Below are positions 1 through 64,000 of a DNA stretch of 64,000 bases, piece after piece (within the stretch, counting starts at the first letter, position 1; each line of letters opens with the position of its first letter). The stretch is from Gluconobacter aidae (lineage in GTDB: Bacteria > Pseudomonadota > Alphaproteobacteria > Acetobacterales > Acetobacteraceae), in the NCBI RefSeq assembly GCF_009547075.1, contig NZ_WIPH01000012.1:1-64000 (forward strand). The letters are read 5' to 3'. Under the pieces are notes generated by a model that saw nothing but the letters and a program-made list of their open reading frames with translations, was not told the origin of the DNA and made no database searches. Position numbers and translations under genes: made by a program.

Positions 1-977
1 TAGCGGGCGCCGAACCAGCCGCGGCGCCAGAACCAGAAGAGCGGCAGGACGACCGAAAGGACCATGAGGGTCAGGCCGTAGGGGTAGCCGTATTTCCATG
101 ACAGTTCGGGCATGTTGTGGAAGTTCATGCCATAGATGCCGGCGATCAGGGTCGGCAGGATGCCGATCGCGCTGACGACGGTCAGGACCTTCATGCCGTC
201 ATTCTGTTCGATGCTGATGAAGCCGAGTGTGGCGTCGAGCAGGAACTGGACTTTGTTGACGGTCTGGGCGTCGAAGTCGTTGAGGGAGGCGATGTCGCGT
301 CCTGCGACCTTGATGCGGGTTCTCAGGGCCTGGGGATCTTTTTCGGTTCTGTCGCCGATATAGATCAGGATCCGGTCAAGGCCGAGCAGGCTGTCGCGGG
401 TCATGGAAGCGAGATCGCCGCCATGGCCGAGGCGCCGCAGGGTTTCACGCAGCATCTCACCGGCCCGGGCGGGATCACGGGGGCGGTCGGTGTTGAAGAC
501 CCGTTTGGAGATGGCGTCGAGGTCGCGACCCAGTCCTTCCAGGATGTCTGCAAGACGGTTGATGACTTCCTCGATGATCTCGACGAGGATTTCGTTGGCG
601 GAGGGTTCGCCTTTGGCGGGGTCGCGTTCGGCCTGACGGCGACCGACGATGTCGAAGCCATAATAGTCGGCATAACGGACGGTGATGAGGCGTCTGTCGG
701 TCAGGACGAAGCCGATCGGCAGGGAAAATGCCGTGTCTTCCGCGCGTCTGACGAGGGGGGTTGAAAGATAGAGGACCCCACCTTCTTCGTGGTGGCGGGA
801 GGAGCTTTCGATTTCCTCAAGTTCTTCCCGGCGCGGGATATGGGTGCCAAGGGCCTTTTCAGCACGGTCGATTTCGTCCGTGGTCGGATTGATGAGATCG
901 AGCCAGACCGCTTTGGAAATATCGACATCCGGTCCGATTTCCCGGGCCGGAACGCCAGCGGGGCGCACGAGGAACAT
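1..977 (-). CDS. corA: CorA-family magnesium/metal channel (3' end at window edge)
   Basis: Reading the minus strand from the ATG at 977 gives about 325 residues with no stop. The first residues are MFLVRPAG and an AAGGA-type RBS lies just upstream. A long acidic, helical cytoplasmic domain precedes the CorA signature GMN (in YGMNFHNMPEL), which sits between two hydrophobic segments near the C-terminus. The last complete codons read GWFGAR and the next codon starts TA at the window edge, so the protein is complete or nearly so. CorA proteins are pentameric inner-membrane channels for Mg2+ (some for Co2+ or Ni2+). The gene is divergent from trpB across about 180 bp. The family is clear; the transported ion is inferred. 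Confidence 0.88.
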   Translation of the reverse strand, partial: MFLVRPAGVPAREIGPDVDISKAVWLDLINPTTDEIDRAEKALGTHIPRREELEEIESSSRHHEEGGVLYLSTPLVRRAEDTAFSLPIGFVLTDRRLITVRYADYYGFDIVGRRQAERDPAKGEPSANEILVEIIEEVINRLADILEGLGRDLDAISKRVFNTDRPRDPARAGEMLRETLRRLGHGGDLASMTRDSLLGLDRILIYIGDRTEKDPQALRTRIKVAGRDIASLNDFDAQTVNKVQFLLDATLGFISIEQNDGMKVLTVVSAIGILPTLIAGIYGMNFHNMPELSWKYGYPYGLTLMVLSVVLPLFWFWRRGWFGAR

Positions 978-1157
978 CAGGCAGATCCTTGGGACAAATG
1001 AAATGGCTGTGAGGCTCTCTCATGTCCTGCCTGCCGCGGGATCGCAAGGTCCTGTCCCGGAATTGTTTCAGGAGGCGTCGGAAATCAGAGAGGTGGATGG
1101 ACGGCGGGGGCTGCCCTTGGTATCGCATTGGGGCCCTGAAGTGGAGCCGAGTGCGGT

Positions 1158-2396
1158 ATGACGAACACATCTTCCCCCCTGTCCCCTCCTTTGGCCAATT
1201 CCCTCCGTTCCGGTCCGGATGACCGGGGGCGGTTCGGGATTTTCGGTGGCCGCTTCGTCGCGGAAACGCTGATGCCGCTGCTGCTTGAGCTGGATGAGGC
1301 CTATCGTGCGGCGCAGGCCGATCCGGAGTTCCGCAGGGAGCTGGATTATTACCTGAAGGATTATGTCGGCCGTCCGAGCCCGCTATGGTTCGCGCGGCAT
1401 CTGACGGAGGAGCTTGGCGGGGCGAAGGTCTATTTCAAGCGTGAAGAGCTGAACCATACCGGCTCGCACAAGCTCAACAATGTCATGGGCCAGATTCTTG
1501 TTGCCCGGCGGATGGGCAAGACGCGGATTGTGGCTGAGACCGGCGCGGGGCAGCATGGTGTGGCGACGGCGACGGTCTGTGCGCTTTTCGGGTTGAAATG
1601 CACCATTTATATGGGTGCGACCGACGTTGAACGGCAGAAGCCCAATGTGTTCCGCATGCATCTGCTGGGCGCGGAAGTGAAGCCCGTGACGGCCGGGGCG
1701 GGGACGCTCAAGGATGCGATGAACGAGGCCATGCGGGACTGGGTGGCCAATGTCGCGGACACGTATTTCCTCGTCGGTACGGTCGCGGGGCCGCATCCTT
1801 ATCCGGAGATGGTTCGTGATTTCCAGTCCGTCATCGGGGTTGAGGTCAAGGAGCAGATCATGCAGGCCGAAGGGCGTCTGCCGGATGTGATTGTGGCGGC
1901 GATCGGGGGCGGGTCGAATGCGATGGGGATTTTCCATCCGTTCCTGGATGATGCGTCCGTTAAGCTGATCGGCGTCGAGGCGGCGGGGCATGGGCTGGAT
2001 TCCGGGAAGACGGCGGCGTCCATCTCCCGTGGTCGGCCGGGTGTGCTGCATGGCAACCGGACCTATCTGCTTCAGGACAGGCACGGGCAGATCGAAGAAG
2101 CGCATTCGATCAGTGCGGGGCTGGATTATCCGGGGATCGGACCGGAACATTCCTGGCTGAATGATATCGGCCGGGCCGAATATGTCGGGGTGACGGATGA
2201 GGAGGCGCTTGAGGCGTTCCAGGTCTGCACGCGGACGGAGGGCATTATCCCGGCGCTCGAATGCGCGCATGGGCTGGCGCATGTCATGAAGATCGCGCCC
2301 ACGATGGCGAAGGACCAGATCATTGTCCTGAATGTCTCCGGGCGTGGGGACAAGGACATCTTTACTGTGGCGCATCATCTGGGAGTGAAGCTGTGA
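1158..2396 (+). CDS. trpB: Tryptophan synthase beta chain
   Basis: This 412-residue protein is the PLP-dependent beta subunit that condenses indole with serine to make tryptophan. The N-terminal [15 protein letters not shown] stretch, the PLP-lysine motif GSHKLNN (Lys105) and the phosphate-binding loop GGGSNAMG (about residue 250) are all present, and the length is normal. The ATG at 1158 gives an N-terminal extension of about 25 residues before the conserved core, which is common in this family. The stop overlaps the GTG start of trpA by four bases (GTGA), so the two chains are translationally coupled. No trpF lies directly upstream; corA diverges there. Confidence 0.97.
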
Positions 2397-3205
2397 GCCG
2401 TATCCAGACACGTTTTGCGGCCCTGAAGAAGGAAGGGCGCGGTGCGCTGATCCCGTATCTTCAGGCCTGCGACCCGGATTATGATACTTCGCTGGAGCTT
2501 CTGCGGGCGATGCCGGCGGCGGGGGCGGACCTGATCGAGATCGGGGTGCCGTTTTCCGATCCGTCCGCGGATGGGCCGACGATTCAGGCGGCAGCACTTC
2601 GTGGCCTCAAGGCCGGGGCGACGCTGGGGCGTGTGCTGGAGATGGTCCGGGTGTTCCGCGAGACCGACAATGAAACGCCGATCGTGCTGATGGGGTATCT
2701 GAACCCGATCGACAGCTATGGTCCGGCCGAGTTCTGCTTTGATGCGGCTCAGGCGGGTGTGGACGGGATCATCGTCGTCGATATGCCGACTGAAGAGGCG
2801 GATCTGCTGGATGCGCATGCGCGGGAAGCGGGCCTCGACATTATCTCGCTGGTGGCGCCGACGACGTCCAATTCCCGTCTGTTCCATGTCCTGCGGGAGG
2901 CAAGCGGGTTTGTCTATTATGTGAGCATTACCGGGATTACCGGGACGAACAGTGCGAGTGCGGCGGATCTGGAGAAGGCGCTGCCGCGGATCCGGGAGGC
3001 GACCAGCCTGCCGGTGGCCATCGGGTTCGGGATTTCCACGCCAGCGCAGGCGCGGGCGGCGTCTCGGATCGGGGATGCGGCTGTTGTGGCTTCGGCTTTG
3101 ATCAAGACCATGGCGGCGACGCTGGACAATGGTCAGGCGACGGAGCGGACCGTACCTGCGGTTCTGAAGCAGCTTGAAGGGCTGGCGGCGGCTGTTCGGG
3201 CCTGA
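2393..3205 (+). CDS. trpA: Tryptophan synthase alpha chain
   Basis: The 270-residue TIM-barrel subunit cleaves indole-3-glycerol phosphate and channels indole to TrpB. The catalytic pair Glu49 ([11 protein letters not shown]) and Asp60 (PSADGP) falls at the same numbers as in the E. coli enzyme, and the phosphate-loop region near GFGIST is present. An upstream ATG at 2261 is in frame, but it lies well inside trpB. The GTG at 2393 is the better start because it overlaps the trpB stop as GTGA and restores the family length. A strong hairpin follows the stop. Confidence 0.96.
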
Positions 3206-3213
3206 TTTGTGAT

Positions 3214-3241
3214 GTTCCGGCAGGCTGGTGCCTGCCGGAAC
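3214..3241. terminator. 12-bp perfect hairpin between convergent trpA and hdeD-like genes
   Basis: GTTCCGGCAGGC, a TGGT loop and GCCTGCCGGAAC form a perfect 12-bp stem. It sits between the trpA stop and the stop of the oppositely oriented HdeD-type gene. No long T run follows on either strand, so it may be a bidirectional terminator or an mRNA 3'-end stabiliser rather than a classical rho-independent terminator. Confidence 0.65.
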
Positions 3242-3248
3242 AGGATAC

Positions 3249-3815
3249 TCAGACGCCGTCGTTGCGCAGGGACAGCCCGAAGAGGACGGTTGCGACGCCG
3301 GCCATCAGCAGTTCCACGGCGATGAACATGCCGATCAGCCACAGGCCGGACCAGGGCAGCGTCATATAGAGCATGATGCCGATGATCAGCGTGACGAGTC
3401 CGCTGATGGCGAGGGCGAGCCAGCTTCTGTTGTTGCGGTGGCCGCCGGCCCAGAAGGTGCGGGCGAGGCCAGCGAAGATCAGGCAGCCTGCGAGGATGGC
3501 GGTCAGGAAGATCGAGCCGGTTGCGGGCTCTTCGATCAGGAGCAGACCGCCAAGGATGTAGAGGCCACCGATCAGTCCGGAGAGCCACTGGTTCGGGACG
3601 GGCAGGCCGCGATGGGCGAAGCTCTGCATGACCTGGGCGACGCCACCGATGATCATCAGGACGCCAAGGATCACCATGCTGGTCAGGGTGGTGGTGATGG
3701 CATCTAGGGCGGCCAGAATACCGAGAATGATCAGGAAAGCTCCGAAACCGATGAACCAGCCGGGCTTGAGGCCCTGCGGGCTGGGGAAGCGGAGGGTATT
3801 GAAACTGTCTGACAT
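3249..3815 (-). CDS. HdeD-family (DUF308) multi-pass membrane protein
   Basis: The 188-residue protein is almost entirely hydrophobic. About six membrane segments are arranged as three repeated helical hairpins, each with a pattern like GxxxIxLGIxA, which is the layout of the HdeD/DUF308 family. E. coli HdeD is an inner-membrane protein linked to acid resistance, a plausible role in an acid-producing bacterium, but the sequence shows no catalytic site. It is a single gene convergent with trpA, with its promoter in the 270-bp gap before accD. The family call is good; the function is inferred. Confidence 0.8.
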   Translation of the reverse strand: MSDSFNTLRFPSPQGLKPGWFIGFGAFLIILGILAALDAITTTLTSMVILGVLMIIGGVAQVMQSFAHRGLPVPNQWLSGLIGGLYILGGLLLIEEPATGSIFLTAILAGCLIFAGLARTFWAGGHRNNRSWLALAISGLVTLIIGIMLYMTLPWSGLWLIGMFIAVELLMAGVATVLFGLSLRNDGV

Positions 3816-4085
3816 GGTCTTCTCCGTTCAGGAACGTGGTCTGTCGGGCAGCCCTTTTAGGGAAAGGGGCTGGATTCCGGACATGACGTCCGCTGTGATG
3901 GGTCGTATCGGGGAAGATGGCATGTTTTGTGATGGGGGCGGGAGAGATAAGACGGGCCCGCTGATGGTTGGGCTGGCATATTTGGCCTCCGGGCGTTAAA
4001 ACGCGCCAGAGAATGCAGCCCTTCGCCGGGCTTTAACCCCACTCCGTCCTTTGTCCTGAAGGCGGGCAGAAAGTAACGAGACGAC

Positions 4086-4955
4086 ATGAGCTGGATGACC
4101 GACTACGTCCGACCCAAGCTGCGTGGCCTGCTTCAGCGGGACGTGCCGGACAATCTGTGGACCAACTGCGAATCCTGCGGGCAGATGATGCTCACCAAGG
4201 AGCTGGAGCGGTCCGAGAAGGTCTGTCCGCATTGTGGGCATCACATGCGGGCGACGGCGAAGGAGCGTCTGGGCTGGACGTTTGATGGGGGGGAATACAC
4301 CACCATCGAACTGCCGAAGATGCCGGTCGATCCGCTGGGGTTCAAGGATTCCAAGCGTTATACGGACCGTCTGAAGGATGCGCGGCACAAGTCGCATCTC
4401 GATGAGGCACTGGTCGTTGCCCATGGCATGATCAAGGGGCAGAAGGCTGTTGTGGCCGTCATGGCGCCCGAGTTCCTGCTGGGGACGATGGGCGCTGCGC
4501 TGGGCGAGGCTTTCGTGGCCGCCTGCCGTCTGGCTGTTCTGCAGAAGGCGCCGCTGGTGGTCTATACGGCTTCGGGTGGCGCGCGGATGCAGGAAGGTGT
4601 TGTCAGCCTGATGCAGATGCCGCGGACGACGATCGGCGTGCAGATGCTTCAGGAAGCGGGTCTGCCTTATGTTGTCGTGTTTACGAACCCGACGACGGGT
4701 GGTGTTTCGGCGTCTTTTGCGATGCTGGGGGACGTTCATATCGCCGAGCCCAATGCGCTGATCGCGTTTGCTGGGCCGCGTGTCATTCAGGATACCGTTC
4801 GCGAGAAGCTGCCGGAAGGTTTCCAGCGTTCGGAGTATCTGCGTGAGCATGGCATGGTCGATATCGTGGCCAAGCGCTCCGAACTTCCGGAACTTCTGGG
4901 GCGGATTCTGGGCATCATGATGCGCCAGAAAACCGTTTCCGACGCGGCGGCCTGA
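4086..4955 (+). CDS. accD: Acetyl-CoA carboxylase carboxyltransferase beta subunit
   Basis: The 289-residue protein carries the N-terminal zinc ribbon of AccD (Cys28, Cys31, Cys47, Cys50) followed by the crotonase-fold carboxyltransferase core with SGGARMQEG and TTGGVSASFAMLGD. Together with AccA it moves the carboxyl group from carboxybiotin to acetyl-CoA, the first committed step of fatty acid synthesis. The length is typical. The stop overlaps the folC start by one base (TGATG), giving the conserved accD-folC pair that often follows trpBA in alphaproteobacteria. Confidence 0.97.
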   Translation: MSWMTDYVRPKLRGLLQRDVPDNLWTNCESCGQMMLTKELERSEKVCPHCGHHMRATAKERLGWTFDGGEYTTIELPKMPVDPLGFKDSKRYTDRLKDARHKSHLDEALVVAHGMIKGQKAVVAVMAPEFLLGTMGAALGEAFVAACRLAVLQKAPLVVYTASGGARMQEGVVSLMQMPRTTIGVQMLQEAGLPYVVVFTNPTTGGVSASFAMLGDVHIAEPNALIAFAGPRVIQDTVREKLPEGFQRSEYLREHGMVDIVAKRSELPELLGRILGIMMRQKTVSDAAA

Positions 4956-6277
4956 TGACCGTGGAGCGTGGGGCGCCGGTTCGGCTGTCCGGCGAATATC
5001 AGGGACGGCCGGGTGCCGTTCTTGCGCGGTTGCAGGAGCTTTATCCGGCGCTGATTGATCTTTCGCTGGGGCGGCTTGAGGCGCTTCTGGCGAAGCTGGG
5101 CAATCCCGAGCGTCATCTGCCGCCGGTCATTCATGTGGCGGGGACGAACGGCAAGGGCAGCACCTGCGCCAATCTGCGGGCCATTGCCGAGGCAGGTGGT
5201 CTGCGCGTTCATGTCATGAGCAGTCCGCATCTGGTGAGCGTGACCGAGCGCTTCCGGCTGGCGGGGCGGCTTGTGGACGAGGATGTTCTGGTTGCGGCGC
5301 TCGAAAAGGTCGAGCAGGTCAATGCAGGCGCTCCGATTACGGTTTTCGAGGTTCTGACGGCGGCAGGATTTCTGCTGTTTTCGCAGGTTCCGGCTGATCT
5401 TGTGGTTCTGGAAGTCGGGTTGGGGGGGCGGCTGGATGCAACCAATGTTGTGCCGAAGCCTGCGGCCTGCGTGATAACGCCGGTCAGTCTGGATCATGAG
5501 GCGTTTCTGGGTAGTACCGTCGCGGCCATTGCCGGGGAGAAGGCCGGGATCATCAAGGTAGGTGTGCCGGTCGTTTCGGCGGCTCAGGTACCGGAGGCGC
5601 TGGATGTCATTCGTCGCCGGGCCGCAGAGCTGGATGCGCCGCTTTGGGTGATCGGAGAGGATGTTGTATTTACCGAACACGCTGATGGTCTGGAATATCG
5701 GGATGCGGATGGCGTGCTCTCGCTGCCGGTGCCGGCTCTGAAAGGGCGGCATCAGGCCGGAAATGCGGCGCTGGCTGTGGCTGCCTTGCGGGTTTCGGGG
5801 TTGGGTCTGCCGGTTTCGGCTTATCAGGGTATTTCCAGAACCTTCTGGCCTGCGCGGTTGCAGAAACTGGATGGCACGCTGGCGCAGATGCTTCCTGCCG
5901 GATGGGAACTCTATCTGGATGGGGGGCATAATCCAGATGCCGGGCAGATGCTGGGAACGGTTCTGGATGGCTGGAAGGACCGGCCTGTTCATGTGATCGC
6001 GGGTGTGAAGCAGACCAAGGATGCGTCAGGGTTTCTGAAACCGATTGTTGAACGTGCGGCGTCGGTCCAGGCGGTGGCTGAGCCGGGGCAGCATCTGGCG
6101 ATGCCGGTCGAAGAGATCATTGCGGCTTCGGGTGGACGGGCGATTGCCGGTCCGACTGTCAGGGAGGCTCTGGAGCGTCTGGTCGCTGAAGGGGGTGCGC
6201 CTGCGCGCGTACTGATCTGTGGCAGTCTTTATCTGGCGGGTGTGGTTCTGGCGGAGGATGGCTGGGTCGCGCGGTAA
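4955..6277 (+). CDS. folC: Bifunctional dihydrofolate synthase / folylpolyglutamate synthase
   Basis: This 440-residue Mur-ligase-fold enzyme adds glutamate to dihydropteroate and to folates. The ATP-binding P-loop GTNGKGST lies near residue 63, followed by the family motif SSPHLVSVTERFRL. VLEVGLGGRLDATNV and TPVSLDHEAFLG come further on, and the C-terminal domain contains LDGGHNPDAG. The ATG overlaps the accD stop (TGATG). dnaB follows after about 40 bp on the same strand and may share the transcript. Confidence 0.96.
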   Translation: MTVERGAPVRLSGEYQGRPGAVLARLQELYPALIDLSLGRLEALLAKLGNPERHLPPVIHVAGTNGKGSTCANLRAIAEAGGLRVHVMSSPHLVSVTERFRLAGRLVDEDVLVAALEKVEQVNAGAPITVFEVLTAAGFLLFSQVPADLVVLEVGLGGRLDATNVVPKPAACVITPVSLDHEAFLGSTVAAIAGEKAGIIKVGVPVVSAAQVPEALDVIRRRAAELDAPLWVIGEDVVFTEHADGLEYRDADGVLSLPVPALKGRHQAGNAALAVAALRVSGLGLPVSAYQGISRTFWPARLQKLDGTLAQMLPAGWELYLDGGHNPDAGQMLGTVLDGWKDRPVHVIAGVKQTKDASGFLKPIVERAASVQAVAEPGQHLAMPVEEIIAASGGRAIAGPTVREALERLVAEGGAPARVLICGSLYLAGVVLAEDGWVAR

Positions 6278-6316
6278 TCCGTTTCTGGTCGCGATGCAGG
6301 ATGGTAGAAGGACAGC

Positions 6317-7837
6317 GTGAACATGATCGAATCGGATTCTTCTCCGACCGTCTCTGATGCCTCCTCGAACGACGGAGATCTGGGTGTCCTGCTGAGGCGC
6401 AGTCCGCCGTCCAGCACGGCGGCCGAGCAGGCGCTTCTGGGCGCTATTCTGACGAACAACAAGGCGTATGAGCGGGTTTCAGACTTTCTGGAGCCGGCTC
6501 ATTTTTCCGATCCTCTCAATGGACGGATCTACGAGGCCATTGCCCGGCGGATCGAACGGGGGCAGCTGGCCGATCCCGTGACCATGCGGGCGGAATTCGA
6601 GCATACCGGTGTTCTGGATGCAGCGGGTGGGCCGGCCTATCTGGCGAAGCTGCTGACGGCGATGGTGGGTATCGTCAATGCGGGTGATTATGGGCGGGTG
6701 ATCCATGATGCCTGGGTGCGCCGGCAGCTGATCGATATTGGTGAGACGGTTGTCAACAACGCCTTTGGGGCGCGGCCTGATCTGGATGGTTCTGATCAGA
6801 TTGCGGCGTCTGAAGAAGCGTTGTTCAAGCTGGCGACGGAGCGGGGCCAGGAAGGCGGGTTTGTCTCGTTTACCAAGGCGCTGACGGAAGCTGTCAGTGT
6901 TGCGACCAAGGCCTATCAGCGCACTGGCGACGTGGTCGGTCTGACGTCGGGTCTGCGGGACTTCGACAAGCGGACGGGTGGTTTGCATCCTTCCGATCTG
7001 ATCATCCTTGCCGGGCGTCCTGCGATGGGCAAGACGGCGCTGGCGACCAAAATCGCGTTTTCGGCGGCACGCTCGATCCTGCGGGATGCCGAGGATAGCG
7101 GGGAGAAGCCCAAGGGATCGGTTGCGATTTTTTCGCTGGAAATGTCATCCGAGCAGCTGGCGACCCGTATTCTTTCGGGTGAAGCTGAAGTTTCGGGTGA
7201 GAAGATCCGTCGTGGTGATATCGGGCAGAAGGAATTTGACCGGTTTGTCCGGGTGGCGCGCGAACTTCAGCGACTGCCGCTCTATATCGACGATACGCCG
7301 GCAATTTCCCTGTCTGCCATGCGGACGCGATGCCGTCGTCTGGCGCGGACGCAGGGGCTGAGCCTGGTGGTGGTGGATTATCTGCAACTGATGCGGCCGG
7401 CTATCGGGACGAAGCCTGACAGTCGTGTTCTGGAAATCTCGATGATTACGCAGGGGCTCAAGGCGATTGCGAAAGAGCTTTCCGTGCCTGTGATTGCGCT
7501 GTCCCAGCTCTCACGTCAGGTCGAATCGCGTGAGGACAAGCGGCCGATGCTGTCGGATCTGCGCGAATCGGGTTCGATCGAGCAGGATGCGGATGCGGTC
7601 ATGTTCGTTTATCGCGACGAATATTACCTGCAGCAGCGTCAGCCCAAGGACAGTGCCTACGACAGCAATGACAAGTTCCAGGTTGCGACAGAAGAGTGGC
7701 AGCGCAAGATGGCTCTGGTGCACAACAAGGCAGAACTGATTCTTGAGAAGCAGCGGCATGGCCCTACTGGAATGATCCAGCTGTATTTCGAAGGGGAATA
7801 TACCCGGTTCGGAGATCTGGACGTCATTCACGAGTAG
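6317..7837 (+). CDS. dnaB: Replicative DNA helicase DnaB
   Basis: The 506-residue hexameric 5'-3' helicase has the N-terminal primase-interaction domain (from about residue 33, PPSSTAAEQALLGAIL), a linker, and a RecA-like motor with Walker A GRPAMGKTA, the Walker B region VVVDYLQLM and ALSQLSRQVE. A GTG at 6317 has an AGAAGGA ribosome site five to six bases upstream and is preferred over the ATG at 6323. The protein looks like a chromosomal DnaB rather than a phage copy, because it follows accD-folC with normal spacing and the phage-like region starts only after it. Confidence 0.95.
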   Translation: MNMIESDSSPTVSDASSNDGDLGVLLRRSPPSSTAAEQALLGAILTNNKAYERVSDFLEPAHFSDPLNGRIYEAIARRIERGQLADPVTMRAEFEHTGVLDAAGGPAYLAKLLTAMVGIVNAGDYGRVIHDAWVRRQLIDIGETVVNNAFGARPDLDGSDQIAASEEALFKLATERGQEGGFVSFTKALTEAVSVATKAYQRTGDVVGLTSGLRDFDKRTGGLHPSDLIILAGRPAMGKTALATKIAFSAARSILRDAEDSGEKPKGSVAIFSLEMSSEQLATRILSGEAEVSGEKIRRGDIGQKEFDRFVRVARELQRLPLYIDDTPAISLSAMRTRCRRLARTQGLSLVVVDYLQLMRPAIGTKPDSRVLEISMITQGLKAIAKELSVPVIALSQLSRQVESREDKRPMLSDLRESGSIEQDADAVMFVYRDEYYLQQRQPKDSAYDSNDKFQVATEEWQRKMALVHNKAELILEKQRHGPTGMIQLYFEGEYTRFGDLDVIHE

Positions 7838-7929
7838 CTCTGCGGGACAGGGCGAGTATTTTGAATGATGCGTATGCCTCTCAGGCGATTCTGTCTGAAG
7901 GATAGAGTCGTCCGGCGGTTCTGATTGTG

Positions 7930-7952
7930 AAAAAATCGTGGGGATTTTTTTT
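7930..7952 (+). terminator. Possible weak terminator downstream of dnaB
   Basis: AAAAAATC, a short G-rich loop and GATTTTTTTT form an eight-pair, AT-dominated stem ending in a T run, about 95 bp after the dnaB stop. The stem is weak in GC, so termination efficiency is uncertain. Confidence 0.4.
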
Positions 7953-7990
7953 GCAAATGCGTCCGTATGGGCTGACATGGAATGTCTCGA

Positions 7991-8027
7991 TAATGGAATT
8001 GGTACTTAAAGGGTACAGATTCCATTA
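7991..8027. repeat. 9-bp inverted repeat TAATGGAAT / ATTCCATTA
   Basis: TAATGGAAT at 7991-7999 is exactly complementary to ATTCCATTA at 8019-8027, with a 19-base centre that itself contains GGTAC twice. It lies in the AT-rich junction after dnaB. It could be a regulator site, a cruciform or a remnant of a recombination site. No second copy was noticed at the right end of the phage cluster. Confidence 0.5.
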
Positions 8028-8166
8028 CAAGATACGGTTAGAAAAAAGCTGTAATATGAAACTCTTCAGCGTGATTTCTCTGCACAATGCGGTTGAAGAT
8101 GTCTGTCCGCTGCGCCGGGTTGTGGCTGCAATTCGGAAAATGGGTGGTGGCCAAAACCTGTCTTAA

Positions 8167-8179
8167 TGGCTCAAAGCCA
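8167..8179. promoter_or_regulatory. Distal operator-like dyad 1 (TGGC-N5-GCCA)
   Basis: TGGCTCAAAGCCA; the symmetry extends to ATGGCT-CAA-AGCCAT at 8166-8180. It shares the TGGC-N5-GCCA core with three other sites around the repressor gene and is 32 bp centre to centre from the next copy, about three helical turns. It is probably a repressor binding site. Confidence 0.6.
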
Positions 8180-8189
8180 TATTTGTTCC

Positions 8190-8218
8190 TTGACCCAATG
8201 GCACAGTGCCATTAATTT
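8190..8218 (+). promoter_or_regulatory. Possible sigma70 promoter spanning distal operator 2
   Basis: TTGACC at 8190-8195, a 17-base spacer and TTAATT at 8213-8218 resemble a sigma70 promoter reading rightward. The dyad at 8199-8211 fills the spacer, so a bound repressor would block it. A transcript from here would run antisense through the repressor gene. The -10 match is weak. Confidence 0.35.
8199..8211. promoter_or_regulatory. Distal operator-like dyad 2 (TGGC-N5-GCCA)
   Basis: TGGCACAGTGCCA, with symmetry extending to AATGGCA-CAG-TGCCATT. It is the second of the distal pair and lies within the possible promoter at 8190-8218. Confidence 0.6.
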
Positions 8219-8401
8219 ATCGTTAATCGGTGGTTGTCATGGTGGCGATCAACGGGGAAGGAAGGGAACCGGTCAATGAATTCAGACGCTCTGATGGCCG
8301 GTAATGTTTCTGATTTGTTCATTTCCATCGATGAGGCGAACTTATCGTGTCGTATCGAATGGGGAGCGCCTGAATGCGTATGGAAACCAGTGAAACAGTC
8401 A

Positions 8402-8794
8402 CTAATGGATCTCCTCATCTGGTCTCTTGGGCGGATCAGGTGTGTCGGAAGGTGTGTTTCTGTCCGTGCTCGGAGCCATGTCTTGCCGCTGGAGCACCAG
8501 TTCTGGGTGCAGGGCAGCCAGTCGCAAGGCCAGTTCTTCGTCGGTACGACCGTTCAGGACGCCTTTCAGAAGAAAATCTGTCGAGACGCGCAGGCGGTTC
8601 GACAGTGCCGCAATGAGGAAGACGCTTGGCGCACGGTCACCGCGTTCGATTTTGTTGAGGGTCGAGGCGTCAACGCCCAGCAGGCGGGCGCATTCGCTCT
8701 GATTGGGCATGACGAGTTCACGAGCCCAGGAAATGCGAGTTCCGATGGCTCGTTGGAGTACGGTCAGAGAGTCCGGGCGCTTGTGTTTGGCCAT
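8402..8794 (-). CDS. Phage-type XRE/Cro-CI family repressor (HTH only)
   Basis: The 130-residue protein has an HTH_3-type DNA-binding domain at about residues 15-75: NQSECARLLGVDASTLNKIE is the helix-turn-helix, followed by RGDRAPSVFLIAALSNRLRV. A polar, Pro/Asp-rich tail follows. It lacks the LexA/CI-type S24 peptidase domain, so RecA-stimulated self-cleavage is not expected. The start at 8794 has AAAAAGG a few bases upstream. The gene is divergent from the phage-like genes, with two TGGC-N5-GCCA dyads in front of it and two more beyond its 3' end. Control of the cluster and of itself is inferred from this layout. Confidence 0.82.
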   Translation of the reverse strand: MAKHKRPDSLTVLQRAIGTRISWARELVMPNQSECARLLGVDASTLNKIERGDRAPSVFLIAALSNRLRVSTDFLLKGVLNGRTDEELALRLAALHPELVLQRQDMAPSTDRNTPSDTPDPPKRPDEEIH

Positions 8795-8810
8795 AAGGCC
8801 TTTTTAGCAA

Positions 8811-8823
8811 TGGCTTTATGCCA
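8811..8823. promoter_or_regulatory. Proximal operator-like dyad 3 (TGGC-N5-GCCA)
   Basis: TGGCTTTATGCCA lies 17 bp upstream of the repressor start codon, downstream of the presumed leftward promoter, where binding would act as a roadblock or autoregulator. A half-conserved fifth version, TGGCCATAAGGCC, overlaps the start codon at 8788-8800. Confidence 0.62.
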
Positions 8824-8841
8824 AATCCAGAAGAAGTTTTT

Positions 8842-8869
8842 TTTATCACACATTGTGGCATTTTGCCAA
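8842..8869 (-). promoter_or_regulatory. Presumed leftward (repressor) promoter
   Basis: On the minus strand TTGGCA (8864-8869), a 16-base spacer and GATAAA (8842-8847), preceded by TG, resemble an extended sigma70 promoter for the repressor. Its -35 box lies in the dyad at 8856-8868, so it overlaps the same operator as the rightward promoter. Confidence 0.5.
8856..8868. promoter_or_regulatory. Proximal operator-like dyad 4 (TGGC-N5-GCCA)
   Basis: TGGCATTTTGCCA overlaps the -35 boxes of both the rightward and the leftward promoter, the best position of the four for a switch. A second palindrome, CCAAATTTGG, follows at 8866-8875. Confidence 0.68.
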
Positions 8870-8890
8870 ATTTGGTAACGGTTCTATACT
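8863..8890 (+). promoter_or_regulatory. Presumed rightward phage promoter
   Basis: TTGCCA (8863-8868), a 16-base spacer and TATACT (8885-8890) form a good sigma70 promoter. It is followed by a GAAGGA ribosome site and the ATG at 8907. The -35 is inside dyad 4, so repression by the divergent regulator is likely. Confidence 0.6.
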
Positions 8891-8906
8891 GGTGAAGGAT
8901 GTTGAG

Positions 8907-8999
8907 ATGAGGCAGGTCAAGTCAGGTTCCGCACCCCGGCGGGTGTCCGCAAGTGCTCTCGCCGCCATGCTGGCGTCCGATGGTTGGCTACCTGAGTAG
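8907..8999 (+). CDS. Small phage ORF (30 aa), first gene after the rightward promoter
   Basis: The ATG at 8907 has GAAGGA seven bases upstream and sits 16 bases after the TATACT box. The 30-codon frame (starts MRQVKSGSAP, ends ASDGWLPE) stops at TAG 8997-8999. The same frame is then open for 70 more codons until a TGA that overlaps the next gene, so this may be the front half of a longer gene broken by an amber codon, or a short leader peptide. No family was recognised. Confidence 0.5.
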   Translation: MRQVKSGSAPRRVSASALAAMLASDGWLPE

Positions 9000-9044
9000 G
9001 GAAATGCACGCAAGGGGCGGAGACGTTCTGCCAGGAAAACACCT

Positions 9045-9212
9045 GTGGCGTTGGCTTCATGTGTGCGGACAGTAACGGACCGGGAGACGTCCGAGGCGTT
9101 GCCAGCGGGTCATCCTGTGAGCTGGAATGCGCTGTGGGGTGCGGATCTGGTGCCGGTCTTTCCAGGATTGCAGCCGATGGGTGGCCGTGAAGCCGGACTG
9201 GAGATCAACTGA
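9045..9212 (+). CDS. Small phage ORF (55 aa) coupled to the next gene
   Basis: A GTG at 9045 has AGGAAAA eight bases upstream and opens 55 codons ending HPVSWNALWGADLVPVFPGL and about 13 further residues. The TGA at 9210-9212 overlaps the ATG of the next gene (TGATG). The frame is the same as that of the 30-codon ORF upstream, separated only by one TAG and 15 sense codons. It is either an independent small gene or the back half of an interrupted one. The function is unknown. Confidence 0.45.
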   Translation: MALASCVRTVTDRETSEALPAGHPVSWNALWGADLVPVFPGLQPMGGREAGLEIN

Positions 9213-9775
9213 TGTTCGAGATGGTGCGGGAAATACCGGTCGCTGCTGCGCGACGGCCTGATGGCGTGGTCAGGCCGACTGGGGAGCGGTACCGTCATTC
9301 GAAGATCCGTGAGGTTGGAAATACGTTTCGGGTCGTGAACGCGGTTCAGTCCATGTATGACGCCGGCGATATCGGGGACGATGAGCTGGCTGCTGCGGAT
9401 CGGTGGTATCGCGAATATGTTTTTGCCTCTCTGGGTGTGGTGGAGAATCCGCCTTCTGATGGTCGTGTCAGGGAGCGGGGAGACATTCACACCTGGATGA
9501 TGGGACGCGGGCAGTGTTCTGCGCGGATTACGCAAATTCGTGACATGCTGGGGTTGTGTGCGCATGTTCGTCTTGAGATGCTCCTGGCGCGGGAGATGTC
9601 GTTTTCGGCCATGGCGCGGCATCTTTATCCGGCTCTGTCGGAAGGGCGTGCGCGGATGAAGGTGTCGGCTCAGTGCGCGCTGCTTCTGGAGCAGTTGGCG
9701 CATGTTTATGAAACGCTGTCTAAAAAGAAAAACAGGAAAAATCCAGTTAACGATAAATTATCACTTGATATCTGA
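9212..9775 (+). CDS. Phage-associated protein of unknown function (187 aa)
   Basis: The product is mostly helical. A basic N-terminus (about residues 1-35) precedes DELAAADRWYREYVFASLG (about residues 56-75), and the tail is lysine-rich. The layout, with an acidic helix, a linker and then a helical block ending in LLLEQLAHVYETL, faintly recalls DUF6456-type alphaproteobacterial phage and regulatory proteins, but this is not a firm match. It starts on the TGATG overlap with the small ORF before it. A rho-independent terminator follows 56 bp after its stop, so it closes an early operon. A role as activator or antiterminator of the late genes is possible by position only. Confidence 0.6.
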   Translation: MFEMVREIPVAAARRPDGVVRPTGERYRHSKIREVGNTFRVVNAVQSMYDAGDIGDDELAAADRWYREYVFASLGVVENPPSDGRVRERGDIHTWMMGRGQCSARITQIRDMLGLCAHVRLEMLLAREMSFSAMARHLYPALSEGRARMKVSAQCALLLEQLAHVYETLSKKKNRKNPVNDKLSLDI

Positions 9776-9831
9776 ACGCAATTTTGATACAAAAGACACA
9801 CACTGAAGAATTGTGACATGAAAATCTGAAG

Positions 9832-9864
9832 CCGACCTTTCGAAAGAGGGTCGGTTTTTATTTT
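9832..9864 (+). terminator. Rho-independent terminator closing the early phage operon
   Basis: CCGACC, an 11-base loop containing TTTCGAAAG, and GGTCGG form the stem, followed by TTTTTATTTT. It separates the repressor-controlled small genes from the morphogenesis genes, so late transcription needs read-through, antitermination or a promoter after 9864. Confidence 0.8.
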
Positions 9865-9880
9865 GGAAGTTTCCTAATTT

Positions 9881-10315
9881 ATGGAAAAGTGTGAAATTTC
9901 TTCTGGTAGCGTTGTGTTGTCTGGTAGGCAGACATTCATTGTTCTTCAGAAAAATGCAGGTTCATTTGTTGGGTGTCCTCTCGTTTATGAGGGAGAGCCG
10001 GTTCATCGGGCGGATGTCGTTCTGGAATGGCACGAACTGGTGGATGCGGGTCTTTCCCGGCTGGATGTCCGGTGCAGGTCCATTCCTTGTCCGCGGTCGG
10101 TTCTTTCCGTCCGGGTGATTGGACGGATCGCGTCGGAAACCCTCTCCCGTGTGGCGCTACGGGCCGGGCGGGAACAGACACAGCGCAATGTGGAAACCCT
10201 GGCGCGAAAGGTGGCAGGTCCGAGGGATCGGCCCCGGCACAAGCCGGTTCGGGCGGTCTGGCTCGAAGGGGGCATGATGATGAGCCGCAGGGAGGCTTCG
10301 CTGAGCGCCGTCTGA
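9881..10315 (+). CDS. Small phage protein, faint PemK/MazF-like pattern (144 aa)
   Basis: The protein has a beta-rich N-terminal half (SSGSVVLSGRQTFIVLQKN...CPLVYEGE), then HRADVVLEWHELVDAGLSRL and a segment ending RVIGRIASETLSRV. That pattern weakly recalls PemK/MazF-type toxins or related phage proteins, which end with a similar IGxLSxxxLxxV helix. The basic C-terminal 40 residues look disordered. No antitoxin gene is adjacent. It lies between the terminator at 9832 and the small terminase gene. The function is uncertain. Confidence 0.5.
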   Translation: MEKCEISSGSVVLSGRQTFIVLQKNAGSFVGCPLVYEGEPVHRADVVLEWHELVDAGLSRLDVRCRSIPCPRSVLSVRVIGRIASETLSRVALRAGREQTQRNVETLARKVAGPRDRPRHKPVRAVWLEGGMMMSRREASLSAV

Positions 10316-10357
10316 TGGTTGGTTCTCAGGGCGATCTGGGGAAAAAGGTTGAAGCAG

Positions 10358-10810
10358 ATGGATGAAGACGTATCTGGTAAGTGTTCTTTGCGACGGGAAC
10401 AGTCTTGGGAACGGAAGAAGAGATTTCTCGAACATCTGTCTGTGAGTGGAAATATTTCTGAAGCCGGTCGTGTCGCTGAAGTCCGGCGCGGTACGTTATA
10501 TCACTGGAAAGATACGGACAAGGAATTTTCCGTCCGGTGGGAGGAGGCTCTGGAAGAGGCTGCGGATGCTCTTGAAGCGGAAGCGCGTCGACGTGCCGTG
10601 GAGGGATATGACGAACCCGTTACCTATGCGGGGCGAGTTGTCTGCGATCCGGATACGGGCAATCCGATCGTTCGCAAACGGTACAGCGACGGGTTGATGG
10701 CGTTTCTGCTGCGGGCGCATCGTCCGTCCCGTTTCAGGGCGGGTATGGAATCCGAGGGGCGGTCGGGCATGATTTCGATCAGCATCAGCCGTGATGACAG
10801 CGCCCTTTAG
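10358..10810 (+). CDS. Phage terminase small subunit-like protein
   Basis: The 150-residue protein begins with an HTH region (ERKKRFLEHLSVSGNISEAG, then RVAEVRRGTLYHWKDTD) of the kind that recognises the packaging site, then an acidic oligomerisation helix and a C-terminal segment (LMAFLLRAHRPSRFR) typical of small terminases that feed into TerL. A TTG 13 codons upstream keeps the frame open, but the ATG at 10358 has AAAAAGG nine bases before it. The 3' end overlaps the start of the large terminase gene by 20 bases. Confidence 0.75.
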   Translation: MDEDVSGKCSLRREQSWERKKRFLEHLSVSGNISEAGRVAEVRRGTLYHWKDTDKEFSVRWEEALEEAADALEAEARRRAVEGYDEPVTYAGRVVCDPDTGNPIVRKRYSDGLMAFLLRAHRPSRFRAGMESEGRSGMISISISRDDSAL

Positions 10811-12107
10811 GCTGAATGATTCGCAGCGTGAGGCGGTGCGGCTGCTGGGTGGGCCGGCGCGGCATATTCTTTTGAGGGGTGGGTCGCGGTCGGGGAAGAC
10901 CTTTGTTCTGCTTCGGGCCGTTGTGATCCGGGCGCTGAAGGCACCGGACAGTCGGCATGGCATTTTTCGCCATCGGCTGACGGCGCTGAAGGCGTCGGTT
11001 CTGCGGGACACGTTTCCGAAGGTCATGCGGATGTGTTTTCCGCAGGTCGGGTGGAAGCTGGACCGGCAGGACTGTGTTGTGACGTTTCCGAATGGATCGA
11101 CGATCTTTTTCGGGGGGCTGGATGACGAGCAGCGGACCGAGAAGATCCTGGGTCTGGAGTTTGCGACGGTTTATCTGAACGAGGCCAGTCAGATCAGTTA
11201 TGGCGCGCGGAACATGCTTCTGACGCGTCTGGCCCAGAAAACCGGTCTGGCGGTGAAGGAATATATCGATGCCAATCCGCCGAGCATGGGACACTGGCTT
11301 TATGCGCTTTTCGAAAGCGGGATCGAGCCGAAGGCGGGGGAACCGTTAGCGGACAGGTCGTTGTATGCGACGATGATCCTCAATCCGCAGGCCAACCGGG
11401 ATAATCTGAGCGAGGATTATCTCGCCAGCCTTGAAGCGCTTCCTGAGCGGGAAAAGCGGCGGTTTCTTTATGGTGAATATCAATCGGTTGTTGAAGGCGC
11501 GCTGTGGCGGCTGGAGATGTTTCGGCGTGAGGCGGCGGTTACGTCGCAGGGCCGGGCGGATGTGGCGGCCCGTATGCGGCGTATTCTGGTGTCTGTTGAT
11601 CCTTCGGGGGCTGCGGGACCGGAGGACTACCGGTCCGATGAAATCGGGATTGTGGTCTGTGGCATTGATGCGGCTGGTGTGGGGCATGTTCTGGAAGATC
11701 TGTCTGCCAGGGATAGTCCGGCGGGCTGGGCTGCCAGGGCCCTGCGGGCATTTGATGAATGGGGTGCTGAACGCATTGTTGCGGAGCGGAACTTCGGCGG
11801 GGCTCTGGTAGAGGGCACGATCCGGAGTGTGCGGGCGCATGCTTCCGTCAAGCTGGTGACGGCGGCGCGGGGGAAGGCGGCGCGTGCCGAGCCGGTTGCG
11901 GCGCTCTATGAGGTTGGCAGGGTTGTGCATCATGGCCGGTTTACGGCTTTGGAGGATCAACTTTGTCATTTCTCGGTCAGCGGCTATCGCGGACCACGGT
12001 CTCCGGACCGGGCGGATGCGATGGTCTGGGGGCTGAGTGAACTGATGCTTGCCGGAAGCGGTGGCATGACGGGCTGGAGTCCGTCTGGATTTTCGCTGGC
12101 GCGCTGA
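10791..12107 (+). CDS. Phage terminase large subunit
   Basis: The 438-residue packaging motor has Walker A GGSRSGKT near residue 30, Walker B with catalytic acid in VYLNEAS (about residue 128) and the coupling region DANPPS. The C-terminal RNase-H-like nuclease begins at ILVSVDPSGA (first catalytic Asp). Further acidic positions lie in WGAERIVAERN and at the end, SPDRADAMVWGLSE. GTG at 10791 or ATG at 10794 are both possible starts. It overlaps the small subunit gene and precedes the portal gene, the usual packaging order. Confidence 0.93.
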   Translation: MMTAPFRLNDSQREAVRLLGGPARHILLRGGSRSGKTFVLLRAVVIRALKAPDSRHGIFRHRLTALKASVLRDTFPKVMRMCFPQVGWKLDRQDCVVTFPNGSTIFFGGLDDEQRTEKILGLEFATVYLNEASQISYGARNMLLTRLAQKTGLAVKEYIDANPPSMGHWLYALFESGIEPKAGEPLADRSLYATMILNPQANRDNLSEDYLASLEALPEREKRRFLYGEYQSVVEGALWRLEMFRREAAVTSQGRADVAARMRRILVSVDPSGAAGPEDYRSDEIGIVVCGIDAAGVGHVLEDLSARDSPAGWAARALRAFDEWGAERIVAERNFGGALVEGTIRSVRAHASVKLVTAARGKAARAEPVAALYEVGRVVHHGRFTALEDQLCHFSVSGYRGPRSPDRADAMVWGLSELMLAGSGGMTGWSPSGFSLAR

Positions 12108-12153
12108 GCCGATCTTTTCAGGTCGGCGAGTAGCCTGAAACAATGGAGAACAC

Positions 12154-13572
12154 ATGGACTGGTTGTCCCTGCAACAGCGTTATGCTGTTCCTGCGGGTGC
12201 GTCCGCGCGGACAGCGCGGCTGCTGGCGCTCAAGCGTGTTCTGGACGGGACGCAGTATGATGCGCTGCCGCATCCGTTTTCGATGGAGAAGTCGGGGGCG
12301 GGGGAATATATCCCGCTGTCCAGCCGACGCCCTTCTGTTCGCACGAATCTGTGCCGGACGGTTGTGGATGAGGCAGTTTCGCTCCTCTTCGGAGACACGC
12401 ACTGGCCCGGTCTGGTGACGGATGATGTGCGTGTGGCGCATGTCATGAGCACGTTTGCCTCGCAGACCAGACTGGCGTCTCTGCTGATGGAGGCGGCACG
12501 GTTGGGGTCCGTTGGATCGGTTGCGATCCTGTTCGAAGTCTCGGGCGGGGTTCCGAAACTCTCGGTCCTGGAGACGGCGTATCTGACGCCGTTCTGGGAT
12601 GATGCGACGGGAGAACTGCTTCGGGTTGAGGAGCGGTTTCTGGTCCGGGGGCGGGATCTGGCGGCGCAGGGTTATCCGATTGCGGATGAGCTTCTGGGGG
12701 CGCAGTTCTGGTGGCAGCGGATCTGGACGCCTCTGGATTGTGCGGTTTCCGTACCCTGGCTTGTAGGGATGGACGGAGGCGTCCGGGATGAAAGCCGGTC
12801 TGTGCGGCATGGGCTGGGGTTTGTTCCGATCGTGTGGACGCGCAATCTGGGTGGGCCTTGTGGGCGTGATCCGGAAGGCGAGTGCACGTTTGAGCGGGCC
12901 ATCGATACGGTCATCGAGGCGGATTATCTGCTGTCTCAGGCCGGGCGGGGACTCAAATACGGGTCCGATCCGACGCTGGTTCTGAAGACGGGTGGGTTTT
13001 CTGACGGTGTGGCGCATCAGGGCGGCGCGGCTTCGGCGCTGACGCTTCCGCCTGAGGGAGATGCGAAGCTTCTGGAGATCAACGGAAATGCTGCGGGTGC
13101 GGTGCTCGATCATTATCGGGAACTGCGGCTGGTGGTGTTGGAGCAGCTTCACGGAAACCGTGCGCATGGTGACCGGGTTGGTGGTGCGCAGTCGGGCAAG
13201 GCCATGGAGATGATGTGTCAGCCGTTGATCTGGCTGGTGGATCGTCTGCGGCATTCCTACGGCGAGGGGGCATTGCTCTCGATTTACCGGATGGCGTGCC
13301 GGTTTTCCTGTGTTCTGGAAAACGGGCTGCGGATCGGGGGAACGCTGGTCAAGGACCTGCCGTACTGTCGCATGAGTCTGCGGTGGCCGGCGTGGTTTCC
13401 GTCTACTGATCCGGAATTGCTGTCGCTGACGCAGGGTCTGGTGACGGCTGTTTCCAATGGAATTCTGAGCCGTGAGACGGCGGTTCGGATGTTTGCGATG
13501 GCATCGGGAAATTCTGATCCGAATACGGAATGGAAAATGCTGGAGCAGTGGTGTGCTTCTGAACAAACATGA
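12154..13572 (+). CDS. Phage portal protein
   Basis: The 472-residue protein resembles portal proteins of the SPP1 gp6 type: an N-terminal clamp/wing with YIPLSSRRPSVRTNLCRTVV (about residues 50-70), a central beta-rich part, and a long helical C-terminal stem region (HGDRVGGAQSGKAMEMM, about residues 345-360). It forms the 12-subunit ring at the capsid vertex through which TerL pumps DNA. The ATG of the next gene overlaps its stop (ATGA). No head-maturation protease gene follows. The family call rests on position and pattern. Confidence 0.85.
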   Translation: MDWLSLQQRYAVPAGASARTARLLALKRVLDGTQYDALPHPFSMEKSGAGEYIPLSSRRPSVRTNLCRTVVDEAVSLLFGDTHWPGLVTDDVRVAHVMSTFASQTRLASLLMEAARLGSVGSVAILFEVSGGVPKLSVLETAYLTPFWDDATGELLRVEERFLVRGRDLAAQGYPIADELLGAQFWWQRIWTPLDCAVSVPWLVGMDGGVRDESRSVRHGLGFVPIVWTRNLGGPCGRDPEGECTFERAIDTVIEADYLLSQAGRGLKYGSDPTLVLKTGGFSDGVAHQGGAASALTLPPEGDAKLLEINGNAAGAVLDHYRELRLVVLEQLHGNRAHGDRVGGAQSGKAMEMMCQPLIWLVDRLRHSYGEGALLSIYRMACRFSCVLENGLRIGGTLVKDLPYCRMSLRWPAWFPSTDPELLSLTQGLVTAVSNGILSRETAVRMFAMASGNSDPNTEWKMLEQWCASEQT

Positions 13573-14084
13573 GTGTTGACGGGGGAATGATGTCCGGAAC
13601 TGATGACACCATTGAGGATGTGGAGGCTCTGCGTCGGGCGCTGAATGAAGCGCGGAGCGAAGTTGAGGCGGTTCGTCAGGAAATGACGGATGTTGTGACG
13701 CGGCAGGAGACGCTTCAGCGCAGTCATGAGGAAGCGCTGGCCCGGATGCGGCAGGACAGTGACCGGGAAGTGATTGTGGCGGCGCTTCGGGCGGAGGCGA
13801 TCCGCAATGGCGCGCATAATCCTGATGATGTCGTGCGGCTGATTGATCTGGAAGGGATCAATCGGGGTGAGGATGGTTCCGTGGTCGGTGTGGCCGAGGC
13901 TTTGCAGCAGGCCCGTCAGGAACGGGCCTATCTGTTTGGCGAGGTGCTGCGGCCTGGATATTCGAGCGGAACCACTGTCGGGCAGGCAGCGCCGCGCCCG
14001 GGCGGGATCGAACCGTTCAATGCGCGCGCCGTCAGCGAGGCGGATTATGAAGCGCGCAAATGGCAGTTTCTGGCCCAGGGCTGA
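13569..14084 (+). CDS. Phage capsid scaffolding-like protein
   Basis: The 171-residue protein has an acidic start, a long charged coiled coil (about residues 15-75, many E/R/Q with heptad spacing), then the pattern typical of GP20-type scaffolds: AEAIRNGAHNPDDVVRLIDL, INRGEDGSVVG and RAYLFGE. The C-terminal tail ends with EARKWQFLAQG, a likely capsid-binding segment. Scaffolds of this kind guide capsid assembly and leave. The gene overlaps the portal stop by four bases and precedes the capsid gene, as expected. Confidence 0.8.
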   Translation: MSVDGGMMSGTDDTIEDVEALRRALNEARSEVEAVRQEMTDVVTRQETLQRSHEEALARMRQDSDREVIVAALRAEAIRNGAHNPDDVVRLIDLEGINRGEDGSVVGVAEALQQARQERAYLFGEVLRPGYSSGTTVGQAAPRPGGIEPFNARAVSEADYEARKWQFLAQG

Positions 14085-14154
14085 GGCCCGGGACGATATT
14101 TGACCGGGTCTGATGACAGGCCGGGTTCAGACAACACATTTACGGAAAAAACAC

Positions 14155-15534
14155 ATGAGCATTGATAATTTTCCTGTTCAGCTTCAGGCCGCCATTCAGC
14201 AGGGTTTTCTGGCGCGCGAGTTTGAGAATGGCTTGAAATCCCGTCTGGGTTTCCGCCAGGTTGCCGATCGTGAAGTGTTCCCGAATGCCATCGGTGAAAC
14301 GCTGACGAAAACCCGTAAGAGCCTCAAGGCTCCGGTGACGACACCGCTGAACCCGACGGGCAATACCAATTTTGATAACGGTCTGAGTCCGTCCGGCTGG
14401 TCGGTCGAGCAGTATACGCTGTCCATCAACCAGTATGGCGATACGATCGATCTGAATATGGTTACCAGTGGTGTGGGGATTGCGTCGCAGTTTCTGGCCA
14501 ATGCCAACACCAATGGTGTGCAGGCCATGCAGTCGCTGGACCGTCTGGCGCGCAATACGCTGTTTGGTGGTGCGCAGAATGGTGTTGGCGGTTACCTGGG
14601 TGGCAATACGCGTGTGACGGCGACGCTGGGGAGTGCTGGCGACACCATTGCTGTGGACGATATTCGTGGTTTCCAGTCCGTGATCGTGAATGGTCAGGTG
14701 ACGCCGATCAGCGCGACCAATGGTATGACCGTGACGGTGGGCGGAGATGTTTACACACTCGTCAGCGTGACGGCGGATGCGACGAATGTGTCCACGGCGC
14801 CGGGTGGTGTTTCGGGGCAGATGACGTTCTCGGCTTCCGTGTCGGTTGCGGATGGGACGGAAGGTCAGGCCGTTGTGGCGTCCACGGCGCCGATGGTGAT
14901 CCGTCCGAATGGTCGTCTGACGACTGCGGCGTTGCAGACGGCGAGTGCGAACGGTCTGGCGGATACGCTGGGCATCCAGCAGGTTCTGGCCGGTGTGGCG
15001 ACGTTGCGGCGCAATAACGTGCCGATGATTAATGGTGCGTATCACTGTTATCTGGATGATCTGCAGCTTCTGTCGCTCTTCCGTGATCCGGATTTCAAGC
15101 ATCTGTACCGTGGTGCATATGGTTCGGAAGAGTATCGTTCCGGTCAGGTTATTGAGCTTCTGGGTGTGCGGTTTATCCCGACGACGGAAGCGCCGCAGCA
15201 GGCGTCGCTTGGAGCGGGTTCCATTCATCGTGCGCTTCTGCTGGGGCAGGGGGCGCTGATCGAAGGTGACTGTGCGCTGACGGGTCATTCCGATATTCCG
15301 GATGCCGAGCGGGCACTGATCGAAATGGTGGACAGCGTGGCGATGGTGACGCGTGAGCCGCTGGATCGTCTGCGTCAGATCATTGCGCAGTCCTGGTACT
15401 GGATTGGTGGTTTTGCGCTGCCGACGGACGTGACGGCGGACATGACTGTCATTCCGACGGCCACGAACAGCTATCTCAAGCGGGGTGTCGTGATCGAGAG
15501 CCTTGGCACGGATGCGCTTGGTCTGACGTTCTGA
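14155..15534 (+). CDS. Phage major capsid protein (probably N4-gp56-like)
   Basis: The 459-residue protein from the ATG at 14155 begins MSIDNFPVQL; the in-frame ATG at 14113 is 42 bases upstream and less likely. The core shows TTPLNPTGNTNFDNGLSPSG and INQYGDTIDLNMVTSGVGIA followed by DRLARNTLFGGAQ, matching the pattern of HK97-fold capsids of the N4-gp56 group. A Thr/Val-rich inserted beta domain lies at about residues 160-245. It is the most likely shell protein because it directly follows the scaffold gene. Confidence 0.85.
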   Translation: MSIDNFPVQLQAAIQQGFLAREFENGLKSRLGFRQVADREVFPNAIGETLTKTRKSLKAPVTTPLNPTGNTNFDNGLSPSGWSVEQYTLSINQYGDTIDLNMVTSGVGIASQFLANANTNGVQAMQSLDRLARNTLFGGAQNGVGGYLGGNTRVTATLGSAGDTIAVDDIRGFQSVIVNGQVTPISATNGMTVTVGGDVYTLVSVTADATNVSTAPGGVSGQMTFSASVSVADGTEGQAVVASTAPMVIRPNGRLTTAALQTASANGLADTLGIQQVLAGVATLRRNNVPMINGAYHCYLDDLQLLSLFRDPDFKHLYRGAYGSEEYRSGQVIELLGVRFIPTTEAPQQASLGAGSIHRALLLGQGALIEGDCALTGHSDIPDAERALIEMVDSVAMVTREPLDRLRQIIAQSWYWIGGFALPTDVTADMTVIPTATNSYLKRGVVIESLGTDALGLTF

Positions 15535-15543
15535 GGTTTTTCC

Positions 15544-15568
15544 GGTCCCTGTCTGTAAGGCAGGGGCC
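15544..15568 (+). terminator. Intercistronic hairpin after the capsid gene
   Basis: GGTCCCTG and CAGGGGCC can pair in an eight-pair stem (one G-T wobble) 10 bases after the capsid stop. There is only a TCTCTT tail, so partial termination or mRNA protection of the abundant capsid message is more likely than a full stop. Confidence 0.45.
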
Positions 15569-15588
15569 TCTCTTGCGGGGAGAATGAC

Positions 15589-15990
15589 ATGTCCGGAACG
15601 GTTGGTTTATCGACGGATATTCTTTCGGAAGGAGAGAAAATGGATATCCGTCGGTTCTGTGGTTATCCCGCCATTGGATCGCGGGAAGGCAATCAGGAAT
15701 CCTGGCGTTTCTTTCAGGTGGAAGGGGCGCTGGAATGGCGGATGAACTGTCTGTCCGGGGCGGAGCTTCAGCAGATCCGGCTTTATCTGGCGCAGCTTTA
15801 TCCGCTGGAAAATGCGATTACGGCGTCGTCGGACAATCTGGATACGACGCGGGCGGCGGGATGGTATCACAATGGCCGGGAAGTTCAGGACCGGGTGATG
15901 CTGTTCATGCTGTGGCGGAGGCGTCTGTGTGCGTTTCTGGGGGTGGCTGGCGGGCTGGAATTGCAGGACGGCCGGGCGATCGTGGTTTGA
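15589..15990 (+). CDS. Head-tail connector (adaptor)-like phage protein
   Basis: The 133-residue, mainly helical protein starts at the ATG at 15589 behind a GGGGAGA ribosome site. It shows MDIRRFCGYPA, then helices with EWRMNCLSGAELQQIRLYLA. Size, position just after the capsid gene and helical character fit a head-completion adaptor that docks on the portal, comparable to SPP1 gp15 or HK97 gp6. No specific signature was recognised, so the role is positional. Confidence 0.6.
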   Translation: MSGTVGLSTDILSEGEKMDIRRFCGYPAIGSREGNQESWRFFQVEGALEWRMNCLSGAELQQIRLYLAQLYPLENAITASSDNLDTTRAAGWYHNGREVQDRVMLFMLWRRRLCAFLGVAGGLELQDGRAIVV

Positions 15991-16000
15991 GGAGGGCTGT

Positions 16001-16600
16001 GTGCAGCAGGCAATGATCGCAGCCCGGCTCTCCAGAGGGTATGCGAAGGCGGCGGCCGTTCTGGGGGCTTTGGGGGAACAGTATCGTCCTTCGGGCGGTC
16101 TGACGCCGATGGATGTGCTTTATGCGCAGCCCATGCTGGCTTTCGATGTGGATGCCGGATTTTCGTTCGAGCGTCCGATCGGATGGGGGATTCCGACGGA
16201 ATATGTTCTGACGGATCGGCGGGATGATACGCAGGTTGCCGATATTCTCGCTGCGAGCGGTCGGACCTATTTTGTCGCGTCCGTGGAGCCTCTGAGGCCG
16301 CCTTTATGTGTGGTGTGTAGCCGGACCGTGACGGTCAGTGGGGTTACGGGAACGGTGGAGACGCTGGTCTCGGACTGTCCGGCGGCCGTTATCATGCGGG
16401 CGAAAGGGGAGTCTTCGGGCAGTGGGATTCCCGGAGCGACGCGTCCGGGACAGTTCGTGATGTATCTTCCGCTTCTGCCCGGGGTGGTGCTGACGCCTTA
16501 CATGACGGTCGCGACCGATCTGGGTACGACTTATACGGTTAATGCGGTGGAAACTTCCGGCTTCGGGATCCGGTGTACCATGTCGCTTCAGCAGGTCTGA
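16001..16600 (+). CDS. Neck/tail-completion-like phage protein
   Basis: The frame is open from 15929, but GTG at 16001 (VQQAMIAARLSRGYAKAAAV) follows GGAGGG and begins just after the previous stop. ATG at 16013 is the alternative. The product has 199 residues. After an N-terminal helix it is beta-rich, with GRTYFVASVEPLRPPLCVVC and a C-terminal TPYMTVATDLGTTYTVNAVE stretch, suggesting a stopper or neck protein. It is encoded between the adaptor and the presumed tail terminator, where head-closure proteins usually lie. Confidence 0.55.
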   Translation: MQQAMIAARLSRGYAKAAAVLGALGEQYRPSGGLTPMDVLYAQPMLAFDVDAGFSFERPIGWGIPTEYVLTDRRDDTQVADILAASGRTYFVASVEPLRPPLCVVCSRTVTVSGVTGTVETLVSDCPAAVIMRAKGESSGSGIPGATRPGQFVMYLPLLPGVVLTPYMTVATDLGTTYTVNAVETSGFGIRCTMSLQQV

Positions 16601-16612
16601 GGGAGGATAAGA

Positions 16613-17596
16613 ATGACGGATGCCTCCAGGGTCGGGCTGGCGTTGGCCTATAACTGTGTGCAGATCCTTTATCCGGAGGGTCTGTCTGGAGCTTCGGTGA
16701 CGGGGCGGCAGGTGGTGCTGCGGCGGGGGTGGCTGTTGCCGAGCGATCTTTTTGCGGCACAGAATATCCGTAACGACATCGACTTTGTCACCATCACCAT
16801 GGCGCCCCGGAAAATGCCGGAATGGGCGGAACCTCTTGGACGGCCCTGGCGGGTGCAACAGAAGGCTGTTCCTACGGTTGGGGTTGTGGTTACGGATGGG
16901 ACGGTTGAGATCGTCTTTTCCGGAACATCCACGCCTGCGGGTGTGGTGGCGGTCTGGCTGGATGACATGCCGCATGGGGGATCTCCTTCTGCGGCCTATG
17001 CGGTGACTGCGCAGGATACGCCTGCGACGGTTGCGGCGGCTCTGGCGGCGGCGTTGACGGATGGTGTGGCGAATGGGGCTGTCGTCAGTGTGCCGGGGCG
17101 GGTTCTGAACGGTAACGCCGTTGGGTATGGGCAGTCGGTCCGGGTGACGCGGCGGCAGGCGCAGCTTTATCGGGTTTCGATCTGGACGGCGGATGCGACG
17201 GCGCGGGAGACACTGGCTTCCGTGTTGGATGCGGCGCTGGCGGAGCAGAACTGGATCAGTACTCTGGACGGGCGGGAGGCTCAACTCCGGTTCCAGAGCG
17301 TGGAAGATGTCGACACGATGCAGAACGAGGCGTTGTATCGGCGGGATTATTTCTATGAGCTGGTGTTTGACACCCTTCAGGTGCAGTGGGCGCCCGAAAT
17401 GCTGTGTGGCATCGGGAACCTGTCTGGAGATGGCGGGGTAGCGATGTCTTTCGGGGAGTTGGCTCCCGGGGGAGCGAACCAGACGGTAACGGCGGCTCTG
17501 GACGCCATGCAGGCGGTGGTGGCGGCGCAGGCTGCTGCTACGGCCTATCCGGGGCTGGGGGTTGATCGGTTTGGGACAGTTGTCGCTGCTGCCTGA
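16613..17596 (+). CDS. Phage tail terminator-like protein with an inserted domain
   Basis: The 327-residue protein has an N-terminal part with GRQVVLRRGWLLPSDL and DIDFVTITMAPRKMPEWAEP. An Ala/Gly/Val-rich middle (about residues 90-170) comes next, then YRVSIWTADATARETLASVL and a region ending NEALYRRDYFYELVFDTLQ. The last block is the pattern of tail terminators that cap the tail tube before head joining. The middle looks like an extra immunoglobulin-like domain. It sits just before the sheath gene. The family call is tentative. Confidence 0.55.
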   Translation: MTDASRVGLALAYNCVQILYPEGLSGASVTGRQVVLRRGWLLPSDLFAAQNIRNDIDFVTITMAPRKMPEWAEPLGRPWRVQQKAVPTVGVVVTDGTVEIVFSGTSTPAGVVAVWLDDMPHGGSPSAAYAVTAQDTPATVAAALAAALTDGVANGAVVSVPGRVLNGNAVGYGQSVRVTRRQAQLYRVSIWTADATARETLASVLDAALAEQNWISTLDGREAQLRFQSVEDVDTMQNEALYRRDYFYELVFDTLQVQWAPEMLCGIGNLSGDGGVAMSFGELAPGGANQTVTAALDAMQAVVAAQAAATAYPGLGVDRFGTVVAAA

Positions 17597-17632
17597 CGCA
17601 GAAGCTCAGGCAAAGCGCTGAAATTTCATCAG

Positions 17633-17667
17633 GAAAGCGGGTTGCTTCCGTGGGAGCGCCCGCTTTC
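17633..17667 (+). terminator. 9-bp inverted repeat hairpin before the sheath gene
   Basis: GAAAGCGGG at 17633-17641 and CCCGCTTTC at 17659-17667 are perfectly complementary around a 17-base loop, followed by TGCATTTTGG. It may attenuate transcription between connector and tail genes or protect the sheath message. It also argues against the in-frame GTG at 17650 as the sheath start. Confidence 0.5.
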
Positions 17668-17691
17668 TGCATTTTGGAGAGCGATCCGGGG

Positions 17692-19179
17692 ATGTCTCTG
17701 GTCTATCAGGCGGGAACGCTGAATACCACGGCACTGACCGTGCCAAATCTTTATGTGCAGATCGCCCAGCCGCAGACGCTGGCCCTGGCGGGGGCGTCGT
17801 CTTCGCAACTGGGTATCGTGGGCACTGCCGGCTGGGGGCCGGTGGGAATGCCGCTGCCGATCGGGAGCATGAGCGACTATATCGCGGCGTTCGGCGGCAA
17901 GCAGAACAAGACGACGGATGCGGGTCTGGCGGTCAATATCGCTGTGATGCAGGAAGCGTCGTCTTTTGTTGTCGTCCGGGTGACGGACGGGACGGATGTG
18001 GCGGCATCCGGCATGCTGGATGGTGTGACGATCCAGGCTGTTCATACGGGTAGCGTGGGTAATGGCATCGTGGCGGCCGTGACGGCTACGGGTTCCGGAT
18101 TTGCGCTTGCGGTCACGCATGCGGATCTGGGGGCTACGACCTATGCGGGAGCGGACTGGTCAGCCATTATGGCGGCAGTGGCGCAGGATCTGAATGCGCT
18201 GGTGAAGGTTGTGCTTCCGGAGACGGTTCCGGCTGTGGCTGCTGCGAATGTTACGCTTTCGGGAGGTACGGATGGCGGGGTGCCGACGACGGCTCAGTTC
18301 ATCGGGCAGGACAGCACGGTGCGGACCGGTATGTATGCGCTGCGCGGGCAGGGCTGTGCGGTGGCGCTACTGCATGGTGTGACGGATAGTACGTCCTATA
18401 CGGCTCAGGCGGCTTTCGGGACGTCCGAAGGGGTCTATATGATCGCTGTCGGGCCGGCTTCCGATACGGTGACGAATGCCATTTCGGTCAAGGCGGCGAG
18501 TGGGCTGGATGCGGCGTCGGTCAAGCTGATGTTCGGTGACTGGCTGTGGTGGAATGATGATGCCAACGGCATGATGCTGGTCAGCCCGCAGGCATTCGCA
18601 GGTGGCAGGCTGGCCGCTCTTTCGCCGGAGCAGTCCAGTCTGAACAAGGCGCTGTCGGGAATCGTGGGGAGCCAGAAGGCGGGTCTGACGGGCAGTAGTG
18701 CGACCTATTCCACGGCTGAACTGTCAGTGCTGTTTACGGCCGGAATTGATGTGATCTGCAATCCGGCGCCGGGTGGCACTTACTGGGCGGTGCGCTGTGG
18801 GCATAATGCGTCCAGCAAGAGCACCATGAATGGCGACAATTATACGCGCCTGACGAACTATATTGCGTCTTCGCTTGCGGGTGGCATGGGCGCTTATGTC
18901 GGCGAGGTGATCAACGACACGCTGTTCAGCGATATCCGTTCGACGCTTCTGGGTTTTCTGTCGTCGCTGCTATCGCAGGGGATTCTGGGCGTTCAGAATG
19001 GTGAACTGCCTTACAGTGTGGTCTGTGATTCGAGCAACAACCCGCAGTCCCGCACGGCGCTGGGCTATGTGCAGGCGGATGTGGCGGTTCGCTATCAGGG
19101 CATCAACGAGAAATTCATCGTCAATCTGCAGGGTGGTGCGTCTGTCACCGTGTCGTCTGCATCGGGGAGTGTCGGCTAA
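17692..19179 (+). CDS. Contractile tail sheath protein
   Basis: The protein is 495 residues from the ATG at 17692, which has GGAGA upstream. It shows the sheath layout: an N-terminal TVPNLYVQIAQPQTLALAGA strand that links to neighbouring subunits, then ASSSQLGIVGTAGWGPVGMP. A variable middle domain follows, and the conserved C-terminal part has VDVICNPAPGGTYWAVRCGHN-type sequence and the linker ending NEKFIVNLQGG. It identifies the particle as contractile (myovirus-like). The stop codon directly abuts the tube gene. Confidence 0.92.
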   Translation: MSLVYQAGTLNTTALTVPNLYVQIAQPQTLALAGASSSQLGIVGTAGWGPVGMPLPIGSMSDYIAAFGGKQNKTTDAGLAVNIAVMQEASSFVVVRVTDGTDVAASGMLDGVTIQAVHTGSVGNGIVAAVTATGSGFALAVTHADLGATTYAGADWSAIMAAVAQDLNALVKVVLPETVPAVAAANVTLSGGTDGGVPTTAQFIGQDSTVRTGMYALRGQGCAVALLHGVTDSTSYTAQAAFGTSEGVYMIAVGPASDTVTNAISVKAASGLDAASVKLMFGDWLWWNDDANGMMLVSPQAFAGGRLAALSPEQSSLNKALSGIVGSQKAGLTGSSATYSTAELSVLFTAGIDVICNPAPGGTYWAVRCGHNASSKSTMNGDNYTRLTNYIASSLAGGMGAYVGEVINDTLFSDIRSTLLGFLSSLLSQGILGVQNGELPYSVVCDSSNNPQSRTALGYVQADVAVRYQGINEKFIVNLQGGASVTVSSASGSVG

Positions 19180-19605
19180 ATGGCAAATCCATACAGCATT
19201 GGCCGGGATTGCCGGATTACGGTTCTGTGGAATGGTCAGCGGGTGGATCTGCGGGACGTCACGTCCTTCAGTGCGGCCCAGGAAACGCAGGCCCTGCGTG
19301 CAAATCCGCTGAACGGGGTGCCGCTGGAGTTCAATGTTCCCAATGGCTGGCGGGGGGCATTCCAGATTGCCCGCGCCAATGCGGCACTGGATAATCTGGT
19401 GGCGGCTGTTGAGGCTGCTTACTGGAATGCCGGGACGGTCGGCAGCGGGACGATCTATCAGTACGTGACCGAACCGGATGGGACGACCAGTACCTGGGAG
19501 TTCAGCAATGTCTCCATGCAGCTGAAGAGTGATCCCTGGCAGGCGGACCACATGATCCATCAGACAGTTCAGTTTTTTGCTTCTACGAGGACGAAAATTT
19601 CGTGA
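19180..19605 (+). CDS. Tail tube protein
   Basis: The 141-residue beta-sandwich protein starts immediately after the sheath stop. Sequence such as CRITVLWNGQRVDLRDVTSF, TIYQYVTEPDGTTSTWEFSN and VSMQLKSDPWQADHM fits the P2 FII / Hcp-like tube fold that stacks as hexamers inside the sheath. Its TGA overlaps the GTG of the tail chaperone gene (GTGA). Confidence 0.85.
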   Translation: MANPYSIGRDCRITVLWNGQRVDLRDVTSFSAAQETQALRANPLNGVPLEFNVPNGWRGAFQIARANAALDNLVAAVEAAYWNAGTVGSGTIYQYVTEPDGTTSTWEFSNVSMQLKSDPWQADHMIHQTVQFFASTRTKIS

Positions 19606-19706
19606 GTGATTTTCCGCAGGAAGTTGTTCTGTCCGATAGCCGGCGTCTGACGCCGCTTTTCGAGCGTGATGCGGATGAGGATCTGCGGGACGTCGCAAAA
19701 AACTGA
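19602..19706 (+). CDS. Tail assembly chaperone, short (zero-frame) product
   Basis: GTG at 19602 overlaps the tube stop (GTGA) and opens 34 codons (starts VSDFPQEVVLSDSRRL, ends DLRDVAKN) that stop at TGA 19704-19706. The stop directly follows the slippery heptamer A AAA AAC. In tailed phages the short chaperone and its frameshifted longer form coat the tape measure before tube assembly. It was too short for routine gene calling but is well placed between tube and tape-measure genes. Confidence 0.75.
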   Translation: MSDFPQEVVLSDSRRLTPLFERDADEDLRDVAKN

Positions 19707-19876
19707 GCCGGCACTCCGGGTTCCAGGAGATGCTGTATCTGCTGGATCACGGGGTGCCATGGGATGTTTTGCGAGGATGGTCGAGAGCGCGGCGTCTGGC
19801 CGCGTGTGTCATTACCGGAGAGCGGGAAGGGCACTGTTTTGACTGGGATATGATGGGTTATCGGGGAGAGATATGA
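19602..19876 (+). CDS. Tail assembly chaperone, -1 frameshift fusion product
   Basis: At 19697-19703 the zero frame reads GCA AAA AAC TGA, a perfect A AAA AAC slippery site in the right phase. After a -1 slip, translation resumes at C19703 and continues for 57 codons (begins LSRHSGFQEMLYLLDHGVPW, contains VLRGWSRARRLAACV) to TGA 19874-19876, which overlaps the next ATG. Stimulators are weak: CCGG-CACT-CCGG at 19708-19719 could make a 4-bp hairpin. The G/GT-type frameshift between tube and tape measure is one of the best conserved features of tailed phages, which supports the call strongly. Confidence 0.75.
19697..19703 (+). promoter_or_regulatory. Programmed -1 ribosomal frameshift site A AAA AAC
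   Basis: The heptamer is in the correct phase (xxA AAA AAC) and is followed at once by a zero-frame TGA. The -1 frame is open upstream of the site and for 57 codons after it. Confidence 0.75.
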
Positions 19877-20730
19877 TGCGGGAGCACATCTGGCGGTCTC
19901 TTCTCTCGGTCAGGACGTTTTTCACAGCTTCTTCCAGAGGGTTGGCGTGGGCGCGTCGGTCGTTTCCGATTGCGGCGGTGCCACGGCTGAAACAACAGGT
20001 TGGGATCGTGCCGTCGCGCATCAGAGGGCTCCTGGTTTCCGGGAGTACGGTGCGGGGGGGCGGCTTTCAAAGAAGAGAGGGTATTCAGGACATTGCACCT
20101 GCTCGCAAATCGGGTGGAGTACTTCATTCGGTTTTGTTTCCCATGCGGGAAAAACAGCGGGTGGTGCGGATCCTGCGACCAGGGCTTCCTTTGAAGCCTT
20201 TTTCCATTGTCGCAGAAAAAGTGGGAATACGTGCGGCTGTGCATGAGATGACTGCTTTTCCGAAACGGGGGGGGCGATTGGATGCAAAGTCGGGGCGGGC
20301 TGTGGTGGCGCGGAAGCGGACTGCTGCTGATGTCGGGCGAGCAGTGGCATTCCTCGATCGGGGGGGAATGATTGAGCGTGCATTGCCTGTCGGGCGTATC
20401 AGGTATGGTGCGGCGGGCGTGTCTCCTGTCGTTCGCCGGGCAGTACTGGCGGCTGAAAGCTCGGCCTGTATTCCGTCAGTTCGGAAACAGACCGTGCATG
20501 CGCCATCGTCTGAAGGAGCCGGACGGGAACATGACGCGCTTCCAGCCTTTCCGGCGCTCCGGAATTATCACGACAGGAACACTGTGAGTGGTGATGCGGG
20601 TCACGAGATGAGGCGTGATGATTTCTCGTTCGGTAATCGCAGGTCCCGTCTGGCCGCGCGGCGTTCTGGCGGGGGGGTGGATGAAATCATGCAGCCTCAG
20701 TATCCGGGCCGAAGTATCGGATTTTTCTGA
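19873..20730 (+). CDS. Short, Arg-rich protein in the tape-measure slot (possible decayed tape measure)
   Basis: The 285-codon frame starts with ATGATG overlapping the chaperone stop (ATGA) and ends 18 bases before the U-like gene, so it occupies the tape-measure position. It is unlike a tape measure: short (these usually exceed 500 residues), very basic, without long coiled coils, glycine-rich loops or clear membrane segments, and rich in codons uncommon in the neighbouring genes (AGA, AGG, CGA). Another frame is also open at 19854-20246, with a more protein-like start (AHLAVSSLGQDVFHSFFQRV) but no start codon there. A deleted and frameshifted tape measure is a fair alternative. Confidence 0.5.
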   Translation: MMREHIWRSLLSVRTFFTASSRGLAWARRSFPIAAVPRLKQQVGIVPSRIRGLLVSGSTVRGGGFQRREGIQDIAPARKSGGVLHSVLFPMREKQRVVRILRPGLPLKPFSIVAEKVGIRAAVHEMTAFPKRGGRLDAKSGRAVVARKRTAADVGRAVAFLDRGGMIERALPVGRIRYGAAGVSPVVRRAVLAAESSACIPSVRKQTVHAPSSEGAGREHDALPAFPALRNYHDRNTVSGDAGHEMRRDDFSFGNRRSRLAARRSGGGVDEIMQPQYPGRSIGFF

Positions 20731-20748
20731 CAGAGGAGGTGTTCCCCG

Positions 20749-21663
20749 ATGGGTACTGGTCTTTCCGACATCGAAAATGCCATTGGTGCCGTAGGACGGC
20801 TGGGGTCATCATCTCCTGTCATACTGGGAAATCTGGTTCTGACGGGAATTGAAGTTCCCGATACGCTTCAGGTTGGCGGTCGGCAGATGCTGGTTGTGCA
20901 TCGTCTTCCGGGGGGCGGGCGTGTTGTTGATGCGCTGGGCAACGATCCGGGGCGTCTGGAACTGAAAGGGCGGTTTCTTGGTCCGGATGCGCAGATGCGG
21001 GCGCAGGCCGTTGAACGCATGCGGATGGCAGGTCAGCAGGTTGCTTTTTCGGCTGCGGGTCTCTCTGTCCAGGTCTGGATTGCCCAGTTCCATTATGTCT
21101 ATCAGGCAAAAGGTGCTGTTTGCTCCTATACGCTGGTTCTTGAGCGACCACAGGAAACGACGGTTGTACAGACTTCCGGGACCTTGTCCGGAGTTCTTGG
21201 AGATGATGTCGGGAGTGCTCTCGACAGTTTTTCCAGCGTTGTTTCGGATGTTTCCGAAGGGGTTTTTACGGCGGTGGGGCAGGTGTCTTCGGTTGTCGGA
21301 CAGGTCATGCCACTGGCGACGCTTGTTGGTACCGGGGGGTTTGCCTCGAAGGTGACGGATGCTCTGGGGACGGTCAACGGCGTGGCGCAGAGTGGTATGA
21401 ATCTCGCTACGGTGCCTTCCGCGCTGACCTCTGTTGCCGGGGGGCTGGAAAATGCGGGAAGTGGGTTGCAGTCCATTCTGACCGGAGCCGGGCAGAATGT
21501 TGAAGCCATTCAGCCGGTCAACAGTGTTTCACTGAATGCTTTGGGACAGAACGCGGCGCTTCTGAGCGCTGCGGCCGATGCGGGCAGTCTGGTGAATCGC
21601 TCTGCGGCGAATATTGCTGTGGCGCAGGGGCAATCGACGTCTCTGCCGTCCGTTTTCGCATGA
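20749..21663 (+). CDS. Baseplate/tail protein, gpU-like N-terminal domain
   Basis: The 304-residue protein has a GAGGAGG ribosome site upstream. The first 135 residues contain VPDTLQVGGRQMLVVHRLPG, GRLELKGRFLGPDAQMRAQA and VWIAQFHYVYQAKGAVCSYT. That is the pattern of P2 gpU / Mu-like tail-end proteins that read out tail length and contact the hub. The C-terminal 170 residues are low complexity, rich in Ser/Val/Gly/Ala, and may be an extended linker. It begins the baseplate operon that runs on through overlapping genes. Confidence 0.65.
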   Translation: MGTGLSDIENAIGAVGRLGSSSPVILGNLVLTGIEVPDTLQVGGRQMLVVHRLPGGGRVVDALGNDPGRLELKGRFLGPDAQMRAQAVERMRMAGQQVAFSAAGLSVQVWIAQFHYVYQAKGAVCSYTLVLERPQETTVVQTSGTLSGVLGDDVGSALDSFSSVVSDVSEGVFTAVGQVSSVVGQVMPLATLVGTGGFASKVTDALGTVNGVAQSGMNLATVPSALTSVAGGLENAGSGLQSILTGAGQNVEAIQPVNSVSLNALGQNAALLSAAADAGSLVNRSAANIAVAQGQSTSLPSVFA

Positions 21664-21667
21664 GGAC

Positions 21668-21880
21668 ATGATGCAGGATATTATTGTCAGTGCTGCGGAT
21701 ATTTCGCTGTTTCATGTGGCCGCGCGTGAGCTTGGGAATGCTTCTCAATGGTGGAGGATTGCGCAGGTCAACGGGATGACGGATCCGGATCTGGGATGGA
21801 TTTCCGAAACTGTCGTGCTGAAGGTGCCGGCGGTCGAGAGTGATCTGGTATCGGGTTTGCCTGACGGGGTGTTGGAATGA
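21668..21880 (+). CDS. gpX-like small tail protein (LysM-type)
   Basis: The 70-residue product has the layout of P2 gpX: a small LysM-like fold with LFHVAARELGNASQWWRIAQ, VNGMTDPDLGWISE and VVLKVP. ATG at 21668 or 21671 follows a GAGG ribosome site. The stop overlaps the gpD-like start (ATGA). This order (X then D) is the P2 and Mu-like arrangement; the protein probably joins the tube end to the hub. Confidence 0.75.
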   Translation: MMQDIIVSAADISLFHVAARELGNASQWWRIAQVNGMTDPDLGWISETVVLKVPAVESDLVSGLPDGVLE

Positions 21881-22938
21881 GCGTCAGAAACCTGGAAGTC
21901 CAGGTTCTTTTTGATGGGCAGGTTGATCCGGTTCTGGCGCTTCTGCGGTTCGAGATTGATGCGAACCGGTATGAAGCCTGTGATGTCGCATCGCTGCGTT
22001 TTGCCGTCAGGAACCCAGCGCAGCAGGCTTTGTGGTTTGAAACGGAGCAACCCGCCCGGAAGTGGGTGATCCTCCAGATGCGGGATAAGCAGAGCGTTTC
22101 GTCTTCGTGGACTACGCTGTTTGAGGGCCGGATCGACCATATTGAATATGCGGCCGAGCATGCCGTTCTGGAAGTGGAATGCCGGGATGCGCTGGCGGCT
22201 CTGATGGATCTGCGGATTCAGGATGCGTGGCTTAACCATACCCAGCAGGAATTGCTGGAAATCATGGCGCAGGCTGCGGGGCTGGATGCGGCGATTGCGC
22301 TCCCCTCTGATCAGGCTACGCTTATGGCGGGTCAGTTCTGGCAGATCGAGCATAAGCGCGGTGCTCTCATGGGGCAGCACCGTTTTCAGACGGCGGCGGA
22401 TCTTGCGTTCACGATTGCCCGGGATTCTTTTTGCGACCTTTACGGCAGTGGAACATCTCTTGTCTGCCAGCCACTGGGCTCGTCTTCCGATACGGGTGTG
22501 CAGGTGACAGACATGCGGAACGCGGTTCTTGAAACCAGTGTTGCGCGGGATCTGCAGCTTCTGTCCGGTGTGGTTGTGCACATGGCATCGTGGGATTCAC
22601 GTCAGAGAAGTACGACGCAGATTTATTATGATGGCGTTTCATTTTCTCAGGAAGTCCCGTCGGGAAACGCCAGTATCCATACCTTTCGTGTTCCCGGACG
22701 GCGGCTGGACGAGTTGCAAAGGCTGGCGCGTGGCAAGCATGCACGCATTGCTGCGCATGCGTTGTCTGTGCGGATCAGGATTCCGGGTGTGTTGGGTATT
22801 GCGCCAAGAAACTACATGACTGTCGTGACGGGAAATGGGGAAAAGACCCTGGGGATTGATCAGGTGATCTCCCGGTTTTCCGTGGAGCAGGGATTTGTGC
22901 AGCAGGTTGTTCTGAGGGATCGCGGAGGTGGGACATGA
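21877..22938 (+). CDS. Baseplate hub protein, gpD-like
   Basis: The 353-residue protein resembles P2 gpD / T4 gp27-type hub proteins: an N-terminal beta domain (SVRNLEVQVLFDGQVDPVLA), the segment FEGRIDHIEYAAEHAVLEVE, the conserved LMDLRIQDAWLNHTQQELLE helix pair, and a C-terminal RVPGRRLDELQRLARGK block. It forms the trimer between tube and spike. It overlaps X before it and V after it by four bases each. Confidence 0.85.
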   Translation: MSVRNLEVQVLFDGQVDPVLALLRFEIDANRYEACDVASLRFAVRNPAQQALWFETEQPARKWVILQMRDKQSVSSSWTTLFEGRIDHIEYAAEHAVLEVECRDALAALMDLRIQDAWLNHTQQELLEIMAQAAGLDAAIALPSDQATLMAGQFWQIEHKRGALMGQHRFQTAADLAFTIARDSFCDLYGSGTSLVCQPLGSSSDTGVQVTDMRNAVLETSVARDLQLLSGVVVHMASWDSRQRSTTQIYYDGVSFSQEVPSGNASIHTFRVPGRRLDELQRLARGKHARIAAHALSVRIRIPGVLGIAPRNYMTVVTGNGEKTLGIDQVISRFSVEQGFVQQVVLRDRGGGT

Positions 22939-23558
22939 GTGATGCCCGTTTTGATGCCGCTGCCCTTCAAGGCAGGACGGCGCATACGATGTTTGGAATC
23001 GTCTCAGCCGTCGATCCTGTCAATCATGCCGTAAAGGTACGGATCCAGCCTGAAAACGTGGAAACGGGCTGGATTCCGGATGCTGGCGGGGTGCATGCGG
23101 GAGATTTGCGGATTGCGTGTCCGTCTTCTCCAGGTACGCATGTTGTTCTTCAGCCTGTTGAGGGGGACGGAGAGCATCTTGTTGTGACGGGGTGTGTGTT
23201 TGACACGGTGGTGATGGCGCCTGTGTCTCCTCTGACCGGAGCCGTTGCGCAGCCTGGCGAACTGCTTGTCAAAGGGGGATGTGGTCGTCCGCCACTTTCC
23301 TCGTCAGGCGCTTCCGGGGCGACGTCTTCGGAAGCGGGCTGGCTGCATGTCGGGTCTGGTGGTGTGGCGGCGGGTGCGGGAAATTCACGGATTGTTTTGA
23401 AGGACGGTGGCATCAGTTTTTCTGTTGGTGGGACAAGCATGACCCTGACATCTGCCGGGTTGACGGTTTCGGGGGGAGATGTGCGTACGGATCAGCATTC
23501 GCTGAATGGGCATGTTCATTTGCTGGGAAGTCAGAAGACGGAAGGACCGCTTGGATGA
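22935..23558 (+). CDS. Baseplate spike protein, gpV-like
   Basis: The 207-residue protein has an OB-fold N-terminus (FGIVSAVDPVNHAVKVRIQP), a linker with LLVKGGCGRPPLSSSG, and a C-terminal beta-helix (SRIVLKDGGISFSVGGTSMT). It ends with NGHVHLLGSQKTEGPLG; the HVH resembles the HxH iron-binding tip of P2 gpV spikes. It would puncture the target envelope. Its stop overlaps the next start (ATGA). Confidence 0.85.
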   Translation: MSDARFDAAALQGRTAHTMFGIVSAVDPVNHAVKVRIQPENVETGWIPDAGGVHAGDLRIACPSSPGTHVVLQPVEGDGEHLVVTGCVFDTVVMAPVSPLTGAVAQPGELLVKGGCGRPPLSSSGASGATSSEAGWLHVGSGGVAAGAGNSRIVLKDGGISFSVGGTSMTLTSAGLTVSGGDVRTDQHSLNGHVHLLGSQKTEGPLG

Positions 23559-23915
23559 TCGCTCTTTCACATGTTTTCGGGAACGATCTGGTTCTGAACT
23601 CCGGCACGCTTCAGACGGTCTCTGGCACGGAGTTGACGAGGCAGAGTCTGTTGAGGCGTTTGCTGACCGTTTCCGGGGATTATATCTGGCAGCTGGATTA
23701 CGGGGTGGGGCTGCCTACTCATGGTCGGTCAGGTCGTTGCAGCGGAAGCGATGGAATCTGTCATCCGGGCGCAGGTTCAGGCCGATGCCGGGGTGGATTC
23801 ATCGCAGGCCGTGACAGTGACTGTGACGGATGAGGGCACCGGTGTGTGTAAATGCGACGTGTTCTATGTCGATGCGGCATCCGGTCAGCAGCAGAGCCTG
23901 TCTTTTTCCTACTGA
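23555..23915 (+). pseudogene. gpW/gp25-like baseplate gene with a +1 frame break
   Basis: The ATG at 23555 (ATGA overlap with V) reads MIALSHVFGNDLVLNSGTLQ and on to QLDYGVGLPT, as expected for the small gp25/W baseplate protein. The frame then turns into atypical sequence that stops at 23833. Moving one base forward at 23720 restores sense: ATG 23721 reads MVGQVVAAEAMESVIRAQVQ to SGQQQSLSFSY and stops at 23915. The two parts together have the right length and place (V-W-J order). A frameshift mutation, an assembly error, or re-initiation at ATG 23721 are the options; no known +1 programmed site is visible. Confidence 0.65.
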
Positions 23916-23959
23916 AATGATGAGAGCGGCACAGTATTGAACCGCTCCAAGAGGATGCG

Positions 23960-25099
23960 ATGTCTCTCTCCTTACGTTCCTTTTCCACGACTGTTTCGGC
24001 GGCAGTGACAACGGCGCAGGCCTCATGTTCCCAACTGCTGGATGTTTCCATCGGATCGCCTGTTCGGGCGCTTATGGAAGGTGTCGGCGGTGTGGGATTG
24101 TGGTTGCAGTATCTGGTATTGCAATCACTGTTACGGACCCGTCTGGCGACGTCGACGGGATCGGACTGTGACAGTTTCGTCAATGATTTTGGCATGACCC
24201 GTCTGCCGGGAACGCCAGCGACAGGGCTTGTGACGTTTACGTCCTTTATAGCCAGCGAGCAGTCGGCGGTTGTTCCGCCCGGAGTGATTGTGCGCACTGT
24301 GGGGGGAATATCCTTTGTCGTGACGCAGGATCAGTCCTTGCCGACATGGTCCGCATCTGCTGGCGGATATGTTCGTGAGGCAGGTATGACGACGCTGTCT
24401 GTGCCTGTTTCGTGCCAGGTGGCGGGGGCGGCCGGAAATGTCTCGGTCGGTGCGATCTGCCTGATGGGTACGGCGGTCTCTGGGCTGGATACCGTGACGA
24501 ATCCGGCGCCTTTCCTGAATGGTTCCGACCAGGAGACGGATAGTCAGCTGAGGGCACGTTTTCCGCTCTGGCTGGCGGCGAAGGCTTCTGCCAGTCGGGC
24601 CGCAGTGGGGAATGCCATTGCCAACGTCCAGACGGATCTGAGTTATTCGCTCCGGGATGGTCTGGATGCGGCGGGTGTTGCGCGGAGCGGATACTTTACG
24701 GCTGTGGTCAATGACGGAAGTGGGGGGCCGTCGGATCAGCTGTTGTCGAATGTCTATGAGGTCATTGATTCTGTTCGGGCCCTGGGGGTCGGGTTTGGTG
24801 TGCAGGTTCCACAGGTTCTGACGGTGGATGTGTCCATGGATGTTGTGGTGCCGTCTTCCGTTTCGGTTCAGCAGGCGGCAAGCGCCATTCAGTCTGTCGT
24901 GTCGAAAGATATTGCCGCGATGACCGTGGGGGCCGGATATCCGTATAGCCGTCTTTCCTACCTGGCCTATGCGGGCGCGGGAATCTCCGTGACGTCGGTT
25001 CTGAATGTCCGTCTCAATGGAGGGCAGGCTGATATTCCTGCCAATGGCAATCAGGCGCTCGTGGTTGGAAGCATTCAGATCAATGTCACTCAGGGCTGA
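23960..25099 (+). CDS. Baseplate wedge protein, gpJ-like
   Basis: The 379-residue protein matches the gpJ / T4 gp6-like family: an N-terminal LLDVSIGSPVRALMEGVGGV stretch, a central beta part with ATGLVTFTSFIASEQSAVVP and AGAAGNVSVGAICL, and SDQETDSQLRARFPLWLAAK (about residues 190-210). A C-terminal domain follows with VQVPQVLTVDVSMDVVVPSS. It forms the baseplate wedge with W and I. The gap from the broken W gene is 44 bases. Confidence 0.88.
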   Translation: MSLSLRSFSTTVSAAVTTAQASCSQLLDVSIGSPVRALMEGVGGVGLWLQYLVLQSLLRTRLATSTGSDCDSFVNDFGMTRLPGTPATGLVTFTSFIASEQSAVVPPGVIVRTVGGISFVVTQDQSLPTWSASAGGYVREAGMTTLSVPVSCQVAGAAGNVSVGAICLMGTAVSGLDTVTNPAPFLNGSDQETDSQLRARFPLWLAAKASASRAAVGNAIANVQTDLSYSLRDGLDAAGVARSGYFTAVVNDGSGGPSDQLLSNVYEVIDSVRALGVGFGVQVPQVLTVDVSMDVVVPSSVSVQQAASAIQSVVSKDIAAMTVGAGYPYSRLSYLAYAGAGISVTSVLNVRLNGGQADIPANGNQALVVGSIQINVTQG

Positions 25100-25141
25100 G
25101 GATCCGGGATCTGGATCCATCGGCAGGGATGAGGAATTTTC

Positions 25142-26380
25142 ATGGCGGTATTTAATACATATCCGAAACTCGAATCCCTGACGGGAGAAGAGGTCCTTGT
25201 TCTGGCGGATGCCAGCGGAACACGGACAGTGACGGCGACTGTGGCCCAGGTGGCTGAAGCTTCTGTCAGCGTTTCGGCCAGTGGTCAGTTCTATGCCGAC
25301 AAGGGCGCGCAGGTAAAACGTTTTGCGGATCGGCTTCTTGTCGGCGTTGCGGCGGAGAATCCTGCTCTGAGTGATCGGGCCAGTTCTTCGGAAAATGACT
25401 GGCTGTCGGAGACCATGGCAGCGACGTCCATTGGTCCGTGGGCATTGCAGGATGCCCAGTGCGCGTCGGTTGCGCAGTTTGGCAACAGTGCGTTCGTCGC
25501 GGGGTCGCGGACGTCGGATGCGGTGAGCGGCTCTTCGGTTCTGGGGTTTCAGCCTAGCTCCATCGGAGTGGCGTCCTGGGGGATTTCCGACGATACGTCC
25601 AATCCTACCACGACCACTGCCTATGCCTATTACGGTGAAGCGTGGCGGATGGCCGGAGTGGATTACCAGCCGACTTTTGGGATGGAACTTGAGGCCGTCA
25701 ATTTCGGTGGTCTTGCCGTGGGGCAGTCCACGCCTTATGCGCCGAATGTCGGGGGTGGCGTGTATGGAATCCAGCTTGGCGCAGGTGGTGGGCAGACGTC
25801 CGGGACGTCCGATGCCGCAGCGGGAATAGTATTTGTTTCTAATCCGAATTCATGGCAGACGGGTATCGTTTTTGGTGCCCAGTCCCTGACGGGAACGGAT
25901 GGGAAGGATTCCGGATATGCGTCGGCTGTTTCTCTGGCGCGGAATCATGCCGTCGAATGGCATACGCCCGAGACCGTTTCCGGGGTGGCGGGGGCGAATG
26001 TGGGGGCATTTGTCCGCTCCACGGTGACGGAACGTACCAGTGGCACGCGGCAGGAATTTACCGATGACGGAATCCTGTTTGGCAATATCGAGGGTGAAAC
26101 ACTCTTCTCGATTGCCGGCATGGCCAGCCCGACCAATGCGCTTCAGGTTCAGGCGGGAGCCGGGACTCAGGCAGCGGGTCTGTATGTGCAGGAAGGAACG
26201 GGAGGTTCGGGAAATCTTGGACTTTTTCCCGCAAGCGGGGGAGAGATTCAGATGACATCGCCGGTCACTGGGGCCGGAGGCACGATGCCGGCTGTGGCAG
26301 ATGGTGGTTTTCTTCATATCAACATCAATGGTGCCGATTATCGTATCCCACTGATGAGCCCTAGCCAGGCTGGGGGATGA
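25142..26380 (+). CDS. Fibre- or spike-like tail protein of unknown family (412 aa)
   Basis: The protein is rich in Gly/Ser/Thr/Ala, with many short beta-type repeats and almost no charged helices. Examples are GVYGIQLGAGGGQTSGTSDA and NAVEF-like segments, and the end is GGFLHININGADYRIPL, a common last strand of trimeric phage fibres. The N-terminal MAVFNTYPKLESLTGEEVLV could be the baseplate-binding part. The place is odd: it lies between the J and I genes, which are normally adjacent in P2-like phages. It is probably a receptor-binding or decoration protein; no enzymatic motif was seen. Confidence 0.6.
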   Translation: MAVFNTYPKLESLTGEEVLVLADASGTRTVTATVAQVAEASVSVSASGQFYADKGAQVKRFADRLLVGVAAENPALSDRASSSENDWLSETMAATSIGPWALQDAQCASVAQFGNSAFVAGSRTSDAVSGSSVLGFQPSSIGVASWGISDDTSNPTTTTAYAYYGEAWRMAGVDYQPTFGMELEAVNFGGLAVGQSTPYAPNVGGGVYGIQLGAGGGQTSGTSDAAAGIVFVSNPNSWQTGIVFGAQSLTGTDGKDSGYASAVSLARNHAVEWHTPETVSGVAGANVGAFVRSTVTERTSGTRQEFTDDGILFGNIEGETLFSIAGMASPTNALQVQAGAGTQAAGLYVQEGTGGSGNLGLFPASGGEIQMTSPVTGAGGTMPAVADGGFLHININGADYRIPLMSPSQAGG

Positions 26381-26384
26381 TCGG

Positions 26385-27071
26385 ATGGGTATTCTCAATG
26401 AAGAAGGCCGGGATATTCTCCGGGCATCGGATGGAAGCATTCTTTTTGATACGGGACCTGCTCCAGGTTCGGTAGAGGATTTTTCAGGTCGGCTCCGGCG
26501 CCTGTTGCCCAAGGGGTGGTTTCCGTCGGAGCCTCAGGGGCTGGATGAGGATGCGGCACCGGTACTGGCTGCGCTTCTGCGCGGGTTTGGTGCTGTCCTG
26601 GCTGGCATCTGGCAACTGATGCTGGAGTGTTCTCAGCAGATGCGTCTTTCGACGATGAGCGGCGCTTTTTTAGACATGGCTGCGGGGGATTACTTCGGTG
26701 AAGGCGGTCTGATCCGCCAGGCGTCCGAGACAGATGCCGTCTATCGCAAGCGCATCAGTGCTTCGCTGTTTGCCGAACGCAACACCCGGCAGGCCGTGAC
26801 GAATGCGATCGTCGCAGCGACCGGCGTCCAGCCGGTCATCATTGAAACCCTCAATGCGGCTGACTGCCATGCCTTTGGGTGCGCAACGTCGCCTGCCATG
26901 GGCGGGGGGTGCGGTTATGGTGCGGCGGCCCTGCGTTACGGCAGCCTTCAGGGTGGTCAGTTCTTTGTAGAAACACAGTTGGGAAAGGCCGCAGATCTGG
27001 CGACAGTCTGCCGCGCCGTCGATCAGACGGCGGCCATGGGCGTTACCGGCTGGATCAAGGTGAAAAATTAA
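26385..27071 (+). CDS. Tail protein I-like baseplate component
   Basis: The 228-residue protein shows the gpI layout: LRRLLPKGWFPSEP near residue 40, a helical LRGFGAVLAGIWQLMLECSQ block, the conserved FLDMAAGDYFGEGGLIRQAS, and SETDAVYRKRISASLFAERN. The C-terminus ends in WIKVKN. It links wedge and fibres. The stop overlaps the ATG of the fibre gene by one base (TAATG). Confidence 0.8.
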   Translation: MGILNEEGRDILRASDGSILFDTGPAPGSVEDFSGRLRRLLPKGWFPSEPQGLDEDAAPVLAALLRGFGAVLAGIWQLMLECSQQMRLSTMSGAFLDMAAGDYFGEGGLIRQASETDAVYRKRISASLFAERNTRQAVTNAIVAATGVQPVIIETLNAADCHAFGCATSPAMGGGCGYGAAALRYGSLQGGQFFVETQLGKAADLATVCRAVDQTAAMGVTGWIKVKN

Positions 27072-28327
27072 TGGACCGGGCAATCGTTTATGCGGGATCC
27101 ATCCCGCTCGACACGGATCTTCTGCGGGCCGGGCGATATACCAAGGCCGCTTTCGGAAACCTGGCGTCCATGCTGTACGGTCCGAATGTCATGGCAGCGT
27201 CCGGACTGGGATATTCTGCATCCTCCAGCGATCTGAGCCTGACGGTCGAGGCGGGTTCGATCCTGGCGCCGGGCGTCATGGACGCCACCAACCTGGGCGG
27301 CAATGGCGGGGGGCTTGCGGCGGATACAACGGCTCTCACATGCCAGTATATCAGTACGACATCGCAGACTGTTACGCTTCCGGGGAGCGGAAATACCTAT
27401 ACCGTTTATGCAGTCTGCTCCGAGCAGGATGCCGATCCGGCCGTGCTGCCGTTTTTCAATGCCAGCAATCCGTCGCAGACGCAGGCAGGAATCCAGAATG
27501 ACGGTGGCGCGCTGCCGGTGCGCCGGGCAGGTGTGATTTCTCTGGTGGGTGCTGCAAATCCGCCTTCCGCTCCTGCTGGCGGATGTGTTGTCGCACTTTA
27601 TACGATCGCGGTGCCGCAGGGGGCAAGCAGCCTGTCAGGTGTGGCAGTTCAGCCAGGGCAGGTTTTCTGGCCGACCATCCCGGAACTGGCGACGCAGGCT
27701 CTGCTCAAGGCTTGCACGGAACCCATGACGCTGCTGACTGTAAATGGCTCGGTTTCCGTTCCAGCATGGGCATCCCGTGTGGAATTGCGCGTTATCGGCG
27801 GCGGCGGCGGCGGTGCTGCTTCTCAGTCGATGACGACTGCCGGTGCGTTTTCTGGTGCCGGTGGCGGTGGTGGGGGAGATGCCTGGGGTATCTATGCCGT
27901 CAGCCCCACGCAGGGGAATGGTCTGGCGATTACCGTCGGAAGTGGCGGCGGGTCCGAGCAGACGGGAGGAACCTCCCTTGTGAGTTACAACGGGCAGACG
28001 CTCCTTCAGGCCGAAGGTGGACAGGGCGGAAGTTTTTATTCCACGACCGGATCTGCGGGCGGTGTGGGCGGCAATGCTTCCGGCGGCACGATCTGGAACC
28101 AGAGCGGAACCTCTGGTGGGGACGGGCAGTGCAATGCCTATACCTTCTCCGGATATGGTGGGGATGGTCCCTGGGGAGGTGCGGGACGTTGTGGCAACCA
28201 GGGTGGGCGCCTTGCAACGCGGTATGGCGCTGGTGGCGGCGGTTCTTACTCCGCAACGGCTGAGGGGGTGTCTTCCAGTGGTGGCACCGGGTTTCAGGGC
28301 TGTGTGCTGTACCGCTTCCTGCCCTGA
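27071..28327 (+). CDS. Tail fibre protein with glycine-rich C-terminal domain
   Basis: The 418-residue protein begins MDRAIVYAGSIPLDTDLLRA, a typical baseplate-attaching start with a repeated beta domain after it (about residues 30-210). From about residue 238 it becomes a glycine-rich receptor-binding domain: VELRVIGGGGGGAASQSM, several GGGGG runs and a closing TGFQGCVLYRFLP. Such domains form polyglycine sandwiches in some phage adhesins. It is the last gene of the cluster, with no chaperone, holin or lysin after it, and its stop is 8 bp from the convergent gndC stop. Confidence 0.8.
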   Translation: MDRAIVYAGSIPLDTDLLRAGRYTKAAFGNLASMLYGPNVMAASGLGYSASSSDLSLTVEAGSILAPGVMDATNLGGNGGGLAADTTALTCQYISTTSQTVTLPGSGNTYTVYAVCSEQDADPAVLPFFNASNPSQTQAGIQNDGGALPVRRAGVISLVGAANPPSAPAGGCVVALYTIAVPQGASSLSGVAVQPGQVFWPTIPELATQALLKACTEPMTLLTVNGSVSVPAWASRVELRVIGGGGGGAASQSMTTAGAFSGAGGGGGGDAWGIYAVSPTQGNGLAITVGSGGGSEQTGGTSLVSYNGQTLLQAEGGQGGSFYSTTGSAGGVGGNASGGTIWNQSGTSGGDGQCNAYTFSGYGGDGPWGGAGRCGNQGGRLATRYGAGGGGSYSATAEGVSSSGGTGFQGCVLYRFLP

Positions 28328-28335
28328 GGCGGCAT

Positions 28336-29649
28336 TCAGTTCAGTGAGAGCGTATCATCTGCCATATCGGGCGGGGGCATGGTCTTGCTGAACTGTCTGA
28401 CGTCTTCTGCCGAAACAGGAGAGGTGTTGTTGCCCCAGGCATGGCGGATGAAGGTCACGACATCGGCAATCTGCTGATCGGTCAGCTTGTGATTGAAAGC
28501 GGGCATGGTGATGGAAGAGGGCGCGGCTGTCATGGCGGGAAGACTCGCGCCCTTCTGGACGATGTGAACGAGAGACACAGGATCGCTCTGCATCATGACA
28601 GGATTGCCAGCCAGGGCTGGAAAGACGGCTGGATAGCCTTTTCCATCAGTCCGGTGACAGGCTGCGCACCGATCGACATAGATGCGGGCGCCGCGTGAGG
28701 ACAGATCCGCTTTGTGAAGCTGCTCGGTGATCGTGGGATCATACGTCCATGGCGTCTGTGTCCGGTCGGCGGGCGGCAGACTTTTGAGATAATGTGCGAT
28801 GGCGTGCAGGTCGTTGTCCGTCAGTTTCTGTGTGCCGTGCAGAATGGCCGAGGTCATGGAGCCGAAAACGCTACCGGTGTTCGAACGGCCGGTCCTGAGG
28901 AATGAAACGATGTCCTCCTCGCTCCAGCGGCCCAGTCCAGTCCGGTTTTCCTGGCGGAGTGATGGGGGCATCCAGCCATCTACGGGTGCACCACCAGCCA
29001 GGTAAAGGCTGCCGTCATGCGCAGTCAGGGCTTTTTCCTGCATTGTGATGGCGCGTGGAGAATGGCAGGCGCCGCAATGAGCGGGTCCTTCCACGAGATA
29101 GGCGCCCCGCGCAAGCAGTGGGTCGGTGAACTCTTCTGCCGTGCTGGCGATCGCCTTATGGGGCGTGGGAGCAAAGGCCCAGCGCCAGAATGTCAGAGGC
29201 CAGCGAATGGAAAGCGGCCAGGGAATTTCGTTCCTGGGTGCTGAAACCGGCACGGCTTTAACGCCGTCCCTGAAATAGACAAAAAGAGCGTGAATATCGC
29301 TGTCTGTCAGTCGGGCATAGGACGGAAAGGGCATGGCGGGATAAAGTGTCGAGCCATCCCGGCGGATGCCTTGTCGCAACGCCTGTCCGAACTGGGCTTC
29401 CGTATAGCGGCCGATCCCGTGATCGGGATCCGGAGTAATGTTGGTGGAATAGATTTTTCCCATTGGCAGGGAAAATGATACACCTCCGGAATACTCCGGT
29501 TTGCCATGAACGGAATGACAGGCGGCACAATCGGACGCTGCGGCCAGATAGCGTCCTTTTTCTACAATGGCTTTGTCAGAGGCCTGCGCTGTGGCTTCTG
29601 CTGTGAGACCCATCCCCAGAAAGCACGCGATGACCAGCGGCCACTTCAT
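28336..29649 (-). CDS. gndC: Triheme cytochrome c subunit of membrane-bound gluconate-type dehydrogenase
   Basis: The 437-residue protein has a signal peptide (MKWPLVIACFLGMGLTAEAT, then AQA) and three CxxCH heme sites: CAACH (41-45), CGACH (about residue 190) and CAACH (about residue 335). The C-terminal part has a membrane-facing amphipathic helix. It takes electrons from the flavin subunit and gives them to ubiquinone. The ATG overlaps the large-subunit stop (ATGA). The three-gene layout fits gluconate 2-dehydrogenase (gndSLC); sorbitol- or 2-ketogluconate dehydrogenases share it, so the substrate is inferred from the known Gluconobacter locus rather than from motifs. Confidence 0.85.
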   Translation of the reverse strand: MKWPLVIACFLGMGLTAEATAQASDKAIVEKGRYLAAASDCAACHSVHGKPEYSGGVSFSLPMGKIYSTNITPDPDHGIGRYTEAQFGQALRQGIRRDGSTLYPAMPFPSYARLTDSDIHALFVYFRDGVKAVPVSAPRNEIPWPLSIRWPLTFWRWAFAPTPHKAIASTAEEFTDPLLARGAYLVEGPAHCGACHSPRAITMQEKALTAHDGSLYLAGGAPVDGWMPPSLRQENRTGLGRWSEEDIVSFLRTGRSNTGSVFGSMTSAILHGTQKLTDNDLHAIAHYLKSLPPADRTQTPWTYDPTITEQLHKADLSSRGARIYVDRCAACHRTDGKGYPAVFPALAGNPVMMQSDPVSLVHIVQKGASLPAMTAAPSSITMPAFNHKLTDQQIADVVTFIRHAWGNNTSPVSAEDVRQFSKTMPPPDMADDTLSLN

Positions 29650-31424
29650 GCTTTCACCAGGGGGCCGGGGGATTTCAGGTAGGTCGTCCGGATGTGATGT
29701 GCGGCCCAGTAGGCCAGAGCGGCCACCATTCCCGTTGGATTATAGCCCATTCCCTGCGGGAAAGCGTTCGATCCGATGACAAAGACATTGGATACATCCC
29801 AGCTCTGGAGATAGCGGTTGAGCGCGCTTGTCTGGGGATTGTCTCCCATGATGGCGCCACCTCCCAGATGGGTGGTCTGATAATTACGGGTGTCAAAGGG
29901 CTGCCCGGCATTGAGATGAACCAGATTCATCTTTGTCGCCCCCATCGCGCGGGCGATGGGCTCGATCCTGCTGACGACATACTGGTTCATGCGGATATCA
30001 TTGTCCTTCCACGTGAAGGTCATGCGAAGCAGTGGCTGCCCGTAAACATCTTTCCAGGTCGGATCGAGATCCAGATAGACATCCCGATACGCCATATTGC
30101 TTCCATGGGCATCAATAACCAGCGAATGCTTGTAGGTATTGATCAGGGCATTCTTGTAGGCCGAGCCCCATCGTGGTGTTCCACCTCCGCCAGCGCCTAT
30201 GGCGGCGGCAATCGGTTTCACACCCGCCTGATTGACCCAGACAGGCGATCCCCCCACAAAACCAAGCGGCCCATGGTCGAAATTCATGCTGTTGAAATCA
30301 TCAATGGCCACACCGGCTCCACCGGCTCCGACGAACTGGTTGGTGTAGGTCGAAGAGGGGAGCCAGACGCGCGAGGATGTAATGGTCTGATAAACGAAAT
30401 TGCGCCCGACCGTCCCGGTATTGCTGACCGGATCGTAAGGTTTCCCAATTCCGGACACCAGCATCAGATGAACATTGTTGAACTGGAACGCACCCAGGAC
30501 CACCAGATCGGCAGAAAGCGAGGTTTCTTTCCGGGTCTTCGTATCCAGATAGGTCACCCCGGTTGCTTTCGTTTTCGTGTGGTCGAGATCGACCCGAAGG
30601 ACATGGGCATTCGGGATAAGGGTAAATCCTGGGTCCTGCCGTAATGCGGGCAGGATATTCACGTTGGGCGAGGCCTTGGAATACAGGTAGCAGTCATAGC
30701 CGCTGCAATAACCGCAGAAATTGCATGGTCCCATCTGACAGCCATAGGTATTGGTGTATTGTCGTGATGCGTTGGCAGCAGGCAGGGCGTAGGGATGATA
30801 TCCTGCATTTTTTGCAGCATCGCGGAAGATCGATGCTGAAAAGGTGTCCTTCAGGGCTGGGAGTGGAAAATTATCGGAACGATCCGGAGAAAAAACATTT
30901 CCGTTTCCGATGATTTTTCCCTGAACCTTGTACGCTTCCCCTGACGTTCCAAAGACCTTTTCCGCCTTGTCGAAAAACGGTTCGAGTTCTTCATAGGTGA
31001 CGCCATAATCCTGAAGGTTCATGCCTTCGGGAATGAATTTCGCACCGTAACGTTCGATCACGGAGCTCCGCAGTCTCAGATCTTCGGGGGCAACGCGAAA
31101 ATGCACTCCCGACCAGTGCAGTCCTGCGCCGCCCACGCCTTCTCCGGGCAGAAAGGCTGCGAGCTGACGGTAAGGCAGTGCCGTCTGATCCATCGTGTTG
31201 CGGATCGTCACCGTGGACTGGGACAGATTCTGGAAAAGGCGCTTGCGCACGGCGCCGCGCAGTTCGTCAATCGATTCCGGATAAGCACCTTCGACGGGTG
31301 TCGTCCGCTCGGGGCCACGTTCCAGCATGATGACTGACAGTCCGGCTTCGGTCAGTTCCTTGGCCATGATCGAGCTGGCCCAGCCAGCGCCAACGATGAC
31401 TGCATCAACATGCGTCCTGCCCAT
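29646..31424 (-). CDS. gndL: FAD-dependent GMC-type large subunit, probable gluconate 2-dehydrogenase
   Basis: The 592-residue flavoprotein starts MGRTHVDAVIVGAGWASSIM, with the FAD-binding GxGxxS loop. The frame is open further upstream, but that part lies inside gndS, and the ATG at 31424 follows the gndS stop by one base. GMC features include the FAD region LPGEGVGGAGLHWSGVHFRV and a C-terminal TTHLGGGAIMGDNPQTSALN block with the active-site pair region. It oxidises a sugar acid (probably D-gluconate to 2-ketogluconate) in the periplasm. It would be exported with the Tat-signal subunit. Confidence 0.88.
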   Translation of the reverse strand: MGRTHVDAVIVGAGWASSIMAKELTEAGLSVIMLERGPERTTPVEGAYPESIDELRGAVRKRLFQNLSQSTVTIRNTMDQTALPYRQLAAFLPGEGVGGAGLHWSGVHFRVAPEDLRLRSSVIERYGAKFIPEGMNLQDYGVTYEELEPFFDKAEKVFGTSGEAYKVQGKIIGNGNVFSPDRSDNFPLPALKDTFSASIFRDAAKNAGYHPYALPAANASRQYTNTYGCQMGPCNFCGYCSGYDCYLYSKASPNVNILPALRQDPGFTLIPNAHVLRVDLDHTKTKATGVTYLDTKTRKETSLSADLVVLGAFQFNNVHLMLVSGIGKPYDPVSNTGTVGRNFVYQTITSSRVWLPSSTYTNQFVGAGGAGVAIDDFNSMNFDHGPLGFVGGSPVWVNQAGVKPIAAAIGAGGGGTPRWGSAYKNALINTYKHSLVIDAHGSNMAYRDVYLDLDPTWKDVYGQPLLRMTFTWKDNDIRMNQYVVSRIEPIARAMGATKMNLVHLNAGQPFDTRNYQTTHLGGGAIMGDNPQTSALNRYLQSWDVSNVFVIGSNAFPQGMGYNPTGMVAALAYWAAHHIRTTYLKSPGPLVKA

Positions 31425-31425
31425 C

Positions 31426-32136
31426 TTAAGCGGTCTCCCCTGCAATGGAGACCGGTGCGAGGGGATAGGGAGCGCCTTCCTGATTGACCCAGTCCATGAA
31501 ATCCGCCTTGGCGCCAGGGAAACCCAGCATGATCCAGCCGCCAAGCCCCCGGTTGCCGCCGTAAAGCGGATCGGCGAAGGTGCCTTCAAGTGTATTGGTC
31601 CGGAGCTGCTCGAAAAAGACTCGTCCCGGGACTTCCCCTAGCTGGACCGATCCCCCTTCCAGCGCCGTCAGGATTTCATCCTGCTGCACCGCCGGAAGGT
31701 CTGCAAAGCCTTTGCCGTAATGTTGTCGGGTGTAGTGCTCAACGCCTGCGATGCCCTTGCGATACAGGTCGCGCGGTGCAAAGGGGAGCTGATACCCCAG
31801 ATTGGCCGGTCCCTGCTGGAAGGGGCCGGACATGTACCAGTTTTCCCCCCGGGCATAAGGGGTCTGCATCTGACGGTCGATGAATTCCGCCGCCCCCAGC
31901 GCTTTTGCGCCCGGCCCGTTATCGTCAGCAGGAAAGAGGCGCTCGCTGGCTGCCTCTACAAACCGGTATTCCATCGTATCGAAAAAGGTGGGTTGATAGG
32001 GATGGGCTGCCTCAGCCGCCAGCGCTGCCGTCCATGAGGCATTTCCCGAAGCCATCCAGAATGACGTGGTCCCAAGAAGCCCCTTCACGAAACTGCGGCG
32101 GAGCGGACGGTTCAGTGTCGGTTCCATGGGGGGCAC
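31426..32136 (-). CDS. gndS: Gluconate 2-dehydrogenase subunit 3 family (Tat-exported small subunit)
   Basis: The 236-residue protein carries a twin-arginine signal (LRRSFVKGLLGT, about residues 11-23) that would carry the folded flavoprotein across with it. The mature part has the subunit-3 pattern: FDTMEYRFVEAASERLFPAD (about residues 51-70) and GYQLPFAPRDLYRKGIAG. GTG at 32136 lies five bases from GGAGA; ATG at 32127 is the alternative. First gene of the gndS-gndL-gndC operon. The tatA gene in this window (40117) is part of the matching export system. Confidence 0.87.
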   Translation of the reverse strand: MPPMEPTLNRPLRRSFVKGLLGTTSFWMASGNASWTAALAAEAAHPYQPTFFDTMEYRFVEAASERLFPADDNGPGAKALGAAEFIDRQMQTPYARGENWYMSGPFQQGPANLGYQLPFAPRDLYRKGIAGVEHYTRQHYGKGFADLPAVQQDEILTALEGGSVQLGEVPGRVFFEQLRTNTLEGTFADPLYGGNRGLGGWIMLGFPGAKADFMDWVNQEGAPYPLAPVSIAGETA

Positions 32137-32274
32137 AGGTTTCTCCGGACAGTAGAACCAGAAATGACAGAAAATCTGGAAACGGTCATTTTACAAAAAG
32201 AATGCCCTCTCCCTAACGAAGGCAGGCGCAGTTCACCAGACATGTGCTCATCACAACATGACGAGAGGCGTGAA

Positions 32275-33090
32275 TCAGTGCGTTTCAGTGCTGTCTGTTG
32301 AGGGAAGCTTCAGTATTCCGGGCTGGGGCGAGTGCTGGGTGGCTGTCGTTGTCGCCTCTGTGTCGGATCCTGTGGGGAAAATGGCGTCCGGTGCGCTCGG
32401 AGTGGCTGCGGGTGCTGCGGCTTTTTCGGACGTGGCTGATCCTGTGGAAGTCTCTGTAGAAAGTGTCGGCGTTGTCGGGGCTGCCACCGGTTCTGTTCCA
32501 GGCGCTCCAAGCGCCTGCTGCTGGATACCGCCATTGACGAGCGGAGTTCCGGTGGCATCCGTCATCCAGGAAAGAAGCTTCCTGCGGATCTGGAATTCCA
32601 GTTCCACGTTCATGTCCTGCATCATCTGGCTGGTAAGGGTATAGAGTTCCTTGCGCGAGGTCGGATCCCGGTCTCCCACATCCAGCTTGTGGGTGATGCG
32701 CGCATGGACGAAGCCGGTATGCTGGTTGCCGGCATCCGCGACGTTGAGCTGTACGTCCATGGCGCCGGTTACCACGTTATCGCCTGCCCGGTTCAGATAG
32801 GCCTGCTTGATGATGAAGTCGGCCTTGCCGGAGGTTCCGCTGGCCACCAGGCGCTGGTTTGCCATGGCCTTCAGGGCCTGATCCGGCGCAACAGGTGCTT
32901 TTGCGGACAGTGAGTCCGGCGCAGCGGGGGCTTCATCCTGCACGTCAATGGAGGCCACGTTCAGATGGATCTGGGACAGATAGCTGTAATCAAGCGGAGG
33001 AAAGGTCTGGTCCGCATCTCCATCGGAGCATGCCGCTACGCCAAGGGACAGCACCAGAGCACTCAGACCAGTCCAGTAACGTACGCGCAT
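32275..33090 (-). CDS. Uncharacterised lipoprotein with Pro/Ala/Thr-rich tail (271 aa)
   Basis: A lipobox (LGVAAC, Cys at about residue 21) predicts a lipid-anchored protein. The middle (about residues 85-175) is a compact alpha/beta region with KADFIIKQAYLNRAGDNVVT and VELEFQIRRKLLSWM, and the C-terminal 90 residues are low complexity and probably unstructured. It is the last gene of the argD-argF-hslO transcription unit, 19 bp after the gene at 33110. No family was recognised. In this group of bacteria it may be an envelope protein. Confidence 0.65.
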   Translation of the reverse strand: MRVRYWTGLSALVLSLGVAACSDGDADQTFPPLDYSYLSQIHLNVASIDVQDEAPAAPDSLSAKAPVAPDQALKAMANQRLVASGTSGKADFIIKQAYLNRAGDNVVTGAMDVQLNVADAGNQHTGFVHARITHKLDVGDRDPTSRKELYTLTSQMMQDMNVELEFQIRRKLLSWMTDATGTPLVNGGIQQQALGAPGTEPVAAPTTPTLSTETSTGSATSEKAAAPAATPSAPDAIFPTGSDTEATTTATQHSPQPGILKLPSTDSTETH

Positions 33091-33109
33091 ATCCTGTCTC
33101 CTGAAGGCG

Positions 33110-34069
33110 CTACAGACGACCGAAAAGGGACTTGAGTCGACTTTTCAACCCCTGTCTAGACGCTTGAGGGGGGGGAGCGGAAGCCGGTTGTTCCATTGGG
33201 AGTGACGAGGGAGTTGGCGCAGCCGGTGGGGACGGGGAATTTTCGTCTGATGGTTTCGGGCGCAGGCCGGACGCCTGTCCGACACCGAAATCCTCCGCCC
33301 TGAAGGCGCGCGCCTCGCGGATCAGCGCCGCATGTTCGGGATGGCGCGCGTACCAGCTCAGGATCAGCCCCGGGATCATGGCGCCGCCCGGATCATCACT
33401 GATGAGCAGCGGGGCATCGGGATAATAGAAAGAGGGGCGAAGCGCCGGAAGAGCATCGTTCCAGATCAGGTAGAAAACCGTATCGGCTTCCTGAAAGCGG
33501 CTGACACTTAAGGGACCCGTCTGGAACGTGATCTGCGCCAGTAGAGGGAGCGCTGTGAAGGGCGAAGAAACGATCAGCGGGCCGTTTCCGCGCTGGGCAG
33601 CCAGCAGGGCCGTTATCCGGTTCGCGCCGATTTTGCGGCCATTCGGACATGGGAGTGCCTCGCCGCTATCCGCATGGCCTGATGGCAGAAGGAGTGTATG
33701 GGGTGCGTATCCTTCAAGCCAGGAACCGGCAAGCTCGTTCGTGGCGATTTCGGGCAGGCTGTCGCAGGATGGTCCGGTCCGGTCGGGCAGGGGAGAGCCG
33801 AGCACGCCTGATGCCAGCGGCCAGAACACCGGATCCATGGCGGTCAGAAGGCGTTTCCGCAAGGAGGGATCCAGCGCCAGAACATGGCTGGCACGATAAT
33901 TTTCGCTCTCAAGCCACCAGCAGGCCTGCCGGCTGGTGTTTTCTTCAGTAAACACCACAACGCTGAAATCATCCGCTACCGGCGCCCGACTGAGGGGCGC
34001 CCAGCCGGGATAAAGCTGCTCGACCGGAAAGCCATCGAGCTTCACGTCATCAAGCAGGGGCAGAGTCAT
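33110..34069 (-). CDS. Uncharacterised 319-aa protein coupled to hslO
   Basis: The start overlaps the hslO stop (ATGA), so the gene is translationally coupled. The product has no signal peptide. It shows an alpha/beta body with EENTSRQACWWLESENYRAS, the repeated DPSLRKRLLTAMDPVFWPLA-type helices, and ISDDPGGAMIPGLILSWYAR. It ends in a Pro/Ser linker and a basic GLKSRLKSLFGRL amphipathic helix, suggesting membrane association. No family was recognised. Confidence 0.6.
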   Translation of the reverse strand: MTLPLLDDVKLDGFPVEQLYPGWAPLSRAPVADDFSVVVFTEENTSRQACWWLESENYRASHVLALDPSLRKRLLTAMDPVFWPLASGVLGSPLPDRTGPSCDSLPEIATNELAGSWLEGYAPHTLLLPSGHADSGEALPCPNGRKIGANRITALLAAQRGNGPLIVSSPFTALPLLAQITFQTGPLSVSRFQEADTVFYLIWNDALPALRPSFYYPDAPLLISDDPGGAMIPGLILSWYARHPEHAALIREARAFRAEDFGVGQASGLRPKPSDENSPSPPAAPTPSSLPMEQPASAPPPQASRQGLKSRLKSLFGRL

Positions 34070-34998
34070 GCAGAGCGTGCTCCAAGTTCATCGCGCGTGA
34101 ATCGGAAACCCACGTTGCAGAATTCACAGTTCATCGTGATGGCGCCATTTTCGACCATGTGGTCGAGGTCGTCATCGGGGAATGTTTCCAGAACGGATGC
34201 GAGCCTTGCCCGGTTGCATCGACAGCCATAGGCCAGCGCGCGCGGAGTGCCCAGACGGACATCCAGCGTACCAAAAAGCCGATGGATCAGCCGTTCGTTC
34301 GACAGGTCCGGATCAAGAATTTCCTGCTCCGTCACCGTCTCGGCCAGTGTGCAGGCGGTTTCCCACGCATCTTCGTCCTGTTCGGTGGTCTCGATGCCGC
34401 CTTCGGCCGCAATCCGCTCCAGAACCAGTGCACCGGCCTTCCATCCATCCGCTGATTTCGTACAGAACAGCCGGATCCAGCAGTCGTGCTGCTCGCTGGT
34501 CTGGAAGTAGTTCATCGCCATATCGGCGAGCGTCGTGCCCGTCAGGTCCACGATGCCCTGATGCCGGTCCATATCCGGCCCCTGATCGATGGTGAACGCC
34601 ATATAGCCGTCACCCAGAAGCTCCTTGGCGGTTCCGGGCAGTGCATCGCGATCGGCATCTTCACGCAGACGCGCGAAAAACCGCAGATCCCCGCTATCCG
34701 TCGCATCCGCCACCAGCATGGAAACCGGCCCATCGCCCTTGACCTGAAGGGAAAAGGCCCCTTTGAACTTCAGGGCCGAAACCATGGCGGCTACGAGTGC
34801 CAGAGCCTCGCCGCCAAGCCGGGAGACGGCATCGGGATTGTCGTGACGCGACAGGACGGCGTCTGCCAGTGGTCCGAGCCGCACCAGACGGCCCCGGACG
34901 GGCGAGCGTTCCAGATAGAACGGCATGACACCGCCCGAAACGACCATGTTCGGAACTTCAGGACGGTTCGTATCAAGAAAGGGGGGAGTATCCATCAA
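34066..34998 (-). CDS. hslO: Redox-regulated chaperone Hsp33
   Basis: The 310-residue protein has the Hsp33 core (residues 30-240) and the C-terminal zinc switch: CRCN and CEFCNVGF supply the four conserved cysteines. On oxidation the zinc is released and the chaperone binds unfolding proteins, useful in an oxidative lifestyle. The gene follows argF with an ATGA overlap (34995-34998). Confidence 0.93.
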   Translation of the reverse strand: MMDTPPFLDTNRPEVPNMVVSGGVMPFYLERSPVRGRLVRLGPLADAVLSRHDNPDAVSRLGGEALALVAAMVSALKFKGAFSLQVKGDGPVSMLVADATDSGDLRFFARLREDADRDALPGTAKELLGDGYMAFTIDQGPDMDRHQGIVDLTGTTLADMAMNYFQTSEQHDCWIRLFCTKSADGWKAGALVLERIAAEGGIETTEQDEDAWETACTLAETVTEQEILDPDLSNERLIHRLFGTLDVRLGTPRALAYGCRCNRARLASVLETFPDDDLDHMVENGAITMNCEFCNVGFRFTRDELGARSA

Positions 34999-35944
34999 CC
35001 GTTTTCTTTCCCGAGAGCCCAGAGTAGCAGGCCCTTCTGCGTGTGCAGGCGGTTTTCCGCCTCATCGAAGACAACGGACGCCGGGCCTTCAAAGACCTCT
35101 GGCGTCACTTCTTCCCCGATATGGGCAGGCAGGCAGTGCATGAACAGGGCATCGGTCGCCGCTCTTGCCATCAGCGCCGTATCGACCTGATAGGGCTGGA
35201 ACACCTTGAGGCGCGTTTCACGGTCTTTGTCACCCATGCTGACCCAGGTATCCGTCAGGACTGCATCAGCCCCGGCCACGGCTTCCGCAGGGTCACGGAA
35301 AACCTCGATCGTCGCGCCATGAGCTTGCGCCCACGCCACGGCTTCGGGATTGGGGGCGAAACCTGCCGGCGTTGCGAGGCGGACATTGAAGCCCAGCAGG
35401 GCCGCACCCTCCATCAGAGACGTGGCGACATTGTTACCGTCTCCGATCCAGGCCAGCGTTTTGCCGCGGATCGGCCCGCGATGTTCCTCGAACGTCAGGA
35501 CATCCGCCAGAATCTGGATCGGATGGGAGATGGGCGTCAGGCCGTTGATGACCGGAACCGAACTCCACTTCGCCAGTTCGCGCAGATTGGCGTCATTCCC
35601 GGTCCGCAGCACGATCACGTCCAGAAAACGCGACAGAACACGGGCTGTATCCGCCACTGTCTCGCCTCTGCCAAGCTGCATGTCGCCTGGTGAAAGTACG
35701 GAAACGGACCCGCCGAGCTGCCCCATCCCCACCTCGAACGACACTCGGGTGCGTGTCGAAGGCTGGGCAAGAATCAGGCCGAGACTGCGGCCTTCCAGTG
35801 GCCGGGCCGGATGCAGCGGTCGCTGGCGGCCGTTCTGCATGGCCTTGACCTTCGCGGAAAGGTCGATGATCTGCCGGATGACCTCGGGACTGAAATCGCG
35901 CAGATCAAGGAAATGTCTCGGAGTCAGGGTCGCTGCTGTCTTGC

Positions 35945-35948
<4 letters not shown>
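34995..35948 (-). CDS. argF: Ornithine carbamoyltransferase
   Basis: The 317-residue enzyme joins carbamoyl phosphate and ornithine to citrulline in arginine synthesis. The carbamoyl-phosphate motif STRTRVSFE and the ornithine-side HCLPAH motif are present, and DTWVSMGD lies near residue 225. It begins with an ATGA overlap at the argD stop and ends overlapping hslO, so the three genes form one transcript. Anabolic role is inferred from the argD neighbour. Confidence 0.96.
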
Positions 35949-37141
<1,193 letters not shown>

Positions 37142-37192
37142 GATGGATCTCTGAATATCTGGTTGAAAACGAAACGGTTGATGCGGAATCGC

Positions 37193-37222
37193 AAAACCCT
37201 GCCCCGGTTGCCCGGAGCAGGG
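37193..37222 (-). terminator. Terminator of the D-aminopeptidase gene
   Basis: On the minus strand CCCTGC with inner CCGG pairs and GCAGGG form a stem followed by TTTTGC, about 90 bp after the D-aminopeptidase stop and just before argD. Confidence 0.5.
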
Positions 37223-37309
37223 CTTCAAATTCCGCCAGCGCATAGTGAAGGGCAGAACGGGGTTCCGTCAAACCCCGGCGTGCCGGAATGTGGCGGTCAA
37301 CCCGGCAGA

Positions 37310-38887
37310 TCAGACCCGCTGATACAGCAGATCCCGCGCCAGCCAGCACCCGACCCGCACCGCCGTCACGCTCCCGCCCTGCCGCTCGAACGCCAGGGTC
37401 CAGTCTCCGGGGGCTGTGTGATCGAGGGCGCGCGGGCAGGGCAGAACCCACACATCCTTTGCCAGACGCTGGAGCATTTCCATCCGGCCATCGCCCAGGA
37501 TTCCCGAAAAACCGCCATAAACCACGCCACCCGCCAGTGTGACGGTGACTTCGGCCTCGTCCAGTTCCTCGCAGCGATAGACCCCTGCCAGTTCGGCAAT
37601 ATCCTCGCCGGGCGTCTCGTCGCAGCGCATGAGGAGGTCCGTCCGGTTTTCGCCCGGCCGTTCCACCACGACTTCCGGCCCTTCCGCGGTCTCCTGCGCC
37701 TTCACGACGACCGATCCCGCTTCAGCCCGCGTTGCCGAAATCCCTTCCAGAAGCTCCGGCACCATCAGATAGCGCAGCTTTGCCCCGCCCGGTGCGGGTT
37801 CGATTCGGGCCGACAGCCCCGTCTCCCGCTCCAGATAGGTCCCATACAGCGCCGTCGGAGGCTGCGTGCTGCGGTCCGGCTCGTATGGAACGCCCAGAGC
37901 CGCTGCCAGAATCTGCGCCGCCGCAACCTGTGCCGCGTTCATGTGATTGAACATCACCACGACCGACAGGCGCTCGGACGCCATGTGCAGCCGATGGGAC
38001 CGCCAGCCTCGCAACGCACCACCATGCATCGTCACGTCCCGTCCGAACATCGTGCTGCGTTGCAGTCCGAATCCATAAGGCGCGGCCTGACCGTCACTGA
38101 ACGTCACCGGTGCGGTCAGACGCTGGTACAGACTGTCCGGCGCGTCGCGTGTGGCATCAATGAACCGCTCCCAGGCGATCATGTCGTCCAGAGACGCCCC
38201 AAGTCCGGCATCCCCCGTCCAGATGACATTGTTGACCGCTGGACGGAAGCCGCTCTCCACGGTTCCTTCATAGCCGACCGTTCCATCCGGCATGGCGCGC
38301 GTATCGGCGGCCAGAATGGCGCGTTCCATGCCAACCGGATTGAAAATGGATGTCTGGAGCAACTCGGCGAAGCTGCGTTCCGTCCGGTCCTGAAGAATGT
38401 CGGAAATCAGCCGGAAATTCTGGTTTACATAGGAATAGGACGTGCCGGGCTGAAACTGGAGCGTCCGCGTTCCTTCAATAACGCGCCGGGCCTCGCGGTC
38501 TCCGAAATCCCCTTCGATAGGCGCGCCATGCAGCATCGCCACGGCCCAGTAGTCCCGAAGCCCTGACTGGTTATGCGCCAGATGCAGCATCCCCGGCGAA
38601 GGTTCGTCGAGCTGCGGCAGACGTGCATCCACATCCGTGTCCAGCTCCGACGGATCGTCATACAGATCCAGCAGCGTCCCACAGGTGAACTGCTTGGTGA
38701 TGGAGCACATGCGGAACAGTGTGGACGGCGTGAACGGAATGCGGCGCTCCACATTCGCATAGCCCCAGCCATGCCGGACCAGAACCTCGCCGTCCTTCAG
38801 AACGGCCACAGCCCCGCCGGGGCCGGGAAAGCGGGCAGGGAGGGCGGAGACGGCCGCTTCAAGACGGGTAGAAAGTGAATCGCTCAT
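37310..38887 (-). CDS. dap: D-aminopeptidase (serine beta-lactamase-like fold)
   Basis: The 525-residue enzyme belongs to the penicillin-recognising serine hydrolases. The catalytic SITK (SxxK) lies near residue 61 and YSYVNQNF (YxN) about 90 residues later; the C-terminal two beta domains are those of Ochrobactrum-type D-aminopeptidase. It releases D-amino acids from the N-terminus of peptides. No signal peptide is evident, so cytoplasmic action is likely. It is a single gene, divergent from recX. Confidence 0.85.
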   Translation of the reverse strand: MSDSLSTRLEAAVSALPARFPGPGGAVAVLKDGEVLVRHGWGYANVERRIPFTPSTLFRMCSITKQFTCGTLLDLYDDPSELDTDVDARLPQLDEPSPGMLHLAHNQSGLRDYWAVAMLHGAPIEGDFGDREARRVIEGTRTLQFQPGTSYSYVNQNFRLISDILQDRTERSFAELLQTSIFNPVGMERAILAADTRAMPDGTVGYEGTVESGFRPAVNNVIWTGDAGLGASLDDMIAWERFIDATRDAPDSLYQRLTAPVTFSDGQAAPYGFGLQRSTMFGRDVTMHGGALRGWRSHRLHMASERLSVVVMFNHMNAAQVAAAQILAAALGVPYEPDRSTQPPTALYGTYLERETGLSARIEPAPGGAKLRYLMVPELLEGISATRAEAGSVVVKAQETAEGPEVVVERPGENRTDLLMRCDETPGEDIAELAGVYRCEELDEAEVTVTLAGGVVYGGFSGILGDGRMEMLQRLAKDVWVLPCPRALDHTAPGDWTLAFERQGGSVTAVRVGCWLARDLLYQRV

Positions 38888-38952
38888 GGATGGAATGATG
38901 GCTCCAGACCGTCTTGCCGTAAATGCCTTTCACCCGGCATAATTGTCCCATC

Positions 38953-39567
38953 ATGGAGGACAGCCCCGCCCCGCCCCCCGTTCCGGATGCCGCGTCCCTG
39001 CGTGAGGCCGCTCTGGCGCATCTCGCCCGCTTCGCCACGACCGAACAGGGTCTGCGTCAGATGCTGGACCGTCGCCTGCGCCGCTGGGGCGTGCGTGCGT
39101 CGCACGCCGGTCTGCCGAACGAAGATATCGAATCCGCCATCGCTGGCCTCCGTCCCGCCATAGACGGAATCGTCGCGTCCATGACCGATCTGGGCGCCGT
39201 GGATGACGCAGGGTTTGCCCGCAGCCGTGCCACCAGTCTGACCCGCACCGGTCGCTCCCGGCGCGCGGTGGAAGCGCATCTCGCCAACAAGGGCATCGAT
39301 CAGGAGACTGTCCGCGACGCCCTCAACGACTCGCTGGGCGAACGCTCGGACAGCGGCGCGCGTGAAGCGGAACTCGCTGCCGCCCTCGTTCTGGCCCGCA
39401 AGCGCCGCCTCGGCCCGTTCCAGCGACCCGACCGGGAGGAAGAAGATCCTCTCAAGGCCATGGGTGTTTTCGCCCGTAATGGTTTTTCCCGCGATGTCGC
39501 GCAGAGCGTGCTCGACATGGACCTCGACGAGGCGGAAGACCGTATCATCGCGTTCCGGAGTCTGTGA
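38953..39567 (+). CDS. recX: Regulatory protein RecX
   Basis: The 204-residue protein has three RecX helical repeats (LREAALAHLARFATTEQGLR, then VDDAGFARSRATSLTRTGRS, and the end NGFSRDVAQSVLDMD). It binds the RecA filament groove and limits RecA activity. ATG at 38953 is preferred; ATG at 38923 would add ten residues, and neither has a good ribosome site. recA is not adjacent. The stop overlaps the start region of the CHAP gene. Confidence 0.85.
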   Translation: MEDSPAPPPVPDAASLREAALAHLARFATTEQGLRQMLDRRLRRWGVRASHAGLPNEDIESAIAGLRPAIDGIVASMTDLGAVDDAGFARSRATSLTRTGRSRRAVEAHLANKGIDQETVRDALNDSLGERSDSGAREAELAAALVLARKRRLGPFQRPDREEEDPLKAMGVFARNGFSRDVAQSVLDMDLDEAEDRIIAFRSL

Positions 39568-39569
39568 GC

Positions 39570-40046
39570 ATGACATCCCGCTTCCTGCCGCTCGGTCTTC
39601 TCGTGATGCTCGCGGCCTGCGGCAACCGCTATGAATACAGCCGCGCCAGCTTCAACGGCCCGCTGCAATGCGCGCCCTATGCCCGTGAACGCACCGGCCT
39701 GAAACTGAGCGGAAGCGCGGCTTCATGGTGGGGGCAGTCCAGCGGACGCTATGCCCATACCCATACGCCCCGCCCTGGAGAAGTGCTGGTTTTCCGCGCC
39801 ACGTCCCGTGTTCCCAGTGGCCATGTCTCCATCGTGCGCCGACAGGTTTCAGACCGCACGATCCTCGTCGATCACGCCAACTGGGAGCCGGGCCGCATCG
39901 ACCACGCCGTGCCTGTGACGGATGTCTCCGCCCGCAATGACTGGACGCTGGTGCGGGTCTGGTGGGCGCCGGTTCATGGTCTGGGAAAGCGCGCTTACCC
40001 GACCTATGGCTTCATTTCATCGCATGACAGTGACGACGCTTCCTGA
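39570..40046 (+). CDS. CHAP-domain lipoprotein (probable murein hydrolase)
   Basis: The 158-residue protein has a lipobox (MLAACG, Cys near residue 18) and a CHAP domain: the catalytic Cys in LQCAPYARERTG, SASWWGQ and His in VPSGHVSIVRRQV, with VDHANWEPG completing the triad region. Such proteins cut peptide cross-links of murein in the periplasm. GTG at 39564 could add two residues. It overlaps the recX stop and probably shares its transcript. Confidence 0.75.
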   Translation: MTSRFLPLGLLVMLAACGNRYEYSRASFNGPLQCAPYARERTGLKLSGSAASWWGQSSGRYAHTHTPRPGEVLVFRATSRVPSGHVSIVRRQVSDRTILVDHANWEPGRIDHAVPVTDVSARNDWTLVRVWWAPVHGLGKRAYPTYGFISSHDSDDAS

Positions 40047-40116
40047 GAGGAATGCTTGCACAATCGGCCAAGCCTTGCCACATGATGGGTGCCTTGGCTT
40101 TTCGGAGTAATACATT

Positions 40117-40371
40117 ATGGGCAGCATGAGCCCCGTTCACTGGCTGATCCTGGCGGTCGTCCTGCTCGTCGTGTTTGGCGGCGGCGGCAAGATCAGCGGC
40201 CTGATGGGAGATTTCGCGAAGGGCATCAAGTCCTTCAAGAAGAACATGGCCGACGATGAATCCATGACCACGACGGACGCCCCGCAGGCGCCGGGTCATA
40301 TTTCTCCGCCGAACCAGAATCCCGGCTACAGCCAGACGACCAGCAGCGAAACGCATCGCAACCAGGCCTGA
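40117..40371 (+). CDS. tatA: Twin-arginine translocase subunit TatA
   Basis: The 84-residue protein has one N-terminal membrane helix ([20 protein letters not shown], residues 8-27) and an amphipathic helix with [13 protein letters not shown], the TatA layout, followed by a flexible tail. It forms the pore for folded proteins such as the gnd enzyme. tatB and tatC are not in the window. Its stop overlaps the mtnB start (TGATG), an odd coupling with methionine salvage. Confidence 0.9.
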
Positions 40372-40997
40372 TGCAGACCCTCAAGGTTGATGAAAACTGG
40401 GGCAATGCCTGCCGCCAGATCGTGCAGGCCGGCCAGAGAATGGACCAGCGCGGCTGGGTTCCGGCAACGGCTGGAAACCTCTCCTGCCGCCTGCCGGATG
40501 GCCGGATCGCGATCACCCGCTCGGGTGGTCACAAAGGCTTCCTGACGGATAGCGACGTCATCGAGATCACGCCGGATGGCGTGCCGGTCGATCCCGCCAG
40601 CCGCGCCAGCGCGGAAACGCTGCTGCACACACAGCTTTACGCCCATGATCCCGCGATCGGGGCCGTGCTGCATGGCCATTCCGTCGCCGCGACCATCCTC
40701 TCCATGGATGAGCCGTCCGACGCGATCACGCTGGCGGGCTATGAAGTCCTCAAGGTCTTCGAAGGCCAGACGACCCATGACACGAGTCTGGACCTGCCCC
40801 TGTTCCACAACGATCAGGATATCGCGCGTCTGGCCACGGTCGTCGCGCCCAAGCTCGCGGACATGCGCCTCGGCTATCTGATCCGTGGCCACGGTGTTTA
40901 TGTCTGGGGCAGGGACATGTTCACGGCTCTGGCGCGCCTCGAAGGGCTTGAGTTCCTGCTGGCCTGCGAACTCGCCCGTTTGCAGAAGAAAGCCTGA
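40371..40997 (+). CDS. mtnB: Methylthioribulose-1-phosphate dehydratase
   Basis: The 208-residue class-II aldolase-like zinc enzyme acts in the methionine salvage pathway, making diketo-methylthiopentenyl phosphate. Motifs ATAGNLSCRLPDGRIAIT and the zinc histidines in LHGHSVAATILS, with HGVYVWG, are visible. It begins the mtnB-mtnD-mtnC group and is coupled to tatA. mtnA and mtnP are not in this window. Confidence 0.92.
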   Translation: MQTLKVDENWGNACRQIVQAGQRMDQRGWVPATAGNLSCRLPDGRIAITRSGGHKGFLTDSDVIEITPDGVPVDPASRASAETLLHTQLYAHDPAIGAVLHGHSVAATILSMDEPSDAITLAGYEVLKVFEGQTTHDTSLDLPLFHNDQDIARLATVVAPKLADMRLGYLIRGHGVYVWGRDMFTALARLEGLEFLLACELARLQKKA

Positions 40998-40999
40998 CC

Positions 41000-41545
41000 A
41001 TGAGCCGCCTGACCGTCTATCGCGACGATACCCCGGACATGATCCTGCTGGACGTCACCACGCCCGGCGAGATCGCGGAGACCCTGCGCCCGCACAATAT
41101 CCGCTTTGACCGCTGGTCAGCGCCCGTCACACCAGCCCCCGACGCCCCGGCGGAAGAGGTTCTGGAAGCCTATCGCCCCTATCTCGACACGCTGATGGGC
41201 GAGACTGGCGCGGGAAGTGCGGACGTGGTGCGAATCAACGCGTCTACGCCGAACCTTCCGGAACTCCGGAAAAAATTTCTCTCCGAACATACCCATAGCG
41301 AAGACGAAGTCCGCTTCTTCGTGCACGGGCAGGGCGCGTTCGTCCTGCATATCCGCGGGCGCGTCTATTCCGTCCTGTGCACGCAAGGGGACCTGATCTC
41401 CGTGCCTGCAGGCATCCCGCACTGGTTCGACGCCGGGCCGAATCCGGACGTAGTGGCCCTGCGCGTCTTCACCGACACGACCGGCTGGATCGCGCAATAT
41501 ACCGGCGATGACATCGCCAACCGCTTTCCCGCCGAAGTTCTCTGA
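41000..41545 (+). CDS. mtnD: Acireductone dioxygenase
   Basis: The 181-residue cupin oxidises the acireductone of methionine salvage; the product depends on the metal (Fe: keto-acid and formate; Ni: off-path products with CO). Metal ligands are the HTHSEDEVRFF motif (His, His, Glu) and HWF further on (GIPHWF). It starts two bases after mtnB. Confidence 0.93.
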   Translation: MSRLTVYRDDTPDMILLDVTTPGEIAETLRPHNIRFDRWSAPVTPAPDAPAEEVLEAYRPYLDTLMGETGAGSADVVRINASTPNLPELRKKFLSEHTHSEDEVRFFVHGQGAFVLHIRGRVYSVLCTQGDLISVPAGIPHWFDAGPNPDVVALRVFTDTTGWIAQYTGDDIANRFPAEVL

Positions 41546-41554
41546 AAGTCCCCC

Positions 41555-42238
41555 ATGATCCGTCTCGTCCTGCTTGATATCGAGGGCACAACCCTGCCGA
41601 TCTCTTTCGTGCGGGACGTCATGTTCCCCTATGCCGCGAAAGCTCTTCCGGCCCTGATACAGGACTACACGAACCCGACGGTCGTGGCGGCGCGGGCGGA
41701 TATCGTCATGGAATATCCGGGACAGGACCCATTGAAAGTCTGCCAGGACTGGATGAAGGCGGACGTGAAGGCAGCCCCCCTCAAGACGCTTCAGGGTCTG
41801 ACCTGGCGTCAGGGGTTCGAGGACGGCACCCTTCAGGCCGATCTGTATCCGGATGTCCCGCCCGTCCTGAAGGCATGGTCGAAAGGCGGCCTGCGTCTGG
41901 CCGTCTATTCCTCCGGCTCCATCCCGTCGCAGAAACTGCTCTACGGCCATACGGCACAAGGCGATCTGACGCCTCTGTTCGAAGACTTCTTCGATCTTTC
42001 GACCGGCGGGAAAAAAGACGCGGCATCCTACGAAAAGATCACCGCCACCGTTGGCCTGCCCGCAGACGAAATCCTGTTCCTGTCCGATATTGGCGCAGAG
42101 CTGGATGCGGCCCGGAAGGCAGGCATGAGCGTCTGCCAGCTCGTTCGTGAACAGGACGGCACCGTCCCGCGTCCGGGTGTCGCACAGGCGCCGGATCTGA
42201 ACGCCGTTTCCAGCCAGTTCGGCCTGCCTGTCGCATGA
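41555..42238 (+). CDS. mtnC: Enolase-phosphatase (methionine salvage)
   Basis: The 227-residue HAD-family enzyme carries out enolisation and dephosphorylation before MtnD. The nucleophile motif is LDIEGTTLPISFVRDVMFPY (Asp8 nucleophile), followed by VYSSGS and GGKKDAASYEKI. The ATG is nine bases after mtnD, and the stop overlaps ribF (ATGA). Confidence 0.93.
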   Translation: MIRLVLLDIEGTTLPISFVRDVMFPYAAKALPALIQDYTNPTVVAARADIVMEYPGQDPLKVCQDWMKADVKAAPLKTLQGLTWRQGFEDGTLQADLYPDVPPVLKAWSKGGLRLAVYSSGSIPSQKLLYGHTAQGDLTPLFEDFFDLSTGGKKDAASYEKITATVGLPADEILFLSDIGAELDAARKAGMSVCQLVREQDGTVPRPGVAQAPDLNAVSSQFGLPVA

Positions 42239-43158
42239 TACTGCATACGGACTGGCGCAATATCCCTGCCTCCGCCCGCAATACGGTGGCAGCGCTTGGC
42301 AATTTCGACGGGGTACATCGTGGCCATGTGCATCTCCTCGAAACATTGCGGATGGCACGGCCCGATCATCCCCTGTCGGTCGTGACCTTCGATCCGCACC
42401 CCCGCACGCTGTTCCGTCCGCAGGACCCGCCATTCCGCCTGATGCTGCCGGATGTCCGTGCCGCCGCCCTTGGCGCGCAGGGCGTTGAGCACGTCTTTCA
42501 GATTCCATTTGATGCGGAGTTCTCCCGTCTGAGCGCCGACCGGTTCGTGAACGATGTCCTTGCGAACGGTCTCGGTGTAGCGCATGTGGCCTGTGGCGCG
42601 GATTTCGCATTCGGTCATCGCCGTCACGGCAATATCGACCGTCTCGAAGAGCTTCTCACGCCGCATGGAATCGGCCTGAGTATCGTGCCCCAGCTTGCCG
42701 ATGAAGGCGGTCCGATTTCTTCCAGCCGCATCCGTCGCCTGCTTCAGGAAGGCTATCCCGAGCGCGCCGCTGAAGAACTCGGGCGCCCCTGGAGCATCAC
42801 GGGTCCCGTCATGCACGGCGACCAGCGCGGGCGTCTTCTCGGTTTCCCGACCGCCAATATCCCTCTGACGCAGCATCTCGAACCCGCGCGCGGCGTCTAT
42901 GCCGCCCGCGTCACGCTGCCTGATGGTCGCATTATTCCCGGCGTCGCCAATATCGGCCGACGTCCCACCATCAATGACGGTCAGGAAAGCCGGCTCGAAG
43001 TCCATCTCTTCGACTTCAACGAAGACCTGTACGGCCAGACCCTCAGTGTTGCCCTGATCGCGCTGCTGCGTGACGAAAAGAAGTTTTCCGGTCTGGATGC
43101 GCTCAAGGCCCAGATCGCCTGCGATGCTGCACAGGCCCGGAGCATTCTGGGCGCCTGA
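42235..43158 (+). CDS. ribF: Bifunctional riboflavin kinase / FAD synthetase
   Basis: The 307-residue protein makes FMN and FAD. The N-terminal nucleotidyltransferase has LGNFDGVHRGHVHLLE and ISSSRIRRLL (ISSTxIR-like). The C-terminal kinase has GPVMHGDQRGRLLGFPTANI and the ending of the RFK fold. It overlaps mtnC and is followed by a strong terminator at 43186, so it ends the tatA-mtnBDC-ribF transcript. FAD supply suits the many flavoprotein dehydrogenases. Confidence 0.94.
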   Translation: MILHTDWRNIPASARNTVAALGNFDGVHRGHVHLLETLRMARPDHPLSVVTFDPHPRTLFRPQDPPFRLMLPDVRAAALGAQGVEHVFQIPFDAEFSRLSADRFVNDVLANGLGVAHVACGADFAFGHRRHGNIDRLEELLTPHGIGLSIVPQLADEGGPISSSRIRRLLQEGYPERAAEELGRPWSITGPVMHGDQRGRLLGFPTANIPLTQHLEPARGVYAARVTLPDGRIIPGVANIGRRPTINDGQESRLEVHLFDFNEDLYGQTLSVALIALLRDEKKFSGLDALKAQIACDAAQARSILGA

Positions 43159-43185
43159 CGCCTTAGTGGATCTCAATTTATCAGG

Positions 43186-43217
43186 CCCCTTTTCCGCTTC
43201 GGGAAAAGGGGTTTTTT
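43186..43217 (+). terminator. Rho-independent terminator after ribF
   Basis: CCCCTTTTCC, a GCTTCG loop and GGAAAAGGGG make a 10-bp stem followed by TTTTTTC. A clear terminator for the mtn-ribF operon. Confidence 0.85.
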
Positions 43218-43263
43218 CTACGTGTCGTTCTGTGTCATTTAAGCCACAACTTAACATGGAGAA

Positions 43264-43311
43264 TGAGAATCTTTCTCAATCTTCCTGAAATAGTATTGAG
43301 AATTATTCGCA
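43264..43311 (+). promoter_or_regulatory. Two Fur-like dyads upstream of the TonB receptor
   Basis: TGAGAA-TCT-TTCTCA at 43264-43278 is a perfect dyad; TGAGAA-TTA-TTCGCA at 43297-43311 has one mismatch. Centres are 33 bp apart, about three turns. They resemble ferric-uptake regulator sites and lie 50-97 bp before the receptor start, suggesting iron repression. No test was run. Confidence 0.6.
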
Positions 43312-43360
43312 TTAACCCTTTAAGGGCAGCATCAGTTTTCGTTTGCAGGATCATGATCTG

Positions 43361-45760
43361 ATGTCGTCCAGAACTCCTCGCCCCTCTTTGGGGCCGCTGT
43401 CCCTTGCTGCCGGCCTGACGCTCGTCTGCTCCGCCGCCCACGCACAGAATGACACCCGGCATCATCACAAGGCCCGGCGCCATCCGCTTCCCAAAAACGA
43501 TACCGCCCGTCCGCAGATGACCAAGGGCCTACCGCCGAAAGCCGTGTCGGCGAGCGCCACCCCGCAGTCCTCCGACAACAGCGTGAATGCCGCGCCCGAG
43601 GAAGCCGAACATCTGCAGGTCGTCGGCTCACCGATGAACACGCTGCAGACCCCCATCGGCATAGGCCGGATGCCCGAAGACGTCCTGCATACGCCGCAGA
43701 CGATCAACGTCGTGCCCAAGCTCCTGATGGAACAGCAGAACGTCAAATCCCTCGACGAGGCCCTTCGCAACGTGCCGGGCATCACCGCGTCGGTCGGGGA
43801 AGGCGAGGGCGGCATGGCGGGCGACCAGTTCCTGATCCGCGGCTTTCAGGCCCAGAACGACATTTATGAAAACGGCCTGCGCGATTTCGGCGTCTATACC
43901 CGTGACAGCTTTGATTACGATCATGTCACGGTCATCAAGGGGCCGTCCTCGGAGGTCTTCGGCAACGGGACGACGGGGGGCGCCATCAACATCACCACCA
44001 AGGTCGCCCATCTCGGCGACAGCTATGGCGGCAGCTTCTCGGGAGGTTCAGCGGACTACTATCGTGGCACGCTCGATTTCAACAAGCAGATCGGGGACTC
44101 CACGGCCATCCGTATCACCGGCATGGGCAACGAGAACAATACCGTCGGCCGGGACAATGTCTTTTCCCATCGCTGGGGGATTGCCCCGTCCATCGGCTTC
44201 GGCCTGGGCAAGCGCACGACGTTTACGCTGGAATATTTCCATCAGACGGACAACCGCGTTCCTGATTACGGCGTACCGGTCGTCACCAAGCCAGGTACGA
44301 CCATTGCAAAGCCGCTGACGGAATATGGCCTGAACCGCAACAACTGGTACGGCACAACCTACGATCAGGATGCTTCGAACGTAGACATGCTGACAGGGCG
44401 CCTGAAATTTGATCTGAACAGGCACATCACATTTTACAACGACCTGCGCGGTGGCATGTACAGTCGGTATTTCGCGGCATCACAGCCCGGCTGCAATACC
44501 ACCTGCGCTGCCGAGTATTTCACCGATCCTGAAGCAGCGACCATCAACCGGCGTGGCCATCTGGGTGGTCCGGAACCCTATCAGCAGAACGACTGGTCGG
44601 TGCAGGACGTGTTCTCGGGGATTGCGAAGTTCTCGACTGGCAGCATCCGCCACCAGATCATCGCGGGTGTCGATATCTCGCATGTCTATGACCGCCGCAC
44701 GAACTACGCCTATAATTTCAACGGCCAGAACGGCACGAAAGCCGATACGACGAGCCTGCTACACCCTTCCGCCACCCAGCCCGGTCTTCTGCTCGGGACG
44801 CTTGGCCAGTATAGCGGCAATCTCGTGAACATCTCCGGCGTCGGCCATGCCCTGTACAAGACGGGCGATGCCACGGATGTCGGTGCGTTCTTCTCCGAGC
44901 AGATGTGGCTTCTGCCGGAATTCTCGATCCGTGGCGGCTTCCGCTGGGACCACTGGGACAGCCATTATTCCGCCAATGGTGGCACCACAGGGGCCGGGGT
45001 GTCGTACGGGCAGACGCAGGACACGTTCAATCCGACAGTCAGCCTGATGTACACGCCCACCAGCAACATCATGGTCTATTTCAACTGGGCGCAATCCACC
45101 ACGCCGATGGGCCTGTATGTGACGAACAGCTCCGAACCCCTGAAATCCACGACGCAGGGTTTCAGTCCCGAACGCAGCAGTCTTTACGAACTGGGTGCGA
45201 AGTATAACGCCTTCCACGGTCGAATGGGCTTTGCAGCTTCCGTGTTCCGTCTGGAAAAGGGCAACGCACTCATGACTGACCCTTCGACGGGGGATGTGTC
45301 TTCGTCCAGTGACCGTCAGCGCAACCAGGGCGTTGAACTCAGCGTTTCGGGCGAAATCCTGAAGAACTGGACCATGATCGGCACCTACGCCTATTACGAT
45401 GCCACAACCGTCTGGTCCCTGACGGCGGCCGATGTCGGCAAGCGCATCCAGTACGCACCAAAGAACTCCGCCACCATCTGGTCCACCTATACGATCGCGC
45501 CGAACCATCCCTGGAACGTCACATTCGGTGGCGGCCTGACCTGGCGTGACGGCGTCTATCTGAACGCCGCCAATACGGGTTGGGTCCCCGCGACCGTGGA
45601 ATGGGATGCCGTGATTTCCCATAATTTCGGCAAGCACTGGCGCGTGGCCATGAACGGCTACAATCTCGACAACCGCCTGAATTACAGCAACCTGTTCAGT
45701 GACCGTGCCACCCCGGCTGTGGGACGCTCCTTCCTCTTCAACCTTTCGGCGAATTACTGA
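43361..45760 (+). CDS. TonB-dependent siderophore receptor
   Basis: The 799-residue outer-membrane receptor starts at the ATG 43361 with a signal peptide ending AAHAQ. A His-rich low-complexity stretch follows, then the plug domain (TPQTINVVPKLLMEQQNVKS, about residues 106-125; DQFLIRGFQAQNDIYENGLR). The 22-strand barrel ends in the usual aromatic C-terminus (NLSANY). The GNGTTGGAINITTK plug motif is typical of ferric-siderophore receptors. The Fur-like sites upstream support an iron role. The 3' end overlaps the convergent Sel1 gene by 23 bp. Confidence 0.88.
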   Translation: MSSRTPRPSLGPLSLAAGLTLVCSAAHAQNDTRHHHKARRHPLPKNDTARPQMTKGLPPKAVSASATPQSSDNSVNAAPEEAEHLQVVGSPMNTLQTPIGIGRMPEDVLHTPQTINVVPKLLMEQQNVKSLDEALRNVPGITASVGEGEGGMAGDQFLIRGFQAQNDIYENGLRDFGVYTRDSFDYDHVTVIKGPSSEVFGNGTTGGAINITTKVAHLGDSYGGSFSGGSADYYRGTLDFNKQIGDSTAIRITGMGNENNTVGRDNVFSHRWGIAPSIGFGLGKRTTFTLEYFHQTDNRVPDYGVPVVTKPGTTIAKPLTEYGLNRNNWYGTTYDQDASNVDMLTGRLKFDLNRHITFYNDLRGGMYSRYFAASQPGCNTTCAAEYFTDPEAATINRRGHLGGPEPYQQNDWSVQDVFSGIAKFSTGSIRHQIIAGVDISHVYDRRTNYAYNFNGQNGTKADTTSLLHPSATQPGLLLGTLGQYSGNLVNISGVGHALYKTGDATDVGAFFSEQMWLLPEFSIRGGFRWDHWDSHYSANGGTTGAGVSYGQTQDTFNPTVSLMYTPTSNIMVYFNWAQSTTPMGLYVTNSSEPLKSTTQGFSPERSSLYELGAKYNAFHGRMGFAASVFRLEKGNALMTDPSTGDVSSSSDRQRNQGVELSVSGEILKNWTMIGTYAYYDATTVWSLTAADVGKRIQYAPKNSATIWSTYTIAPNHPWNVTFGGGLTWRDGVYLNAANTGWVPATVEWDAVISHNFGKHWRVAMNGYNLDNRLNYSNLFSDRATPAVGRSFLFNLSANY

Positions 45761-46532
45761 CCGAAACAGCTTCCCCTGAAGGAGAAATTCCCATCTCCTT
45801 CAGGCGTTCGCGGACCCGCTCCAGCAACTCCGCATCACCCTTCGGACCCAGCGCCGTCAGCTTCTGACCCATCGCCAGCAGGATATCGGACGTCGCATCC
45901 ACGACGGCCTGCCGCCACCAGCCCAGCGCCTCTTCGATTTTTCCGGCATCCACAAGCGCCGTGGCATGATTGTGCTGTCCCCGGTAATCGCCGCCTTCCG
46001 CTGATTTCCGATACCAGTCCAGCGCCGCAGCCCGGTCCTGCGGCACAACCCATCCTTCTTCCAGAAACCGCGCATACAGGTTCATGGATTTCGCATGGCC
46101 TTTGCCCGCGGCCGTCCGGAACAGGTCCAGAGCCCGCGGCAGATCCGCGTCCATGCCGATCCCCCGCATGGTCAGGATGCCCAGATTATACCGGCCCCAT
46201 TCGTCGCCCGCAGCGGCAGCGGCAGCGTAACAGTGCGCCGCCTGTTGCAGATCCTTCTCGCACCCCCAGCCGAACTGGAAGCAGCGTCCGCGCATGTTAT
46301 GCCCCGGGCCGAACCCGGCATTGGCCGCGATCGTGAACCAGTCCAGTGCTGCCACCGGATCACGCGGAACATACACGCTGTCCAGAAGGACCTGTCCCCA
46401 CTGCACGATCTGAAGATGCTGCCCCTTGAGCGCACCCTGCCTGATTTCCTCGATCTGCGGCGGCAGGGCGGGGGTCTCGGCACGGCGGGCGGGCGCCTTG
46501 CGGCCCAGGAACTTCTGAACGATCCGTTTCAT
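45738..46532 (-). CDS. Sel1-repeat (TPR-like) protein
   Basis: The 264-residue protein has four to five Sel1-like repeats (for example DPVAALDWFTIAANAGFGPG, then DLQQAAHCYAAAAAAGDEWG and DRAAALDWYRKSAEGGDYRG). The C-terminus is helical. Such solenoids mediate protein contacts. It begins on the last base of the GumN-like gene stop (TGATG) and its 3' end overlaps the receptor gene. In acetic acid bacteria such proteins often lie beside siderophore receptors, but the role here is unknown. Confidence 0.78.
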   Translation of the reverse strand: MKRIVQKFLGRKAPARRAETPALPPQIEEIRQGALKGQHLQIVQWGQVLLDSVYVPRDPVAALDWFTIAANAGFGPGHNMRGRCFQFGWGCEKDLQQAAHCYAAAAAAGDEWGRYNLGILTMRGIGMDADLPRALDLFRTAAGKGHAKSMNLYARFLEEGWVVPQDRAAALDWYRKSAEGGDYRGQHNHATALVDAGKIEEALGWWRQAVVDATSDILLAMGQKLTALGPKGDAELLERVRERLKEMGISPSGEAVSVSNSPKG

Positions 46533-47491
46533 CAGAGTGCGGGTACGATCTGTCGGACCTCGAACCCGTCCTTGCGCAGCAGGGCGGGCAGCCCCTTTGG
46601 CCCCGCCATGTGCAGGGAGCCCACGGCCGCGAACAGCGATGTCCCGCTCTCATGGAGCGTCTCGATTTTCTGCGCCATCCCGACATTCCGATCATCCAGA
46701 AGCCGCGTCATGAAGCGCCGCTCCTGAGCGGTATTCAGGCAGTCGCACCAGTCCTGATAATGATCCAGCCGTTTTACGTCGCTCAATGCCCACATCTCCG
46801 CCAGCCGCTGGTTCTCGGCCTGCATCTTGCCGGATGCCACACCTTTGACGATGTCATCAATGAACGCATCTTCATCCGCCTGATCCGGTCCAATCAGCAG
46901 ATCCCGCTGCATCCGCACCGTCTCCAACCCGATCAATGGCTTTTTCAGACTTCCCGCCATGCCCTGCAGAACGCCATCCACGGCATAGTCCGGATAATAT
47001 CCGTCCTGGCGTGACGCCAGGGACTCGACGCCCGCCGCTTCCACGCCGACCGCCACATGTGCGAATGCCGCGCTGGGCACGCATTGCTGATCCATAAGCG
47101 CATCCACTTTCGCCTTTCGCCCCGACTGCACGAGATGCGCCCACCGGGCGGGATCTTCTGGCTGGCGCAGCGTGGTGGCCGTGTCCGGTGCGTTCAGATC
47201 AAGCTCAAGGGCGATCTTGCTGCTGTGCAGGATCGCGGCGCGTGTCAGTGGGCCGGGCAGCAGCCAGTCCTGCTTTGCGACATGCAGCGTCCCATACAGC
47301 CAGGACGAGTGACCATCTTTCGTCACTTGCCACAGGAAACCCCGGTCCGGGGCCGTCCGGAACATCTGCGCCATCCGGGCCTTGTCCGGCACGCTCGCCG
47401 GGGCCGGGCAACGGGGAGCCTGGGCGAAAGCTCCCGTGCAGAAAAGCAGCACAAGCCCTGCAACAGACTGGAAAAGACGATGTGACCGCAC
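46532..47491 (-). CDS. TraB/GumN family protein (secreted)
   Basis: The 319-residue protein has a signal peptide (MRSHRLFQSVAGLVLLFCTG, then AFAQ) and the two GX2H-type motifs of the family: YGTLHVA (about residue 67) and GSLHMAGPKGL near the end. TraB/GumN-like (Tiki-like) proteins are proposed metalloproteases or erythromycin-esterase-like enzymes; the substrate here is unknown. Its stop touches the Sel1 gene start, so they form an operon. Divergent from ileS. Confidence 0.82.
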   Translation of the reverse strand: MRSHRLFQSVAGLVLLFCTGAFAQAPRCPAPASVPDKARMAQMFRTAPDRGFLWQVTKDGHSSWLYGTLHVAKQDWLLPGPLTRAAILHSSKIALELDLNAPDTATTLRQPEDPARWAHLVQSGRKAKVDALMDQQCVPSAAFAHVAVGVEAAGVESLASRQDGYYPDYAVDGVLQGMAGSLKKPLIGLETVRMQRDLLIGPDQADEDAFIDDIVKGVASGKMQAENQRLAEMWALSDVKRLDHYQDWCDCLNTAQERRFMTRLLDDRNVGMAQKIETLHESGTSLFAAVGSLHMAGPKGLPALLRKDGFEVRQIVPAL

Positions 47492-47601
47492 GGACCTGCC
47501 TTCTGGAAAAAAGCGCTATATCCCGCATCATCCGCCAGTCCCGCTGTTCCGGCAACCCAATTTGAGGCGGCCCTGCATTGCTGCCGCCCTTAACCCCGGA
47601 C

Positions 47602-47631
47602 TTGACCGGATTGGCTCCCGATCTCCATATG
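47602..47631 (+). promoter_or_regulatory. Possible ileS promoter
   Basis: TTGACC at 47602-47607, an 18-base spacer and CATATG at 47626-47631 precede ileS. The start would lie about ten bases before the first ATG. The -10 is poor, so confidence is low. Confidence 0.3.
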
Positions 47632-47647
47632 GTCCCCCTTAGTGTGA

Positions 47648-50530
47648 ATGACCGAAACTGGCCCGTCCCCCATGTCCGATAAGACTCCCGATCCTTCCGT
47701 CGCCGCCTTCAAGGAACAGCAGGACCGCTACCGCGATACCGTGTTCCTCCCCTGCACCGGTTTTCCGATGCGCGGCGGCCTGCCCAAGCGCGAGCCTGAA
47801 ACGCTCGCCCGCTGGGCCGCGACGGGACTGGACGAAAAGATCCGCGAGGCCGGGAAGGGACGTCCCGTCTTCACGCTGCATGACGGACCGCCTTACGCCA
47901 ACGGTCACATTCACATCGGACACGCCCTGAACAAGGTGATGAAGGACGTCATCAACCGCGCCCATCGCATGTCGGGGTATGAAGTCCGCTATCTTCCGGG
48001 CTGGGACTGCCACGGCCTGCCGATCGAATGGCGGATCGAGGAGCAGTATCGCAAGGCCGGCAAGGACAAGGATCAGGTGCCCCTGCTCCAGTTCCGCGCC
48101 GAATGCCGCCAGTACGCGGCCGAATGGGTGCAGAAGCAGGCCGAGGACTTCAAGCGCATCGGCGTTCAGGCCGAATGGGCCAACCGCTACGTGACGATGG
48201 ACTTCAGCTCCGAAGCCAGGATCGTCGACGAAATCGGCAAGTTTCTGCTCAATGGCAGCCTCTATCGCGGCCTGCGCCCCGTCATGTGGAGCCCGGTCGA
48301 GAAGACCGCCCTGGCCGAAGCCGAAATCGAATATCACGACATCGACTCCACCACGATTTTCGTGGCCTTCCCGGTCATCAGGGACCCGACGCCCGCCCAA
48401 GCCCTGAACGGCGTGTCGGCCGTCATCTGGACGACCACGCCCTGGACCATCCCGGCCAACCGCGCGCTCGCTTACGGCCCGGACATCACCTATGTCGTCC
48501 TGCGTGTTGACGAGACGAACGAGAGCAGCATCGTCCCGCAGGGTGCCAAGCTGCTGGTGGCCGAAGACCGCGTGGAAGCATTCTGCACGGAGACGGGCAT
48601 CACCGCCCATCACATCCTCTACACCCTGCCGGGCAACGGGCTTGAAGGCGCGGTCTGCGCCCATCCGCTGCGTGGCCGTGGCTATGAGTATGATGTGCCG
48701 ATGCTGCCGGGCGATTTCGTCACGACCGATGCCGGTACGGGCCTCGTCCACATGGCGCCGTCCCACGGTCAGGACGACTTCATGCTCTGTCGCCAGTACG
48801 GCATCGAAGTCCCCGAACTGGTGGAAGACGACGGTCGTTACGCGCCGTGGGTTCCGCATCTCGCCGGCATCCATGTCTTCAAGGCCGTCGATCCGGTCTG
48901 TGACCTGCTGACCGAAGCCCGTCAGTCCGCCGAACATGACGATGCCCCCGCCACCGGCCTTATGGCGTGTGGGATGGTCCGTCATTCCTATCCGCATTCC
49001 TGGCGCTCCAAGGCCCCGATCATCTTCCGCGCCACGCCGCAGTGGTTCATTGCGATGGATGGCGAAACGAAGCTGCGCGAGAAATCCCTGAGCGCGTTGG
49101 ACAACGTCACCTTCGTCCCCGAAGCGGCCCGTCGCCGTCTGACGTCCATGATCGAGCAGCGCCCGGACTGGTGCATCTCCCGCCAGCGCGCCTGGGGCGT
49201 GCCGATCGCGGTTTTTGTCGAGAAGCGCACCGGCGATGTCCTGCGCGATGCCGCCGTCATGCAACGGATCGTCGAGGCTTTCCGGGAAAAGGGCGCGGAT
49301 ATCTGGTATGAAGCCGACCCGGCGCTGTTCCTTGGCGCAGGCCGCGATCCCGCTGATTACGAACAGGTCTTCGACATCGTGGACGTCTGGTTCGAGAGCG
49401 GCTCGTCCCATCGTTTCGATCTGGGGCAGGAGGGGCTGAACTTCCCCGCCGACGTCTATCTTGAAGGCTCCGACCAGCATCGCGGCTGGTTCCAGTCCTC
49501 CCTGCTGGAAAGCGTCGGCACGATGGGCGTCGCGCCCTACAAGGCCCTCGTGACCAACGGCTTCGTCATGGACGAGCAGGGCCGCAAGATGTCCAAGTCT
49601 CTGGGCAATGTCGTGGCCCCGTCTGACGTGACCGACAGCCTCGGCGCGGACATCCTGCGTCTATGGGTTCTGAATTCCGACACGAACGAAGACCTTCGCA
49701 TCGGGCAGGAAATCCTCAAGCAGCAGGGCGAACTTTACCGCCGCCTGCGCAACACGCTGCGCTGGCTGCTCGGCGCGCTCGATGGCTTCACGCCTGAAGA
49801 AGCCGTGTCTTATGCCGATCTGCCGCCGCTGGAGCAGTATATCCTGCACCGCCTGTCGGAACTGCGCGGCCTGATCTCCAGCGCGGTCGAAACGCATCAG
49901 TGGGTGGGTGTGTATCCGGCGCTGCACGGCTTCTGCACCACCGATCTCTCGGCATTCTATTTCGATATCCGCAAGGACGCGATCTATTGCGACGCCACAT
50001 CCGATCCGACGCGCCGCGCGGCCCGCACGGTTCTGGACGTCCTGCACCGCGCGCTCTGCACCTGGCTCGCGCCTGTTCTCGTCTTCACGGCGGAAGAAGC
50101 CTGGCAGGCCCGCTTCGGCGAGAACGACAGCGTGCATCTCGCGCAGTTCTTCGAGCCGGACGCCGAATGGAACGACCCCGAACTCGGCAACCGCTGGGAA
50201 GACATCCGCGCCTATCGCCGTCTGGTCACGACCGAACTGGAAACGGCCCGCCGTGACGGCACGATCGGCTCCTCGCTCGAAGCCAGCGTCACTCTGCCGC
50301 TGTCGCAGGAGGAAGCCGGGATCTTCGGCGGTCTCGACTGGGCCGAACTGCTCATCACGTCCCATGCCGAAACCGAGCTGCTGCCGGGCGACACGGCCCA
50401 TGGCGGCCCGCAGGTCGAGCGTGCGCCGGGCCATAAATGCGCCCGCTGCTGGAAAGTCCTGCCGGAAGTTGGCGAAAATGCCGAACATCCGGCCCTGTGC
50501 CGCCGCTGCATCGACGTGGTGAGCGCCTGA
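47648..50530 (+). CDS. ileS: Isoleucyl-tRNA synthetase
   Basis: The 960-residue class-I enzyme charges tRNA-Ile. HIGH appears as GHIHIGHALN (near residue 98), the editing domain is in the middle, and KMSKS as GRKMSKSLGN (about residue 650). A C-terminal zinc finger has CARCWKVLPE and CRRC. ATG at 47672 (MSDKTPD) is an alternative start, since neither has a clear ribosome site. Its stop overlaps lspA (TGATG), a widely conserved pair. Confidence 0.97.
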   Translation: MTETGPSPMSDKTPDPSVAAFKEQQDRYRDTVFLPCTGFPMRGGLPKREPETLARWAATGLDEKIREAGKGRPVFTLHDGPPYANGHIHIGHALNKVMKDVINRAHRMSGYEVRYLPGWDCHGLPIEWRIEEQYRKAGKDKDQVPLLQFRAECRQYAAEWVQKQAEDFKRIGVQAEWANRYVTMDFSSEARIVDEIGKFLLNGSLYRGLRPVMWSPVEKTALAEAEIEYHDIDSTTIFVAFPVIRDPTPAQALNGVSAVIWTTTPWTIPANRALAYGPDITYVVLRVDETNESSIVPQGAKLLVAEDRVEAFCTETGITAHHILYTLPGNGLEGAVCAHPLRGRGYEYDVPMLPGDFVTTDAGTGLVHMAPSHGQDDFMLCRQYGIEVPELVEDDGRYAPWVPHLAGIHVFKAVDPVCDLLTEARQSAEHDDAPATGLMACGMVRHSYPHSWRSKAPIIFRATPQWFIAMDGETKLREKSLSALDNVTFVPEAARRRLTSMIEQRPDWCISRQRAWGVPIAVFVEKRTGDVLRDAAVMQRIVEAFREKGADIWYEADPALFLGAGRDPADYEQVFDIVDVWFESGSSHRFDLGQEGLNFPADVYLEGSDQHRGWFQSSLLESVGTMGVAPYKALVTNGFVMDEQGRKMSKSLGNVVAPSDVTDSLGADILRLWVLNSDTNEDLRIGQEILKQQGELYRRLRNTLRWLLGALDGFTPEEAVSYADLPPLEQYILHRLSELRGLISSAVETHQWVGVYPALHGFCTTDLSAFYFDIRKDAIYCDATSDPTRRAARTVLDVLHRALCTWLAPVLVFTAEEAWQARFGENDSVHLAQFFEPDAEWNDPELGNRWEDIRAYRRLVTTELETARRDGTIGSSLEASVTLPLSQEEAGIFGGLDWAELLITSHAETELLPGDTAHGGPQVERAPGHKCARCWKVLPEVGENAEHPALCRRCIDVVSA

Positions 50531-51042
50531 TGTCCCTGTGGCATGACGGCATGAGCCGCACGGGGCGCATGGTTCTGGGTTTCGCCCTGCTGGTTCTGGT
50601 TCTCGTTCTGGATCAGGCCAGCAAGGACTGGATCCTTTATGTTTACCATCTGCCGGACCGGGGATCGGTCGAGATCCTGCCGTTCCTGAACTTCACGATG
50701 GTCTGGAACCATGCCGTGACGTTCGGCATGTTCGGCGGCCTCGGCAGCCGGGGGCCGTGGATCTTCTGCGCGGTCTCGCTGATCGCGGTGGGGCTTCTGG
50801 TCTGGACCCTGACCCGTACGAAGCGCACGCTGGTTGCCGCGTCCTGCGGCGCGATTGCAGGGGGCGCCGTCGGCAACGTCATCGACCGCCTGCGCTATGG
50901 CGCGGTCGTGGATTTCCTGCATGCCCATGCCTTCGGCTGGTCATGGTATGTCTTCAATATCGCGGATTCAGGGATCGTCTGCGGCGTTATCGTCTGGCTG
51001 ATCGACTCCCTGCTCGCGGAACGTCAGGCCGCGGCCAAGTGA
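50530..51042 (+). CDS. lspA: Lipoprotein signal peptidase
   Basis: The 170-residue inner-membrane aspartyl protease has four membrane helices and the catalytic aspartates in GNVIDRLRYGAVVDFL and VFNIADSGI. It removes the signal peptide from prolipoproteins such as those seen at 32275, 39570, 51108 and 62080 here. ATG at 50530 lies on the ileS stop. Confidence 0.96.
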   Translation: MSLWHDGMSRTGRMVLGFALLVLVLVLDQASKDWILYVYHLPDRGSVEILPFLNFTMVWNHAVTFGMFGGLGSRGPWIFCAVSLIAVGLLVWTLTRTKRTLVAASCGAIAGGAVGNVIDRLRYGAVVDFLHAHAFGWSWYVFNIADSGIVCGVIVWLIDSLLAERQAAAK

Positions 51043-51107
51043 TGCGATTGCGGAACTTGTTCCAATGGCTTGCCCCCGCGTCGCGCGGACTGTAGGAGTG
51101 TTGCATC

Positions 51108-51680
51108 ATGATCGCGTCCCAGGGGCCCTCCATGCGTTGTAACCGTCTTTCCGTTGCCCGTCTCAGTGTCCAGATGGGTGCCATGGCTTCCGTCGGCCTG
51201 CTGCTTTCGGGCTGTTCGGGCGCCGATGTTTCGCGCGCGATCGGTCTCGAACGGGCCATGCCCGACGAGTACACGGTCACAACCCGCGCGCCCCTCTCCA
51301 TGCCGCCTTCCGAGCAGATGCAGCTCCCCGGCGCCGCGGACGCCCATCGCCCGGACGAAAGCCCGCGCATGCAGGCGCTCGAAACCCTCTCGCCTGACAC
51401 GGCCCTGCATCCGGATTCCGGCAAGGGCAGCACTGGCCAGACCGCACTGGTCGGACAGGTGGACAAGTCCGCCAGCGCGCCGAACAACGCCGAGCTTGGC
51501 GCGGCCGATGCCGGTTTCGTGGATAACCTGATGTTCTGGAAAGGCGGCAATGCCGGTTCCGTCGTTGATGGTGACGCCGAAAACCGCCGTATCCGCGAGA
51601 ACTCGGCGCTGGGCCGCAACCCCGCAACGGGTGCGACCCCGACGGTCCGCAAGAAGAAAGCCTTCCTCGGCGTTCTCTGA
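51108..51680 (+). CDS. bamF: BamF-like DUF3035 lipoprotein
   Basis: The 190-residue protein has a lipobox (LLLSGC, Cys near residue 36) and the DUF3035 pattern PDEYTVTTRAPLSMPPSEQM in residues 51-70. In Caulobacter a DUF3035 protein (BamF) belongs to the outer-membrane beta-barrel assembly complex. The rest is Ala/Gly/Ser-rich. ATG at 51132 is an alternative start. It lies between lspA and mutL. Confidence 0.75.
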   Translation: MIASQGPSMRCNRLSVARLSVQMGAMASVGLLLSGCSGADVSRAIGLERAMPDEYTVTTRAPLSMPPSEQMQLPGAADAHRPDESPRMQALETLSPDTALHPDSGKGSTGQTALVGQVDKSASAPNNAELGAADAGFVDNLMFWKGGNAGSVVDGDAENRRIRENSALGRNPATGATPTVRKKKAFLGVL

Positions 51681-51688
51681 AGTACCTT

Positions 51689-51724
51689 CCGTCCCGTCGG
51701 CCCCTGATTGGGCGGACGGGACGG
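51689..51724 (+). terminator. 10-bp hairpin after bamF
   Basis: CCGTCCCGTC and GACGGGACGG form a perfect 10-pair stem with a 16-base loop, nine bases after the bamF stop. No T run follows, so it may be a weak terminator or stabiliser. Confidence 0.5.
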
Positions 51725-51768
51725 CTCTGTCTGCCGTCCGGCTCCTGTCCGGACGATGAGGAGGCATC

Positions 51769-53625
51769 GTGTCCGAGGCCCCGTCCTTTTCCCGCCCCAC
51801 GATCCGTCGTCTTTCCGGCCACGTTATCGATCTGATCGCGGCCGGTGAAGTCATCGAGCGTCCCGCTGCCGCTCTGAAGGAGCTGGTCGAGAACGCCATT
51901 GATGCCGGGGCAACCCGCATCGTGGTCGCTCTACGTGCCGGCGGGACAGACCGGATCGACGTCACGGATAATGGCTGTGGCATGACCCCGGTCGAGCTGG
52001 AACTGGCTGTCGAGCGCCACTGCACCTCCAAACTTCAGGACGATCATCTCGTCCAGATCCGCACGCTCGGCTTCCGGGGCGAAGCACTGCCCTCCATTGG
52101 CGCCAGCGCACGGCTTTCCATCACCTCCCGCACGCCGGACTCTGACACGGCCTGGTGCATCCGCGTCGATGGCGGTGTCATCACCTCGCCGCAGCCCGCC
52201 TCCGGCCCGGTCGGCACGCGCATCGTCGTGACGGATCTGTTCTTCGCCACCCCGGCGCGGCGCAAGTTTCTTAAAAGCGCGCGCGTCGAGAGCGGGCATG
52301 CCGAGTCTGTCATGCGGCGGCTGGCTTTGTCCGCGCCTCATTGCGCCATGCGTGTTCTGCTGGACGACAAGGTCCTGTTCGACCTCCCCGAACAAAGCCC
52401 GATCAGCCGTGCGGCCTCCATCCTCGATACCACCCCCGACACATTGATCCCGCTCGACGAACAGCGCGGGGCCGTGCGTCTGTCAGGATTCGCCTGTGGT
52501 CCGGCCCGTACCCGCGCCACCGGATCGGGTCAGTTCATTCTGGTCAACAACCGGCCGGTGACGGACCCGATGCTGCGGACCGCCATCCGCGTGGCCTATC
52601 GTCCCGTCATCGAACGCGGCCGCTTCCCGGTCATGGCGCTGCATCTGAAAGTGCCGCTGGAACGACTGGACGTGAACGTCCATCCCGCGAAGACCGAACT
52701 GCGTTTCGCTGACGAAGCCGAAATCCGCTCCCTCGTGATCGGTGGTCTGGGCCGGGCGCTGGGCCATGGCTCGAAGGGCGGCGGCGGCATCCATGCGAGT
52801 TTCGCCTCGCGTTCCTCCATCGTCTATCCGCCTCGGCCGCCGGAAATCCGCCCGCCGGGGACTTCTGCGACGGCTCCCGCGCTCCCGTTGCAGGCCAGCC
52901 TTCCCACGGCCTCTACGCCGCATTCTCCGCAAGCTGCGCCCCGCCAGGGTTTTGCGGAAACGGACCCCGCTTTCGCTCCCGCAGCCCGTGCCCCGCAGCA
53001 GCCCGAGGCGCTCGATCCCGCATTCCCGCTTGGCGCGTCCATCGCGCAGGTTTTCGACACCTACATTCTCGCGCTCGCCCCTGATGGCGACCTGATCCTC
53101 GTGGACCAGCATGCGGCCCATGAACGCCTGGCCCATGAGCGTCTGCGCGAACAATATGCGAGCGGGGGCACCCTGCGCGCGCAGGCCCTCCTCCTGCCCG
53201 AAGTGGTGGATCTGCCCCGCCGCGAGGCCGAGGCCCTCATGGCGCGGGCTGAGGATCTGGCCAGGCTCGGGATCGACCTCGAATCCTTCGGTCCCGGCAG
53301 TGTCCTGCTGCGTTCGGTTCCGGCCCTTCTGGGCGCGCAGGATATTCAGGGACTTCTGAAGGACATCGCTGACGAACTGGCCAGTGACCCGGATCTGGAC
53401 GCCGCCAGTACGGGAAGTTTCGCGCATCATCTGGACGCCATTCTCGCGCGGATGGCCTGTCATGGCAGTATCCGCGCAGGTCGTCGGCTCAAGCCCGAAG
53501 AAATGGATGCCCTGCTGCGGGAGATGGAACGCACTCCGCGTGCCAATACCTGCTCTCATGGACGGCCGACATGGCTCCGGTTGACACGACGGGAACTTGA
53601 ACGTCTCTTTGGGCGCGTAAAATAA
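51769..53625 (+). CDS. mutL: DNA mismatch repair protein MutL
   Basis: The 618-residue protein has the GHKL ATPase domain (ELVENAIDAGATRI; TDNGCGM; GFRGEALPSI) at residues 1-340. A Pro/Ala-rich linker (about residues 345-410) follows, then a C-terminal dimerisation domain with LVDQHAAHERLAHERL. GTG at 51769 follows GAGGAGG. The linker contains no conserved motif. It matches MutS-bound strands to downstream repair enzymes; the DQHA(X)2E(X)4E endonuclease motif is present as DQHAAHERLAHE, though many such proteins keep it without an endonuclease role. Confidence 0.94.
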   Translation: MSEAPSFSRPTIRRLSGHVIDLIAAGEVIERPAAALKELVENAIDAGATRIVVALRAGGTDRIDVTDNGCGMTPVELELAVERHCTSKLQDDHLVQIRTLGFRGEALPSIGASARLSITSRTPDSDTAWCIRVDGGVITSPQPASGPVGTRIVVTDLFFATPARRKFLKSARVESGHAESVMRRLALSAPHCAMRVLLDDKVLFDLPEQSPISRAASILDTTPDTLIPLDEQRGAVRLSGFACGPARTRATGSGQFILVNNRPVTDPMLRTAIRVAYRPVIERGRFPVMALHLKVPLERLDVNVHPAKTELRFADEAEIRSLVIGGLGRALGHGSKGGGGIHASFASRSSIVYPPRPPEIRPPGTSATAPALPLQASLPTASTPHSPQAAPRQGFAETDPAFAPAARAPQQPEALDPAFPLGASIAQVFDTYILALAPDGDLILVDQHAAHERLAHERLREQYASGGTLRAQALLLPEVVDLPRREAEALMARAEDLARLGIDLESFGPGSVLLRSVPALLGAQDIQGLLKDIADELASDPDLDAASTGSFAHHLDAILARMACHGSIRAGRRLKPEEMDALLREMERTPRANTCSHGRPTWLRLTRRELERLFGRVK

Positions 53626-53706
53626 CACGCAGGGTTGAAGAGTGGTTTCTTGTAACCCCATGTTAGGACCAGCGGCGATCACTTTGCCGGCAGGAAAGAC
53701 AACAGA

Positions 53707-55437
53707 ATGTCAGTGTCACTACAAGGCAGTTCCGAGGCCAGCGATGCCTCGCTCATCCACTCCCTTCGTGCCATTCTCGGTGCGCGACATGTCCTGACGG
53801 CTCCCTCCGCGACCTATCGCTTCCGCAAGGGGTTCCGCTTCGGCATGGGAGACGTGGTGGCGGTGCTTCAGCCGGGCTGCCTTGTCGAACTCTGGCGTGC
53901 CGCGAAGCTCTGTGCCGAGTCTGGTCGGATCATCATCATGCAGGCCGCCAATACGGGCCTGACCGGCGGCTCCACCCCTGACGGCAACGATTATGATCGC
54001 GGCGTGGTCATCATCAGCACGAACCGTCTGGACGGCATCCACCTGATCGGCGAGGGCAGGCAGGTCGTGTGCCTGCCCGGCTCCACCCTGCATGATCTGG
54101 AAGACAAACTCGCTGCCATCGGCCGTGAGCCACATTCCGTGATCGGCTCGTCCTGTATCGGCGCGTCGGTTCTGGGTGGTGTGAGCAACAATTCCGGCGG
54201 CGCGCTGGTCCAGCGTGGTCCGGCCTTCACCGAAATGGCCCTGTTTGGCCAGATGGGCCCGGACGGCAAGCTGCACCTCGTCAACCATCTGGGTATCCGT
54301 ATTGAAGGCAATCCCGAGCAGATCCTTGCCGCCGTGCAGGCCGGTCAGCTTCCGGAAAATGCCATCGACTGGAACGCCGGACGCGGTCATGACGAGAACT
54401 ATGCCGCCCATGTCCGCGACGTGGACGCCGACACCCCCGCCCGTTTCAATGCCGATCCCAGCCGCTGGTACGAAGCCGCGGGATGCGCGGGCAAATTGGT
54501 CGTGTTCGCGGTCCGTCTGGACACGTTCGAAGCGAACAAAAACCCGGCCGTGTTCTATATCGGGACGAACAACACATCCGATCTCGAAGACCTGCGTCGT
54601 CATGTCCTGACCCATTTTGACGAGTTGCCGATCGCCGGTGAATACCTGCATCGCGATGCGTTCAATATTGCCGAAAAATACGGCAAGGACACGTTTGCGG
54701 TCATCCGCTATTTCGGCACGAAATACCTGCCGATGTTCTTCTCCATGAAGTCCCGGTTCGACGTTTTCGCGCAGCGCCTGCCATTCCTGTCCGATCATTT
54801 CAGCGATCTGGCGATGCAGTTCCTCAGCCGCTTCCTGCCGAAACAGCTTCCCCAGCGCATGTGCGACTACCGGGACCGCTTCGAGCATCATTTGATGCTC
54901 AAGGTCTCCGCCCACATGACCGCGCCTGTCCGCGCCTATCTGGAGCAGTGGGCCTCAAGCACGGGTGGTGCCTTCTTCGAATGTACGCCGGATGAAGGCA
55001 CGCGCGCCTTTCTGCACCGCTTCGCCGCAGCCGGTGCCGCCGTGCGGTATCGTGCGGTCCACACGAAAACCGCTGAAGATATCGTGGCGCTCGACGTTGC
55101 CCTGCGCCGCAATGACCGTGAGTGGTTCGAGGTCCTTCCCAGGGAAATCGAGGACCGGATCATCGTCAAACTCTATTACGGCCACTTCTTCTGCCACGTG
55201 ATGCACCAGGATTACGTGATCAAGAAGGGCTACAACGCCATGCAGGTGGAGCACGACATGCTCCCCGGACTGGACGCGCGTGGCGCGCGTTATCCGGCGG
55301 AACACAATGTCGGTCATCTCTACAAGGCGCCGGACGAGATGGTTGCCCATTACCGCAGCCTCGATCCCTGCAACTGCTTCAATCCGGGTATCGGTCTGGC
55401 CACGAAGAAGCGGAACTGGGTTGCCGAGAGCGTCTGA
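53707..55437 (+). CDS. dld: Quinone-dependent D-lactate dehydrogenase
   Basis: The 576-residue FAD enzyme oxidises D-lactate to pyruvate and passes electrons to ubiquinone. FAD-binding residues lie in IIIMQAANTGLTGGSTPDGN, and GSSCIGASVLGGVSNNSGGA follows; the membrane-binding domain and C-terminal cap with PAEHNVGHLYKAP and CNCFNPGIG match Dld. It lets the bacterium use lactate in its periplasmic-side respiratory chain. It starts 82 bp after mutL and ends 18 bp from a convergent receptor gene. Confidence 0.95.
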   Translation: MSVSLQGSSEASDASLIHSLRAILGARHVLTAPSATYRFRKGFRFGMGDVVAVLQPGCLVELWRAAKLCAESGRIIIMQAANTGLTGGSTPDGNDYDRGVVIISTNRLDGIHLIGEGRQVVCLPGSTLHDLEDKLAAIGREPHSVIGSSCIGASVLGGVSNNSGGALVQRGPAFTEMALFGQMGPDGKLHLVNHLGIRIEGNPEQILAAVQAGQLPENAIDWNAGRGHDENYAAHVRDVDADTPARFNADPSRWYEAAGCAGKLVVFAVRLDTFEANKNPAVFYIGTNNTSDLEDLRRHVLTHFDELPIAGEYLHRDAFNIAEKYGKDTFAVIRYFGTKYLPMFFSMKSRFDVFAQRLPFLSDHFSDLAMQFLSRFLPKQLPQRMCDYRDRFEHHLMLKVSAHMTAPVRAYLEQWASSTGGAFFECTPDEGTRAFLHRFAAAGAAVRYRAVHTKTAEDIVALDVALRRNDREWFEVLPREIEDRIIVKLYYGHFFCHVMHQDYVIKKGYNAMQVEHDMLPGLDARGARYPAEHNVGHLYKAPDEMVAHYRSLDPCNCFNPGIGLATKKRNWVAESV

Positions 55438-55455
55438 CGCGCTCCCGGTTCTCTT

Positions 55456-57594
55456 TCAGAATGCGGCGGTCAGGTTCATGTTGAAGGACCGCCCCATTCC
55501 CGGCAACGGCCCCAGAATGCCCGTGGCGTCATAGCCACCCAGTGAGAGGCCGCCGAGCGGCAGGTAGTATCTCTGGTTCAGCACGTTCGCCAGTTCGGCA
55601 TTGAGCGTGAAATACCGCCAGCGATAGCTCCCCCCAAGCCCCAGCAGCGCATAGCCCGGCGTGCGGGGTTCGTTGCGCAGCCAGTCCACGGTGTCCTTGG
55701 ATTTCACGAGCGTTACTTCGACACGACCAGTCCAGTTCTCATAGGTCTCGTGCAGCCCGATCAGACCGTTCGCAGGCATCTGGTGATACAGCCCCGAATG
55801 CGTGACCAGATCCACACCGCGCACCCAGTTGATGTTGCCGACCAGTTCGCCCCGTCCATAGGCCGTCCTGTCCCACAGGCGCACGGATCCTGAGGCGTTG
55901 ATGCCATAGCTCTGGGCATTATGGTTGACGAAGCCCAGCATCGACAGGCCATTCGAGAAGCTGCGCAGCCGCCGGACGTTAATGTAGTTGTGCGTATAGG
56001 TATAAAACGGCTGGATCTTCAGATCCCAGCGCTGGGCGGGGGTCGGATCATGCCAGTCCACCGTGACGCTGGCCGTATTGGCGACCTCGGGGGACAGGTT
56101 CAGGTTCCCTACATAGCCATTGCCGTCGCCAAACCAGCCGATCATCCGCGTTGCCATGCTGCCCCTGCCCCAGGCATAACGCTCATACAGGTTTGGCGAG
56201 CGCGTCTTGCGGGCATAGCCGCCTTCGATGGACAGGCTGTCCAGCGGCTTCCAGCGTCCTGTCGCGGTCACGTCGAAATTGACATCCGTGCGCCCGCGTG
56301 ACGCCTGGTTGAACCGCTTCGCCGCCATCGCATCCGCCATGGACATCATCCCGGTCCAGGAATAGGGCGCGACCTTGCCGGTATTCATCATCACCAGATC
56401 GTTGCGAAATCCGAGCTGCGTGGAAAAGCGGGGCAGCCACTGCGCGTCCCATTCCGCGAAATGACCCAGCCGGTCCCGATGGCCGTTATTGATGTTGTGA
56501 TAGGTGCCTGGCCCCATCATTTTGCTACCCTGAAGCGGCGGCCACCAGTCATTCAACCCGTTATGGTCAAAAGAGCTGCCCAGTTTGAGCGTATGCTTCA
56601 GCCCGAGCGGGATTGTCGCTTTGATCGCATAGGTCGCCGTCCGCGCATCCGTGTTCATCGGCATACCCGTAGTCGCACTATGGCCGCCCTTGTCCGAGAG
56701 CATGTTCATGACATGAGTCACCCGCTGCCAGGAGCCACGGACATCCAGCGTGCCCCAGTTGAAGTCGCCCTTGTACTTGCCGTTCACGAAGGTGGAGCGG
56801 TTGTTCGTCATATCCATGTACTGGTTGGGAAAACCCTCGTAGGGGATGTCCTGCTGACCGAAAGTCAGGGCCAGAAGATGGTTGGCCTTCTTCACGCCAA
56901 GCGTCACGGCATGGTTGAAGCTCAGATACTCGGTGGACCGCACGCGCTGCCCGTTCCCGCCTGCCTGATAGTCGCTGGCATGGGAATAGGACGCGGTATA
57001 GCGCAGACTGAACATGTCATTGGCGACCGTCAGGGACCCTGAAGCTCCCGAACCGCCGCCATTGCTGCGATAATCGCCCCGCACATGACCCGTCACAAGG
57101 ATATTGCCTGTCTTGGCGAACAGGGGATCTTTGCGCTCGATCTCGACGGTCCCGCCGATGCTGTCTCCGCCCAGACTCACGGGCGTGATCCCCGCAATCG
57201 CCACCGCACGCGAAACGCTGTCGGGATCGACATAGGACATGGCGGGATTCATATGGTTCGGACAGGCAGCATCAATCCGCATGCCGTCCACGAGCGTCGC
57301 CACCCTGTCGTCGGCCATACCGTTCAGGACGGGTAGGGCGGAGACACCGCCTGCGGAATAGGTGCTGTACCCGAGTGCATGGTCCAGGAGATGCGCCGTA
57401 TCCGCGCTCGTCGTCCGGGGCTGGCGTACGCCATTGACCCTCAGATGCTCAGCCTTGGCGGACTCGACGGACTCCGGCTGGGAGAGGGCATCCTGTGCGG
57501 ACGCCGCAGAAAAGGCACTCAGGGCAAAGAAAATGGCCGTCAGGCACTGGCGCGCATAACCTGCGTCCGTGCGGGTCCTGTAAAGGGGGAGCAT
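55456..57594 (-). CDS. TonB-dependent receptor, probable copper (OprC-like) receptor
   Basis: The 712-residue receptor starts at the ATG 57594 (GAGG nine bases upstream), with a signal peptide ending AASAQ. The plug shows NGMADDRVATLVDGMRIDAA followed by CPNHMNPAMSYVDPDSV, a Met/His/Cys-rich segment like that of OprC-type copper receptors. The barrel ends in NLTAAF. A DUF2946 protein, often linked to copper, is encoded just upstream on the same strand. Substrate is inferred, not shown. Confidence 0.72.
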   Translation of the reverse strand: MLPLYRTRTDAGYARQCLTAIFFALSAFSAASAQDALSQPESVESAKAEHLRVNGVRQPRTTSADTAHLLDHALGYSTYSAGGVSALPVLNGMADDRVATLVDGMRIDAACPNHMNPAMSYVDPDSVSRAVAIAGITPVSLGGDSIGGTVEIERKDPLFAKTGNILVTGHVRGDYRSNGGGSGASGSLTVANDMFSLRYTASYSHASDYQAGGNGQRVRSTEYLSFNHAVTLGVKKANHLLALTFGQQDIPYEGFPNQYMDMTNNRSTFVNGKYKGDFNWGTLDVRGSWQRVTHVMNMLSDKGGHSATTGMPMNTDARTATYAIKATIPLGLKHTLKLGSSFDHNGLNDWWPPLQGSKMMGPGTYHNINNGHRDRLGHFAEWDAQWLPRFSTQLGFRNDLVMMNTGKVAPYSWTGMMSMADAMAAKRFNQASRGRTDVNFDVTATGRWKPLDSLSIEGGYARKTRSPNLYERYAWGRGSMATRMIGWFGDGNGYVGNLNLSPEVANTASVTVDWHDPTPAQRWDLKIQPFYTYTHNYINVRRLRSFSNGLSMLGFVNHNAQSYGINASGSVRLWDRTAYGRGELVGNINWVRGVDLVTHSGLYHQMPANGLIGLHETYENWTGRVEVTLVKSKDTVDWLRNEPRTPGYALLGLGGSYRWRYFTLNAELANVLNQRYYLPLGGLSLGGYDATGILGPLPGMGRSFNMNLTAAF

Positions 57595-57708
57595 GATCCA
57601 CATCCTCGACTGATCTGAAATCCAGCCACGGCGGATCACGCCCGGCAGGCTGTCCCGAAAGCGACAGACCGCAGGCAGTTTCTTCCTCCGCCATGACCAC
57701 GATGGGGG

Positions 57709-58167
57709 TCAGACGAGGCGGGGTGGCCCTCGGGAGGGGGGAAGCAGTCGCCAGATCGCGGGCGGCGCACGCGGCGCACCGGGCGTCTGGCGGATCTGGC
57801 GTCCTGGGGTCCCACAGGCCGGCAGCACAGGCAGGCTGGCCAGAATGACCGCCAGAAGCTGTAACAGGGGGCAAAGCGGGCAGGTGCCGTCATGCGAATG
57901 GTGATGATGTCGATGTGCGGCGGTCATGCCGGGCATCGGCCCGGACATCTGTTCCGTCACCACCATGGGAGACGGTGCAATGTCGATGCCCGTCAGGCGC
58001 TCGATCGTGGCCCGGGGACTTTCTTCGGGATAGGAACATCCCTGAAGAACAAGCTGCCCCAGAAACCCCAGAAGAACCACGGCGATGACTGCAAGCGCAG
58101 ACAGACCGGACCGTCGGTTCGAAGGGGAAAAGAGGCGGGACATAACGCCCGCATCTGGCGCCTGCAT
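57709..58167 (-). CDS. DUF2946-like membrane protein with His/Cys metal motif
   Basis: The 152-residue protein has a membrane anchor (LSALAVIAVVLLGFLGQLVL, about residues 22-41) and then HRHHHHSHDGTCPLCPLLQL (about residues 85-104), a His-cluster and CxxC. A second hydrophobic segment follows. This DUF2946 pattern is found beside copper-related TonB receptors and is thought to bind metal. ATG at 58143 is a possible alternative start. The C-terminal 30 residues are Pro/Arg-rich. It probably forms an operon with the receptor at 55456. Confidence 0.65.
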   Translation of the reverse strand: MQAPDAGVMSRLFSPSNRRSGLSALAVIAVVLLGFLGQLVLQGCSYPEESPRATIERLTGIDIAPSPMVVTEQMSGPMPGMTAAHRHHHHSHDGTCPLCPLLQLLAVILASLPVLPACGTPGRQIRQTPGAPRAPPAIWRLLPPSRGPPRLV

Positions 58168-58230
58168 CCCCTGCCGGTCAAGAGAGCGGAATACGTCCCG
58201 ACCCTATATTTCTGTCTGTTTTCAACTTCG

Positions 58231-59121
58231 CTAGTGCAGGGACTTCTGCCGTCCTGTCAGCACATTCCCGGCCGAGGCTGCGGCAATACACAGCACGCCC
58301 GTCCAGCGCATCGCGGACAGGGCCTCATGCAGGAACACGAATCCTGACAGAGCGCCCAGCATCGGCTCCATGCTCAGCAGGATCCCCAGGTCGCGCGGGC
58401 TCAGGCTTCGCATCGCCATCATGTCCAGAATATACGGCACCGCCGAAGAAAGGACCGCCACGCTCAGTGCCGCCCCTCCCTGCCAGGGATGGGTCAGGAC
58501 CGTCGGGATCGTCGGGACCAGACAGGGCAGGAGCAGAATTCCCGCCGTACTCATGCCCAGTGTCGTGGCGACGGGGGCCGGGAAGATTTTCCCCATCCGC
58601 GTGCCGGTCAGGATATAGACCACCCAGCCGCACCCGCTCAGAAGGGCCGCCGCGACCCCGAACAGATTGAGCGACGCCAGACCCACCGTCGGTCCCTCGG
58701 GTCGCAGCAGCAGGAACAGCCCCGCGACCACCAGCCCCGCCCAGCACAGATCCAGCCAGCGGCGGGAACCGACCAGCGCGAGCGTCAGAGGGCCTGTGAA
58801 CTCAAGGGCGACGACCACACCCAGCGGCAGCCGCACCAGCGCCGCGTAAAAGCAGAAATTCATGATCGCGACAGAAGCGCCATAAGGCAGCAGCAGCTTC
58901 AGCCGCTCGACCGTCAGCGTGCCAGGCGTCGGCCGCCAGATGCACAGCAGGATGAGCGCCGCCAGACAGACGCGCAGCCCCACCATGCCGGTCGGGCCAA
59001 ACAGCGGAAACAGCCCTTTTGCCAGCGTTGCGCCGATCTGAAAGGAGGAAATTCCTCCGATCAGACATCCGACGGCCTTGAGCTGGCTCTGGGACTCCGT
59101 GGAACCGGCCTGTAACGACAC
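58231..59121 (-). CDS. EamA-family (RhtA-like) exporter
   Basis: The 296-residue protein has ten predicted membrane helices in two EamA repeats, with the pattern GxxPxGVVVALEFTGPLTLAL and LSSAVPYILDMMAMRSLSPR. RhtA-like members export threonine, homoserine or other metabolites. The substrate is unknown. It ends two bases before the parE start? No: it lies immediately downstream of parE on the same strand (parE stop at 59124), so they may be co-transcribed. Confidence 0.8.
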   Translation of the reverse strand: MSLQAGSTESQSQLKAVGCLIGGISSFQIGATLAKGLFPLFGPTGMVGLRVCLAALILLCIWRPTPGTLTVERLKLLLPYGASVAIMNFCFYAALVRLPLGVVVALEFTGPLTLALVGSRRWLDLCWAGLVVAGLFLLLRPEGPTVGLASLNLFGVAAALLSGCGWVVYILTGTRMGKIFPAPVATTLGMSTAGILLLPCLVPTIPTVLTHPWQGGAALSVAVLSSAVPYILDMMAMRSLSPRDLGILLSMEPMLGALSGFVFLHEALSAMRWTGVLCIAAASAGNVLTGRQKSLH

Positions 59122-59123
59122 GC

Positions 59124-61139
59124 TCAGACGTCGAGTTCGTCAACGGAACGGGCATGTTCCTGAATGAAGCGGAACCGCAGTTCCGGCTTGCGGCCCATCA
59201 GGCTTTCCACACGCTCGCTGGTCACCAGACGGTCCTCAGGCGGCGTGATGACGCGCAGAAGCGTCCGCCGGGCCGGGTCCATGGTCGTTTCCTTGAGATC
59301 CTTCACCGGCATTTCGCCCAGACCCTTGAAGCGGGAGACCTCGACCTTCGCATTCGGCTTGAAGTCGGCTTTGATGCGCCGAACACGGTCCTGATCGTCC
59401 ATCGCATAGACCGTCTTGGGCCCATGTGTGATGCGATAGAGCGGCGGTTGCGCCAGATGCAGATGCCCCTGACGGATCAGTTCCGGCATTTCGCGATAGA
59501 AGAACGTCATCAGAAGCGAAGCGATATGCGCTCCGTCCACGTCGGCATCCGTCATGATGATGACGCGCCCGTAGCGCAGACGGCTGATATCGAACGACGC
59601 CCCGATGCCGCAGCCCAGAGCTTCCGTCAGATCCCGAAGCTCCTGATTGGCCCGCAGCTTGTCGGTCGTGGCGGAAGCCACGTTGAGGATCTTCCCTCGC
59701 AGCGGCAGCACGGCCTGCGTCTCGCGGTCACGCGCCTGACGCGCCGACCCACCGGCCGATTCGCCTTCCACGAGGAACAGCTCCGTCTCCGCCGCATTTT
59801 CGCGCGTGCAGTCCGTCAGCTTTCCCGGGAGACGCAGCTTGCGTGTCGCGCTTTTGCGGGCCGTGTCTTTGACTTCACGACGGCGCAGACGCTCTTCCGC
59901 GCGTTCCACCATGAACGTCAGCAGACTGTCCGCCTGTTGCGGATTGCCACCCAGCCAGTGATCCACTCGGTCGCGCAGCGCGCCCTCGACCAGCCGCGAT
60001 GCTTCCTGCGAAGTCAGCTTGTCCTTGGTCTGGCCCTGGAACTGCGGGTCGCGGATGAAGACCGAGAGCTTGGCCGCCACGGAGCCGAGAACATCCTCGG
60101 CCGAGATTGCAGCGGCTCGTTTGACCTTACGCTGGTCGCCCCACGCGCGCAGCCCCTTGACCAGGGCCGCGCGGAACCCGGCCTCATGCGTTCCGCCCTG
60201 AGGCGTGGGAATCGTGTTGCAAAACGAGGAGAGCGAGGCCGTACCGCTTTCAAGGAACGCCACCGCCCATTCCACCCGGCCGCCTGTACGGCCGTCTGCC
60301 GCAATCGGCAGCTCGACGTCGCCGGCCCAGATCGGCGTCAGAAGATCCGGATCGGGCCCGAGTTCCGCCGAAAGGGCGTCTTCCAGTCCGTTGGGGAACT
60401 GGATAGTGGCCTCGATCGGCGTCTCGTCTCCGGCCTTGATAAGGGAGGGCTCGCATTTCCACTGGATCGTCACCCCCCGGAACAGCGCCGCCTTGGAGCA
60501 GCACATCCGGTAGAGGCGCGCAGGGGAGAAATGATGATTGCCGAAGATTTCCGGGTCGGGCGTAAACCGCACCGTCGTTCCGCGACGGTTGGGCGCATTG
60601 CCGATTTCCGCCAGAGGTGCCAGCGAGACACCGCGCACGAAGTCCTGCCGGTACAGCGTCCGGTCCCGTGCGACCTCGACTTCCAGCTTCTCGGACAGCG
60701 CATTGACGACCGAACTGCCGACGCCATGCAGGCCGCCGGAGGTGTCATAGGCCTTGCCGGAGAACTTTCCACCCGCATGCAGCGTGGTGAAAATCACCTC
60801 AAGCGCGGATTTGTCGGGAAATTTCGGATGGGGATCGGTCGGGATGCCACGGCCATTGTCGCGCACCATGAGCGTGCGCGGGCCTTCCAGCCGCACGTCG
60901 ATGGTCGTGGCGTGCCCCGCCACAGCTTCATCCATCGCGTTATCGAGGATCTCGGAGGCCAGATGATGATACGCGGTATCATCCGTGCCGCCGATATACA
61001 TGCCCGGACGGCGCCGGACGGGCTCAAGCCCTTCCAGCACCTCGATGTCGTGGGCGCCATATTCCGTGTCGACCGTGCCCTTGCGGGCGCCGCCGGTCCG
61101 GGTTTTGCCTGTCTTTCCTGACTCGAACAGATCGCTCAT
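59124..61139 (-). CDS. parE: DNA topoisomerase IV subunit B
   Basis: The 671-residue protein has the GHKL ATPase (EILDNAMDEAVAGHATTI; RDNGRGIPTDPHPKFPDKSA), the transducer, and the TOPRIM domain (LFLVEGESAGGSARQARDRE; MTDADVDGAHIASLL). With ParC it unlinks sister chromosomes near the terminus. The presence of PDKSALEVIFTTLHAGGKF supports ParE over GyrB, with the shorter TOPRIM region. parC is not in the window. Confidence 0.92.
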   Translation of the reverse strand: MSDLFESGKTGKTRTGGARKGTVDTEYGAHDIEVLEGLEPVRRRPGMYIGGTDDTAYHHLASEILDNAMDEAVAGHATTIDVRLEGPRTLMVRDNGRGIPTDPHPKFPDKSALEVIFTTLHAGGKFSGKAYDTSGGLHGVGSSVVNALSEKLEVEVARDRTLYRQDFVRGVSLAPLAEIGNAPNRRGTTVRFTPDPEIFGNHHFSPARLYRMCCSKAALFRGVTIQWKCEPSLIKAGDETPIEATIQFPNGLEDALSAELGPDPDLLTPIWAGDVELPIAADGRTGGRVEWAVAFLESGTASLSSFCNTIPTPQGGTHEAGFRAALVKGLRAWGDQRKVKRAAAISAEDVLGSVAAKLSVFIRDPQFQGQTKDKLTSQEASRLVEGALRDRVDHWLGGNPQQADSLLTFMVERAEERLRRREVKDTARKSATRKLRLPGKLTDCTRENAAETELFLVEGESAGGSARQARDRETQAVLPLRGKILNVASATTDKLRANQELRDLTEALGCGIGASFDISRLRYGRVIIMTDADVDGAHIASLLMTFFYREMPELIRQGHLHLAQPPLYRITHGPKTVYAMDDQDRVRRIKADFKPNAKVEVSRFKGLGEMPVKDLKETTMDPARRTLLRVITPPEDRLVTSERVESLMGRKPELRFRFIQEHARSVDELDV

Positions 61140-61206
61140 GTCTGCGTTGTCGCCGTCCCGTCACGGAACGTCAAGCGAACGCTTCGCGACAGGATCAGAG
61201 AGTGGC

Positions 61207-61767
61207 TCAGGCGCGGTTCGTGTGGCGGGTGGCTGCCCGCTTCGTCACGCCCTTGCGGGAGTGGCGGTCAATGGTCGCCGGAGCCTCGCAGCTCTCATAG
61301 GAGGCAGGCTGCGCCACGTCCTTGGCCTCGGCGTAGTGCGCCAGATCGGACGAGGATTCGAGAGCATTGATCTCGTCGAACATGGCTTCGCGCTGCTGGC
61401 AGAAGACGGTTCCGGATTTCAGGCCGCCCAGCGACTGGATGTCGGCGAGCTGCGTGATGTAGTCATCGTGCTCAACCTGCGCACGACGGCCATAGGTCGT
61501 GTGGAAATAGCTTTTCAGACGCTCGTCCGCGCTCAGCAGGGCCGGACGGAACTTGCTGACGAAAGCATTGTAGCGGTCCTGGGCCTTGCAGGACAGCGCC
61601 GTCACCATCAGCTCGGATTTCAGTCCCGCCACGTCGAAAGCCTCGTGGGCGGGCGAATTGCCACAGTCCGCCGCGCGGGCGGACAGGGGATGAACGGCAG
61701 CAAGCGTCGCGCAGGAAAGTCCGGCGGCAAGCAGGCTTTTGACAGAACGGCGAAAGATCGACGGCAT
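61207..61767 (-). CDS. Exported protein of unknown function (186 aa)
   Basis: The ATG at 61767 (GGAG six bases upstream) begins a signal peptide (MPSIFRRSVKSLLAAGLSCA, ending ARAAD). The mature part is helical with four Cys (two in CGNSP and SCKAQ, two in FCQQRE and ESCEAP), suggesting disulfides. It includes YFHTTYGRRAQVEHDDYITQ. The basic C-terminal tail is likely flexible. No family was recognised. It lies 67 bp from parE on the same strand. Confidence 0.68.
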   Translation of the reverse strand: MPSIFRRSVKSLLAAGLSCATLAAVHPLSARAADCGNSPAHEAFDVAGLKSELMVTALSCKAQDRYNAFVSKFRPALLSADERLKSYFHTTYGRRAQVEHDDYITQLADIQSLGGLKSGTVFCQQREAMFDEINALESSSDLAHYAEAKDVAQPASYESCEAPATIDRHSRKGVTKRAATRHTNRA

Positions 61768-62079
61768 TGACAGACTCCACAAGACCGGATCGACCGGCCA
61801 CAACCACTGGAACAGACTACCCGCGGTCGACCCCCCGCGAAAGCTGATTCTGCGTCTGAGGAACGTGCGGCAAGCCCTTAATGCGAAACATGATTTCATG
61901 GCAGAAAATTGGCGCTCTCCATCTCAACGCCAATTTATCGCGCCGGGGGCATAAAATACCGTCAAAATGGCGACAGCTCCTTTATGCAGCCTTTCGCCCC
62001 GTGCTGTCCTGTTCTACATCCGAACGTCTGTCCGCCGTGAAAACGCGGCCTGTCCAGTCACGATGCGTTGGAGTTGACC
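61768..62079. other. Divergent intergenic region with an inverted repeat
   Basis: This 312-bp stretch separates two divergent genes for exported proteins. It holds a perfect 9-bp inverted repeat (see 61906-61936) and an AT-rich part around 61890-61990 where promoters are likely. No gene or RNA was recognised. Confidence 0.5.
61906..61936. repeat. Inverted repeat AAATTGGCG / CGCCAATTT
   Basis: AAATTGGCG at 61906-61914 and CGCCAATTT at 61928-61936 are perfectly complementary with a 13-base gap, in the divergent intergenic region. It may be an operator for one or both flanking genes. Confidence 0.45.
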
Positions 62080-62625
62080 GTGCGTCTGCGAGGTTCTGTC
62101 ATTACCCTGGGTTCGGCACTGGCCGTTTCCCTGCTTCTCTCCGGTTGTGCCCAACAGCCGATCGTCCAGCGTTCCGTGGCCCCGAATCCCTTCGGCTACC
62201 AGCGGACATCTGCCGTCTGTCACGTCTCCGCCGTCAAGAAGGCCGCTGATGGCACGATGAGCGTGGATATGACGGTCCGCAGCGATGATGGTCTGTGCTC
62301 CATCGCCATCCAGAAGCCGCTGGGCGGTAACTACGCCTCTTTCGGCGTCAATCCTCCGCCGACACACGGCAAGGCCTTCCTCTATAATTATGACGGCAAG
62401 ACCTATGTGGATTACACGCCGGCCACAGCCTATGCCGGAACGGACTCGTTCACGGCGGAGCTGATCCCCGGCGGCGGCCAGAAGCGCGAGCATCTGACGA
62501 TCCACGCCACGGTGGACGCAACAGGCGTCGTTGTCGCCAGACCACCCGCAGTTGTTGCTCCGACGCCCGCAAAGACGACGGCCAGGAAAGCCACCGTGCA
62601 TCATACGGTTCGTCACAAAAAATAA
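62080..62625 (+). CDS. Uncharacterised lipoprotein (181 aa)
   Basis: GTG at 62080 follows GGAG and begins a signal with lipobox LLLSGC (Cys near residue 23). The mature part has a beta-rich domain with KTYVDYTPATAYAGTDSFTA and ELIPGGGQKREHLTIHATVD, and a basic Ala/Thr/His-rich tail. It resembles the Ig-like or invasin-type folds in general character only. A terminator follows at 62656. No family was recognised. Confidence 0.68.
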   Translation: MRLRGSVITLGSALAVSLLLSGCAQQPIVQRSVAPNPFGYQRTSAVCHVSAVKKAADGTMSVDMTVRSDDGLCSIAIQKPLGGNYASFGVNPPPTHGKAFLYNYDGKTYVDYTPATAYAGTDSFTAELIPGGGQKREHLTIHATVDATGVVVARPPAVVAPTPAKTTARKATVHHTVRHKK

Positions 62626-62655
62626 GTCTTTTCCATCACGTCGATGGGTTTGAAC

Positions 62656-62686
62656 GGGCGGGGAGGTTTCTCTCCGCCCTTTTTTA
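62656..62686 (+). terminator. Rho-independent terminator
   Basis: GGGCGGGGAG and CTCTCCGCCC pair in a GC-rich stem with a short loop, followed by TTTTTTA. It ends the lipoprotein gene at 62080; on the other strand the OmpA gene ends 88 bases further on. Confidence 0.78.
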
Positions 62687-62773
62687 TGCCGGAAGGGCGT
62701 TAGCAGACGTAAAAAACCGGCGACCTTGGGAGAAGCCGCCGGCTGACGAGGAATCCGCGTCTGTTTGCAGACC

Positions 62774-63940
62774 TTACTTGAAATCGATTTCCACGCGGCG
62801 GTTCTGCGGCTCGCGGGTGTTGGCGGCGGTGACCACCAGTGGATGGCTCTCGCCGAAGCCCTGCGTCGTAATGAGGCCAGCGGCCACGCCATCACGGACC
62901 AGCTCTTCCTTGACCGTGTTCGCGCGACGCTGCGAGAGCGCCATGTTGTAGGCCTCGCCACGATGTCCCGGATGGGCGGCTGAGGTGTCGGTATAGCCGC
63001 TGACCTCGATATGCGTGATCTGTACGGAGGTGGAGTTGCGGGCCGCGGCGGCCACAACGGCTTTTGCGCGGGTGCTCAGTTCAGCCGAATCCCAGTCGAA
63101 GAACACCAGATAGGTGCGGGTGGGCGCAGGGCCCGGGATCGGCATGGGAGCCGCAACCGGCTTGGGCGGCGGGGGAGCGGGATTGAACTCGTAGCGCAGC
63201 CCCAGCATCAGAGAATGGTTGAAGTCCGTGCGGGTATCGCGGTTGCCACTGGACACCCCGAATTCCTTGATCTTGTCCCAGCCGCCATAGATTCCCGTCG
63301 CCGTGGCATGGTGCCCGTTCGGGCCCATCAGCGTGTAGAAGCGGTACTCGGCGGTGGCGGACAGACCCACAACCCAGGGGACGGGGAAGGAAAGGCCGAA
63401 GATGCCCTGATAGGCGAAGTTCCCGGACGTGCCGCCCACATGCTGGTCAAAGGCGCCGTTCGGGGCATGAACATAGGTGTTCATGGCCTGCCAGCCATAG
63501 CCGATGCCCGCGCCGAAATACGGGAAGACCCAGGACTTGCCGATATCCATGTCGAACAGGGCATTGGCCATGACGCCATAGCCCTGCTGACGGCCACCGA
63601 CGGAAGACGGGAACGTGCTGGAGCGGAACTGCTGCAGACGGTTGTTGCGGTAGTTGCCCTCGATTTCCACGCGGAATCCGTTTCCAAGGCCGTAGCCCAG
63701 ACTGCCGATGCCGGTCACGCCCGCCTGATAGTGATCCCGCCCGCTCGGAAAGACAGGCGACAGGCGCGCGGTCTGGTCCTGGTTGAAGCTCGCTCCGCCT
63801 TCTCCCGCGATGTACAGACCTTTGACGGGCTGCGCAGTTGCGGTTTCCATGACGAGTCCCATGACAAACATCGAAACGCCTGCTGTGAACCCGGCTCGGG
63901 TCAGCCAGGTCCTGACAACGGATCGCTGCGTCATGTCCAT
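62774..63940 (-). CDS. OmpA-family outer-membrane protein
   Basis: The 388-residue protein has a signal peptide (ending ATAQ), an eight-strand-type outer-membrane barrel (about residues 38-265, with GLYIAGEGGASF and NHSLMLGLRYEFNP), a Pro-rich linker, and an OmpA C-terminal domain (YLVFFDWDSAELSTRAKAVV; SGYTDTSAAHPGHRGEAYNM) that binds peptidoglycan. ATG at 63940 lies four bases from GGAG; ATG at 63934 and 63958 are alternatives. It tethers the outer membrane to the wall. Confidence 0.85.
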   Translation of the reverse strand: MDMTQRSVVRTWLTRAGFTAGVSMFVMGLVMETATAQPVKGLYIAGEGGASFNQDQTARLSPVFPSGRDHYQAGVTGIGSLGYGLGNGFRVEIEGNYRNNRLQQFRSSTFPSSVGGRQQGYGVMANALFDMDIGKSWVFPYFGAGIGYGWQAMNTYVHAPNGAFDQHVGGTSGNFAYQGIFGLSFPVPWVVGLSATAEYRFYTLMGPNGHHATATGIYGGWDKIKEFGVSSGNRDTRTDFNHSLMLGLRYEFNPAPPPPKPVAAPMPIPGPAPTRTYLVFFDWDSAELSTRAKAVVAAAARNSTSVQITHIEVSGYTDTSAAHPGHRGEAYNMALSQRRANTVKEELVRDGVAAGLITTQGFGESHPLVVTAANTREPQNRRVEIDFK

Positions 63941-64000
63941 TTCTCTCCAACCAGCCAAATCTTGTGTGTGTTCTTGCCGAAAGCTCGGGCGATGGCAACG

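What the first reader, a model, noticed from the sequence alone, without database searches (positions are those of the whole stretch)
19602..19876. Textbook -1 frameshift site (A AAA AAC then TGA) in the tail chaperone gene, previously easy to miss
Zero frame GCA AAA AAC TGA at 19695-19706 with a 57-codon -1 extension ending on the next start codon. Frameshifting between tube and tape-measure genes is conserved in tailed phages. Neither ORF is long enough for routine gene finders, so both products are likely unannotated. Conservation of the site also says the tail cluster was under selection until recently.
Basis: partly seen in the sequence, partly recalled or inferred. Interest (0 to 1): 0.75.

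Follow-up and report, generated by a model that had tools for sequence, protein, structure and literature searches.

The report
Conserved frameshift signal, broken chaperone gene
A phage-derived tail gene cluster in an acetic-acid bacterium carries a textbook ribosomal frameshift signal (slippery run, stop codon and RNA hairpin) that related clusters in its bacterial family share, although in this strain the chaperone gene that uses it has lost most of its coding sequence.

Summary
In detail: GCA AAA AAC TGA at 19695-19706, with a 57-codon -1 extension. It is not chance: an A6N or G3A3N heptamer sits at the same place in 86 of 88 assessable relatives. (1) A 9-bp RNA stem (19710-19718 with 19750-19758), 6 nt behind the heptamer, keeps at least 8 pairs in 83 of 88 loci, with marked codon constraint; this completes the classical -1 signal. 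(2) The short zero frame is a private lesion: relatives have 99-123 codons, this strain 34, after a 213-nt in-frame deletion at a 7-bp direct repeat. A baseplate gene is also out of frame. (3) The head-tail cluster shares a host flank with several genera and co-diverges with host genes, so it looks vertically inherited. Verdict: a new member of a known kind (lambda G/GT-type frameshift); signal intact, product probably dead in this strain; slippage unmeasured. Whether the locus is a domesticated, gene-transfer-agent-like particle is open.

The parts
19602..19706 (+). Tail-chaperone (G-like) zero frame, remnant of 34 aa; GTG start overlaps the tube stop
   Evidence: relatives are longer and share its first ~17 and last ~17 residues
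19647..19653 (+). Junction of the 213-nt in-frame deletion; one copy of the 7-bp direct repeat CTGACGC that flanks the missing segment in L136
   Evidence: one mismatch in the rest of the gene
19697..19703 (+). Slippery heptamer A AAA AAC
19704..19706 (+). Zero-frame stop TGA directly after the heptamer
   Evidence: Directly adjacent in 79 of 88 loci with a site
19704..19709 (+). 6-nt spacer between heptamer and stem (includes the stop)
19710..19718 (+). 5' arm of the predicted stimulatory stem, GGCACTCCG
19750..19758 (+). 3' arm of the predicted stimulatory stem, CGGGGTGCC
19703..19876 (+). -1 frame extension (T-like), 57 codons plus stop
   Evidence: dN/dS 0.13 in relatives
19180..19605 (+). 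Tail tube gene (by position after the sheath)
   Evidence: phrog_12993, function not named; dN/dS 0.03 in relatives
17650..19179 (+). Contractile tail sheath
   Evidence: phrog_23 tail sheath, E 1e-45
19873..20730 (+). 285-aa arginine-rich ORF in the tape-measure position; identity not shown
   Evidence: No Pfam or PHROG match
20749..21663 (+). Conserved gene after the tape-measure position
   Evidence: phrog_36820, function unknown, E 3e-81; the label 'gp43-like' is recalled only
23555..23960 (+). Gene in baseplate gp46/W position (ends approximate), reading frame broken: one-base length difference from three relatives
   Evidence: the gene name is by position, recalled
23960..25099 (+). Baseplate J-like protein
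   Evidence: PF04865 E 1e-28
10319..15534 (+). Terminase small (10319) and large (10791) subunits, portal (12154), scaffold (13569), major head protein (14113)

Best explanation
This is the programmed -1 ribosomal frameshift signal of a tail-assembly-chaperone gene in a Mu/P2-like contractile head-tail cluster. Most ribosomes stop at the TGA directly after A AAA AAC and make the short chaperone (G). A minority, held by the 9-bp stem 6 nt downstream, slip back one base with both tRNAs and read 57 more codons to make the fusion (GT). By analogy with lambda, G would coat the tape measure and the T part would recruit tube subunits (inferred). In this strain the signal and the T part are intact, but a 213-nt deletion between 7-bp direct repeats removed 71 codons of a gene that has 105 in its close relative L136, so both products have lost the chaperone core and are probably non-functional. 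Shown: signal anatomy, conservation, codon constraint, selection on both frames, the private deletion in this assembly. Inferred: that slippage occurs, at what rate, and what the proteins do.
For: Two versions encode different residues (Lys or Gly; 44 and 43 of 87 loci), so slipperiness rather than protein sequence is kept. Stop adjacent in 79 of 88. Stem with at least 8 of 9 pairs in 83 of 88 loci; sliding one arm by ten offsets leaves 0 or 1 such locus; 95.5% of cells paired against 38-51% when slid. In 87 loci the 3' arm uses GGG for Gly in 87 (local usage 22%) and GTG for Val in 87 (49%); in the 5' arm 64 of 81 Pro codons are CCC (usage 23%) and 2 are CCG (usage 62%). In the genus set 5 of 25 loci have GGA in place of GGG, and in all 5 the partner base is T, so the pair is kept. 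13 of 13 cassettes folded (of 88) have z of -2.0 or lower, window -4.0. dN/dS G 0.10, T 0.13. For a model of an intact relative's G, the best two Foldseek hits of 350,542 chains are the HK97 tail assembly chaperone and YqbN.
Confidence: 0.88

Rival explanations
1. T is a separate gene with its own start, and the heptamer is incidental.
For: phiKX1 is annotated this way, with T starting at an internal ATG.
Against: The conserved beginning of T (LSRHP or LSRHS in most loci) lies upstream of that annotated start; the heptamer is kept through two different codon solutions; the stem is placed for the heptamer.
Confidence: 0.04
2. Transcriptional slippage (polymerase stutter on the A run) makes the fusion.
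For: A6 run in 44 of 87 loci.
Against: The G3A3 version, 43 of 87 loci, has no long homopolymer; six A are short for stutter (recalled); a downstream stem is typical of ribosomal frameshifting (recalled).
Confidence: 0.03
3. The 213-nt deletion is an assembly error and the strain has a normal G.
For: Single assembly of 127 contigs; 0 of 28 named relatives share it.
Against: Clean 7-bp direct repeat at the ends and one mismatch elsewhere in the gene; a 7-bp repeat does not normally collapse a short-read assembly (recalled). A second gene is also out of frame, and G208 shows that the locus does decay in this genus.
Confidence: 0.15
4. The mini-chaperone of 34 aa (91 aa fused) still works and the deletion is adaptive.
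For: The deletion is exactly in frame, and the signal and T are intact.
Against: It removes residues 18-88 of L136's G: two of the three modelled helices and over half of the third, and 34 of the 37 columns invariant in alignment A2. A baseplate gene is broken too, and none of the 28 named relatives shares the deletion.
Confidence: 0.04

Closest known systems
Lambda G/GT tail assembly chaperone -1 frameshift (PMC5009743, passages seen)
   Same: Short chaperone plus low-level -1 fusion; site near the end of G; the place of G between tube and tape measure in lambda is recalled
   Different: Here the stop follows the heptamer directly and a 9-bp stem follows at 6 nt; sequence relation to lambda G was not tested; frameshift not measured
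HK97-like tail chaperone fs-gene cluster (PMC3711429, passages seen)
   Same: -1 recoding of a tail chaperone; the HK97 chaperone is the top Foldseek hit for G; 6 and 7% shift were measured there for two genes
   Different: That cluster is defined by sequence similarity to HK97; this G matches with confidence only phrog_20383, function unknown
Phage Mu tail frameshift (-2; PMC5009743 passage)
   Same: Contractile tail; the similar order of tail genes is recalled
   Different: Mu uses -2; here it is -1 with a standard X XXY YYZ heptamer
Komagataeibacter phage phiKX1 (LC644975)
   Same: Similar gene order from terminase through sheath to G and T, same heptamer and T domain; its host strain is among the mitomycin-inducible lysogens of PMC8566455 (section 7)
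   Different: A 53-kb phage genome with a 742-aa ORF two genes after T; the window has a 285-aa ORF there followed by the gp43-like gene
Gene transfer agents such as RcGTA (PMC9662315, passages seen)
   Same: Head-tail cluster apparently inherited with the host genome; no integrase or replication gene among the ORFs scanned
   Different: Contractile sheath; packaging and DNA transfer unknown

Membership tests
[quoted passage not shown]
Programmed -1 frameshift of tail assembly chaperones (G/GT type) | Overlapping -1 ORF under protein-level selection | tested here: met
   Median dN/dS 0.13, 19 Gluconobacter loci, 164 of 171 pairs; dS is often near or above 1, so values are rough
Programmed -1 frameshift of tail assembly chaperones (G/GT type) | Downstream RNA structure at a short spacing | tested here: met
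   pairing and codon choice support it, covariation only in part; stimulation itself not measured
Programmed -1 frameshift of tail assembly chaperones (G/GT type) | Position between tail tube and tape measure | tested here: inconclusive
   Directly after sheath and tube; the following ORF has no family match
Programmed -1 frameshift of tail assembly chaperones (G/GT type) | Chaperone fold of the first ORF | tested here: inconclusive
   Intact relative L136: top hits are the HK97 chaperone and YqbN but weak; the window remnant itself was not modelled
Programmed -1 frameshift of tail assembly chaperones (G/GT type) | Fusion protein made at a low, fixed ratio | not testable with these tools
   Needs reporter assay or mass spectrometry
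Gene transfer agent | Vertical inheritance with the host | tested here: met
   Terminase in 26 of 26 genus genomes; one host flank shared with 10 of 21 relatives and argF-argD found downstream in 3 of these by wider spacing or in part (see full report); Mantel r 0.78-0.88 with host argD, 10 genomes. Also expected of any old resident locus
Gene transfer agent | Structural cluster without integrase or replication genes | tested here: inconclusive
   None among the matches of the ORFs scanned, but several ORFs have no match and the rest of the genome was not searched
Gene transfer agent | Packages and transfers host DNA | not testable with these tools
   No particle data for this locus
R-type tailocin | Tail-only particle, no capsid or packaging genes | tested here: not met
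   Terminase, portal, scaffold and head protein present; portal and head protein syntenic in all 21 relatives, terminase in 11 of 21 by the window's query

The most novel reading that the evidence does not exclude
The cluster is a domesticated, vertically inherited contractile head-tail particle of the Acetobacteraceae, possibly a gene-transfer-agent-like system of a morphology that the passages I read on known agents do not describe. It has been kept at one chromosomal neighbourhood since before several genera split, with its frameshift-controlled chaperone ratio under selection throughout, and it is now being lost in single strains by lesions such as this one.
Probability: 0.4. Interest if true: 0.75.

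Novelty: new member of a known kind. Interest (0 to 1): 0.45.

Why it matters
The frameshift is a known device, but here it is unusually well documented by comparison: two alternative heptamers, an adjacent stop and a fixed stem, kept in related clusters across a bacterial family. It is a sensitive marker of whether a resident head-tail locus is still under selection. Most genomes held for the genus keep an intact G (24 of 26), while this strain keeps the signal and has lost most of the gene. If the locus is a domesticated particle, it opens a question of gene exchange in industrially used acetic-acid bacteria that can be tested by induction and sequencing of particle DNA.

Tried and rejected
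Pfam and PHROG searches with the window's short ORF and its fusion gave nothing; tblastn of the fusion against phages gave 7 records at E up to 10, of which only phiKX1 and phiKX2 are credible (E 1e-9). With 16 intact relatives Pfam gave nothing of note, PHROGs only phrog_20383 in 16 of 16 members, and the PDB sequence search nothing below E 0.5. Chance was rejected on conservation. Transcriptional slippage and a separate T gene were considered and set low (see rivals). Tailocin was rejected because packaging and head genes are present. The structure search gave no match with E at or below 0.001. The tape-measure identity of 19873-20730 was not shown; its dN/dS (0.54) rests partly on fragmentary hits, so I draw nothing from it. 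The RNA was tested as a simple stem; pseudoknots were not examined. Congruence with a whole-genome host tree was not tested, and the spread of the cluster beyond the family was not searched.

Literature: the searches gene transfer agent with Acetobacteraceae (6 papers), with Gluconobacter, with contractile tail and alphaproteobacteria, Gluconobacter with prophage and contractile, domesticated prophage with Rhodospirillales, and gene transfer agent with tail chaperone and frameshift listed no title or start of abstract that describes this locus. (9 papers) says nothing, since none of its papers holds the term acetic acid bacteria. I saw listings only, except PMC8566455 (passages and section 7), PMC9662315, PMC5009743 and PMC3711429 (passages). 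Subscription papers and preprints are not held.

Full report
Observation. The heptamer occurs 4 times on + and 3 times on - in the window, so it needs comparative support.

Setting. Upstream lie terminase subunits, portal, scaffold, major head protein, sheath and tube; downstream lie conserved tail genes and a baseplate J-like protein. Among the ORFs scanned in the cluster there was no integrase or replication gene; several ORFs have no match. DnaB at 6317-7837 lies in a trpB-trpA-accD-folC-dnaB run that three genomes of the same genus share at the same side, so I take it as a host gene.

Conservation of the heptamer. A sheath search found 92 of 200 family genomes with a match, 53 of 102 genera, the window's own counted. 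I fetched 100 stretches, among them the window's own; seven weak or partial places were left. 92 of the 100 gave a tube hit. 88 of these, one being the window, gave a candidate site under preset limits on phase, stop distance and -1 length; three of the four misses end at a contig end and one (L122) has no site. The heptamers are AAAAAAC 42, GGGAAAC 42, GGGAAAT 1, AAAAAAA 1, AAAAAAT 1 and CCCTTTG 1 (L113, not credited). Without the window that is 86 of 88 assessable relatives. Some are second copies in one genome, and related genomes are not independent. The stop follows the heptamer directly in 79 of 88; the -1 extension has 54-68 codons in the credited loci. A scan of named genomes gave 28 loci (19 Gluconobacter, 3 Neokomagataea, 2 Asaia, one each of Tanticharoenia, Ameyamaea, Swaminathania and Acidomonas). 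The two main versions encode different residues (Lys or Gly) yet both are slippery, and given the residues and local codon usage the slippery bases have a mean probability of 0.033 per locus (87 loci).

The stem. Folding 18 aligned sequences gave a stem starting 6 nt after the heptamer. Of 88 loci, 63 keep 9 of 9 pairs and 20 keep 8; the others have 7 (L124), 5 (L051, L126), 4 (L103) and 3 (L113). In L051, L103 and L126 the 5' arm sits one base nearer, as the printed sequences show. Sliding one arm leaves at most one locus with 8 pairs. On 87 sequences 95.5% of cells pair, against 38.1-50.6% in six slid versions. Covariation gives mixed support: four of the five measures exceed 500 of 500 shuffles, but the number of pairs with double changes (2 of 9) was reached by 18 of 500, and slid versions show as many double-change cells (0-10 against 7) and pair types (6-11 against 10); the covariation score stands out (0.094 against 0.026-0.050). 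Codon choice is the stronger argument: in 87 loci Gly is GGG in 87 and Val is GTG in 87 in the 3' arm; His is CAC in 79 of 84 and Pro is CCC in 64 of 81 in the 5' arm, against local usages of 22, 49, 39 and 23%. Of 13 cassettes folded out of 88, z ranged from -2.0 to -7.65, the window -3.99. Of the 25 loci brought (which overlap with those), all have a heptamer with the T-like frame; 24 have 8-9 pairs and L227, a second copy in G204, has 4. Five of the 25 have GGA in place of GGG, each with the matching T in the other arm.

The lesion. In relatives the zero frame has 99-123 codons up to the heptamer. In the window 213 nt, 71 codons, are missing, in frame, between two copies of CTGACGC that are present in L136 (G. 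oxydans NBRC 14819), whose remaining sequence differs by one base in this gene. None of the 28 named relatives and none of the 87 other family loci with a candidate site has so short a frame. The missing part, residues 18-88 of L136's G, holds 34 of the 37 invariant columns of alignment A2 and most of the modelled fold. The window also differs by one base in length from three relatives inside a baseplate gene near 23.7 kb, which puts that gene out of frame. In the genus, G is found in 24 of 26 genomes; the two without are the window's genome and G208. In G208 only part of the sheath matches, nothing was found of tube, tape-measure ORF and gp43-like gene, and the portal lies in two pieces. So the locus decays independently in single lineages. 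An assembly error in the window cannot be excluded.

Selection. Median dN/dS among 19 Gluconobacter loci: tube 0.030, sheath 0.073, G 0.104, T 0.128 (Nei-Gojobori; 162, 171, 165 and 164 of 171 pairs, the rest being too close or saturated; median dS 0.76-1.51, so rough). That T is constrained as a protein supports its translation.

Inheritance of the cluster. Terminase is present in 26 of 26 genus genomes. I looked at the flanks of 21 other genomes (two with one side only, some with short ends). The left host flank is shared by 3, with accD-folC in a fourth (G037); the right flank (argF, argD and neighbours) by 6; argF-argD lie further downstream in 3 more; the other 8 showed none of the flank genes sought. 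No relative shares both sides. G208 has the window's right flank. Sheath identity tracks that of the host gene accD (Spearman 0.63, 77 genomes, identities to the window only), and distance matrices of five cluster genes correlate with host argD (r 0.78-0.88, p at most 0.0011, 10 genomes chosen because argD lies near). This fits vertical inheritance of an old resident locus with rearranged surroundings. A phage that re-inserts at one site would be the alternative; no integrase was seen, and the co-divergence speaks against it. Inducible contractile-tailed particles are reported from Gluconobacter, Acidomonas and Ameyamaea strains (PMC8566455, passages and section 7), but nothing I saw there ties them to this locus.

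Mechanism and naming. From the literature: lambda makes G and GT at about 30:1, G binds the tape measure and T the tube protein (PMC5009743 passages); reporter tests of two HK97-like chaperone genes gave 6 and 7% shift (PMC3711429 passages); Mu uses -2. The present signal works like the lambda kind by anatomy. Rate, products and function are inferred.

Verdict. The kind is known; this member, its stem and its conservation were not met in the searches listed under Tried and rejected. In this strain the gene is most likely dead while its frameshift signal survives.

Noticed in passing
window 10319-28327 and L034-L133: A head-tail cluster that shares one host flank with several genera of the family and co-diverges with host genes: a candidate domesticated particle.
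   Followed up: partly
window 19873-20730: The tape-measure position holds only a 285-aa arginine-rich ORF without family match, whereas phiKX1 has a 742-aa ORF two genes after T.
   Followed up: partly
L228 (G208): A second genome of the genus with an eroded cluster: only part of the sheath, no match for tube, tape-measure ORF or gp43-like gene, portal in two pieces, right host flank as in the window.
   Followed up: partly
window 19245-19260 and 19679-19694: The same 16 bases GGATCTGCGGGACGTC occur in the tube gene and just before the slippery site (seen).
   Followed up: no
L227 (G204 C4): A second, diverged copy of the chaperone with heptamer but a poor stem, perhaps from another prophage.
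   Followed up: no
window 19569-19580, minus strand: A second GCAAAAAACTGA on the opposite strand inside the tube gene, taken as chance.
   Followed up: no
LC644975 (L134) 11666-12207: phiKX1 G and T are annotated as two separate hypothetical proteins; the frameshift is not noted and the first six residues of T are left out.
   Followed up: yes
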